From NCBI RefSeq assembly GCF_000189635.1, contig NW_002476484.1, forward strand, positions 62,001 through 126,000: a DNA stretch of 64,000 nt, given 5' to 3'. Shown here one piece after another: positions 1 through 64,000 of the stretch (position 1 is its first letter; every line of letters starts with the position of its first letter). The position numbers were made by a program, and so were the translations under genes. The DNA is from Tetrahymena thermophila SB210 (Eukaryota; Ciliophora; Oligohymenophorea; Hymenostomatida; Tetrahymenidae). The notes under the pieces are model-generated. The model ran no database searches and was not told where the DNA came from. It was given only the letters and a program-made list of their open reading frames with translations.

Positions 1-2551
1 GATTCTTTTGTATATTCAAAGCAATTATGATACATTTCGATTTTTTTTCTTTAACATTAGTGGTTAAAGTGCTTAAGACCTCTTTAAATCCAGCTACTAT
101 TCTTTTTTTGAATTTCTTTGGATCATTCAGTTTTTTCATGGCTTATTTATAAGCAAGGTCATTAACTAGAGTCAAAACAAGATTATCAATGTCCTAATTC
201 GGCATGTGATCAACCCAACTAATATTTTATTAGATTCATTCAATATTATTGCAAAGTATTTTAATCAATCAAAATTACTTTCTAAGATACATGTTATTGT
301 ATTTAAAATTTTCTAAGTTATGATCTTCATTTATGTGTGGTGGGAGTTTATAAATTTAAGGAGATTCTTTATCAGATTAAACTTAAGGATTTTCAAATAA
401 GGTATCTTCTTTAAACTAATTAATTAAAATATTAGCTAAATCAAACCAAAAATTAAAAAAAAAAATTTAGATACATCTTCATCGGAGGTATTATTTTTAA
501 TTTAGTCTTACTAAAATTCTTTATCTTCTTTGGATTAAATTTTGTCTTCATCATTTGATTCATCCTCAGCGACTGTTTCAAAATGATCATCTTCATTTTA
601 TGTATCTTATTATTTTATTTTATTCTCATGCTCTTTAGCAGCTTTACTTTTTTTAAAATTCTCTTGTTCTTGAAAGATTTTCAACGAAGTTTTAATTTTT
701 GAGACCTTTTTCTTTTTTTTCTCTATCAGCTCAAAGTCAAGTTAATTTTCTGGAACCTAATTTTATTTGAATTGCTTAAAATTAATATTTCTTACAATTT
801 TATGTAATTACAGCTTTGTATTTAATCACTCTATTTTAACGTGGATGGGGAATACCTTTTTTAATTTTAAAAAGCGCTACTTCTTTAGCAATGTTTTTTA
901 AGAAGCCTAGTCTCTTTAATTTTCTTAGATACCTCTGTTTTTTTCTCTCTTGCTATTGTTGAATTAGTTATTCCTTCTGCTATTTTTCTTATAAAATAAT
1001 CAGATCTTTTTTTAAAATTAAATCATCAAGTTTTTATTAAAATGATTTCATCTTTTAACTCACTTCTTTGAGCTCTTTTTCGCTTAAAATCTCAGTATTC
1101 CATCCAGAATTCGATTTTTATTATTCCTATAGCAAAATTATCTGCTCTTATATTTGAGAGATTTAAACATCAAGGTCATTTATTTTAATGATACTTTAAT
1201 TATCTTTTAACTTTTAATTTTATTGAGTTTTACTAATAGAAGGCTATTTTTCTTATTTTTGTACTTTTAAACTTTCCAGTGATTTTTCTTTTTTATCTGG
1301 TTTCTATTACTAATTAACCAAAGATTTATTTTTTTGTTTTTTTGGATTTTTTCCAAGGACATGCACTTAAATACTGTCAATTAACTTCTCATCAGTCTAC
1401 TGCTAAACTTGATCTTTATGTTATTTTTCTTCAAGCTTTATAGGAATGATTTACTTTTCGATAATTTCACTCAAATTATAATTGATCTTCGAATAATAGC
1501 CTTACTTTTTCTGTTTTTGCTTTTCTGATTGTAAGATTACAATATTCTTTTTACCTGTTTTAGCATCTTTTAATTAATTTGCTTAGTCTTTAGTCTCTGA
1601 TTGCTTACTATTTATTTTAGGTGTTAAAAATATTTATAAGAAACAAAAAGAAACATTTTAATAAAAGTAAGTATTTACTCTTTAATGATATCATTTTGAT
1701 TGTTGTGATTTAAATTATTTGTTTGAGTATTCTTTAAATGGTTGCTTTCTTACTGTCTGTTTATTAATTTTTATTAAGATAAAAATGTAAAATGATCTAG
1801 TGATAATAATAGTGATTTAAAAATTTACACGAGCTGATAGGAGGAGCTATGATTTTGATTACTTAATTTATTTTTATTACTTCTATTTGTTACTTACTAA
1901 ATTTGTTAATTACTTTAAGAATCTTCCTTGAAATATTAATTATCCTGTCGTCTATTTTTTCTGTCAGTCTATTATTAATCTTATACTCTAAAAAAATTTA
2001 TGTATCAGCGCTCTATTTTCCTATATAAATTTTACACTGGATTATGACCATTAGCTACTTGATGTGTTTACTATGATTTAACTTCTATTTATTATTGGTT
2101 ATTGTTAGTTATTTTTTAAGGCAATATCTAATTCACTAAATCTTCCTGCTGCTCTGCATTTTATTTATTTTTCTTCTTTGATCTTCTGTTATTATTTTAA
2201 AACATTTAAAACTCCTTTATATTACATAAAGTTACCTGCTCTTTTTAACCTGAGTTGAATCATCATTTTAATCATCTTAATTTTCTTAAATATAATTGGT
2301 GTTTATAGGTACTTACACGAATTGAGGGTGGAAAACAATTTCTTCACTAGACAATTTCAGCTTCTAAATTATTAAATATGTACAATCTTAAAATAAATAT
2401 TCCAAAAACAAAATGAACAGAATACTTGTAGTAATTTTTCTCTTCTTTATTATTTTTTCAGATCTGCTATGCTTGCATCTTCTGCGCTTTAATTGCCTCC
2501 ATCTGGCTAGGCTTATGTTGCTTTTAAAATATGAATTTGCTGCTAATCCAT
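1..2551 (-). CDS. SECIS-binding protein 2-like (SBP2/SECISBP2) gene, 3' end cut by the window edge
   Basis: SBP2 binds the SECIS hairpin of selenoprotein mRNAs and lets the ribosome read UGA as selenocysteine. The last visible part (about 215 to 1) matches the SBP2 L7Ae-type RNA-binding region: FKKRIVAGFKEVLSTL followed by KSKCIIIALNIQKN corresponds to the family pattern (R)RLV.GLREV..HL..KK.KCVIISPN. Upstream lies a long low-complexity Q/N/K region and an acidic stretch. I start at ATG 2551 (MDQQQIHILKATQ). Seven introns restore one frame: 2364-2425, 2186-2235, 1988-2035, 1757-1828, 1608-1678, 757-811 and 219-278. One frame change near the 11-A run at 455-465 is unresolved: a 1-nt homopolymer length error or a 35-nt intron (477-511) would each fix it. 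The family call rests on the partial L7Ae domain; the N-terminal exons are read only from frame and splice signals. Confidence 0.72.
219..278 (-). other. 60-nt intron inside the SBP2 L7Ae-region exon pair
   Basis: On the minus strand the interval begins GTAATTTT and ends ATATTAG. It contains two in-frame TGA codons. Removing it joins the Asn-rich upstream reading (…YNNMYLR) to the WVDHMPNQD start of the L7Ae-like region without changing frame. Confidence 0.7.
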
Positions 2552-4338
2552 AGATTTTAAACCTGTTTAATATGCAGACTTTATTAAGTTAATATTGCGT
2601 TTGATATTCTAGAAGAAATATTAATAATTTTGTTGGTAAAAAAAGAAATCAGTTTAATACCTTGTTTAAATCTGATATAAATTGCATATTATTTAATACA
2701 ATTATTTTTTTAAAGTTGAAAAAATAAGGAGATAAATAAAAAATATTTTTAAGAGCCAGCAATGTAGTTATTTAAATATAAAGTGCTCAAAAAAAAATAA
2801 GCCTCTAATTTATTTAATTACTTTTATCTAGAATAGATAATTTTTTGAATGAAACCTTATAATATTATAAGGAATTTCATAGAACTGAAAGCTCACTGGG
2901 AAGTAATTTATCTTCCGAAACAAAACTTAAAATCCAAAATATTTAATTTTTACTCAAAATCTTTAGATTAATATTAGTGTTGTTTAAATCTTCCGTTTAC
3001 AAAAGTCTCTAAAAAAAGATCTTTAAAAAAAGAATTACAATCAATAAAAAGCTTTGAAAAGGATATATTTTAAATATATTTTATTTAAGACTCTCAATTT
3101 ATAAGTAATAAATAATATATTTTTGAGCTAATAATCCCACAATAAAAAACAAATATGCACAAATTTTTTAAGATTAATAAAAACTATTAAAGGAAATTTG
3201 TTTATTTTATAAAGAAAATACTTTTGGAAAAGTTTATTTTGTTAATATTTTTCAATTTTATAAAAAAATTTATATTATGCTAAACTTCAAATAATTTAGC
3301 TTAAAAAGAAACAGTACTATGAGAGAATCGCAATATAGAACTATGAATTGTTTGTTTTAAAAATTAAGAAATATGTCAGATATATAAATTAGTAAAAAAT
3401 CTATTTCATTTTAATATTTCAATATTCAACCTAATCAGAAAGCATTCACTTATATTAAATAAAAAATAAAAGGAGCTATCAAGCAAAAAAGAAAGCGAAT
3501 ATAACAAAATTTGATACATTATTCTTTTTAAATTTATTATTGTTGTAAATTGAAAAAAATTTGTTTTTTTTCTTGGGGAATATGATAAATTATTGATTGA
3601 TTAATAGAATGTTTGTTTATTATTATTATTTACTTGTTTTGTTTTGAAGGTACGCATCAAAAAATGTTATCTAGTATTTTGATTGTATTGAATTTAATTA
3701 ATAAATAGATAAGTAAATATGTAAATGTGATTGTTTGTTTGTTTTATTATTTATTTGTAAAAGTGCTTGCTTTTTTGTGATTTGGTTTTTGATTGATTAT
3801 TAATACAAATGATTTGCGTGATTTTATTAATTTAAGCTTGTTTGTTTGTTTATTTGTTTTGGTATATTCTTGATAAGATTTCACTGAAAAATATAAATTG
3901 AATATATAGAAAAATTAATAATATTCATAAAAAGAAAGAGGGAATAAAAAAAAGTAAGACAAAGTAAAAACTTTGCAATTCTTCACCTCAAAAAAGCTTA
4001 CTTTATTATCAAAAAACCCACAAATAAACGGTTTAGCAAGCTAACATTGCTTTTAAAGTAGCTCAATTAAATCTAGGAAGCAAGCTAGCTAGCAAAAAAT
4101 CTCATAATAAAGGTATCAAAATATTTATTTTTGTATTTGGAATTACATATTAGCAAAATTACAATTTTTTTACTTCTATTTTGCCTTTAAATTAATTGTG
4201 ATTTTTTTTTTTACATGAATTGCTTTTTGATTATTTAAAAAAATAATTATTTGCTTATTAATTTATTTATGAACTGTGTTTCATATATTTAGAAAAAATT
4301 AAAGACTCCACTGTGTTAGATCAAATTCATTAGGTAGC
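2552..4338. other. Intergenic, A+T rich, between divergent SBP2-like and Asn/Gln-rich genes
   Basis: No reading frame of convincing composition is present on either strand. The stretch about 3550-3870 is rich in repeated TTTG/TTTA units (TTTGTTTGTTT-type tracts). The interval is flanked by two divergent starts (2551 minus, 4339 plus), so it must hold both promoters, but I see no recognisable promoter motif. Confidence 0.6.
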
Positions 4339-7300
4339 ATGAAGCAAAAATCTTTTAAGAGTTTAAATAAATCTATTCAAGACGAGCAGAGTCAAGTCAT
4401 TTCATAGCGTGATTCAAGCTTGAATAAGATTTAAAGAAGCGAAAATAAATCGTTTAATCGCAGAGGGAGAGTATGTCTCCCTTATAAGAAGGAGAATAAT
4501 GATGATAACAAAATAAATGCTGATGGAGTATTACAAAATTTAAGAAGTAATAGTTAACCTAATAATCAAATGAAATCAACTTTGCAAACATTAAAAGATT
4601 CACAAGAATTAATTTTGAATGAAGAAGCAGATAATGCTTGTGCAGGTGTTGTTGGATAGCAGCAAATTGTAGATCAAGATTTACAATTTTTAGCAGCTAA
4701 GCCTGCATTTTAAAGCAGCTTTGGGTCATCAGTAATAGATTCTTATAATAATATTAGACCTTAAAGCATTGTATAAAATGCTTAAATCCTTGAATAAGAT
4801 CGCAGTTTTTATAATAAGAAACAAACATTATAAAATGGTAGTCAAGTCTAAGAAAATCTTAGATACAGTAGTGTTGGATAAACGAGTTAAATAAAATCAC
4901 CTAGAGGATTTATTGGTTTCTTTTAATAAAAGCCTTTAGGCACTTAAGTACGTTCTTATACAACTAATATTTCTACTAGTAATACTATTGTGCCATAACC
5001 AACGCCTTAAATATCTTCATTGAATTTGAAAAGCAAAAAGCTCCGCCCACAAAAGGTAGTGGGAAAGAAATTGCAAAGCAAATAAAATAAGTAAACAATT
5101 GAAGATAAATAAAGCGATGAAGATATTGACGACTTTAATGAGGGAACAAACAAGGATATTATTCAATGCTTAACTTAGAACTAGATCCATTAGCTACTTA
5201 CAGCTTAAATTGAAAATAATTAATCAGATGTGATGGATAACAACCATCAAACGGTAGAACACAGTTAAAAATTATCCTCAAAACAACATCGTCCTCCTTC
5301 ACTTCATAACTAAAAATCTACATCACCTCAAAACAATCAAAATTTTAATGGCAGTCTAAGCGCTTTTGAGTAGTAAAAAACTCTTCAAACAGAAAATGAT
5401 GATATTGATACTCCTTGCCAAAACTAATCATAGATTTTTGCGCTTGACAGTTGTAAATATGATTCCTCAAATGGGATGGTTAGCTCTGGTCTTAGCCAAA
5501 ACTATTCAAATTATAATGGTGTCATCTACTTATCTAAGGAAAAAGCAAATATTTCAAAAGAATATTTAGAAGGTCTTCAAGAAGTCATCGAAGACGATTT
5601 ATCAACGTAAAATTAGATAGAATAGGACTGCTTAAAACTGCAACAATAAAAAAAAGGCTACAATCAAGTTAGTACAATTGAGCAACTCATGAGTAACAAC
5701 AATAACAATAACATAATTAAAAACAATTATATGGAAGAGAAATTATCTTCAGTTAAATAGTCTCCAAAAAAAATAAGAGATGATTATAACAGCTTTGATC
5801 AAATGAGTGTTGCTAAAGATTTTGGTTTTTAAAATATAAAAATGGAATAAGATAATGAAAATAAGATGGAATTAAATAATAGATAACAAACTCAAACTCT
5901 ACTTGTGCAGTAAGAAAGTTCAAATACAAATCAAACTGAATAAAACTAAGCTTCTTAAAATTAAGAAAATAATGAAATAAATGTTCATGAAATTAACCAG
6001 AATGAGCTGTGTGCTGGTAATTTATTTATGAGTTCGCTAATTAATTTTTTAATTCATTTGATATTTACAACTTTTTTTAATAATCGATTTTTGTTGAGAT
6101 ACATAGAGAAGAGCAAGCAAAAATTGCATTTAATATAACAAAAATACAAGCAAGCAAGCAATCAAGCAAAAATTTATTTTTAATCACCAACCAACTTTTT
6201 AAGTTTTATTTCAATAATAAATAAATATAATTTGTGCAAACTTATTCAACGCACTATTATTTTTTTTTTTATTCACCCCAATTTTATTTTGTGTTAATAA
6301 TAAAAATAGAACAACAACAAGATCTTGTTACAGAACCAGACAGATAAAATTCTCCTAAATAATCCCATCAGGCTTAAAACTCCAATTCAAATAAATTGCA
6401 AATTAATTAAAAAACAAATATCTCAATTCAAAATCTAAACAACGACAGCAATATTTATGGCTCAGAATCAACAAATGATCCTAATTCAGTCAAAAAGCGC
6501 CATCTCACATCCTCGCAACTCTCATAAAAGCACTTTGCCAAATATTCTAAAAGCAGTTAGGACAATATGAAAGGCCAACAAAATAGCCTCGACAGTAATA
6601 ATAATTCGCAAGAAACTGTTAAGCTATAATCAAATTCAAAAACTTTGGTTGATTTTTCAAATTACAATTAAAGAATAATCAATAAGGAAGATGATGAAGA
6701 GCCAGAGCTCATCGAATATCAAAAACCTATTCTAAATTTCCCTCTAACTCTTTCTAACATCAACTAAAATCCATAGGATTTGGTAATAATTAACAATAAT
6801 TAAAAGAAGAGTTAATAATTACAAATTATCTCAGATTAATACTAACTTTGTGATTAATTAAATCAATATGAAAACATAAAGCAAATGAAATCGCAATAAG
6901 ATTAAACTCAGCGCGATTCATGTGATAAATTTCAATCATATCGAGATGCTTAGCTAGAGTCTAAGATTCTTTAGCAGACAGAAGAAAAAAAAGTGAGAAA
7001 AGCTTCCTTAAATCAAGGAAAGTTTGTTTAACACAAAAAAACTAATTCAAATATTCGCTTTAGTAGCACTATTGCCACCAATAATATCAATAACAACAAC
7101 AACAATAATAATCTAACTAACTCTCCAAATTTTTTGGAATAGTCCTCATTTTTTGGGGATGATACACTAAAATCAGCTACAGCCTAGAATATTTTCAATA
7201 CCAAGCATAAAGCAAGCAGGTAATTTTTCAACTACGATGACTATTAAGAGGCTTACAAAAATTAAGGATAGATCTAATCCATTTAGCTCAATAAAAATAA

Positions 7301-9034
7301 CTCCGGGTAAGAAAATGCAAATTACATTACAAATGTGAGCAATGCAGAAAAAGAAAACGTAAGATAATACGAAAATAATTAAAATACTAATTTTCAGAAA
7401 CAAAGCACTCACTTAAAAATGAATATTGCAAAGGAGCCAACTTTAAATGTTTAATAAAGTCACCCAACTTCTAACTCACCTATTAACAATACTTATTTTG
7501 CTGAAAGCAATTAGAAAGTTAATGCAAAAAATGAAGCAAAGCAAGCCAATTAGCTTTAATCTGATTAGATCAAAATAAATATAATCAACAACGATAACAA
7601 CAACATAGAAAATAGAAGCAACATCCAAGAAACAGGTTTAAAAAATAGACTTATAAAAAATGGAGACAACTCACCATCAATGTAATTTTTTTTTTATTTT
7701 ATAATAATTTTTGTGGATTTTGCTTATCTGAAAGTAAAGCAGCTTGGGAATGGTTTAATCGAATGGATAAAACTAATTACTTTATTAAAATACTTGGTAT
7801 TTAAAAAATAAGTAAAAAATACACCCAAACTCTAAATTTAAAAAAACACGCTCTGAAATATCTCAAAAAAAAAAGAAGACAAAAATAAATAAGTCAATAA
7901 ATATTTTAGAACTTTAAAAGAAAATTTTAAAAAAAGAAAATAAACCTGCTCTTGATCGATTTAAAGCGTGAATTTATTTAAACCAATTTATTATAAGATT
8001 TTAATATTAGAAATTCAAATAAAACTCTACTTGACTTCTTCCATTCAAGATAAATAAATTTGTATAATAAACACTTTAATCATAAAAAAATTGATTAATA
8101 AACACAAATAAATTTCTTACTTTTACATCCCAACGCAAAGAACTTTTGAATTAGTTTATTGTTTTTTTGACGCATCATTAATTTTTCTAAATTACGTAAT
8201 AAACAACTAAAAAGATATTTTTTTAACAATAGAAACAATAATCACACTGATTATTTAAGTTTTTGGCTAATCTTTAAGAAAAAAGCTGATGCTCAAAGGT
8301 CTTTTACTTGCAAACAATTTTGCCAAATGATATGGCCTCAAACATTAGATAGAAAGTAAAGGAGAGATAAAGAATTGGTTCTTTAGCTCTATGAAACTGA
8401 ATTCAGTAATGAAAACTCTCAGCACATAAACATCTTTGAAGCTTTGAGCCAGTACTACTATAGATTCACTCATGGTGCTTTCTATAACTAAATGGAAGAC
8501 AAAGAAAATCAATCCAGAAAAATAATAAGAGCAAACACCTAGTACAATATGAGCCAGCAAAAAAACATCGATGAAGTCAGAAAACCCTCATCTCTAATGG
8601 ATCTATTCTAAAATCACAACTCTAGCTTTGAAATAACTTTGTTTTCTCTCATACACATTTTGGCCTTTTTAAATAACTACAAAGATTTTCTTGATTAAAC
8701 CAATCGAAAGGTGCTCAAAAAATTTTAGCTTATTTACTTGCTTATAAAAATTTCAAATATAATTCTTTAGAAATTTAAACAAAACACATTTGACAAAAGT
8801 ATCTAAATTCTCAACAAAAATGTCTTAGACTTTCTCAACGATATATTTTATTTGATATTTTTAGACTCTATCCAGTATATAATTGGCTAAGAGAAACTAG
8901 AAACCCACTAAATTAATGTAAAGTTATATGATAAAGTAGAGTAAATATAATTATAATTAACTACCACTGAAGATATTATCTAATTCTTTTAAAGAAATCA
9001 AACCATATATTAAAAAACTTAACAAACTGTTTGA
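4339..9034 (+). CDS. Large Asn/Gln/Ser-rich protein of unknown function
   Basis: Reading starts at ATG 4339 (MKQKSFKSLNKSIQDEQ) and stays open, with TAA/TAG as Gln, to 6016. An intron 6017-6309 (GTAATTTA…AATAG, phase 1) leads to a second long exon to 7681. A 53-nt intron (7682-7734) leads to a short exon with AAWEWFNRMDKTNYFIKIL. The structure between about 7797 and 8286 is not resolved. A final exon from about 8287 to TGA 9034 contains FTCKQFCQMIWPQTLDRK and Leu-rich helical stretches. Most of the protein is disordered-looking: Asn, Gln, Ser and Lys rich with short acidic patches. No domain was recognised. The last exon could instead be a separate gene. Confidence 0.6.
6017..6309 (+). other. 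293-nt intron of the Asn/Gln-rich gene
   Basis: Begins GTAATTTATT and ends AAAAATAG. It sits between NQNELCA and EQQQDLVTE in phase 1. Composition shifts sharply to T-rich tracts and short direct repeats (AAGCAAGCAAGCAATCAAGC at about 6149) compared with the Asn/Gln codons on either side. Confidence 0.6.
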
Positions 9035-9958
9035 AATTCAATTGCTCATTGAGATTGCCTCTAATTTTTGATTCTCTATGATTCAAATTCATCTATTTTT
9101 CTTTAGAAGCAGCTTAGTGTGCATTGAAACCAAATAAAAAACACATTCATTCCTTAATACATAGATACATACATAAACAAACAAACATACAAATATTTCC
9201 TTGTACTAAACCAACCAATCAATGATAATAAAGAGTAAATTCAATAATATTAATATATCCTATAAACTAAAGTAATAATTAAAATAAATTATAATACTAA
9301 TAATTAACTTATAAACTAATTAATTAATCATTAAATTAATAATATAACCACTTAAATTAATTTATTCATACAAAAGAATGTAAAATAACCATATTTCAAT
9401 ATTCATCTAATTTATTGTGTAAATTTATATCAACTATGGTTTCTCAAAAATTGTCATTATTGTGCCTATAAATAAATAAATATATTTAATCTTTTGTTTT
9501 ATCTTAATCTATAAAAAAGTAATTTTGTCTTTTTAAAAACTTTTTAATTTTGTTAATTCCCTTAATTATTTTTATTAATAGCAAGCAAAATATTAAGATA
9601 TTGAAATTATTTTTTTGTAAATTTAAATATTAATCAAAAATAGCCAAAAAGATTCAAATTTTTTTTTGAAAATCAAATAAATGTTTTTAACCATTTTTTA
9701 TTGATTCTGAGTTTGAATCATTGAAAAAAAGATTTCTTTTTTAAAATATGTTCTTGAAAAATAAATCATTTTTATTTTAATATTTATATAATTTAATATA
9801 ATATTAATGTTATTATGGTGGTTAAATGATTTAAATCTGTTAAAAGCCTAAAAAATCTAGAAAAATTTGAAAAAATTGACTGTTTTTAATATACTAAAAA
9901 CAAGATTTAATTTTGTAAAAATATCTGATATTAAAAGATATTTAAATTTATTAATTAA
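9035..9958. other. Intergenic, A+T rich
   Basis: Nothing coding is seen. It holds simple runs such as TACATACATAAACAAACAAACATAC (about 9160-9190) and a TAAACCAACC decamer at about 9208 that resembles the Tetrahymena chromosome-breakage core but lacks the downstream part. Confidence 0.55.
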
Positions 9959-12900
9959 ATGACTGATCAAAATTTTATTATTGCAAAAGAAGAAGGCAAA
10001 AGTTATCTCCAAAAAAAGGAATATGAAAAAGCAATTTAATCTTACTTAAAGTGCTTGACGTTTGAGGAAATTAGCAATGAGGAATTATCAATACTAAATC
10101 TCAACATTGGTATTTGTTATATGAACAAAGGAAATTTAGAGGATTCTTACTAATTTATAGAAAAATCAATTAGCTACAATCCTAATTATTAGAAAGCGCA
10201 TTATCGCAAAATATAATGCTTATTTTAAATGGGGAAACTCCAAGAGTCTCTCAATTTGTGCAGATTTATGATCAAATAGCACCCAGAAATTTAAGATTTT
10301 TCAACTTTAATTGTAATTTTATTTTTTTACTTTCAGATTATTCTTAAATACATTATTTATTAGAAATAAATTTAGGAAAAGATATTAAAAGAGCAGAGCT
10401 AGTCTGTTTCTTGGGATTAGTTTTCAGAAGTATTAGTGAATGAAAATATTACTGAATCTTCTTTGAAAGAAACACTTTTTTAGATTTAAACCAAAATAGA
10501 ATAAAGAGGAGATCATAAGAAGATATTTGTAAGTGGTGGTTTTATTGATTAACTTCTCAAAAATTCATCAAAAGCTTGCAAAAGTAATAGCTTGTCTTTA
10601 AATTTTATTTTAAATAACATCTTCAAAATCACTGAGGAAGATAAGCACTTCTAATTGTCTTATGAATCTATTCCTTTTGCTATTTAGATATTTAAGGACA
10701 ATCTCAAAGATTTTAAAAATGAAGCTAGTTAAAAAATAGTCTTAGATTCTTTAAGGATATTGCAGTATTCAGATATTTTAGTGAGTGGTGAAAATATCCT
10801 AGATGCTATTTAAAATTCTAAATGTTAAGAAGAAATATTGTGCTCATCAATATCTATTTTATCTAGTTGGTGTTATAATAATGTTAACTATTATCTTTAG
10901 TTACTTAATTCTTAATAAAGTATTCAACCTCTTTCAGATAAATTGTAAAGCATTATGGATTGGACTGCATATAAGTTAAAATCAGCTAAAAAAGGAGATA
11001 TTCTTTACAAACAATTTTTATAGCTTTTATTCAAATTGCAATTCAAACTCAATCCATTATATTTAGATAAAAAGTATTTCTATAGAAAGGATAAGCTTGC
11101 AAAAACAGACATGATTCTAATTTAAGAAATGCTTATCTCATCTTATTAAATGGCTGTACAAAAAGTAATAGAAAACGACTTATAAAGATGCTTATTTACT
11201 ACTTATTTAAGGAAACCAACAGATATTGTTATAATAGATTGTATTCTTTCTATTTATAGTATTTTACTAAAAGAATAAAAGTTTGTTGATAAAGTCATGC
11301 AAGACATTGCCTTTTAAGATTTTAATATTTAAATCTAAAAATTTTTGTCTTCAAATCAGCAGGAGCTTACTTACATAATCAAATATGGTTTGCTTTTATT
11401 TAAAACTAACAAGTAAAAACAACTCCCAGAGCTAGTTTCATTCTTGAGAATATTTTCTTTTTCAGAAATATTTGATAAGATTTTATTCATAACAGATGAA
11501 AGTAAATCATTTTTGCACTCAATTTTAATGTTTATTAAAAGCAATTTTATTAAAAGATTAATTTTCAGAAGCTATGGAGTTTATAGGATTCATGAGTTGC
11601 TTTGATTAGTTCAAAGTCGAATTGATAGAGACAAGCAAGGGAATTTTGAAAAAGCTTAGCTTAAAAGTCAATTTTGATATCTACGAACAAGGATTAAACT
11701 GGCTCATCACTATTAGCAACCTTTGCTTTGATCAACTCAAAGACTACGAATCAAAACAAAAAGATAGATTTGGTCTTTCAGAAGATAAATTGGTTGAATT
11801 AAAATAATTCGAAGAGAAATATCGTCCTGATGAAGTGAAATAAGCTAAAGAGATATTTAGGTACAATGAAGAATACATTAAGAAAAAACAAATATCTAAA
11901 ATATTACTTGACGATGTTGGGGTTATCAAATATCTTTCTTAATATATCACAAAATCTGGTAAAAATTAATCTAATATGATTGTCACTTATTTGGCTTAGC
12001 TTTTGTCCAAGTTAATCGTCTTAAACTAAAGTTATTCAAATTAAATAGATAAAAGTTTATTTGATAAAAATCTGATTATTTACTCTTCAAGAGCTGTACA
12101 TCAAATTAGCCAATAGAAAACCAATGATTCATCTTAAATTATAATACAATTTACAACATATATCAGCAAGCTTGTCAAAGATTGCAATCCTAATATTTTT
12201 TAATACTCAGAGGTTCATATAATACTTGATGCACTTTTTAAAGGTAAATAATAATAATAATAGAATTTAAAACATTAAAATTAAATATTAACAAAGGCAT
12301 AAAAGAGAGTCAACATGAATTGCTTACGTTTGAAATACTTCTGAGCCTGGTTCAAATGACTTCTCTAGGAGAACAAACAACCACAAAATTAGTTAATACA
12401 GAGACATTGAATTTACTATAAAATTTATTGATGGAAGATAAAAATTACTATATTGTCCATGGAGCATTAGAAGTTATTAACAACATTTGTTTAAATGATA
12501 AAATGATGGAGAGAATTTGCAATATGTCAACTTTGTAAAAACTTATTTTTGCTCACTTCGACTACTGCTATGAATAACTGCTTAAATAAAAACCTGAGGA
12601 GATAAATAATAGCTACGATTAGCCTATTAAAATTATTAACACAATTTACAATATTCTTGCTATAAATGCAAGCAATTAATCCTTCAAAGAAAAGATTTTA
12701 AATCATGTATGCTCAAAACCAGATACTATAGCTATACTTCTATAAAAATACTCAAAAAATGATGGTTACATAAGAATGGAATTCCTTTATAAGTTTATTT
12801 TTATGACTGAAAGTGTGAGAGGTAAAAAATTTAGTGCTTAGGAGAAGCAAATAATTAAAAAAATGTATGAAGAAATCAAAGAATAATATAAAAAAGAATG

Positions 12901-12961
12901 CAATGGAGTAATTCCTAAAAATGACACTAGGTTTGAATATATGGATTCAGTTATTAACTGA
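9959..12961 (+). CDS. UNC-45-type TPR/UCS myosin chaperone
   Basis: UNC-45/UCS proteins fold and stabilise myosin heads, with the TPR domain binding Hsp90. Start ATG 9959; four exons split by introns 10313-10363, 11502-11568 and 12244-12296; stop TGA 12959-12961; 943 residues, close to the 930-944 of animal UNC-45. Residues about 5-115 form three TPRs (AKEEGKSYLQKKEYEKAIQSY; LNLNIGICYMNKGNLEDSY; QKAHYRKIQCLFQMGKLQES). The first intron removal creates KQIQEKILKEQ right after the TPRs, as in animal UNC-45. The remaining 800 residues are Leu/Ile-rich helical sequence, as expected for armadillo-like central and UCS domains. One canonical carboxylate-clamp position differs: a Lys replaces the Asn in the first TPR. 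The UCS identity is inferred from architecture and length; the C-terminal part is divergent. Confidence 0.72.
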
Positions 12962-13608
12962 ATGCTAATAATTCTCAATATTTTTTATTTAACCTTTTCT
13001 TAAATATATTTTATAAAGATCAAAATATATATATTTATTATTCATGTCTTTCAAATATTACTTATTTTTACCTCTAAAAATTAATTAAAAGACAGACAGA
13101 CAGACAGTTTATGAAAATTAATTTTTCTAATAAAAATTTACTTTAATAATTCGAAAGTTTAGTAAATATTTTGTCTTATTTATTTTAAACTATTTAATTT
13201 TAAGCAATAACAAAAAAATAATTGTTATATTTTGTAAAATTGTTAATTAAAGATATTTGACTAATATATAAATATTCTATCTCTTATACATAATAACTAA
13301 CATATTTTAAAAATATCATAAATAAATAACATATAGCATAAATCCTCAAATATTAGTATCAAATTTTTTTAAAACCCAAAAAAGTATTTTTTGAAAAAAA
13401 TTTTTAAATAAATAATTTTCATAGGTATTAGAATGAAGGGATAACCTTTTACCAAATAAGGGTATTTGTAAATATAAAAATATTAATAAATCTATTTATA
13501 TTTTAAGTTAATTATCATATTAATAAAAGATATTAAACAAAACATAGAATATTTTATATTCAAACAATTTTATATTTATTCATCATTTTCACCTTTTGGT
13601 TATCATTT
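12962..13608. other. Convergent intergenic gap between UNC-45-like and first LRR gene
   Basis: No gene is seen. There is a short GACAGACAGACAGACAG run at about 13092. From about 13440 onward the sequence is shared with 18230 onward, marking the left edge of the LRR-gene duplication. Confidence 0.55.
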
Positions 13609-16600
13609 TCAGAAATATATTTTAAAGAGAATTAATCTTTTTGATTTAAGACACTTACTTTATACTTTCAATTATTATGATTTATTAATTTCGTTATTAC
13701 TTTTGATATAAATTAGTATAAATTACTAAAAAATTAATAGAATAAAATTTTTAAATTAAAAACTATAAATTGAAATAAATAAATAAAAAAAATATTAGCA
13801 GAATAAAAAAAAATCAAATAAAAAGCTAATAAATAAATTAATAGAGTTATATTGTTTTAAATTCATTTTTATATTAAAAAATATCACAATCAAATAAAAA
13901 TAAACTGCTTTTACCTAAGATCAAGTATCAATTTTTGGAGATTAGTGCAATTTACTAAACCTGAGCCTATGCCTGATGCACCAACTGTACCAATTTTATT
14001 GGAACTTTTTAAAAATTGAAGAAAAAATACACAATTAAATATTTAAAAGGAATGAAATAATAAGAAAGGAAGAATAAATTAATTAGTAGTAAAAACAAAA
14101 GTTGAAAATGAAAAAATGAATTAAATTAACAAAGAAAGAAAAAAAAAACACGGGCAGAATAAAAAGAAAAATAAATCAGATAAAAAGTAATTAATTAATT
14201 AAAATATTTATATTATTCTAAATCATTTATATTAAAAACATAATAAACAAATAAATAAATAAACCATTTTTACTAAAGATAAAGTGACAAATTTGAGAGA
14301 TTAGAACAATTTGCTAAATCAGAACCTAATTTTTGTGTACCTTCATCACCAATTTAATTGTAACTTTTTAAATAGTGAAGTATAGTATATAACTAATTAG
14401 TCAGTTAGTTAAAATGAATTAATTAATAAAGAAAAAGTTGTATTGAAAAGAAATGAATAAATTAATTAAACTAAAAATTTAAAAATAAAAAAATGAGTTA
14501 TATTTAAAAAGAAAGAAAAAAAAATAAGCAGAATATAAAAAAATAAAAATATTTTAAATAAAAAACTAATAAATAAATTAAAAGAGTTTTAATATTCTAA
14601 ATCATTTATATTAAAAACATTATAAACAAATAAATTATTTTTACGAAAGATAAAGTTACAAATTTTAGAGATTAGTAAAGTTTGCTAAATCAGAACCTAA
14701 GTTTGATGTACCTTCATCACCAATTTAATTGTTACTTTTTAAATAGAGAAGTAAAGTATATAAATTAATTAGTTAGATAGTTAAATAGAATTAGTAAAGA
14801 AAAAGTACTATATGATAAAAAGTAAATAGATTAATTAAACATAAAATTTAAAAATAAAAATGAGTTAAATTTAAATTTAAAAATAAAGAAAAAAAATATG
14901 AGCAGAATATAAAAAAATAAAATATTTCAAAAAAATGCTGATAAATAAATTAAAAGAGTTATATTGTATTAAATTTATTTATATTAAAAAATATCACAAT
15001 CCAAAACAAATAAATTGATTATACGAAAGGTCTAGTGTCAAATTTTTGAGATTAGTGCAATTTACTAAACCTGAGCCTAAGCCTGATGCACCAATTAAAC
15101 AAATTTTAGTGTTACTTTAAAATATTGAAGAATAAATAAATTAGAAGGAAAAAATGAAATAGTTCGAAATAAATAAATAAATTAATTAATAATCAAAGCA
15201 AAAATTGAAAATGAAAAAATGAGTTAAATTAACAAAGAAACAAAGAAAAAAGAGTAAGAGATAATAATAAAAATAAATAAAAAAAAAAAGAATTTATAAA
15301 TTAAATAATTAAATTGTTTTAAATTTATTTTTTTTTAAATATCATAATCCAAAACAAAAAAACTATTTTTACTAAAGGTTAAGTGACAAATTTTAGAGGT
15401 TAGTGCAATTTCCTAAACCAGAGCCTAAGCCAGATGCACCTTCGTCACCACTTGTGTTGTCACTTTTTAATATTGAAGAAAAATAAACTAAAAATTAATT
15501 ATTTAAAAGGAAAAAATGAAGAAAAAAAATGAAAATAAGAAATTAATGAGTTAAAAAAAGCATAAATTATAGATAAAAAATTGACAATTCATCGGGGTTA
15601 TAAATAGAGAACAAAATCTTTGTTCCTAACTAAAAATGGTTTTTTTTAAGTGCGAATATGCTCACAAATCAAAATGTCCATATCCTCAGCAAAGATACTT
15701 TGCTCGCTGCTCCCACAAAATAAAAAATTGGTATTTTTGAATTGTATTATTTTCGTATTTACTTGATTTAACAACATACTTAGAAGCTAAGGGAGTCTAA
15801 ATTTTAATTGTTTTCAGTAAAAACCTGAAGGCTGCTGAACTGAGTTAAAAGTTAATTGTAAGGAAATTTACATTTTAATATTTTTTATTCAATCTTGCTT
15901 TAATGTTATTTCAACTAAAATTTAATATTTATATTAAAAAAAAAAATAGTATATAGCTAATCCTGTAATTAAAATATTTAATTTTTATGATTTAAAGCTA
16001 ATTTTACACTTTTTAATTTCTCATTAAATTAAATTTGAAAAATTATAATTTTATCAAAAAATATTTGTGCGAATATTCGCATTAACCATTAATTTCGTTT
16101 AAGAACATGTTCGAATTTTGCAAAAAATTCCAGTTGAACAAATTCATTGCTGGCAATACTCATTTATTTGTGTGAGACTTAGAAAAAATGAGTTAAATTA
16201 AAAAAACAAAGAAGAAAAATAAATCAAATAAAATGCTTTTAATTAAATTCAATTTTATTTTAAAAATATCACAATCTAAAACAAATAAATTGTTTTTACC
16301 TAAGATCAAGTGTCAAATGTGAGAGATTACTGCAATTTTTTAAAGCAAAACCTAATCCTGATACACCTTTACCATCAATTTAATTATTACTTTTATAACA
16401 TATATATATATATATATTGAAGAAAAAAGATAGTTTATTTGAAGGAAAAAACAAAGTCAAAATATACATAGTAAGAAATGAATTAATTAATTAATTAATT
16501 ATCAAAGTAAATGTAAAAGTTGAAAATTAAAAAATGAATTAAAAAAAACACAATCAATATATAAAAAAAATAAATCAAATAAAAAGCTAATAAATAAACT

Positions 16601-17547
16601 AAAGAGTAAGTTATTTTAAATAATTTTTTATATTAAATAATATCATAATTCAAACAATAAACTAATTTTACCTAAGATCAAGAATCAAATTTGAGAGATT
16701 AGTGCAATTTGCTAAATAAGAACCTAAACTTGATGCACCTTCTTCACGAATTATATTGCAACTTTTCATTATTGAAGAAAAAATGAATAATTAATTTATG
16801 AGTTAGAAGGAAAAATGAAGTGTTAATATGGAATAATAAGGAATTAATTAATTTTTTAAAAAAAGTTGAAAATTAAAAAATGGGTTGAATTAACAAAGAA
16901 ATAAAGAAAAAACACTTAAAATTAAAAGAAAAATTAATCAAATAAAAAATTAAAAAATAAATAAATCAAAAGAGTTGTATTGTTTTAATTTCATATTTAT
17001 TTGAGAAAAAAAAATATATATCCAAAACTAAATAAATAGTTTTTACCTAAGATAAACTACCAAATTTGAAAGATTAGTACAATTTGCTAAAGCAGAACCT
17101 AAGGCTGATGCACCTTCGTCATCTATTTTGTTGAAACTTTTAAATATTGTAGAAAAAAAAAATAAATCACCAATTAAAAAAAATGAAGAAAAAATACAAA
17201 ATTATTAAAAAAAAATTATTAATAATCAAAATAAAAATTAATTAAAAGATAAAATAATATAAAATTTAGGTGTAAATAAAAATAAATGAATGAGTATGTA
17301 TGTATGTATATATGAGAATTTCTTTTAGAAAAATAATTTCAGAAATAACTTGAGAATTAAATTTAAAAAAGTATTAATAATAATATCAAAATATTAAATT
17401 ACCTAAAATCAAGAAAGAGAGCCTAATGAGATTAAAGTGAAGAGTTTAAAAACTTTTTTATTAATAAAGAAAAATTTAAAGAGCATTCATCTAAAAATAT
17501 ATAATTACTTCTTCTACATTGTCGAAATATTAATTCTCTTATATCAT
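13609..17547 (-). CDS. Leucine-rich-repeat protein, copy A (exon-per-repeat gene)
   Basis: A small all-LRR protein of about 299 residues, of the ribonuclease-inhibitor-like kind common in Tetrahymena. Exon 1 17509-17547 (MIQENQYFDNVEE), exon 2 17403-17452, then eight exons of exactly 90 nt (17047-17136, 16672-16761, 16300-16389, 15373-15462, 15025-15114, 14645-14734, 14274-14363, 13915-14004) and a 91-nt last exon 13609-13699 ending CLKSKRLILFKIYF. Each 90-nt exon is one repeat: S-N-x-I-G-D-E-G-A-S then LGSxLANCTNLSNL and L-x-L. All internal introns are phase 2, so every repeat exon is symmetric and can be gained, lost or skipped without a frame change. Coding exons sum to exactly 900 nt. Function is unknown; such proteins usually bind other proteins. 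The start is supported by its match to copy B. Confidence 0.8.
15600..15845. repeat. Non-LRR block inside a large intron of copy A
   Basis: This stretch lies between the repeat exons at 15373-15462 and 16300-16389. It resembles 19970-20175 at the matching place in copy B (shared words include CAGCAAAG and TTTACTTGATTTA). It is more mixed in base composition than the surrounding intron and contains no LRR exon. What it is remains unknown: an insertion that predates the duplication, or a functional intronic element. Confidence 0.55.
16060..16140. repeat. Intronic palindromes around TGCGAATATTCGCA and GAACATGTTC
   Basis: A perfect 14-bp palindrome TGCGAATATTCGCA lies at about 16070, followed about 30 nt later by GAACATGTTC. 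The second palindrome is also present as GAACATGTTCGC in the copy B block at about 20013, and TGCGAATATGC occurs at about 15651. The role is unknown. Confidence 0.5.
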
Positions 17548-17770
17548 TTATTTATTTTCTCAAAATATTGAAAAGTTATTTATGGAAATTTGTAAATAAA
17601 TCACAAATATATTAAAAGAAGTAAATTAATTTACTTTTATTTCAAATAATTTGAATAAAAAGATAAATATATTTTTATAAGTATCAAATATTAATATATA
17701 AATTTGCTTTTAAGATGATATATCGCAAAAAAGTTAGTGTAACATTCATTATTAAATCTTAATATTATAT

Positions 17771-18229
17771 TTAAAATGTATACATTAAATATGGCAAGAA
17801 TTAGAGACCATTTTAAAAAATTCAAGTAATAACAAACAGTATTTAAATTTTAATAAAATAATTTTATTGGTCAAATTTAAATATATTTACATATAGAGTG
17901 AGTCAGTATCATTATATTATGACTATGATTTAAAATTTTTAGATGTGGATTCAAACAAATAAAATAAAATTAAAATTAAAAATATTTACTTCAATTAAAA
18001 AGTAAACAAATAAACACATTAAATAAAATAACATAAAAACAAAAAATTAATTAATTTATTTATTTTTTATTTAATTTTAGCAAGTAGTTTCTTAACTAAA
18101 AAAAAATATGATCAATTGACATTATAAAAGCTTTGATTGTTTTGGATTAAAACAGAAGGCTGTACAAGAATTACTTTATTTAAGTAAATTTGATTTTAAA
18201 ATTTTTTTATTTTTTTGTTATTTATTAAC
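17771..18229. other. Spacer between the two duplicated LRR genes
   Basis: A+T-rich DNA upstream of copy A and downstream of copy B. No gene or repeat exon is seen. Confidence 0.5.
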
Positions 18230-21200
18230 TTACCAAAAAATTGTATTTGTAAATATAAAAATATTTATAATTTTTATTTATAATTTAAGTATAATTATGA
18301 TATTAATAAATTATATTAAACAAAACATAGTATATTTTATTTTCAAACAATTTTATATTTATTCATCATTTTCACCTTTTGGTTATCATTTTCAGAAATA
18401 TATTTTAAAGAGAATTAATCTTTTTGATTTAAGACACTTACTTTATACTTTCAATTATTATGATTTATTAATTTCGTTATTACTTTTGATATAAATTAGT
18501 GTAAATTAATATAAATATTAATAGAATAAAATTTTTTAATTAAAATTATAATTTTAAATCAGTAAATAAATAAATAAAAAAAAAATATTAGCAGAATAAA
18601 AAAAAATCAAATAAAAAGCATAAAAATAAATTAATGGAGTTATTTTATTTTAAATTAATTTTTATATTAAAAGATATCACAATCAAATACAAATAAACTG
18701 CTTTTACCTAAGATCCAGTATCAATTTTTTTAGATTAGTGCAATTTAATAAACCTGAACCTATGCCTGATGCACCGATTGTACCAATTTAAATGGAACTT
18801 TTTAAAAATTGAAGAAAAAATATGAAATAATAACATTGAAGAATTAATTAATAATAATAATAATAAAAGCAATAGTTAAAAATGAAAAAATGAGTTAAAT
18901 TAACAAAGAAAGAACAAATAAAACAAAAGCAGAATAAATGAAAAATAAATTAAATAAAAATTAATTAATAAATTAAAAGAGCTATGATATTTTAAAACAT
19001 TTCTACTAAAAACATAATAAACTATTTTTACTAAAGATAAAGTGACAAATTTGAGAGATTAGTACAATTTGACAAATCATAACCCAATTTAGATGTACCT
19101 TCATCACCAATTTAATTGTACTTTTTAAATAATGAAGTAAAGTATATTATTAATTAGTTAGTCTGAAGGAATTAATAATGATAATAAGTGAATTTGGGTT
19201 TAATATAAAAAGAAAGAAAAAAATAACATAAGTAGTATATAAAAAAATAAAAATATTTTAAATAAAGGCAAATAAATAAATTAAAAGAATTATTTTGTTT
19301 TCGATTTATTTATATTAAAAAATATCACAATCCAAAACAAATAAACTATTTTTACGTTAGATCGAGTACCAAATTTTTGAGATTAGTACAATTTACTAAA
19401 CCTGAGCTTAAGCCTGATAAACCTATTGCACCAATTTTATTGCTACTTTTAAATATTGAAGAAAAAATATATAATTAAAAAATTAATTAGAAGGAAAAAA
19501 TTAAGGAAAAATATGAAATAATTTGAAATAAATAAATTAATTAATTAATTAATAATCAAAGCAAAAATTGAAAATGAAAAAATGAGTTAAATTATCAAAG
19601 AAAGAAAAAGAAAAAAGCATAAGCAAAATAATAAGAAAAAGAAAAATAAATCAAAAAAAAAAGAATTTATAAATTAAAATAGTTTTTTTCTATTCAATTA
19701 ATTTTTTTTTAAAATATCACAATCTAAAACAAAAAAACGATTTTTACAAAAGACTAAGTTATAAATTTGAGATATTAGTGCAATTAGATAAACCAGAGCC
19801 TAAGCCAGATGCACCTTCATCGCCACTTGTATTGCCACTTTTTTGATATTGAAGAAAAATAAACAAAAAATTAATTATTTAGAACAAAAAAATGGATAAA
19901 AAATTAATTAAAAAAGCATAAATTGTAGTAAAAAAAATTAGTAATTTATCAGAGTTGCAAACAGAGAACAAAATTTTTATTCATAACTAAAAATAATTTT
20001 TTTTAATTGAGAACATGTTCGCAATTCAAAATGTTATCATCAACAGCAAAGTTACTATGTTCACTGCTCCAACAAAATAAAAACTGGTATTTCTAAATTG
20101 TATTATTATTGTATTTACTTGATTTATCCCACCTACTTTGAAGTTAAGAGAAGCTAAATTTTAATGGAAATTTTAGTTATCTAAGTGAGGGAGGGTTGTG
20201 TTTTAAAAAATATCACAATCAAAACAAATAAATTGTTTTACCTAAGATCAATTGTCAAATTTGAGAGATTAGTTCAATTTTATAAAGCAGAACCTAATTC
20301 TGATACACCCTTACCACCAATTTAATTATTACTTTTTTAATTTTGATAGATTCAAGAAAAAACATAGTTTATTTGAAAGAAAAAACAAAGAAAAAATATT
20401 AAATAGTAAGAAATGAATTAATTGGTAATTAAAGTAAAAGTTGAAAATGAAAAAATGAATAAAATTAAGAAAGAATAGAGAAAAAAAACACAATCAGAAT
20501 AAAAAAAATAAAAATAAATTAAATAAAAAGCTAACAATTAAACTAAAGAATTAGTTATATTGTTTTAAATTAATTTTTATATTAAATAATATATTCCAAA
20601 ACAAATAAACTGATTTTACCTAAGATCAAGAATCAAATTTGAGAGATTTGTGCATTTTGCTAATTCAGATAAGCCTAATACACCTTTATCACCAATTTTA
20701 TTATTACTTTTTAAATTTTGATGAACAAATATATAATTAATTAGTTCTAAGCAAAAATGAAGAAATAATATGAAATGAGTAATTAATAATAATAGCAAAA
20801 ATTGAAAATGAAAAAATGAGTTAAATTAACAATGAAAGAAGAAAAAAATACATAAACAAAATATAAAAAAAGAAAAATAAATCAATAAAAAGCTCAAAAA
20901 TAAATTAAAAAGTTAGTTATTTTGTTTTAAATTCATTTTAATATTCAAACATATCCCATCCAAAAACAAAAAACTCTTTTTACTAAAGATGTAATCCCAA
21001 ATTTGAGAGATTAGTGCAATTTACTAAACCAGAACCTAAAACTGATGCACCTTATCCACCAATTATATTGTTACTTTTCATTATTGAAGAAAAAAAACAT
21101 AATTAGTTAGTTAGTTAGAAAGAAAAAATGAAGTATAATAAGTAATGAATTAATTTTAAAAGAAAAATGAAAAATGAAAATATAAGTTAAATTAACTAAC

Positions 21201-22090
21201 AAAGAAATAAAGATAAAATAAGTAAAATTAAAAGAAAAAGAAAAATAAATCAAATAAAAATCTATTAAATAAATTAAAAGAGTTGTATTGTTTTAAATTG
21301 ATTTTTTTTGAAAAAAATATTTAAATCCAAAATAAAATCAACTGTTTTTACTTAAGAATAAGTACCAACTTTGAAAGATTAGTACAGTTTGCTAAAGCAG
21401 AACCTAAGGCTGATGCACCTTCGTCACCAATTTAGTTGCTACTATATATATCAAAAAAAAATATAATAAATAAATCACCATTTAAAAGAATAAATGGAGA
21501 AAAAAATACAAAATTATAAAACAATCAAAATAAAAATGAAAAGAGAAAACTAAGCTAAAATGATAAAAAGTTTTAGTGTAAATAAAAATAAATGAATGAG
21601 TATGTTAGTATGAATGAATGAATATATGGTAATTTTTATTAGAAAAATAATATCGGAAATAACTTGAAAATTAAATTTAAAAAAGATTAAAAATAATATT
21701 AATATATTAAAAATACCTCAAATCAATATGGAGAACCTAATGAAATTAAAGTGAAGAATTTAGAAACTTTTTTTATTAATAAAATGAAATTTAAAGATTA
21801 TTCATATAAAAATATATAATTACTTCTTCTACATTGTCGAAATATTAATTCTCTTATTGCATTTATTTATTTATTTTATCAAAAATTTTGAAAAGTAATT
21901 TATGGAAAATTATAAATTATAATATATTAAAAGTTAGTTAGTAAGTTAATTTACTTTTATTTTAAATAAAAATAATTATCAAATATTATTAAAAAAATTT
22001 GCTAAGAGGAAGATAATATATCATAAAACAGTTAGTGTAACATTCATTATTAAATTTTATTATTATATTTAAAACTTGTAAGTTAAATAT
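18230..22090. repeat. Right copy of the tandem LRR-gene duplication
   Basis: Same order of blocks as 13440-17770: terminal exon, repeat exons, the non-LRR intron block at 19970-20175, exon 2, exon 1 and a similar upstream region (GTTAGTGTAACATTCATTATTAAA at about 22030 and about 17733). It is shorter because intron lengths and the set of repeat exons differ. Confidence 0.78.
18392..21862 (-). CDS. Leucine-rich-repeat protein, copy B, with a 1-nt frameshift in one repeat exon
   Basis: Paralogue of copy A. Exons: 21824-21862 (start MQQENQYFDNVEE), 21717-21766, 21352-21441, 20984-21073, 20620-20706 (87 nt, one codon short), 20242-20331, 19748-19837, 19356-19445, 19032-19120, 18708-18797 and last exon 18392-18482. 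The repeat logic matches copy A (SNNKIGDKG…ELAKCTNLSNLILDL in the 20620 exon). Exon 19032-19120 has 89 nt, not 90: one base is missing in the run before AAGT/TACAATTAA, so the next exon is read out of frame and reaches TGA inside it. Because all repeat exons are phase 2 at both ends, skipping the damaged exon would restore the frame. It is therefore a recent pseudogene, a gene rescued by skipping, or a sequencing error; I cannot tell which. Confidence 0.7.
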
Positions 22091-22626
22091 ATAAGAACCA
22101 GAGAGAGACGAGCAAGCAGTTAATTTGTCATACGTTTAAAAAAATTCTAGTAATAACTTTCTTTCTTTTTTATTAATTAGTGTGGATATGTACTCTATCC
22201 GTAATGTATTAGGATGTATAGTATATCAAAAATTAAGTTAAAGAAAGGTAATTAAAATGCTTATGTTAAAAATAAAAATATCTATTGCCATAGGATTAAA
22301 ACTTCATTTAAAAGTCTAGCTAAAACTTTTTAACATAGTTGTAGATAAAATATATTTAATTTTATATTAAAACAAGTAAATACTTAAAAAAAACAGTCTA
22401 GAAATAGAAAAATAAAGTTTACAAATGAAATTAGATTAAAATGACTTTTTATAAGATATATTTTAATTAATACTTACTTTTAGATTTTTATTAAATTTAA
22501 AAATAAATTAAAATATTGAGCAAATGTAAAATCTATTTTTTAATCAACAAATTTTATTAAATATCTTAAAAATGAATTTCAATGAAGAAAAAATAAATCA
22601 ATAACTCAATATAAAAATTAATTATT
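21863..22626. other. Intergenic, A+T rich
   Basis: Upstream region of LRR copy B and downstream of the Cys-rich membrane gene. The first 230 nt are shared with the region upstream of copy A, then similarity stops. No gene is seen. Confidence 0.5.
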
Positions 22627-25600
22627 TCAAAGTAATTAGTTTAGCTTCAGATTTGAAGTTTGCATTGATTCACTATTAATCCATGAACTAACTTCTTATA
22701 GTAAATTTTCTGATATATGTTTGTAGATAGCACTTTTTCTTTATTCTGATCCATATTCCTGTTCTGATAGAATAACTCTGTTATATTATTATTAATTTTT
22801 TTCTCTTTAAAAATCTTTAAGGGAGTTTTAAGGTTTGATATTTATATTTTAACAGCTATTTCTAATTCCGATTATTGAAATGACATTTGTTAGATTCTCT
22901 GCAGATTTTTAGTTTCTCTTAATTGTTACTATATCATTTAATCTTATGTAAGGTGTAAATATCTTACAAATCTAAGGAACTTATTTGTATACATCTTCAT
23001 CAGAAGCTAATAACTGTTAAAATTCTTAGTATTGATTTTGTGTAAAATCTTTCACGAAAGAATCTCCTTCGAATCCTTCTTGCATATCAATCATATAATT
23101 ACCTAAAATACGTCTATACATTTCACCCTGTTAGTTATTAAGAATATTGCTAACATGTTATACTATTGAGTTAGATGCTAGTCCAACGCCTATAAAATAA
23201 ATAAATAAATAAATATATAAGTAAATTAGTATTATTTTTTATTTAAAATATTTTTATATTACCTGAAAAGACCACATTAGCTTTGAAATAACTTAGTGAT
23301 GGAAGTAGCTCCGACAAAACGAAATCAAAGAAATTACTAAAGTATAAAATATCAGGTGACTAAACTGTAATTATTGAAATACCTTAATCAATTACTTATA
23401 GCTTCAAATTTTCTATAAATGAATCTGAGTTATTTTATGAGAACGGATATGAATAGAAGTCTAAATAAGTAGAATTGAGATCATGCAGATGAACTATAAC
23501 TGTATGAGTATAATTATTATTATTATTCTAATTATTAAAATCAATATCATAATCGTTGATGAATTAAACATCTTAAAGGATGGAGTATTTTATTTTTTAG
23601 CCTGCACCGAAGTAGTTACTATTGTTATATTCCCTAAAGAATAAGTTATTTTTTAAGAATTTATCATCTTTTATGCATACTCCTTGTTAGGAAATGTAGC
23701 CATCTGGACATGATTTATAACAAGAATTATTATACAAGCTGAATTATTATTCACATTCCAAGCATATTCCGTAAAATTAAGAACATTTCTTACATTGATC
23801 TCCTCCATTACATTTATTGCACATTCTTTGGTTAGAATAGTATCCTTTTTCAAAATTACATTCTTGCAAAATTGTTCCGTCTTTTAATAGATAAGGTCCT
23901 GGATATTGAGGACTATTAAGCCAGCATTATTTTCCCATTTAAGTAGAATAAAAAGGACATTATTTAACACATTTATTTTCTATTGTAAACCCTTCACATG
24001 TTTATTTGCAAGATTTATTTTCTACGTCAATATAAAAGTCCTGTGGGCACGACTTCTGACATTTCTTCAAACCTTAAAAAATAATTTTGTTTAATTTATT
24101 TATTTTCACAAAAAATATAATTTATTTAATTCCAAAAGTTAAAAAATATGTTTTATTTATTTGAAAAACTCTTTACATAAAGTGGTTTATTTTAATTAAG
24201 TTTCATAAAATTCTAAAATATTTTTGCTAATAAAAATAAATAATTAATATAATTGATTGAAATTACCTTCAACATAGAATAAACCGTCAGGACATTATGT
24301 TAGACATTAATTGTCTTGTTGAATTCTTCCTAGAGAGCACTGTTTGACACATTCATTATCTTGATAATAAGGATTAGAAAGAGGGCAATAATCATAACAA
24401 AGATTATTTAAGAAAAACATCGGGCACTTATCTACACATGTCATATGAAGTTAAAATTTCTAAATATTGCTGCATTATTAAACGCATTAATTTTCTCCTT
24501 AAGCAGGTTTGTATGTAAGGAAAAGACAGGATAATACACATTCATTGGTGGCTTCCATCTTGTAATATCTTGATGGGCATTCTTCATAGCATTAATCTTC
24601 TCCTTATATATAGCGTTGCTTAGAGGTGCAGTTATTTTTACAAACCCTGTTTTCATCTGAGATAATTGGACATTTTTAAACACACTGTTTCGTTTCCTTC
24701 AATGTGTATAAATTTTAAGGACATTATTTTACACATTTTGAATCTGGTGTCTAATAAGTTTCAGGAGGACACACATTTACACATTAATAAATATTCTTTT
24801 CATTAACGTATACAAATGTTTATAAAGGGCACATACTTAAACATTTTTTTTAGTAAGAATATGGTGCTTCTTATGGACATTAGGCAAAGCAATCTCTACT
24901 AGATTCAATATAAAAGCCTTCACAAGTCTAAGTACATGTTTTAGTAGCTATATCTTGAAAATAATCACTAGGGCACTTTTGAAAGCAAAAATATCCAAAA
25001 GTAAAATTGTTATCATCACACTAAGTGACGCATTAACCATCTTAAGTGTATGGATATAATTGAGGGCAAGACTCAATACAGTTATTTTCGTGGAGGGACC
25101 AATTATCAAAGCATTTTTAGAGACACATTCCATTCATTTATATTGGATATTAATATGGGCAACTCGATTAGCAACCCATTCCAGGAACGAAAAATTCCAT
25201 TTTGTTTTCACATGATTTAATTTCAAAGCATTAAAGTTCGTTGTTTAAAACGATTTTCATATCATTTTCATTGCATTTGTCTACACACATTTTTTAGTCT
25301 GAACCAAGTAAATCACAAGATTTATCAATGCAAACTAGTTCATTCTTTTATTTTTGAATATATTTTGGACAAGAGCTGGAGCAAACTCCTTTATCAACAT
25401 ATTAGAAAAGTGGCTCGTTTTAGCAAGTTTTCACACATTCTTTTTTTGAGTTGATGTAGGGAAAGTAAGATGAGCATTCAGTGACACATTCTTTTCCTAA
25501 TTTCAATAATCCATCTTAGCAAGTCAGGATACAATTATTATTTTCAACAGCATATTACCCACAAGATTCCACACATTCATTAGAAGTTGCACTAATAAAA

Positions 25601-26527
25601 GTTTTTTCTGGACAAGAGTCTAAGCAAATATTTTAACCATGCTTTTTTATGAAAAATTTATCATATGGACATTTCGTTAAGCATTCATATCTAAAAGAAT
25701 ACATGTTGAAATTAATATATTTATTAAATTAATCTGTGCATCCAAGTAAACAAGTTTTTTCACCTGTAATATTTGATGTAATAGCAAAATCTTACAAAGT
25801 GAAATCTTTTTATGTCTTAAGAAGAAGATCATACTCTTATTCAAACTCTTAATCGTCTCTCTTTAAATTGTATTACTTAACTATTTAGTATATCTCCTCT
25901 TTCGGGCACTCAAAATCAAAGCAGTATCTATCTAAAAATTTAAATGCTTAAGAGGAGCATTCTTTAACGCATAACTTGGAAGAAAAGTCAAAATATCCTT
26001 TTACTAATTTATCTTCCTCCTCCTCAATTAAGCAATTAGAAATAATGCAAAAATTATCAAATACGAAATCAGATGAGCCACAATGAGAAACACATTCCTC
26101 TCCTCTTTAATACATTCTTTCTGGACATTCATCATGGCAAATATTACCAATTTAAAAAGTAAACTTTGGACATTTTGTAAGGAAGATATCATTTTTGTAA
26201 ATAAAAATTTTAGGATCTCCCATCTTGAAAAAAGTGTAATAAATTGCAGCTACGAATAAAGTACAAAAGATAATCATAACTAAAGCAAAAACAGCTACTC
26301 TTTTTTGACCAATTAATCTCTCTGATTGTCTTGGAATAATTGGTTATCTATCATTTTGATTTTAATGCTCATCTTTTGAATTAATACAAAAATAAGATAA
26401 AAGAGCATAGAGTAGATTTATTTTATTTACTAACATTAATATGGTCATCAGCGCTTTCGTTAGAAGCGTAATTTCCTTCAAGCTCAACTTCGTGAAAATC
26501 TTTTCTTTCTTTATCTTCCATATTCAT
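22627..26527 (-). CDS. Type II membrane protein with large Cys-rich (growth-factor-receptor-like) ectodomain
   Basis: Start ATG 26527 (MNMEDKERKDFHEVELEGN), stop TGA 22629-22627, 1191 residues after removing introns 26373-26430, 24073-24266 and 23190-23262. There is no signal peptide. An acidic N-terminus is followed by KR and one hydrophobic helix at about residues 58-81 (VAVFALVMIIFCTLFVAAIYY), so the C-terminal side should be outside. From about 100 to about 860, Cys pairs recur as C-x(3)-CP…(Y/F)…C-x(3)-CP, the furin/EGF-receptor-like pattern expanded in ciliates and resembling Giardia surface proteins. The final 320 residues are nearly Cys-free, richer in Asn and Gln, with no second membrane helix. 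Likely a cell-surface or secretory-route protein; ligand unknown. The gene body carries many TAA/TAG Gln codons and no frame breaks were met. Confidence 0.78.
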
Positions 26528-27857
26528 CCTTTTATTTTGCTATATTTTCCTTTATTCAAATAATTTGATTAAATATTGAAATATAAATATTAAAATAACT
26601 TGTATTATTTTTATCAGATAGATACCTTCATCAAAATTAGAAACCAACCTACTTAAAAATCAATTAAAATGATGTAAACTTATAATTCTTATTACTTTTT
26701 TACTTTTTTTCAGAAATTTAGTATAAATACTATTCAATTCAAATAAAAAAATATACACTAACTATCTGACTTAGACTCAAAAAACAATCCTAAAATTTTG
26801 GTTTGTGTGTATTAAGGAGAAAGTAACAATAATTAATTGTATTTTCTTAAAATAAAAGTAAGAAAGAAAAGCTGATATTTTACAATTTCATTTGATTTTT
26901 TCATATCAGAAAATATTCTGAAGTGTTCTATAAAATTATATTGCAATAAAAATATGAAATATACTTATTTATTCTTTTTGATTAAATGTCTGCCATACAT
27001 ATCAAATTACATAAGTTGTTTGTTATAATTAATAAATCAATTATTGTGATGAACCGTATTTATAACATAATCTAATATATAATTTAAAATCTAATTAAAT
27101 TAAATACAATTTTGGAAGTAAATTAAATTAATTAAGTTTTAATTTCTTGAAATTATTAAAATATTTATATTTTTTTTGCAATAAAAAACATTATGGATGC
27201 TTATTTTTTTTTTTATTGAGTATTATAAGAATTTATCTATATAATTAATTGTATTATCCAATATATATTTAATTTAATATTATCAAATTATTTCTTGAAA
27301 TTCATAAATCCTTGTAACTAACAAATATATTTACTTGCCAAAAACTAAATAAATTTTACTTTAAAGTCTTAATTAATACAAAACATTAATTATAATATGA
27401 ATCTTTTTTTAATATTTTGAAACTATTGTACATTTATATTAATTTTGAGCTTTATTTTGTATGTAAATATTAAACTTACAAAAGAATGCTGAAATCAATC
27501 AATATATGTCTATTTATTCTTTATTTCTTAGGTCAAAAAATTATTTTTTAACTGAAAAAAAAATATTTATTAATAACTAATTTCTATTATCAAAATGTGA
27601 TGTTTTGTGCTTTATTTCTTTCTGATCGTGATAAAGGGGTATTTTTTAACATGTTTATTAAACTAAGTTTATAAATTAAACAATTTAAAAAAAATAAAAT
27701 AAAATTATTTCTAATTCAATCAAAAATAATTTACAATTTTACCTAGACAAATAAAATTTATTTTTTTTTTACAAGATTCAATAGTTTGTATTTCTAATTA
27801 ATTAATAAATAAATAATTAATCAATAAATTGCAATTAATTAAATTAAAGTATCAGAA
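26528..27857. other. Intergenic between divergent genes
   Basis: A+T-rich DNA without a supportable reading frame. It holds AAACCAACCTACTT at 26641, a near match (12 of 14) to the Tetrahymena chromosome-breakage sequence, judged degenerate because the following conserved C is missing. Confidence 0.55.
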
Positions 27858-28802
27858 ATGAGTTTATCGTATTAGCAAAAAAAGGCTTAAATTTTGTAGA
27901 ATCTAAAATAGAAGAGAAACCAGAATGAAAATGTTTCTTAAAATTTGCATTCTGTAATTGAAGATGAAGAAGAAGAATAAAAGGAGAATATTTAGCCTTT
28001 TCAAATAAATAGAAGATAGCCTATTAACAGAGCGACATAATAATAAAATAATTAAATTGAGATGGAGATAAATTTAAATGGCAATAATTTTTAATAGAGG
28101 CTACAACCAATTCCAGATAACTTTGATATAGAAGAAGAAGTCAGCTATGTTATTCCTAAAGTTGAATTTAACTAAATTTAATAAAAATAGCCAAATTTAT
28201 TTGATATTAATAATCAAAATTAAAATCAAGGAACCATTTTATAAATAAATTATGGAAATGCACAGTTTTAATAGCAATAATCTGACCCTTTTTTTCAAAC
28301 ACTTCAAAAATAAATGAATAATAATCAATAAAATTAGTTATAAAATGATTAAAACTCTTAAAAGTAATAAAATAATGAGATTTTATTTGGTTTACAATTA
28401 TAGTAACTACAAAACACATAAGATCTATTTACAAAAGAGATTTCTAAGGCATAAACTATAGATTTTGGTATAAAAGCTGACAATTAAAATCCCTAGCAAA
28501 TATTTTAAGTAAATAACCCAGCTAATAATAATCAAGAGACTAGCTTCATATAGCAATTACTTTAGAATAGAGCAGTACCTAATTAATAAAATAACGACAC
28601 TTACTTATACAGATAAAATTCTTCCAATAATAACGTTTACTTTGTAAATTCTTATACAAACCCAACATAAGTAGTAATGCATCAATTAGATTATAACATG
28701 CCTTCATTAGTTTAGAATTCATATGGATAATCAATTAAAATTAATTAAGATTATTTTTGTGAAGAGGAACCTTAATAATTAACATAAAAATCTTTTTTTT
28801 GA
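27858..28802 (+). CDS. Gln/Asn-rich protein, prion-like composition
   Basis: One uninterrupted reading frame from ATG 27858 (MSLSYQQKKAQILQNLKQK) to TGA 28800-28802, 314 residues. Gln (mostly TAA/TAG) and Asn dominate. An acidic run (EDEEEEQKENIQPFQ) lies at about residues 35-50 and an acidic patch DNFDIEEEVSYVIPKVEFNQ near 95-115. No signal peptide, membrane helix or known domain. No intron is needed, unusual among its neighbours. The real start could be a later Met but 27858 is the first in frame. Function unknown. Confidence 0.7.
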
Positions 28803-29725
28803 ACATTCAAAAAATTAAATTAAGTTTAAAAAATAGAATTTTCTTATATAAATCAAAATTGTCTTCATAAAAAATCTTGTAAAATTATATTTTTGTAAAT
28901 ATTTTGTTAAAATTATTATATATTAAAATTAAATAATTGTTTATCTGTTTAGTTTATTCACCATTACAAATTAAACTTTTTTCTGATAATAAAAAAATCA
29001 GTAATATATCAAGAATTCCAAAAATTAATTTATTTTCACAAATCTAAAAATTAGAAAGAAAAATTCACATAATTTTATAAAATGGATAAGTATTGAAAAA
29101 ATTAAATTAATATTAAAAAAAATAAATAATAACTATTTTTATGATATAGACAAGTGTTTTTTTTGAGCATTTATTAATTAATTTCTATTTTTTTATGTTG
29201 AATTAATTTAAGAATTTAATTCCTTATATTTATTATAAGAATTTGAGGACATAAATTACAAATTTTATCAAGCTAGAAAGCACTTACAGATCTTACTTTT
29301 TTAAAATAAAAATGTAATTTTTAAAAGAAAAAAGAACTATTTTAGTTTGCATATTGCAAATATTTACAACAAATAAATGATCTACTAATTTATAAATAGA
29401 GGAGTAAATTTAAAGTCTATATTTAGAGGAGCTAATCAATGAGCCTACTATTTTAATAAAATTTTAACAGCAAATTTTATACAAATTTTTAAGAATGTAT
29501 GCATTATATATTTGCACAAACTATTAGAAAAATTAGCAAAGAAAGAATATTAGTTAGTTATTTACTAACAATTATAATTACAAATAATTTTTAATTCAAG
29601 TAAAAATTATATCTAAATTAATTATACTATTTATTAATCAATAACTTAGACCAATTATTTGCACAAACAATTACATAATACAAACTAGCAAACAACTTCT
29701 TATCAAAGCAGATACAAAATAAAGC
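28803..29725. other. Intergenic, A+T rich
   Basis: No gene recognised between the Q/N-rich gene and the multi-pass membrane protein gene. Confidence 0.5.
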
Positions 29726-32700
29726 ATGAAATAAAAAGCTGCTTGTTAGAAAAAACTATTTTATTTAGCGCTTTTTATAGCATCTATATTATAATTTAGC
29801 AGGGCTGATTTGACAGAATATAGCTATTAGAGCCCTTTTAATAGCTTTAGGAATCTTATACAGACTGATTGTAATTTATTTCAATTGTATCATTTATCTA
29901 TTTGGATTTTAAGGATTTCATTTTACTACAAATGCATAACATCAAATTTTTATTTGAATCGAACTAATTTTTTATTTTTCTTTATGGATAGAGTGCAATT
30001 ACGAATGTGGGACTTGTGATAGCTCAACTCCTAAAATTTGTCTTTCATGCAATCCTTCTTCTAACAGACAATTCGTAGCTAACTCTTGCCCTTGTATAAC
30101 AGGGTTTTTGGAAATAAATCAGCCTATCTGCGTAGCTTGCCCATAAAACTGTCTTAACTGCAGCTAATTGAATATATGCGATTAGTGCAATACAGGTTAT
30201 TTCAAATATAATAACTAATGCTACTTACAATGCCCAGCAAACACTTATTTAGTTCCTTCAACTTTTATTTGTTAAGATTACTTGTAATACCAAATAGTTT
30301 AATCTAGAGATTCTAAGAATAGAATAATTTTAAGTTTCCAATTTAATTATAAGCTCAAGACAACAAACTTACCTACCACCTTGATTATTATGAAAATAGT
30401 AGAAGATCTTTCATTTCAGTATGTGTAAATAGTTGGATTAGATAGTACTGCTCCAAATGAATTAAGATATTTAATTTATCCTCAAGTCAGTATAACCTAA
30501 TGCACTCTCGTCATTGTAAGCTATGATATTAGTAATTTATTAAGCAGTGATATTTCTGTTCCAATTAAACAGCTAGATCCTACTAATCCAATTAAAATTA
30601 CTCTCGGAGCATACTTGTAACCCGCTTCTACAAGCAATTTAAATAATTTGAAGAATTCAAGTTCATTCTTGTATGACTAAAATTCTACCAGCTATAGTGT
30701 GTTTTACGTTTTTCGTTGCTTGGCCATTTTTATTCATATATTCCCTGCTCTTTAGTTTATTATGGCTCTTTGCTATATGCAGATATTTAGCACTCCACTA
30801 TATTATTATTTTATTAAGTTGTTTGGTGGATTTGGTATTAACTAATTACCAGATTGGCAGTTGTAATTAGGTTAAAGTTCTACTGCTTAGTATGGTGACT
30901 ACAAACTACCATATCTCTACTACATTTTACAACTAATATTGATATACTTCATTTTCGGCATCTTTAAATGGGTTTATGAAGTATATAAAAAGACTGAGGT
31001 AGATCATTTATGCAAGTTCGAAACCATATTGAGGGTTCATATTTGGACTATCACAATTTTGCAATACATTCATTAGAATCTCCTTTTCTATTTAGCTTAC
31101 TATTCTATTTTTATATTATCGCAAACGGATTTTTCCACATCTGCATAACAATTTTTCTTTATTTTAGCTCTTATTGTATTATTCTATTTGGCAATCTATC
31201 ATGTTGTAGGCGCATATAGAATAAAGATAAAGAGTTATCACTTTTTTATCACCTACATCAAAGAAATTGAAGATGATTTATGGCCTTGCAGATATTATCT
31301 TTTTGGAGTAGGAAACACCAAAAAGATATTATTCAACATCCTTGTATGCTCTCTATTTAATGAAGATTCTTTAGTTATTTGCATTATATCATTTATAATA
31401 TACTTAAGTGCTTTCCTATACACCATTTATTTTAGGCCATATGAAAATATCATAGTTTTGTGGTTGAAAATAATTGAGGAACTCTCTTAAGTTGGATTGT
31501 TTACTACACTTCTCGCAGCACAGATATACTATAAATAAGATAATTTTGTGGCTAAAAGTAAATCCTCGTATCAGTCAATTGATTATGCGTGCTTAGCTTT
31601 TATTAGTATATTCATTTTCATCAATATCATCAAATAACTCCTACTTCTTAAGCACATTTTCTATAAAAATTAAACAACTAAAAGAACGATAACTTATCTT
31701 CACAAATTTGATGAGAACTACAAAGACCCTTTATCGACTAACAGGAATTTAAAGCTGATTGATAAAAGCATTTAGGAAAATTACTATGCAGTCAGCGGTA
31801 ACTAATCAAAATTTATATCACCTCAAAAAAACTAGGTGAATAATTCACAAGTGATGAGTTAACATGAAATAGAAATGATTCAAAATTTATAAAACCAAAG
31901 AGATAGTACAGAAGTAAGAAAAAAGTTTTAAAATGCAGTAGAAAAAACTAAATTATAAGATTAGGTTGTGAGTTAATTTAAGTAAAATCATTAAAATTAT
32001 GTTGGATAATAAAAGTTCTAATCAAATCCGTTCGTTTAAGCAAATCCTTTTAAGGAAACCAAAAATGGACTTGTTTAATAATTCTGCTTAGCAGATTTGT
32101 ATGGAAATAATAGCTAATTTACTAAAAATATTTTATCTAATCACAGTTCAAAATAGAAAAAAATAGGATAACAAAATGGATAATTTAAAATGAAGTAAGC
32201 AGAAGACTAAGCAAAAACATATTTTGATTAAGTGTATAATAAATAGCAAAATAATGAATAAATTGGTAAATATAAATCAAACTAGAATTAAAACTTCTCA
32301 TCAATTGAAAAGAATAACTGGTACTAAAGCCAGTAAAAATAAAATAACTAATAATCTGATAATATATTTATTTAAAATCCTTTTCTTCAAAATGCCTAAA
32401 AGCCATAAAATCTCTAAAATATCTCTGAAGAAGACATGAAAAATTAATACAATTAAAGTGACTTATAAAACAATAATCAAAACCCTATAAAGTAAACTTA
32501 AGGAGATGATTTTAGTAAATAAGCAGAAGGTGAAACAAATTAAAAGAAGTAGGTGAACGATTTAAACTAGATTATGATATCAAATAAAGGTGAAAATGAA
32601 TTTTATTACAACGGAGGAGAATCAATTGATCTATAAGACATAAATAACTAGCAGCATTTAGAATAAATAGCAGATACTTTGAATAAAGAGTAACTACAAA

Positions 32701-33008
32701 AAAATTAAGATAATAACAATATTTAAATTTTTTTCCAAAAAAAGTTGAATGATGACTCAGTTTAATATATACATGACGATTAAAGCGATCTCAGCAATAT
32801 AAATGGTTCATAACAGCCTCAAAGCTAAAATAATCTTCAGGAAAATAAAAAAAAGAACACATAAAATAATAATCTATAATTAGATAATATCAATTTTCAA
32901 CCTCCTCCCTCTGCTGACAACTTCATATCCCCTGAATTTAAGAAACCAACTACAGAAACTAACCTTGAGGAAAACCTATACTTCAAAAAAGCTGTTAAGA
33001 AAAGTTGA
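29726..33008 (+). CDS. Multi-pass membrane protein: signal peptide, Cys-rich repeats, about seven helices, Q-rich tail
   Basis: Start ATG 29726; residues 1-28 (KKLFYLALFIASILQFSRA) look like a signal peptide. A phase 1 intron, 29871-29991, joins IQTD to QCNYECGTC. Stop TGA 33006-33008; 1053 residues. Residues about 50-145 are Cys-rich (CNYECGTCDSS, CPQNCLNCSQLNICDQC), typical of ciliate furin-like surface proteins. After a 130-residue luminal or extracellular segment come about seven hydrophobic helices (about 315-640) including YLYYILQLILIYFIFGIF, FFFILALIVLFYLAIYHVVG and LVICIISFIIYLSAFLYTIY. The last 400 residues are a cytosolic Gln/Asn-rich tail. Such TMEM/TRP-like ciliate proteins have no assigned substrate. 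A short secreted relative starts at 63740. Confidence 0.8.
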
Positions 33009-34606
33009 TAATTAAAAAATAATAAATAAATAACTATATACATGTATATCATTCTAATACTAAATCTTAAATCTATTTTATTTAGATAGATAAGAATTTT
33101 TCTATAATAAAGATATTTTGTTGATAATTTTTATTATGTAATAATAAATTAAAATATCTAAATATACAAAATTAATCTAAATTAAATTATAAAAATATCA
33201 CTTTATTAAATCAATAATATAAGACATAAAAATGATAAAATCCATTTCACATTTATGCAAAAAAGTTGAAAAAACAAAAAAATCAAAAAATCAAAAATCT
33301 CAAAAACTCATAAGAAGATTTATTTCTTATTTTTTGAATGTCTTTCCACTTATAAATATATTAATTAATTAAAATACTTTTTATTTAAAAAAATATTGAA
33401 ATTTAAATATTAATTCAAAAATCAAAAATAGTAATCATATATTAGAAAAAATTATATTTAGTAATCAAAATTATAACTACTTTAAATAATTAAATAGAAT
33501 ATTTATTCTAAATTTAATTATTAAATTTTTAATCCCATAGTTAAATAATAAAGTTTAATATTTAAGTTTTTTAAAAATAAAAAAATTATCAATCAAATTA
33601 ATTAATTATTCTTTTTTTTTATTAAAAGCAAATTAATAAAACAAAAATTTGTTAATTAATATTAATAATTTTCAAACAAAAATATATCTTTATTTATTAA
33701 TTTCAGTTTTTTTTTGAAGAAGAATAAAATATTATTATATAAATAAAAATCAAAATAAATTTTTAATTTTTACTAGAAACAAATTAATCAAACAAATATT
33801 GATCAATTTTAATAATTCTGTTTAACAAGGTATCTTATTTATTTATTATTTTTCTATATTATTTGATAAAAAATAAAACACTTTTAATTAATTAAAGGAT
33901 AAGAATAAAATTTTTGAATTTGATATTTAATTTTTATATTATTATTTATGTATGCTTAAGTACACACAATACTATAAAGACAGGCTTCAGTTTGACTATA
34001 CCTTAGGAATTAATGTCTGAATTATTGGTTTTGTTATCTTAAAAATATTTATCCATATAATAATTTTTATTTTAATAAATTCTTTTAAATTTATTAATAG
34101 AATCAATTAATAGTTAGCTAAAATTCATTAGGATTTATCTTGAACATTTGTTAAATAATTTATTTATTTATCCATGTAAAAAATATTAAATGGAGTTATT
34201 TGTTTATTATTAAAAATTATTTTTGAGAATAGATTATTTTTTTTCCCCTTTTTCAGTAAATGATTAAATTCCTTTAAATCGACGTCAAGATATTTGCTAA
34301 GTTGATTTTAATTTCAATTTTTTATAGGAATTTATAAGAAAAGTTTTTTAAATTTTGAAATTTAACATTACAAATAGTTTTAAACAGCAAATAAATTAAA
34401 AGTATTAATTATTTTGAACCTGACCAGATCATTAAAAATTTTTTCCTGATTAGAATTCAAAAGACTGTAAAAATTTTTAAAGTAAAGGGATGATTTTTTT
34501 TTTACAAATTATTATAAAATAAAGTTTATTCTCATTTTATATTATAAAAATAATATTCAATAGCTTGAATTTATGAACAAATAAATATTTTTTAAATTGT
34601 AAAAAA
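33009..34606. other. Intergenic, very A+T rich
   Basis: Long A/T runs with only small, poor frames on either strand. No RNA gene or repeat family was recognised. Confidence 0.55.
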
Positions 34607-35446
34607 ATGCTCAAAAAACTTTTTGGAAGCAACAATACCTCTAAAAATTAAGAAAATTCTTCTTCGTCTTCTTATGCTGAGAATAAAGCTCCATAAGATA
34701 ATCAGATAGAGTGCGAAAGAGTTTTGTATGAAATAAAAAATTAAGAAGAGGTTTTTGATAAAAAGATATATAAGTATAATCAAAAAATTGATATGCTGAA
34801 AGAAACTCTTAAAGAATAAGTTTAAAAGGGTTAAAAAAGGTAAGCTACTTTTAAACTGATGGAAATTAAACAATTAGAAGCCTATATTGATAGAGCAGAA
34901 AATTAAAAAACTGTTTTTTTGAAGGTACGTCTATAGCTAGAGAATGGATTAGATACCTCTAATACCTAAGCGTAAAGAGAATTAATTACTACAATATGGA
35001 AAATAAATTATTTTGATATGCTTTTATTTGAAATAAAAAAGAATTTTATCTTAAGCAGCTAATATTTTGAAAAAGCAAGAAAATGATGTTGATAAAATAG
35101 TCGATATTATTGATGATTTAAAAGCCTTAGAATAAGATTAAGAATAAGCCAACTTAGCAATGAAGGTAATTATTTATTTAATGAATAAAAAATCAACTTA
35201 ACTTTTTTTCATTTAAAAATAAAATATTAAAATTAAAAGGAATATTTGCCTGATATGGATGAATTTGAAGCTGAATTTGAAAGAATCTTATAAGAAGAAG
35301 TATATAATGATAACAAATAGGTAGACAAAAAAATAAACTCTTTGAATTAGTAATAAAATAAAATCTCATAATAAATCAATTAGAATAAAGTTTTGGAACA
35401 AGATTAAGAATTCCAAAAATAACTTTAAGACTAGTTACTTTGCTGA
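34607..35446 (+). CDS. Snf7/CHMP4-family ESCRT-III subunit
   Basis: Snf7 forms the membrane-scission filament of ESCRT-III. Start ATG 34607 (MLKKLFGSNNTSKNQ); introns 34972-35041 and 35166-35239; stop TGA 35444-35446; 231 residues, the usual family length. Helix 1 and 2 match CHMP4 (VFDKKIYKYNQKIDMLKETL, then QKRQATFKLMEIKQLEAYID). After the first intron SNTQAILSQAANILKK aligns with NTNTEVLKNMGYAAKAMK, followed by DVDKIVDIIDDLKALEQDQE, the conserved D-x-DKV…DD helix. The acidic DEFEAEFERILQEE segment matches the CHMP4 EEFDEDELMAELEELEQEE region. An unusual point is a Gln-rich C-terminus where MIM-type motifs would sit. I prefer the acceptor at 35041 because it restores the AANILKK frame and the alignment. 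Confidence 0.85.
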
Positions 35447-36177
35447 GAAAGATACACTCAAATATATATGAATTGTCCTAGTGGTTTATATAATGATTTA
35501 AAATTAATTTAATTTATTGTTTATTAAAGAAATTCAATTAGATATTTTTTAGTTGTGGATTTCAAATATAAAAAAAAAGAAAAATAGTTAGTTTTAAGTA
35601 ATTATTATGAATTTTATTTAGCTAATTAATTCTAAAATTTACTTTAAAAAGTTTAATTTTAAACTTATCAATTAAGCATTTTTTTTATCTAATAAGATAA
35701 TTAAAAATATAATTATTATTTTTTAAGATTGGAAAAAAATATGTTAAGCAAATTAAACTATAAATTATATTTATTTAATTTAAGCAATACCTTACATTAT
35801 TTTATACTAAGACATGTAATGCTAAAACAAAATAGTAGAAAATCAAGTGGATTTTTCTAAAAAAATTATGATGATTAAAAATTAATTTATTAGTTTACAT
35901 ATCATATAAAAATGAGGAGGATTAGATAATTCGCTGAACATAAAAATAATAACTTAATATTATGCCCAAGAAAGAATTTGCTCTAGGGATTTGTTTGGTT
36001 GGTTTTATATAAACGATCAGGAATAGAAATGAATCAAATTAGAATTAATTTAAATTATTTTAAATTGTAAGTAATATATTTGTGTAAGTTAACAAGACAA
36101 AAAGGAACAAAATTTTTTGATAATCAATAACTATTCAAGATTTTAATTTATTATTTTTATAATTTTTGTTTGTATTT
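35447..36177. other. Intergenic, A+T rich
   Basis: Spacer before the PAS-like gene array. No gene seen. Confidence 0.5.
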
Positions 36178-37948
36178 ATGGAAATTGAAGATCCATCCTG
36201 CAACAGTTGCTTTTTTGGGATTATCAAGAAAGAAGAAATAAGTAGTTAATAAAATATTTTTGCTTGTCAGCCTAGGCTTGAAATTGTTTAATTAGAACCA
36301 ATAAAGAAGGGAGATTAGGGCGATTAAAGTGATGAGGATGAAAAAGATAGCATTAAAAAGATAAAATAAAAACAGCTGTTTAAGAGAAGAGTTTGCAATA
36401 AATTAATGAAATATAACAATAACAGCGACAACGAAATAAATAGATAAAAATATATTCATGTAATCCCTAATTTAAATATTCCTCCTCCTATTGGAGACTA
36501 CTTCGTGTTCGGGGATATCATTTTAGAAGGCGATTTTAAATAAGACCCATTTAATATGGATAAAACTTATTCATGGGCGTATTTTAAGAGAAGCAATAGT
36601 GTAACTTATTTGAAGGACATCAAATGCATAGAAGTTGAAATGAGTAATAAAAATATATATTTGTTGACTTTGATTTGAAATCCTATTTAGTTGCGCATAG
36701 TATTCATTCATTCTTTCTTTCAATTCATTCAAAATGTAAAATGAGCTTTAAATATATCGAAATATATAAACTATTTTTTTACACTATCAAAATTTTGATT
36801 AGTTTTGTCAATTTAATTCATAAATCAATCTCTAAGAAGATTCAATTAATTTTAATATCGAAATGGCTATAAGCCACTTTTTTTTGAGGCTTTTTTTATT
36901 ACCAACTTTAATTATAAAAAAGAAAGATAAGTCAATACTAACTAAAATTTTTCATTCATGACTCAGAGGTATCTGAATACTCCTGATTAGCAGATACACG
37001 AGCTGGGATAGTTGCTTTCAGAATATGAAAATTTTTCGAAGGAGATGCTTTAGAAAATGCAATAAAACAAAAGTTATATTTAAGAAAATAATTTAGAAAA
37101 GATTTTGAAAGATCTTTCAAAAAAATACTACAAGAAGAGTATGGAGTGGATGTAAGGATAAGTAGATGAGAGCAAATTATATATGTATATGGTTTCTGAG
37201 TATGATTTCGAAACACTTGATAATGACTACAAACTGATTGGTTACAGTTAAAAATTGTTAAATTTGATAGGATTAAATGAAGTAGAAGCAAACAACATAT
37301 TTATGAGAAAGGGGAGATTGGAGATTTTTGATGGATTGTCTAGGTAATTATAATTTTCTATGAATTTTCTAAATTTATAGCTTACATCTAATAATTAAAT
37401 ATTGTAAATTGAAATAGATTATATCGTTTGATGGTTAGATTGATGAATATATATTAAAATAAATTGGGTTAAGCATTTATCCTAGACCATAATATAATTA
37501 CCATTGATGGAATCACAATCCCTAATAAATGTGAAATTATATTACCTCCATTCAGCTGTATAACATAAGAGAGCTTTAAAGAGTACAATTATTTTGGAGA
37601 TTTTTTGATGTCCAAATACTGCACCTTTAGACTATTTGTGTTTCACGTGAACCCTAACATCATAAAATAAGTAATGAGTGTGAGAGAATAATAAAAATAG
37701 ACTCCTCATTATTTATACCAGGACATGGAATATTCTATGCTGAGGTAAATAAAATAAAATAATATTTTAAATGATATTTAATATTAGAAAAGTTTACATT
37801 TAATTTGTTAAATAAACAATTTTATATAAAAAGTGAGGTGTTTATTGATAAATTCTATCCTTAAAATAATTAAAATGCAAGTCAAATGAAGTAGGAATAG
37901 GATGAGTAAGAGAGCAGTAAGGTTTGTAAGTATCGTAGCCTTTAATGA
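36178..37948 (+). CDS. Array family member 1: basic region plus PAS-like core
   Basis: Start ATG 36178 (MEIEDPSCNSCFFGIIKKE); introns 36644-36931 (phase 1), 37344-37438 and 37745-37833 (phase 2); stop TGA 37946-37948; 432 residues. Order of parts: acidic N-terminus, Lys/Arg-rich stretch (KIKQKQLFKRRVCNK), a conserved box YFVFGDIILEGDF…DKTYSWAYF, a helical box YLNTPDQQIHELG, then a core YDFETLDNDYKLIGYSQKLL-NLIGLNE with FMRKGRLEIFDGLSR, and DGITIPNKCEI. The core looks like a PAS domain (I-x-Y-S-x-x-L-x-x-L-L-G), and the D-G-x-x-I-P strand resembles the PAS of fungal zinc-cluster regulators. A regulatory DNA-binding role is only an inference. Three paralogues with the same three introns follow. 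Confidence 0.8.
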
Positions 37949-38401
37949 GTAGTAAATATTTGAGCTTTAAGATTAAAGAAGCTAAAAAGTAATAGTAAGA
38001 ATAATGAGATGATATGTATAAAAATGTTTATTTGTTTGTTTTCATTGATTTTTTCTTGATCCAAATAAATAAACAAAGTAATTGCTTAATAAACTAATTA
38101 ATTGTTTTTCAATTTAAAAATCTCTGGTTATAAATGATCAAGTAAAAGTTTTTGATTTAGATAAAAAAAAGTACATTTTATATTTACATTATCTATATTA
38201 AATAGTGATTTTTTAATTAATTTTTTAATCTATTTGCATAGTTAATAATGCTTGTAAATAATTTTTGTTTATATAAAAACTCAAATTTGCTAATTAATAT
38301 AATTTGCAGAAAATAACATCTGCAAACTTGGTTATATTTCGCTTTAAGAGGAACAAAAAACACATAAATAAATAAAACTTATCTTGAATTCTAATTATTA
38401 A
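37949..38401. other. Spacer between array members 1 and 2
   Basis: A+T-rich 450 nt. No gene seen. Confidence 0.5.
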
Positions 38402-40025
38402 ATGGAAATAGAAAACGACAACGATTCTATTTAGCAGACATCAGAAGTTGTCACAAATAGTGATAGTTCTAGTCAGAGCGTAAATAGTAACAAAGAAACT
38501 AATTAAATTAACTTTCAATTTGTAGTTCTTAAAGAAAATGATGATGATAAAGAGAAAGTAATCAAAAAGCTAAAAAAGGAGCAAATGCGAAAGAGAAAAA
38601 TTCAAAATAAACTCGAAAAAGTTAAGAAATAAAATAAGTTATTAGGGGTTAAGCAAAGCGATTATACCATTTAACCATTCTTTTAAATACTTCAACCAAT
38701 GGAAGATTGCTTCGTATTTGGAGAGATAGTTCTTGAAGGAGATTACTACAGAGACCCATTTAATATAGAAAAAACTTATCAATGGTCATACTGGAAGAGA
38801 GGAGAATATGCTAGTTAAGTAAAAGAAATATGTTGCACCTAAGTAGATATGAGTAAATTATTTTTCACTTTTGCAAATTATCTATCTATCTATTGAAGAA
38901 CTTTATTCAATAGTATAGTAACGCAAAAATGTAATTAAAGTACAAGAATTTTTTTGGCAAGAATCAAAAGCAAGTTAAAAGCATTTAATATTTAAACAAA
39001 ACAATTATATGAGAAATTTTTAGCTTAACAATGTTTTTTTATAAATTTAGAAAGAATGGTTAGTACTGAATTTGATTTTTAATATGCAATTCAAAAATAC
39101 TTAAACATGCCTGATTAATTAATTCACTAGCTTGGCCTCTACTTGTAGGAATACTACGAGAAAGCAAAGAAACATTTATCGTTAATGAAAGAAAGAATAA
39201 ATGTGCTCCGTGACTTAAAAGTGAAAGAGTAATTCTAAATGATCTCATAAGATTACTTTAAAAGAGGTTTAGAATGGGTTAAAACATAGGTGACAAAGGA
39301 TGATATTTATATGTATATATATTATGAAATAGATTTTGAAACACTTGATCAAAATTATAAAAACATTGGGTACAGCCAAACCTTATTAAATTTACTTGGA
39401 CTTAATGAAGAAAATGCAATACCGTTTATTTTGAGAAAAGGTCGTCTTGAATTTTTAGATGGTCTTTCTAGGTAGAAAAATAAATTTTCTTAAATTAACG
39501 CTATTAATATTTTGTTTAAAATTAGACTAAGAAGATTGATAGGAAGACTTTATTATATAAACAGAAAGAAACCAAATCATGGATTCTATTTTGAGCATGA
39601 TATAATGACTCTCGATAACATAAAAATCCCTGTAAAGTGTGTTATCACAACACCAGATTTTTAATGCTTCACTCCTGAAAACTTCTAACATTATGATCTA
39701 TTTTTCGGAGAGTTCGCATTAGAGTATTCTTGCTTCAGAGTCTTTAAATTTGAAATAAATCCTAATATAATAGAGAATATTAAACAATAAAGAGCTCTTA
39801 ATGAAAAAAATTATTAAATTGATTTTGAGTATTCACTAATGAGGTAAATTTTATTGTATTTTTTAACATGAATATTATTTAAAAACATTGTATTAATTTA
39901 AAAGTGAAATGTTCATAGATAAATTCTACAAAAACTAAGACGATGAAATTTAAAAAAAAATAATTCAGTAAAAAGCTGAGGATGAATAAAATAAATCAAG
40001 AACTTGTGGAATAAGGTATATTTGA
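38402..40025 (+). CDS. Array family member 2: basic region plus PAS-like core
   Basis: Start ATG 38402 (MEIENDNDSIQQTSEVV); introns 38853-39050 (phase 1), 39472-39525 and 39844-39904 (phase 2); stop TGA 40023-40025; 436 residues. Closest relative of member 1. Shared blocks: a long Lys/Arg helix (KKLKKEQMRKRKIQNKLEKV) that could be a bZIP-like basic region with a short coiled coil, CFVFGEIVLEGDYYRDPFN, YLNMPDQLIHQLG, IDFETLDQNYKNIGYSQTLL-NLLGLNEENAIPF, LRKGRLEFLDGLSR and DNIKIPVKCVITTP, then NPNIIENIKQQRA and EMFIDKFY near the C-terminus. Exact reuse of intron positions in the four genes makes the models trustworthy. Function unknown. Confidence 0.82.
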
Positions 40026-40875
40026 AAAGAAAATAATTAAAAAAATAACTAACTAGTAATGCCTAACAAATTAAAATAGTCATGTAATCAATAACATAAA
40101 ACCTATTAATTAACAAACATTTTATGAATCAGTATAGCAAATAAAATCTAAAATAAAAATATATTTTAATTAATTAATTTAGAAAATACTAAAATTTAAA
40201 AATATAAAATCATTTAATTTAAATAAATAATGATATTTTAGATAATATTCATAATCAAATAATAAATAAATCAATCAATATATTTATATATATCTATCTA
40301 TCAATAATTAAATACTTTATTTTGCTAAAAGCATGTATCAATTAAAAAAACTAAAAATACAATCCAATCTTAATTATTTTTCAATTAGAACATAAAATCT
40401 TACTTTCTTTATTTGATTAACTATTGATATTAATTTAGGAATTTTTATGATTAAAGCAGGCTATAAATAAGAAAAAACTTATTTATGCCATATAATAAAT
40501 TATTTATGTATTTTATTTGTATGTCTGAATTAAATAATCGTAAGTAGTCATTAGAAATATTAAATATTGTTGTAGTATAGACAACACTCACTGAATGGTT
40601 ATATAGTATCAAATACAAAAAAGAATTGCATCCTTTAAGTTTTTGGGAAAAGAAATTAAATTTTGCAAACTCTTCAAAAGAAAGAAAGATAAAAACAAAG
40701 AAATGTAGATAGAGTGAGAGATTTCTAAAATAATAATTCAATAAAAGCAAATAGAATACAATTTGATTAATTATCTATTAAAATTACTCTCACATTATTT
40801 AAACAAATATAAAAAAAACTAATACCACAAATTTATAAATCTAAAAAATAATAAAAAAGTAAAACAAAATTGTAA
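40026..40875. other. Spacer between array members 2 and 3
   Basis: A+T-rich 850 nt with ATAAATCAATCAATATATTTATATATATCTATC-type simple sequence at about 40263. No gene seen. Confidence 0.5.
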
Positions 40876-42435
40876 ATGGAGCTTGAAGAATCTCATTCTC
40901 ACAATACAAATTCATCAGAGGTTGATTCATACTAATACAGCTCTAACTCAGTCGAAAAAGATAGTTCATAGAAATCTACTTGCTCTGAACTGTAACCATT
41001 ATAAATTGTAAAAACTGTAATCAAAAGAGCAAAAAAAATTCCTATTTTTTTGCAGAAGTTGAGTAAGTAAAAAAAAAAAGAACAATTAAAAAAGTATAAT
41101 TTTTTGATTTCGCCTCTATGTTTTCTTCCTAGCGAACTTTTGGATGTTTATGCAAACGGAGACGTTATTCTCGAGTATGATTTCTTAAAAGACCCTGAGA
41201 CAAATAAAAAAACTTTAAATTGGTCATATATTAAATAAATCACTAACGTAGAAGTGAAGGAAGATATGAACACTATTGAAATTCGTTAAAGTAATTTTAG
41301 CAAATAAAAATTTTTAATATTCCTTTTGCTCTTTTTTTTGATTATATTAAAATGCTAAATATAAGAATATTTTATATTTATTCTCTTCTAATTTTATTTT
41401 TTAAGGTGTAAATGTAGAACAAAAAAAAGATTTACAACATTTGTATAATAAATATATAAATACCCCTGACTAGAAAACGCACGAACTAGGAATCGTTCTC
41501 CGCTAGTTCGAAATATAGAAGACAGAAATTTTGAACAGTTTTTTCAATATGGTTAAAATGAACCCAAATATCTTAGAACCTCTCTTTAAACTTCAATAAA
41601 AATATGTAGCTGCTTGTCTTGATTGGATTAAAAAAAATATAAGCCAGAATAAGTATTTTTTTTATGCATTTGGAAGCTATAACTAAAAGTTTAAACAGTA
41701 TGAATAAAACCATATAGGATTCAGCAAGCCTCTACTTGAATTACTTGGTTTTGATGGAGAAAGCTTTAAGAATTACATTTTAAGGAAAGGAAGATTTGAA
41801 ATTTATAATTCGCTTTCTAGGTAAAAAACGATTATTCGAAAATTACATTTGTTAATCAATTAATTAATTATATTTTCAACTAATATCTTAATTACTTTTC
41901 TAACTTATTGCAAAGTTAGATTTGTTTTTTTATTAAATAATTTTGATAAAATTAGAATGGAGATGATTATATAAAAAATCTAATATGGAATTGAGTCATG
42001 GTCAGAAAAAAAATGGGATGTCGTTTTACTCACAATTGAAGATATTCCTGTTTACTGTTAGCAAAGAAAGTTAGCAATTTCAATCAAATAATTTTAAGAT
42101 ATCATTTAAGAATACAAACTTTAGAATATTATTAATGAAAGTTGGATTGATTTCATTAATCTTTGTGGAATAACTGAATTCTTTATTGATGAAAACTAGA
42201 TACAAAATGTATTAAATTAAAGAAGATAAATAAATTAATATGATCCCATATCCGATTTAGCCTACACAGCTCAAAGGTAAAATTTATTCTTAAAATTTTA
42301 TTTAATTAAATTTTTTTTTACAGTGAAATATTGATAGAAAAGTTTTATAAAAGTGAGTATGAAGATATTTAAAAAAAGTAATAATAATTTTAAAATAACT
42401 ACTATACTTAAGATGAAAAAATAATAATAAAATGA
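40876..42435 (+). CDS. Array family member 3: divergent PAS-like paralogue
   Basis: Start ATG 40876 (MELEESHSHNTNSSEVD); introns 41291-41405 (phase 1), 41821-41955 and 42277-42323 (phase 2), the same positions as members 1 and 2; stop TGA 42433-42435; 420 residues. Conserved blocks: Lys-rich segment, ANGDVILEYDFLKDP…TLNWSYIK, YINTPDQKTHELGIVL, CLDWIKKN, HIGFSKPLLELLGFDGESFK and LRKGRFEIYNSLSR. The region after the second intron is less conserved (WSEKKWDVVLLTIEDIPVY) and the D-G-x-x-I-P strand is replaced, so ligand or partner binding may differ. Confidence 0.8.
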
Positions 42436-43474
42436 ATAAATAAATAAACTGCAAATATAATAGGCTTAAAATATTCTTATACCAAAAATCTTCTAATAAA
42501 ACTAAAAGTTCAATTAAAATAACTTCTTTAAAATATTAAAAATAAATATTAACTAATTAACCAAACCAATAAACAAATAATCAATTTAACTCTATTAAAA
42601 ATATATTATCATAAAATCCAAATTAAAAACTAGAATAAATATATATTTTAATTAACTAATCAATTTTAGGTAGTATTTTATAATAAAATATATGTTAATT
42701 TTTCCTAATTAATATCTATCTAATTGACATTCACTCTCTAAAATATTTAAAGAGCTAAATATATCCTTATATTTAAATTATTAATTATCTCCTTTTATTT
42801 ATATAATAAACTATTTTAGAAAATGTAAATTTTTTAGAAAAACAATCTCAAATGAAAATATAATATCATTTTCAATTTTGAAAAAAAATTCTAAAAATAA
42901 AATACAAATAAAATTTACAAAGAAGAATTTAAAAATATTATTTTTTTAAATGAACTTGTATTTTTAATTTTTTTTATTTGGTGGTATATGAAAGAATATA
43001 AATAAATAAAGAAATTAATATTGATTTTTATTTTTGTTTGATTTTGATGATAAATAGTAGATGTATTAGAAAAATAAAGACCTAAATTTGAGTTGAAAAT
43101 TTTCACAAAATTAATTAATTAAATTTGAAAAGCAAATTGATATTTTTGAATTATTTTTTATGATTTTAATAAATGATTGACAAATATAAAAAAATATAAA
43201 TTAATTACAATCTTTTATTGCTTGATAAATCTTGCTAGTGAGAAGAAAGATGCATTTATTAATAGAAAGATAGATAAATCAAATGTTTTATATAATTAAA
43301 ACTATTAAATCCTACTATTTATAGCTTTTAAGAATTTATTACACCTATTTTGATAATTTATTATTTTAATGCTAAAATGCAGAAACAAACATTTGGTCAA
43401 TCAGTGGTATTTTTAAATCATACCATTTACTGTTGCTGCATGTTAGCTATTATTTTAATATTTTTGCAAATATC
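42436..43474. other. Convergent intergenic gap
   Basis: Between array member 3 (+) and the P450 gene (-). A+T rich; nothing supported. Confidence 0.5.
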
Positions 43475-44983
43475 TCATTGGTAGATCAAAGGATTTTCTT
43501 TGAGCTTAAGATTAATTCTGAGTTTATCAACTGGTTCTATTAAGAAAGCATAGTTGAGAACCATTTCAAAGTTAGGATCGCTTTCAAAATCAAAAGTCTT
43601 CATGAAATAATTAATCATAATTCTAGCTTCTATTAAGGCAAGATGTTAGCCAATGCAGTTTCTGGGACCAGCATTGAAGGGGATAAAAGTGTAAGGAGTG
43701 ACAGTATTTTTGTTAAACCATCTTTCAGGCTTGAAGGAATGAGGGTCTTCGAAATATTTAGGATGTCTGTGAACAGAGCAGGGAGAGGGCTTAACAATAG
43801 TTCCCTTCTTGATAGGAATGTCCTTAAGCATGTGGTCTCTAAGAGCGACACGATTGAATAATTAACCAGCGGGTCCATAGAGACGTTGAGTTTCTTAGAT
43901 AACTCCATTAAGGTAAGGAAGCTTAAGGAGACCATTTTGAGAGTAGTCAGTGTTAGCATCAAGTTCTTCTTAGAGTTTCTTTTTAATTTCGGGGTGTTAA
44001 GTAAGGAACCATATGGCCATACCGCAAAGATGACCAGTTGTATCCATACCAGCAACGTAGAAAGTCATGAATTCACTAATAATTTCATCGAGGGAGAGGA
44101 CTCCAAGGAGGTTATTCTTTTTAAGATAATAAACAAGATCTTCCTTGGTAGTTTATTCACCACGCTTTTCTAACTCTTCTTCTTCTTTGATACGCTCGTT
44201 GATGATGTCACCAATCATTTGACGGAATTCTTTTATCTACTTGTTCAACTTTCTGTCAGATTCTCTGATGCCCCATTTGAAGAAATTGGTACGGAATAAG
44301 AAGTAAAAGGGAGTGCTAATTTACTTACCAACAGAGTTGATGAGGTATGAAAGAGCTACAGACAAACTCATGCCATAGAAGGATTTATCTTTTGAAATAT
44401 TACTGAAGAAGGTTTAGATAACGACTTCAGCAGTGATTTCTTAAAATAATTCGATGACATCAACGTTTTTAACATTGCCTGAATCAATATAACGCTTATA
44501 AACTTCCTTAGTAATTTTTTCTATTGATGGGACACGTTTGCTGAGTTGTTCGAAGTGGAAGACACCAGAAAGTACATTTCTGTTTTTCTTCCATTGGGGG
44601 CCTTCAGAGAAGATGATTCCCTAACCTACGAGTCTGATGATATTGTCAATTAAGAGAGTAGTCTTTTGATAAGCCTTGTTTTCAAGTTAGACAAACTCCT
44701 TAATATATTCAGGGTCAGAAATCTTGATGATGGCACCTGTGGCATTGTTTTCAACATAAATTTTAGGGTCTGATCCGTCATCATACATATGCTTCAAGTG
44801 ATGATCAACATCTTTGTATTGCTTAACACGTAAGCCAGCACCATAGAAAACACCAACGAAAGGGTAGAAAGAACCTTTACCCCACTTCAAGTATTTTCTG
44901 TACTACAAGTAAGGATTGATAATAAATACATACAAAATGTATAGGACTATTGCTAGACCTGCTAAAGCAAAGTAGCTTACCAT
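43475..44983 (-). CDS. Cytochrome P450 monooxygenase
   Basis: Heme-thiolate monooxygenase; substrate unknown. One uninterrupted frame from ATG 44983 to TGA 43477-43475, 502 residues, the normal eukaryotic P450 length. An N-terminal anchor helix (YFALAGLAIVLYILYVFII, residues 4-22) predicts an ER location. Oxygen-binding I-helix AGMDTTGH at about 311-318, K-helix ETQR at about 361, PERW about 60 residues later, and the heme loop FNAG-PRNCIG with Cys about 443. All key residues are present. It is intronless, unlike most neighbours, and uses C-ending codons (TTC, ATC, CTC, AAC) and CGT far more than the surrounding genes, a sign of selection for high expression. It sits on the opposite strand inside the PAS-like array. 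Confidence 0.95.
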
Positions 44984-47900
44984 TAGAAACTTGTCTAAAT
45001 ATCTATTTATGTTTTTTTTAATTTTTAATACAAAAATTTTTTCTTAATTTTTTATCTTTAATATCTTTGGTTAATCAATTTAAGCAATCAATGGTTTGGA
45101 TCTTTGGCCTCTAAAACATAAGACTTAAGTTAATTAAAAGATCAAAAATAGAAATGAAAATGGTATGTTTACTTATTTTTAATTTAAAGATACAAACAAA
45201 TAAATAGATAAGCCTATTAACAGAAACAAAAAAAACAAATAATGAGTGAAAGAAGGAGAGATATTAAATCAGACATTCAATCAATCAATCAAAAATTGTC
45301 AAAATAAATCAAATTATTAATAATTAATTAATTTTAGATGTTTTTTTTTTTCATATAAAAGAATTATACGTCAAATATTTTTTGCAGTACGCTATTTATA
45401 TATAAAAGAAATTCTTAGCTTGGTATATCAACAAATAACAAATATTATTTCTTTAATTGAGTAACCTATTAATAAATACTTCTACTTTGAATAAACGCAC
45501 CTTAAAACCATTTCTTATTATAATCACTAGATTAGATATACAATAAATTATAAAAACTAAAATAGTATTCATTTTTATGATAAGATCTTTTAGTATGAAT
45601 TAATTATTATTTTTTTTAGATTACCTCCAGGTTTACAATCGCATCCAATTAAAAAATTAATTTGACAAGTGATTTTGTGAATAATTCTTTTATTAGTGAC
45701 TCTAGTTTTCCCTTTTAGAAAAGTAGATATAATTTTATATATTTGCACATTATCCCAGCCAAGCATTTTATTCATTCACTATAATTGATAATTCAAAGTT
45801 CTTTTTTAATTTTCATTTTTAAAGGAATTAAAGAAAGATATTTCAAGGCCTTTTTTTCAAATTGTTTTTCTAAATTGAAATATTTGTAAGTCATATTATT
45901 TTTTTAATTAGTTTGTTCCCTCCAAACGAAATAATTTAACTCAATCTAACCATTTTCTCTATTGTTGTTAAGCTGTTAGAATTTATTTTTCACTAGCTTT
46001 TAAAATAACTTTTGTTCTAAGTTTTTCAGTTGTAAAATATAGTTTATGCTTTACAAAATATCTTTTTTAATTGTGGACAAATAGCATTTTTTACCAATTG
46101 TATTTAGCGTCATTTAAAAAAAATCCCCCTTATTAATAGTATGATATGTTAAGATATTCTTTTTCACTAATTAAATTACACTTTTTTGTGAAATAAAAAT
46201 TGGTTATTGATTAATTGATTTCTTAACATGCTACTTTTATTTATCTAAAACTGATAAGTTGAGTTTAAAATTTTATATCTCCCATTTTTTAATTTGATAT
46301 CTAAAATAAGAAGTAATTTTAATAAAGAGAAAAATTAAAATAATCCAGCTTTAAACTTATTGCATTTTCAATAAATATGATTTTTTAAACTTAATAAAAA
46401 ATATTTATTTTTAATTAATAGTAAAAGAATTACATTTTTTTGAATTGACTTTATTATGTAATCTAATTAAATATAATTGATAAAGGCTATTGATTTCCCA
46501 TAAATAATAAATTTACTCACTTCTATAAAAGAGATTGATGTATTTTAATTCAATTTAGAATGCTCTTATTTTTAACTAAATTTCTAGCTTAATTATTTGA
46601 ATTTAATAGCTCTATTTATTATTATGTTAAATTTGTTGAAAAAAAATAAAATTATTAAAAGATATTATTTAATTATATTACTTTTGGATGATTAATATTA
46701 AGAGCTGACCTAGTTTTATTTAATCAAATAATAAGAAAGAATTTAATTTTTTTAAAAATATAATTTAAATTCACATATACCTTTTGAAAAAATAACATTT
46801 TGTTTATTATTTTTCAAAAATAAACTTTTAATTAATTATTTTCATTATTTTGTTTATTTGATTTTAAATTTAAGCTAAAGTTTTATTGGTACTCATATTA
46901 ATTTGAGCAAAAATATACCAAAATATAACAAATGTAAAATTTACTATGCTTAATTGTATTTAAATTTTTGAATTTTTTTTATCCAAATATTAATGGAGCA
47001 AGATAATTTTATTTAGAATAATTCAAATGACAAATTAAAATATATGAAACTAAAAAATTAAAATATTAACTATTAATTACTACAAGAAAGAAACATAAAA
47101 AAAATTTATGTTTAGGCAAATAAAATCAAAATTTTCAAGTAAAAAACCTTTAAAATTATTAATAATTATAAGTTTTGCTATTATTCAAACAATTTCAATG
47201 ATGATTTTTAAATAAGTTAAATTTAGTTATTTAACATAAATATTTGGTTTTATTTTTATTCATTAAATTAATTTATTTGCTTTTAAATTACTTTACATTC
47301 AAACCTTTTGAATTGACTATTTTCCTTTAATGTTTTCAATCAAATGTACAGGTTTCCAAATATCTTATGGTCAATAGAAAGCCATATTTATATTATAAGT
47401 TTAAAAAAGTATAAATTAAAATAAGTTTAATATTTTGATTCATAAAAAATTATTCTTAAAAAAATCGTTTATATTAAATTTATTTTATTTAGTTCTAATC
47501 ATGCCTATTTTAAATAGAAAAAAATTTCTTATTTTGTATCTATGTTTTTTGAATTAATTATTAAATAAATAATTTAAAATAGATTTTTTATTTTTAAATT
47601 AAAATAATTAATGTTAACTTTTTGGTTAAAATATGTTTTAAATGCTTCTTAAAGTTTAGTGAAATTAATTAATTAAATTTATATTCCTTTTTTAAAATTT
47701 ATCAAATTTTTGAATTTTTTTTAACTCCTATCTCATAAGAAAAAATCTGTTTAAAGTATATTTTACTAAAAAAAATAGAAAAATATGTAGATTTAAAGAT
47801 ATCATAAATGAAATAAATAAGCAAGCGATAGTACTTCTTCTCTTAATAAATTCTCAACTAAGAGCTAGGATTTGGCCCTAAATAATTTTAAAATATAAAA

Positions 47901-49266
47901 ATAAATCATAATTTTTGGAAAAATACAATCAATCATTTGTGTTATGATCTTTAAGTACATTAGATATGTTCTGAAGAAAACCAAATAACCAAAAATCAAA
48001 AAATTCAATCATTTATAAAGATAAAAAACCCTCTTAAATATTTTCATATCTCTAAAATGAATTTTTAAAAAAAATCAATTAAAGGAAAGTAAGTCTGATG
48101 AATATTATTTATTTATTTAGTATTAATTTCCATTAAAAAAAATTCAGAAAAAAATCTAAAAATAAATAAAGCATAAAAATGAAAGTATGCAAGTAATAAT
48201 TTTATCAATATTAGTTTTTAATTTAAGAGCTTGAAATGTTTATAAAAAAAATAAGTTTTTAAACGGAAGGAAGATAAAAAGTATAAATAAATAAGTAATT
48301 TACAGAGATATTTTACTTAAATCTTGGTTTATTTTTTCTAAAATATATCTTAAATAAGTACATTCAATTAATTTTCTTACCAAAATAATTAATTGTTTAT
48401 TTAAAAGTAGAAGTAAAAAAAAATAACCAATTTTTTAATTTAAAAAATTAATCACATCTTCTAAATTCGAAAATCTAAAATTTAATAATTGATTTATTGA
48501 AACAAAATATATTTAATAAAATTTCAAGAAAATATTTTTTAATTTTAACTCATTTATTCATATACAAATTTAACTGTTAAAATTAAAAAATATTCTCATA
48601 ATAAAGATTTTAATTTATTTTTACCAAAATGAATTTTAATACAAAGAATTAATTAATTATTATTTCCATCAAAAATAATTTATAAAGTATATTTTTATTT
48701 ATTTTAAAGATTTTGTATTAAACAAAATGAATCTTAAAAGATTAATATTGATAAATGAGACAGATTAGCTTAAAATGTAATTTAATTTTATTAAATATTT
48801 TTTAATTATGAATATTTATTTTTAGGTTTTATATTTTATAAAATTACGAACACATTTTATATTAATTATCAAATAAATTATTTAATTTCGCTTCAGCCTT
48901 TCTTTTTTTTAATTGATTTTAATTTATTTGATAAAATGTTATTTATAAAAAAGATCTGAATATTCTACTAAAAATCACATAAAATATTCCACTAAATTCA
49001 AAAAAAAAGAATTTGTTATTTTATGCATTCTTCTTTTTGTTTATGTTATTTGTAAAATTCTGATAAACAATAATATGAAAAGGCATTGTAACAAAAAAGT
49101 GTAATTTAACTTGAGTATTATTAAGCAGACAATCCATATTTAAGCATTAATATATATTAATGATTTTAACTCAATACTAATATAAAATAAGATTTGTTCT
49201 AATTAATTGATTGATTGATAATCATCACTAGTTTTACTTTATTAAAGTCAGATTTAAAATTGAGAA
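44984..49266. other. 4.3-kb A+T-rich gap with no supported gene
   Basis: Upstream of the P450 gene. Composition is more uniform and A+T richer than the exons, with frequent AATTAATTAAT tracts and no frame keeping coding composition for long. A short minus-strand frame (45590-45775) with GCDCKPGG is discussed as a finding. No RNA gene recognised. Confidence 0.5.
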
Positions 49267-51144
49267 ATGTAGTAGCTTGAATAAGTTAAATCTAATTTAG
49301 ATATGAACTGCCTAGAAGAATAATCATTTGATTTCGAATAGTGTTATGGACAATATATTATGCTTTAAACACCATCTCATTCTTTGCTTAGCTCAGAAAA
49401 CTAAAATTCTGAAGATTAGTAACAAGAAGAAAATAGAAATCAAGAATTATTATCTAAAAAGATAGTAAAAAAAAGAGCTAAAAAAGTATCAAAATTCATC
49501 CAGCAAAAGCTGAAATAGAAATTGCAAATAAATGAAAAGCTGGATATTTCTCTCTTCAAAAATATTTAACTTCATAAGGATATATTTTATATTTTCGGTG
49601 ATTAAATTATTGAACTAGATTATAATTTGAAACCTTTTGAAGATAGACCAATAGACTTAAATTAGATTACGCAATTTAAAAGTGTCAAAATGGTGGAAAA
49701 AATTAAATAAATTGATACTATCGAGCTAAATTATGGTAAATATTTATAGAATGTATGTATGATATGCTAATTATTTAAGTGATAATTGAATAATCACAAA
49801 ATAACTTTTGTGTATTTAATGTAAATTATTTTTAATTAAAAGAAATGAGCTCAACATAAAGAAGCTAATTTCAATTTGTCATAGACAGGTTTTTATAAAG
49901 TGATCAAAGAGATTTATATTAATTCGGTTTATGTTTACAGAAACTCTAAAATTTATCAGTTTGCTGCTAAAACGATCTTAATAAGCATCATTAAATATTA
50001 ACAAATCCACAAAACTGCTTTGCAATGATAGAAAAATAAAATCTATTTTACTAAAAAAGCTATGAATGGATTAAGTCAAAAACTGATGAGAGTGATTTTT
50101 TTACATACACACTTTCTAAGCTAAACTAAGAGAATATGATATTCTAGACTAATAAGACAGGTATTAGCAATTCATTTATTGCATTGTTAGGAGGTGATTT
50201 TGATACCATATCTCAAGTTGCTCTTCGAAAAGGGGGATTACATTTCTTGAATTCCAGATCAAGGTAGTGAAATCTGATTTATATTTTTTATTAGTTATAA
50301 GTAACAGATCATTTTATAAATGATAAAAAGTTAATTTAATAATTAAGAACGAAAGATAATAATTTATTAAGATAAATATTGATTGATTAATAGTTAGGTG
50401 GATGGATATAAATATAAATAAATCATCTTACCCGCTAATATTACAAATCTTATAATTTAAAAATAGAATCAAGATACTAACCAAATGATAATTGAGTTGA
50501 TCATTTCTTGATCAATCAATCAATCATCCAACCAATTTTAATTAAGTTTTCTAATTTATTTTATTGCTTTAGATTCATAAGAGATAAATATTTTTAAAAA
50601 TATATCTTAATACATTTCAAATAATAAATAATATAGGTTTTTATAGGTTTTTGACTAAATATAATACATAAATACGTTTTAAAACCCACAAAGAGAGCTA
50701 GAGTTTGAGCTCATAACATTCGACTAAATAATTGTACCTTGTAAAGCAACAGTAGAATATCTCTATCTTCCAATTTGTAGAGATGAAAATTGCTTTTACA
50801 GAAAAACATACAAAATCGATTCAATATATTGGATGAATTTTTATTCTACTTGTAAGTTAATAAAATATCACGTGAGTCCAAATATTATAATGTAGGTAAT
50901 TGAGACCAGAAAAAAATTGAGTCAAGAGCAAAAGATATTATATGAATCTTACTTTGATGATTTTGTATACACCACTGAAAGGTTATATTTAATAATGTCT
51001 ATAATTTGTACAGCTATTTATTATTTTTTATTGAACAAAAGCGAAATATTTTTAGAAAAATACTATCAAAAAGAAAAAGATCGTCTGAATAAAGAGAAAA
51101 ATAGCAAATTACAGCATTGTGGTTTCATAACAATAAAAAATTGA
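49267..51144 (+). CDS. Array family member 4: most divergent PAS-like paralogue
   Basis: Start ATG 49267 (MQQLEQVKSNLDMNC); introns 49736-49842 (phase 1), 50264-50636 and 50982-51041 (phase 2), again matching the family; stop TGA 51142-51144; 445 residues. Conserved landmarks: KKRAKKVSKFIQQKLKQK, IFYIFGDQIIELDY, SYEWIKSK, TGISNSFIALLGGDFD, LRKGGLHFLNSRSR, FDQIIVPCKATVEY, VSPNIIMQVIE and SEIFLEKYY at the C-terminus. The D-P-F/KTY…W box is changed. The middle intron is much longer (373 nt) than in the others, and the last intron begins GTTATAT, not GTAA. It is separated from members 1-3 by the P450 gene and a long gap. Confidence 0.72.
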
Positions 51145-54100
51145 TGCCTTTTTCTTTTATATTAATAAGTTAAGACATTAATCAAAATGAACTTAATTAA
51201 GAAAGACACTTGTTAAAAACTAAAAAGAAATGAAATGAATGGATTCTTATCTGATGTATATTCTTTGAATTAGCATATTCAAATAATCATATGCGCTTGA
51301 ATGTTAATAAAGATGCACACACTTAAATATTTTAAATTTTCTATTCTAAAAAATATTATGTTAACTTCAATAATAAATAAAATAAATTAAAAAAAGAAAA
51401 CCTTATTTATTGCTATTTTCCTCAAACTAAAATTACTAAATATTACATTTAAATTGTAATAATGTGGTTGTTTGTTAAAATTTATTTCTAGTAATTTTTA
51501 ACATCTAAAATATAAATTTAATAGTAGTACAAAACATATACTTTTGTTATAGTGCAATTAAATTTAACTTCTTATCTCAAGAACTTGTTAAATAAATTAA
51601 ACCATTGCTATAAAATAATAAAAAGCTAAATTAAAATTCATTCAATAAAAATAAAAAAATCAATCACAAAATCAAACTAAAAAATATGCATGTATTTTAG
51701 TTAATATTACTCTAATTAATTAATTATCAAGAAATAAAACTTATCTTTTAGAAGAAAGGAACTGTTTGCTATCGTAAATAGCTTTAATTCAAAAAAAACA
51801 ATTAAATTCAATGTTAGTAAAATAGTTCACAAATATTCTAAGATTTGATTCACATACATTTCAAAAATGATTTCAAGTCTCATGATACTTTTTATTAGTC
51901 AATAACATTATTAAATAATCATTCTTTTCTCCTTTTTAAATTAAAGATTAAGAGAAATAATTAGAATTTTTTTGTTTTTGATTAATTTTTATATCGTCAT
52001 TACTACAGTTTCCTCTTTTTCTTTAGAAAAATGAAATTAATTTTTTGATATTACTAAAAAAATGTATATTTTGAGATAGTACATAATCATTTATCAGGTA
52101 AGGTAATTTATTTGGTTCTTATATTAATTTAATCAAATGAGTTTTTTCATAAATCTAAATGCATTTTTAATCACAAATAACATATTCCTAATTAATTTAT
52201 AATTTTACTGAAGCTATAAGATAGTATAGCTATTTTGACTTCTTAAGAAACTGTAGTACTATGCTAAAGATATCTTTTATTTTATAATTTAGAAAGTTAT
52301 CTTACTTCTCTTATTAAATATCAATCAAACAAACATCTTACCTTAAAAAAACCTCTAATCCTTTTTTAATTTTTACTTTTTAAAATTCATTTTGAAAATT
52401 GAATAGAGAGCTGAATATCACACACTTATTCAGAGAGTAAGGTAAAATAATAAAAAAAAGAAAAAAATTCAAATTTTTTTTGAGAGATATTTATTTTCGA
52501 GATTTCAGAAATCAGTAATTATCAATACCTATATTTTCTAATTTAATAAATCATATTTATCTGTAAATTTATTTGCAAATGTTACAATATTTAATTGTTC
52601 CTCCCACCGTTTTTTTATAAAGCATTTTATGAAAATATTATTAAACAACTTGAAAGTTTTACTTCTCAATATATTATAATTATGCTATACACTCTGATTA
52701 GTTAATATCACATCAATTTTTAGGAACTGTGTTTTAGCAAAAAGTATGATAATTGATGTTTGGATAGTTAAAACAAAAAATATTTCAAAAAATTTCGAGG
52801 TTATTGAAATATGTAAACATCATTTAATATTTATTTAAGTATTTTTAAAGAATATCTTTCCCAAAGAACCCATGTAACATACTGAATTTTTGTATTTTAA
52901 ATTTAAAATATTATAATGCCAAGAGAAAAAAGTACACGTTTATATACACTTTATCTAATTTTAATTTACTTATAGGTTAGATAACTATTAAGATAGTCTA
53001 TTTGATCTTGTGAAAAACTCAAGTTTTAAACAAAAAGAAAATTAACCATCGCTTCTAACTAAATTAGTAAAAGAAATCAAATATCTTCAAGACTTCACAA
53101 AACTTGTAATGAAAAATAATGTTTTTTCTTTTTGATATGTTTCCAAAAATATCTTAATATCATATTATTTAGCTGAAATCAAATCAATTACAAAGGGTTA
53201 GATTATATTTAGACATTTAAAAGCTAATTTTATATTTTTAAAAATTAAATTTTGTGAAGAAAGCTGAATTTAAATTAATAGTAAAAGAATAGAAATTTAT
53301 TTAATTTAAAATTTATTTTTTTTAAAAAAGTGAATGAATTTGAGTAACATTTATTTTATAAAATATATATTTTATAACAAAATTGTTGGATTAAAAATAG
53401 GCATAAATAAATAAATAAACAAATAAACAAATGCGTTTGATAGCGAATTAATTATTAGTTCAAATAATTTAGATGGTATTTGTTTAATTCTAACCTTAAA
53501 GATGAAGGAAATATCGATTGATGGATTATATATTATTACAGAAAACAATAATTAGAATTACAAAATATTTAAAATGGCATTGATTAATTAAGAATGTAAA
53601 TATAAAAATGTATATTTATAGTATAAAAGGAATAAAGGTTAGATAAGTAAATAAACTCAAATATTTACTTATGGTAGGATCAGACCAATTCATAAATTTA
53701 ATATCTGTTTAAGATTGGATAAATAGATTGATATTTAATTAAATTTCAGATGATTGATTTTAGTATTTTTCTAATAAAAAAAAATAATTAATTCGCCTTA
53801 ATGATCAACTTTGTGGGAAAGAATGCAAAGATCTTAATGCAAATTAATAAAGTGAAAATTAAGAAAGGATTATTATTTTTTTCGAAAAATGTAAATTAAT
53901 CATCTTAATTTTCTTTTTCCTATTTTTTTTCAGTTTTTCATTGATTAAATAACTCTCTTTCAATAGAAAATGTAAATTTTTATAAATAATACTAATTCCC
54001 TTTAATGCAAATGTTACTTTTTTTAATTAAAAAGATCAATTTTTAAATTCATACAGAAGCATTTTTCTAATGTTAATATATATTTATTTATATACATATG

Positions 54101-55262
54101 TTTATTCAAATTTGTCTTAGAGCATAAAACTAAATATATATTTACAATATATTTTGCTCTAATTAACAATATAAATAAAATGTAAAACCACTCATCTCAT
54201 AAACACATTTATCTCTTATTTAACAATAATTTAAATTTAAATCTATTATTTTTTTTTCTTCAAAAAGTAATTTTATTTATTTAACAAATGTAATTAAATG
54301 AAATAAATAGGCATCTTTTGAAGTTTTATCTAGAAACTCAAACAATCTATCTAGTTAAGAATATATAAAGTATCTAAGAATAAGATAGCATAATAGAGCA
54401 TATCTGAAAAAAAAAGAATAATTTAAATCATCTACATATCAAAGAAATATTGAAATATTAAGTAAGAAAGCAATTGAGAACTTCATACAAACAAGGGAAA
54501 ATTCTAATAAATTGTATTTTTACCAATCTCAATAGAAAATTGTATCTTGTATTACTTTATATAGCTTACTAAGCTTAGAAATTACCTTTGAAGCAATTAA
54601 TTAGATGCTGCTTTAAAATTAATTTAAATTTTACCACAAAATTTGAGCACTTCTAAACTAAAAATTGTTAAAGAGCTATTTACACACTTAAATGCAAAAA
54701 CTGCAATTATTTTTAAATATTTGATAAAAATTTTTTGTTTTTACTAGATAAAAATAAGATAGATAATTGATTAATTAACCAATTCGAACTAATTCATATC
54801 AAAATAATAGGTTAGAAAATTTGTTCAATAATTTAAGATATGTGAAAAAGTAAGTCTATAAATTTAACATATATTTTTGAACAAAAAAAATGAATGAAGA
54901 GAAACTTATTTGTTTCGAACTTGCTCAAAATTTTAATGTTTTTAATATTATATATTATAAAAATTAATAACTATTCAATTGACATTTAAAAGGGAAATCA
55001 TTTAATGAATCATAGTAAGTAAATTATTATGTGGTAATTTTATTACAAATAATTAAAATGAATAAATCAACTATTTATTTATATAATATTTAACAAATAA
55101 GGTGTTTATAATATAGTGGATAAGTTTTCAGTGGAAGGTTAATGTACCGATTAAGTTGTGTTTTGAATTTAATTTATTTATTTATTTTTTGTTAATGAAT
55201 AATGGATTTTATAGAAGTGATTGATCAAGTTAATTCTTTATCATGTATATGTTATCAGTATT
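51145..55262. other. 4.1-kb A+T-rich gap with no supported gene
   Basis: Both strands were read. Only short frames of poor composition occur. No tRNA B-box, telomeric repeat or repeat family is obvious. Confidence 0.5.
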
Positions 55263-56261
55263 TCATTAAAGCTGAATGATAGAGCTAGAAAGGTAAGTTT
55301 GGTTCGATAATTATTAATTAATAAATTACAATATTTCTAAGTTGTATGAGATAGATTTCTTATTCAAATCACTGAGGTAAAGAATTTTAGCTCTTTTTTG
55401 TTATTCTTTCAAAGGCTTTACTTTACACTAAAAGGATTATTCAGAGCTAGTCATACTGCCCAATTTGGGAGATCTCAAATCAGAGCTGAAGCTTTAGGAA
55501 ACAAAAGATTGTTCTTATTATTCCATTTAGTAGAGAGGAATGTATTCTTATTTGATTGTACTTAATGAGCATTGGCTTTCTTCATCAAAACTACCTTTCT
55601 CCTTTTGGTTGATGGATTTAACTATGGCACGAATGTTAGACATAGATTAGTTTGAGTTGGTAGAGGAAGAAGTATTCATAATTTTTTTTTGTTTTAGGTT
55701 TTTTCTGTAGAATGACTCCTTCTTATTGTAAATGGGATTTTCAGGATAGGCAGAGTTCCACATGAGGTAAATATTATTAAGTTATGGATTCATTAAGTGC
55801 TCTAATAATAAAATACATAGTTACTTTCTCCATAATAAAGTAAGACAATTTTCCTTATTATCAGATTCATCCATCATAATAGTTTTAACTAGCATTTATT
55901 GATACTAAGGAACAAGGTTTTCTTTGTTAAGTAATTCAAGGTATTCACTTAAGAGTTGAACATATTTGGGATTCTTATGAGAGGAAGGAGCATCTAAATT
56001 GCTGTTTGATTTTTGTTTTAAATTGTTAACAATATTTTTATGGAACTGTTTGCGATTGAGTGAAGAGCAGAAGTATGTGCTTTAGATAAAAAGAGGAGCA
56101 ACATAGTCTTCTAAGAAGAAATTGACTATACTGTCTTGCATTCTTTTATTAACATAGTTAGTATCTTTGCCCTTGTCAGAAAGTAATTTTTGGATAAAGG
56201 TGCGGATTTCTTCTTTCTTTTCATAAAGGAAAGAGGTGTCCATATTAGAGAAAGTAGACAT
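55263..56261 (-). CDS. Unrecognised Ser/Gln-rich protein
   Basis: A frame with coding composition runs from ATG 56261 (MSTFSNMDTSFLYEKKEEIR) to TGA 55265-55263, 332 residues if no intron is present. An in-frame region continues upstream without an ATG, so 56261 is the best start; a second Met is six codons later. The first 65 residues are helical and charged (FIQKLLSDKGKDTNYVN), then a conserved-looking hydrophobic block WRKQLCILLLEHLMNP at about 160-175, and a Ser/Gln-rich C-terminal third with FSSDLRSPKLGSMTSSE. A possible 49-nt intron near the 3' end (GTAATTTA…CTTTCTAG, about 55275-55325) would alter only the last residues. No signal peptide, membrane helix or known domain. Function unknown. 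Confidence 0.62.
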
Positions 56262-59200
56262 TGAGTTTTTATGGTAAGAACTGTAGAGATTCAAATACTA
56301 ATAGTAAGTAAAGTTTTAAGTGAAGTGTTTGTGATTTTAAGTGAGAGTGAGAGTACTTCTAACTAACTAACTAACAAAGATTACTTTACTGAGTTAATGA
56401 ATGAGAGTGTTAGTGTTTATTTATTTTGTATTTATTTTTTTTTTTGAAATTTTGATTTATTTATTAATTATTAGAATTATATGAAGAGATCTTTCAATCT
56501 ATTTAATGCAACTATGGATCTTTCCCCATTTGAATATTTATCTATTAATTAATTCAATAAAATTAATTAAATAAGGTAGTTTTCCTATATTTAATAAAAG
56601 TCAGTTTTTTTGGTTGATTGATTTACTATTTTTTCTTTACTTTTTGTTAAATTAAAGCATAAATGAATGGGTGTGATGATTAATTCCAACTCGCAATATT
56701 AATTATTTGATATTATTTTAGAATTATTATATTGAGCTGAACATATTTAAGGGCATCTAATTTATTAAATTCCATTCTTATGAAATCTAATATCTTATTT
56801 CATTATTTTTTTCACTACCCCTTAATTTCTTTTCCCTACTAGGTTATTTTACTAATTAATTTATTGTTTTCTCAAACAAAAGTCATTCTCTAAAAAAACT
56901 TACAAAGCTCAAAATTAAATTAAAAATCATTCCCTTTTTCTCTATCTCTTTTCTGCTTACTATCTTCATTTTGGAAAAATAGTTTTTACACATAACATTT
57001 GAACATTTTCTCTGAATTTATTGTGTTAAAAGATATTTTTCAGGTACCATAAGCTAAACCTATTACAAAAACTAATAAATTTTTAAAGAAAAAATCTTCA
57101 TTCTTCCTTTTTAAGCAGCGAGAATGGACAAAGTTTTAGTACATTTTTATCAAAATTTAATGTTGTCAATAAAAAAGTTTTTGCAAGCTTAAAATAAATT
57201 TTATGTTAAATAATTACTCAAAATAAAATTAATTTATTAACTTTGTTTTAACATATTTACTGCAACTAATCAAAATTTTTAAGCACTCATTCAACACTCA
57301 ATCATTGAGTGCAACTTAATATTAAAATTTTGATAATTATTTTTTTAATGAAGACATAAATATTTTTTATTCAAGTCATTTATTGTATTAGTAATAAAAT
57401 AGATAATATAATTTTAATAAATTACTAAAAGACATAATAATATAGGAACAATTAACTATTTCATCAATAATAATTTCTTGATATTGGTTGAAACTGTTAG
57501 AAAATTTAAATGAGTATTGATCAAAAGTTAACAATTTAACAATCTTTTCTATTAATGTCTTTATTCTCTTAATTAGTGTTAAAGAAATTTCCATCTACTT
57601 ATAATGTCTATATTAAAGTATTTCTGAGAATTATAAATTACTTTACTATCTTTTTTATAGTAAAGATCAGATCATTTAGATGATGAATAAAATAATTAGA
57701 ACACAAATGTTTCTAACAATATTTCAATTATATAAGCTTAATAAAGTAAACAATCAATAAAAATTGAAAAAAACAGAAATAATAATTTCTTTAATGAAGA
57801 AAAAAAAATATATTGTCAAAAAAAAAATGAATTTCAAATAAATCATTTACATATGTTTCAGATAAAATATTTAAATTGTAGAAATATAAAAGAGCCTTTT
57901 TAAAAATATTTTGATTGACTTTTTCTTCTATAATTTTATACTTTCATTCAAAAGAAAATATTTATAAAATAATTTGTTTAATTTTAAAAATATATCTTCT
58001 CTAAGTCTCAAAAAATGAAATGAAATTTGGGTAATCGTAGTTGGGCTGAAAAAATAGAACTATTTTATTTTTGAAAAAACGATGGTAAATTGTAAATAGA
58101 TAATACATAATAAATCAAATTTGCACAATATTTAACTATTTTACTTTCTTTTCTACAACTAAATTCTTTTCTGTATTTAATGATTTCCAGCAACACTAAT
58201 TTAATTGTAACAAGAAATACATCTAAAGTGGGAAATCTTGAGATATTCTTAATAAAAAAGTAAACACAAATATTTATCATTCAAATCCATAAAATCTAAT
58301 AATTTAATATTTTATGAAACAAGATCATAATTTAAAATAAAGACTATGCATTTAAAAATGGTATGACTGATTTTTTTGAACTTTAATGCGCATATCTAAT
58401 ATAAACAATAAAAAATATTTTCATGCTAATTAAAGTTAGTCTTAAAAATATTTATTTTTAATTATGCTAAAAATAGAGAAATGGTATTTGTGTTGATACC
58501 TAAAATAATATAAAAGTTAAATGAAATTTCTTTAAGAAGCCTATTTGCTAATGCCTTTTAAAATAGTTATTTTAAAGTAATATGCCTCTTGAATATCATA
58601 AATGAAGGGCGACTACATAAAATATAACTTGGAGATAAATAATGCTATTTGCATCTTCAATTGATATCTCTATACAATTTATTAAGTTACTTTGATATTA
58701 AAAATACAGTTTATAATTTTAATAATTGATTCGATAAGCTAAAATTCAAAATAATATATATGAATTTTCTTAGAAAACTTATAATTACAACTCAAAATTA
58801 TCTTATCCAACTACTTGTTAAGAGTTGTAAATTAAAGTCATTTATTATTTGGTGGATTTCTTTTGCATTATTGACCTCAGTAAAAATACTACATATATAA
58901 TCATTTTAAAAGCTTTTTACAAGTTTATTTAAAGTGATTTAATTATAACAGTATCATTTATCACAATTACTTTTTATAAATTTTTTGATTAAAAAGGAGC
59001 TCGTACTGCTTACCTGTATTTATTAGTAGAGCCTTAGTACATGTTTACAAATATAGGTAATTTATTAAAAATATAATTATAAATTTAATTATAACTACAG
59101 AAATATTTTACCTTAATAACGTAACTAAATTAATCATGAAAAATTAAATAAAAATATCAATAATACAAATTATATCCTTAATCAATAAGCTAATTTTTTA

Positions 59201-60037
59201 ATATTCACCTTTACATAGAGTTTCTTTAGAAAATTAAAAATAAATAAATAGAATTTAAAAAATTAAAAAATGCTGCTTGCCTGTCTGATTCTTTTAAAAT
59301 TAATATTGAAAACAAATTTTAAATAAATATCTTTTTATTGTTAAATCTTATCAAACTCTAAATAGATATTTCAATTAATAAATACTATGTTTTCACAAAT
59401 TTTTCTTATGTACTATTATTTTTATTGATATATGAATTATATAGTTTTGTGAACATATTACAGTTTATTTAATTAAAATCTTTATAATAATTAGATCGGC
59501 AATGAAAAAGAAAGATTACTTATTAATTTGGGGAATATTTTTATTCTTTATTATATTAAAGAGTGACAATTTAGTTTTTGTTTATTTATCAAATCATTAA
59601 ATGAAAAAAAATTGTAAGATAAATCTAAAAAATTAGTTTTAATTAAGCAGCAGCTTTTATAACTATTTTAAAATGTTAATAAGGCTAGTTAACATTTTTA
59701 TATTTAAATAGGTTTTAATAGAGAAAAATCTAGAAAATGTAAAAAAATCTAATTTTAATTCTATTAAAATATTATTATTGTATTTTAAAGTAGATATATT
59801 TTTTGAAATTAATAACAATTCGAATAGAAGATTCATCTTTTGTAGTAGTCACACATGCGTAATTATATAGAAAAAAGGTTTATGTGTCACTATCAATATT
59901 TTAGTTATCATAAAATAAGCACATTATTTATCTTATATAATTATTTAATACTATATTCTTTATTTTAAATTATTGAGCCAACCAAAAAATAAATAAGTTA
60001 TAACAAAAGAGTCATAAATTAATTTATAACAAAAATT
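56262..60037. other. 3.8-kb A+T-rich gap between divergent genes
   Basis: Holds ACTAACTAACTAAC at about 56358 and the upstream regions of the genes at 56261 (-) and 60038 (+). No gene could be supported. Confidence 0.5.
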
Positions 60038-61773
60038 ATGTACACACTAATTTGCGCTGTTTAAGATTTAGCTTTATTTGGAATTTTTATTACAGGGTTG
60101 GTCTTATTAGAATGGCAAATAATTGTATTTCCCATTTTAATTTACATCCTCATCCCATTTTTAAACGAGTTGGTCTACAATTGCTTTGCTAAATTATTAT
60201 TCACAATAGAAAAGGAGAAGAAAAGGATGGAGTAAAGGTATTCTTAATCAGAATTAGAAAATAAATATATTGAAAATTTACCTATTTTATACCATCCCTC
60301 ATACAACATTACAGCTTGTGGGATTGAAAAACTTCACCCTTTTGATTCTGTAAAGTATGGAAGAGTTTTTAATATACTCAAAGAAAAAGGATTTCTATAA
60401 GAATAAGGTTTCTATAAGCCAAAAGAAAAAGTAGGAAGAGGCTTAATGCTGCATTTAGGAATGTCTCCTTTGTATTTACTTTATCTTAATTATGCTGCTT
60501 ATGTATCCAAATGTATAGAAATTCCTCTATTCTTCCTACCTGCCAGCTTCTTAAGATGGAAAGTATTAGATCCTATGATGTTTTCTACTCAGGGTTCAAT
60601 AGATGCCGCCGTTTTATCTTTAAAAAGAGGCTGGTCTATAAATTTAAGTGGAGGCTATCACCACGCTTGCAGGTAAACTAAAAGTTTATAAAAAATATTA
60701 ACATACTATTACAAATTTTTGAATAAAATAACAAAATTACATCTAATTATTATGTTTTTTAACTAAAAATAAATTTCATTTCTGCATCTTTTAACAATTT
60801 AAACATCTAAGATACTCTGAAAAGCAGAAAGTTGCCCTAGAAAATTAAAAAATTTACTCAAAATTTTAAATAAATAATTTCAGTAGTGAATTAAGAAACC
60901 AATAAAAGCCTAATCAGTATTTATCAATAAAATTATAAACATCTAATAAAATCTAACATAGCATCAATAGGAATAAAAAGTAACTAGTATAGAAATGATT
61001 AAATTATAGAGTAAATTTTAAAAAAATAATATAGAAGTATAAAACAGGATTTAATTATTAATACAACATTCACCCAATTTATCATCTCCAAAAAATAGTT
61101 ATTTATTTATTTAATTTTGATTAGAATAAGTTTTGAAATTCTTTTTTCTTTTATTTAATTTAAATTCGATGTTTATCGTTTCATTTTATTAAAATTTAGG
61201 TAATCTGGAGGCGGATTTTGCATATATCCAGACATATGTTTCGCTATAGAATATTTAAGAAAATGTTTTGGCATAAAAAGATGCATGATTGTAGATTTAG
61301 ATGCTCATCAAGGAAATGGACATGAAAGAGATTTTATAGATGATAAAGAAAATACATTTATATTAGATTTTTACAATCACAGTATTTATCCAGCAGATAC
61401 CTTTGCAGCCAAAGGTATAAGTCTTTCTAAAAACGTAGATTTTGATACATCTGATTCAGAATATATCTCTATGTTGAGAAAGACACTTTAAAAAATTCTT
61501 GATTAATTCAAACCTGAGTTTTTACTATATAATGCAGGAACTGATTGTCTTGAAGGTGATCGTTTGGGTTAAATGAATCTCTCTCAAAATTGCATAATTC
61601 AGAGAGATTAAGTTGTATTTGAAGAATGCTTAAATAGAGATATACCCTTAACTATGGTGCTTTCAGGAGGGTATTAGTAAATAAATGCACCTGTTATAGC
61701 TGACTCTATTTTAAATCTTGATTAAAATTTAAAAATAAAAAATTACAATAGAAAAAAATTATAAAACCCATGA
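60038..61773 (+). CDS. Class IV histone deacetylase (HDAC11-like) with N-terminal hydrophobic anchor
   Basis: Zn-dependent deacylase fold; HDAC11 itself removes long-chain acyl groups. Start ATG 60038; one phase 2 intron 60673-61199 (527 nt, long for this window); stop TGA 61771-61773; 402 residues. The match to HDAC11 is strong throughout: LPILYHPSYNITACGIEKLH, HPFDSVKYGRV, WSINLSGGYHHAC, SGGGFCIYPDI, IVDLDAHQGNGHERDF, YNHSIYPADTFA, NAGTDCLEGDRLG and SGGYQ. The catalytic His pair (about 208-209), metal ligands D246, H248 and the Asp of NAGTD, and the catalytic Tyr of SGGYQ are all present. The extra feature is residues about 8-45, two hydrophobic stretches (LALFGIFITGLVLLEW, IIVFPILIYILIPFL) absent from animal HDAC11, suggesting membrane anchoring. 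Confidence 0.93.
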
Positions 61774-63216
61774 AAAAAAGTTATTGATAGATTTATTTTT
61801 AAATAAAAAAAATCAGTAGACTGATAAATGCTTAATCATCAATCTTTCACAAAATTTTAAAACTTTTTAAAAAATTATTATAATAATAATCTCAAATTCA
61901 CAAATTGTATATCAAAAACAAAAAAAAATAACATATTCAAAAATGATATGACTTAACTTTTTATTTTTCAATTTATATATATATAACCTATTACTTTATT
62001 AAACTAAGTATTTACTAGCTATTCATTTTCTAGTCTTTTTAACAATAACTATTAGCAATCTTTAAAATAGATAATTTTTTATTTATTATCTATCTATTTT
62101 ATTAGTTTACTAATTTTAAATATCCAGATTTGATTCCATAAAACAAGGTGAAACAAAGGTTTAAAAATTAACCTGAAATTTATTGTTTATTTTAAAAAAT
62201 AAATTATTATAAATCATAATAATTAAATTAAAACTAGATAAAATTAAAATTTTTTGTGATTTATGATAAGACTAATAGATTCTGAATAATATAAAAATAT
62301 ATACAGCCTTTCATTCATTTAGCCTACCTACACTAACACAACAACATTATTTATCAAAATTTTTCTTTTTATTTCTCAAGAAATGGTAATTTTATCTAAA
62401 GTAATTATAAAAAGTTGTCATGTTAAAATCTTTGATACAAATAAATATAAATTTTGTGAGTAGTAATACAAACATTGGTTTTTATGATAAAGAATTAAAA
62501 GTATAATAAGTAGAAATTTTAAATCCTCAGTAATTATAATTTATAATTGATTTAGTTATTTAACTAAAAGCTAGTAGTTTCTAAATAGCTTTTAAAACTT
62601 ATACAGCTTATCAACTAATTAGCTTACCTTTTCTTATCAAAAATAATGTTTAATATTATATTTTTTCTAACCAATATTATGAATTTTATAAACTAATTAT
62701 TATTTAAATTTATATCGAAATTCGACTCATCTCATAATTTTTAAATCTTTATCAGGCAAAAAAAATAGTGGCTTACAGATTATTGTTTTATAAAAGTTTG
62801 AAAAATCAAAATCAAAATCTCATCTAAACTTATTTATTAATTAAGAATTATTATTTAAATAATCAAAATTACTTTAACATAATAATAATAATAACTTTAA
62901 AACAGGTCATATAATTTAAAAATCTGAAAATTTAAATAAAATATTTATTAGAGTATATATAATGGCTTATAATTCAAAAAAATGTTGATAGATTTCATAT
63001 TAGCATTAAAATTATTCAATCCTTTTATTTATTTTATGTTTTAAATAGAAAACATTTTCTGTCTCATTTCTATTTGTAACATTTAAAAAAAGTAACAAAT
63101 AAAATGTAAAGCAATTTTTTATACATATTTATAGTTTTAATTAGAAGATTAAATTTAAAATTTTAATAAACTGAATTTAAATCAAATCAACTAGTCTATC
63201 AATCAATCAATCATCG

Positions 63217-63269
<53 letters not shown>

Positions 63270-63739
63270 AAATATCAATTAAGTACTAGATAAGTTTAAA
63301 AAATAATAAATTTAAAAATTAAGAATTATAAATTCAATGTAATAATCTAGTAAGAAGCTTTTTAATGTAATATAATCTAATAGATCACTCTATATGGAAG
63401 AATAAAAATTTTAATTGATTAATCAATAAAGAAAAAAAAGGTTTAATAATAATTAGAAATCAATATTAACGATTTATTTTTTTTAACTTAAATAATAGAA
63501 GAAAAAGCATAAAACACTTTTTAATCTATGTATAATTATTATTGAGAAATATTTTATTGACAATTAAATTCTCTTTATTTTTTTATGGATTGTTAATTTT
63601 TTAAAGATTCAAATACCAATATTTTAAGTATTTATTATCCAAACTATTTGGAGTAATTAATATTATCCACAAAAACACCAAGAAACAAAATATCATTCAT
63701 TTAATAAAATTTACAAATCAATATCATCTTAAAAAGCAA
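61774..63739. other. Intergenic, A+T rich
   Basis: No gene seen. It contains the ATCT microsatellite listed separately. Confidence 0.5.
63217..63268. repeat. (ATCT)13 microsatellite
   Basis: Thirteen uninterrupted ATCT units, preceded by a short AATC run (AATCAATCAATCATCG) at about 63200. Likely length-polymorphic. Confidence 0.95.
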
Positions 63740-64000
63740 ATGAAGAAAAATATTTAGCTTTACCAAATAATTTATTTTTTACTTTTATTCTCTAGTTTGA
63801 TTTAATTTATTTCTGCAGACAATAACTCTGATTAATGCTATTTGGGTTGCGCAACATGTTCACAAAATAACTCTCCTAACTCCTGCATCACTTGCTATAA
63901 AGGAAGAGGAGAAACTATTTTGAATTAATCCATTTATAATAGCTGCCCTTGTTTTGGTGATTACGAAGAAACTCTTGACTAAGATTGCTAACCTAAGAGC
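63740..64000 (+). CDS. Secreted/surface Cys-rich protein, 5' part only
   Basis: Start ATG 63740. Residues 1-30 form a signal peptide (YQIIYFLLLFSSLIQFISA) followed by Cys-rich sequence CYLGCATCSQN, SCITCYKGRG and CPCFGDYEE. The layout repeats the first part of the gene at 29726 (signal peptide, then C-x-x-C-x-x-C units), so it is probably another member of that ciliate Cys-rich membrane family. It runs off the window after 87 codons with no intron or stop met. Confidence 0.7.

Follow-up and report, generated by a model that had tools for sequence, protein, structure and literature searches.

A cluster of four related genes

The window analysed here, a 64,000-nucleotide stretch of the Tetrahymena thermophila SB210 genome, carries four four-exon genes, g1 to g4, all on the forward strand and together spanning exactly 36178-51144 when read with ciliate code 6. 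In line with this origin, a telomerase exon from the same assembly is identical to PDB 6d6v, the T. thermophila telomerase, across the exon residues that align, with the exception of an irregular start of a few residues and a 21-residue insertion resembling an intron. The splice sites and exon boundaries of g1 to g4 were inferred from homology. The spliced models encode 442 aa for g1 (36178-37948; exons 36178-36643, 36923-37343, 37418-37744 and 37834-37948), 436 aa for g2, the source of the structure models discussed below (38402-40025; exons 38402-38852, 39051-39471, 39526-39843 and 39905-40025), 420 aa for g3 (40876-42435; exons 40876-41290, 41406-41820, 41956-42276 and 42324-42435), and 445 aa for g4 (49267-51144; exons 49267-49735, 49843-50263, 50637-50981 and 51042-51144). 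All 12 introns are of the GT..AG type, and GC content is 26-29% in exons and 14-18% in introns. Intron phases are 1, 2, and 2 in each of the four genes, and intron positions fall in homologous alignment columns, with intron 2 lying within the R of an S-R pair and intron 3 directly ahead of SE. The four proteins share 24-43% pairwise identity (BLASTP E-values of 4e-23 to 2e-106). These models bear out the view, taken in an earlier note on this DNA, of a same-strand quartet with a common order of blocks and identical intron positions and phases. That note also described a tandem of four, which holds in part: g1, g2, and g3 follow one another at gaps of 454 and 851 bases, but g4 lies 6.8 kb further on (6832 bases), past a cytochrome P450 reading frame on the reverse strand (43478-45268; Pfam PF00067, E = 1.1e-68) that does not belong to the family. 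No further family copy was found in any frame of the window (next best E = 0.043), which also gave no tRNA with ARAGORN under the bacterial code and no Rfam match at the gathering threshold.

The blocks occur along g1 to g4 in the order stated by the earlier note, with variation, and all lie on the forward strand. In g2, a Lys/Arg-rich stretch (aa 52-80; 38555-38641) is predicted to be helical in model 1 (helix 47-80, with block pLDDT of 55-72 over residues 51-80); its equivalents in g1 (36343-36411), g3 (41011-41088), and g4 (49447-49527) are not conserved family-wide. The GD box, CFVFGEIVLEGDY in g2 (38708-38746), is predicted at low confidence to be a short beta hairpin (strands 103-106 and 109-113; blocks at pLDDT 41-48, model 1), with equivalents at 36499-36537 in g1, 41146-41184 in g3, and 49585-49623 in g4. 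The box varies among the four genes (FGDIILEGD, FGEIVLEGD, NGDVILEYD, and FGDQIIELD), and its glycine, G107 in g2, is present in 32 of 41 family members. The YLNTPDQ block reads FLQSDQR in g4. A helical region stands N-terminal to the putative PAS core (g2 39074-39289, corresponding to helices 4-17, 22-54, and 58-79 of model 2; g1 36946-37161; g3 41429-41638; g4 49866-50081). The core of g2 (39305-39760, split by intron 39472-39525) was delimited by its strand-strand-helices-strand-strand-strand order and by PAS/LOV matches in fold searches, and its equivalents are each split by intron 2 (g1 37177-37652; g3 41654-42190; g4 50097-50877). Behind it come a C-terminal helix and the motif R...DFxY...SExFxxKFY, which holds the most conserved columns (g2 39761-39929, split by intron 39844-39904; g1 37653-37858; g3 42191-42348; g4 50878-51066).

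A dispersed and divergent family

What the earlier note took for a family of four is encoded at no fewer than 46 loci of the same genome, namely g1 to g4 and 42 others, so that the four genes are just a local cluster. This number is a lower bound in which separate places were counted by hand; the loci came from a protein search with g2 (33 matching stretches), three further queries, profile searches of six-frame reading frames, and one extra region. A profile of eight members already recovered 17 further loci at E ≤ 1.2e-10, and a later profile was retrained on its own hits, which makes its E-values circular for the weakest members. About 35 of the 42 other loci present a single reading frame covering more than 330 of the 430 profile positions, in which in-frame introns are possible, as in g2. 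Other small clusters occur at C443 (two members), C334 (two about 4 kb apart, plus one), and C113 (two). The C443 tandem pair carries introns, one of them apparently (by eye) inside the LLG region, and the 1,2,2 pattern is therefore not family-wide.

For the tree and for the counts of conservation, Lys/Arg content, and hydrophobicity, we used 43-row sets of members of at least 250 aa, leaving aside re-reads of the window genes (L015, L026, L066, and L072). In a separate alignment, the g4 exon 3 row was visibly misaligned at its start, and its first 19 residues were left out. Pairwise identity across the 43 rows has a median of 17% and a range of 8-39%. In the maximum-likelihood tree, g1 and g2 group with support of 100/99 and g1 to g3 with 98/92, and g4 and the single-frame member L014 adjoin them in a group of five (93/95). 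The best tree places L014 between g4 and g1-g3 with weak support (85/21), and deep branching order is unsure because the end branches are long (median 1.7). The idea of a family expanding in place thus fits g1 to g3, but just 12% of bootstrap trees unite all four window genes as a single group. The comparison supports growth of the local array by duplication for at least these three genes, whereas most members are scattered over the genome and have diverged strongly.

The most conserved positions, in g2 numbering, are R380 (41/42), Y405 (40/41), and Y393 (40/42), followed by D321 (39/42), R279 (38/43), and F400 (36/41). Four of these six lie C-terminal of the PAS core, in R...DFxY...SExFxxKFY, the most conserved motif of the family. 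With constraint concentrated behind the core, this segment may be the working output or may pack on the sheet, a suggestion drawn from conservation, as the models end at aa 396. Over g2 aa 233-412, neither a conserved LOV cysteine nor a conserved haem axial histidine was found: the best Cys column covers 21% of members and the best His column 10%. These values make LOV chemistry or a common haem histidine unlikely; another axial ligand is possible. No 19-residue window reached 1.6 on the Kyte-Doolittle scale in the 43 members, scanned as whole proteins for g1 to g4 and as the profile-aligned part for the other 39, and hence no long hydrophobic stretch was seen.

Library searches gave no convincing match, either in Pfam for 45 sequences or in NCBIfam for 24; the Pfam scans together took in 44 of the 46 loci, with the C443 pair outside them. 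Against PDB sequences, profiles of 4 and 24 rows gave at best 0.025, a low-complexity match. The lowest scattered matches (NF038092 0.0032, tail_tube 0.0039, HTH_CHD6-9 0.0044, Hpr 0.0052, and Fur 0.0053) each involve one member only and were taken as chance. Pattern searches of prokaryote genomes and viral contigs returned 95 and 238 matches, respectively, none of which was confirmed by tblastn; against these two collections, the ciliate-specific family suggested by the earlier note thus showed no relative. Among the titles and abstract openings of the Tetrahymena and ciliate literature, no paper was found that names the family or its PAS assignment. Table 2 of a 2009 microarray survey contains four groups without a name, entered as "Hypothetical protein family 1-4" and comprising 33-50 genes each (PMC2636879), and the second of these, tabulated with 43 genes at 4.5-54.1% identity (PMC2636879), could be the PAS-like family described here. 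For this reason, the paralogue group as such may already be on record.

A predicted PAS core

We built two AlphaFold2 models of g2 from the window sequence alone, using shallow alignments (9 and 6 rows) and queries that contain intron letters; they stop at aa 396, short of the end of the C-terminal motif, and are not fully independent because they have most of their sequence in common. Both show the PAS order of two strands, helices, a connecting helix, and three strands, with pLDDT of about 58-87 in the strands and below 50 in the connecting region. Among the Foldseek matches listed (50 per model), all are PAS/LOV proteins, with probabilities of 0.89-1.00 and best E-values of 3.6e-4 and 1.3e-3, and the S..LL.LLG helix and the PAC-like strand T.DgI.I coincide with their PAS equivalents. 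A Mediator match (VIA-align row 3) was set aside as spurious, since residues 148-210, to which it aligns, are mostly a translation of intron 1.

A profile comparison was made independently of the structure models. With hhalign, a 45-row family alignment, including two re-reads of window genes, was compared with seven canonical PAS sequences that this genome also encodes (L001 and L073-L078). These were found with Pfam PAS models, unlike the family, and some are part of reading frames 709 and 1055 residues long. The single local alignment obtained spans 76-77 columns in the PAS register, with P of 0.016-0.038 and a probability of 1.3-2.8%. In real order, it scores 20.8, compared with a best of 15.9 in 150 block-shuffled versions (150/150 beaten) and 9.3 for the reversed order. 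Two models, their fold searches, and a shuffle-controlled profile comparison, weak in absolute terms, agree on the PAS-like core that the earlier note had read from the letters; for g2, the predicted fold that this note had proposed checking is PAS and not another one. We therefore consider that the g1-g4 family very probably carries a divergent PAS fold, as predicted by the models.

The family has the same predicted strand-helix order as members of the PAS superfamily (PF00989, PF13426, PF08447, and the LOV, eag, and haem PAS structures in PDB), whereas no Pfam PAS row was returned for the 45 sequences scanned. Ahead of the core it adds the predicted GD-box hairpin and a helical region, and behind the core R...DFxY...SExFxxKFY. 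It also differs from LOV and haem PAS domains in conserving neither their cysteine nor their histidine. The best reading is that of an unnamed new variant on the known PAS fold.

Candidate roles in regulation

From a functional perspective, g1 to g4 probably encode soluble regulators organised around a single divergent PAS domain. As to mechanism, we see roughly an even chance that they act through a PAS switch or partner binding, a proposal made by analogy with the fungal regulators AcuK and AcuM, which are reported to function less well when the PAS domain is mutated and in which this domain is believed to bring about pairing (PMC12719309; PMC8092316). Either a small ligand or a partner protein would bind in the pocket or on the sheet surface of the domain, and the conserved segment at the C-terminus would pack on the PAS domain or pass its state to a partner. 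Helices flanking PAS domains mediate pairing in other PAS proteins, and the flanking helices would do so here. In some members only, the variable and often basic N-terminus may direct the protein to the nucleus or make contact with nucleic acid. With pocket and partner differing from one paralogue to the next, many inputs or pairings would be possible.

A purely cytosolic role is a minor possibility, in which the proteins would be one-domain sensors serving as signalling adaptors, binding to kinases, histidine-kinase relays, or channels and thereby regulating them. No named fold other than the PAS region was found, long hydrophobic stretches were not detected, and expanded histidine kinases are reported in ciliates (PMC3341644). 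However, basic blocks near the core look by eye like nuclear-targeting signals in part of the family.

It is unlikely that the family consists of sequence-specific transcription factors, in which DNA would be bound by the Lys/Arg helix that precedes the GD box and the PAS core would pair subunits or sense a metabolite, as in fungal Zn2Cys6-PAS and oomycete bZIP-PAS proteins. PAS paired with DNA-binding domains is indeed known (PMC12719309), and the basic stretch of g2 is predicted to be helical. Within the 60 residues or fewer that precede the core, 16 of 43 members have a dense stretch (at least 5 K/R in 8 residues), compared with 1 of the 171 control windows taken from the core itself, and mean K+R is 9.8 in the 60 residues before the core and 6.7 in core windows. 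Nevertheless, 27 of the 43 members lack a dense stretch, including g1 (maximum 4), clustering exceeds a composition-keeping shuffle (p < 0.05) in just 3 of 43, and in L035 this region holds 1 basic residue against 10 acidic ones. Part of the 60-residue region may be untranslated in some members, as true start codons are uncertain for most. Weak matches with DNA-binding names appear in Pfam (HTH_CHD6-9, KNOX2 at 0.11, and a ZNF462 finger at 0.14) and in NCBIfam (Hpr, Fur, and SigI at 0.011), yet every one of them is confined to a single member, and the Pfam results for 45 sequences hold no bZIP, Zn2Cys6, or HLH row. As a family feature, a DNA-binding role for the basic region was not supported, and the Lys/Arg stretch reads better as a variable basic tail.

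AcuK and AcuM (Rds2, Pas2) likewise have a PAS core behind a non-PAS N-terminal part, and a core segment beginning NPEFCELVGK resembles, by eye, S..LL.LLG (PMC12719309). In contrast to these fungal proteins, which were set alongside by description only, the 45 Tetrahymena sequences show no Zn2Cys6 row. Oomycete bZIP-PAS regulators, such as PlBZP32 (PMC7273347), have a basic stretch upstream of a PAS core, as does part of the Tetrahymena family, but the latter lacks a bZIP row and does not conserve the stretch. Compared with bHLH-PAS proteins, which have an HLH and two PAS repeats, there is no HLH row and one PAS-like region in model 1, much of the remainder being of low confidence.

Finally, that the PAS resemblance is a modelling accident and the family has another alpha/beta fold with a different function is very improbable: the low absolute profile probability, modest pLDDT, shallow alignments with intron letters in the queries, and few Foldseek E-values below 0.001 among the matches listed would allow it, but two models (not fully independent), two aligners, and the model-free profile comparison agree.

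With the divergent PAS domain as the preferred reading, a standard laboratory ciliate has 46 or more loci of a strongly diverged family that carries no Pfam name and whose fold is hidden from the sequence searches run. One could also imagine, as a bolder and rather doubtful reading, that these loci encode a class of PAS regulators that has had no name until now. The GD-box hairpin, the helical region, and the conserved C-terminal KFY segment would then make up a new module for output or nucleic-acid binding, and Tetrahymena would have a broad range of intracellular sensors, possibly many of its missing transcription factors. Should the PAS assignment prove correct, a large number of candidate intracellular sensors would be added to those of Tetrahymena.

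Surroundings of the four paralogues

Three further reading frames with Pfam domains were found in the window. TPR repeats (PF00515, E = 3.1e-12) lie in a 558-aa frame at 9929-11602 on the forward strand, a furin-like cysteine-rich match (PF00757, E = 1.5e-11) in an 805-aa frame at 24109-26523 on the reverse strand, and a histone deacetylase domain (PF00850, E = 1.2e-35) in a forward-strand frame at 60346-61770. Two AT-rich arrays with a unit of about 370 bases, at 14073-15118 and 20203-21433, hold 2.4-3.3 copies with 75-80% matches, and neither had an Rfam hit at the gathering threshold. A TCTA microsatellite of 19 copies occupies 63195-63269.

Between the cytochrome P450 frame and the fourth paralogue lie 3.8 kb (45400-49200) with a GC content of 17%; the top match of this interval to the family profile reached only E = 0.66.

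Family clusters elsewhere in the genome

Contig C334 carries three family members (L048, L049, and L050), each a single long reading frame. Two of them are separated by about 4 kb, and the three cluster together in the 43-row maximum-likelihood family tree (support 98/86).

Intron-bearing family members also occur at L079 (contig C443, 376501-382500), where two in tandem form a second such pair. Read by eye, one intron of this pair appears to fall inside the LLG helix region of the predicted PAS core, in contrast to the four paralogues of the window.
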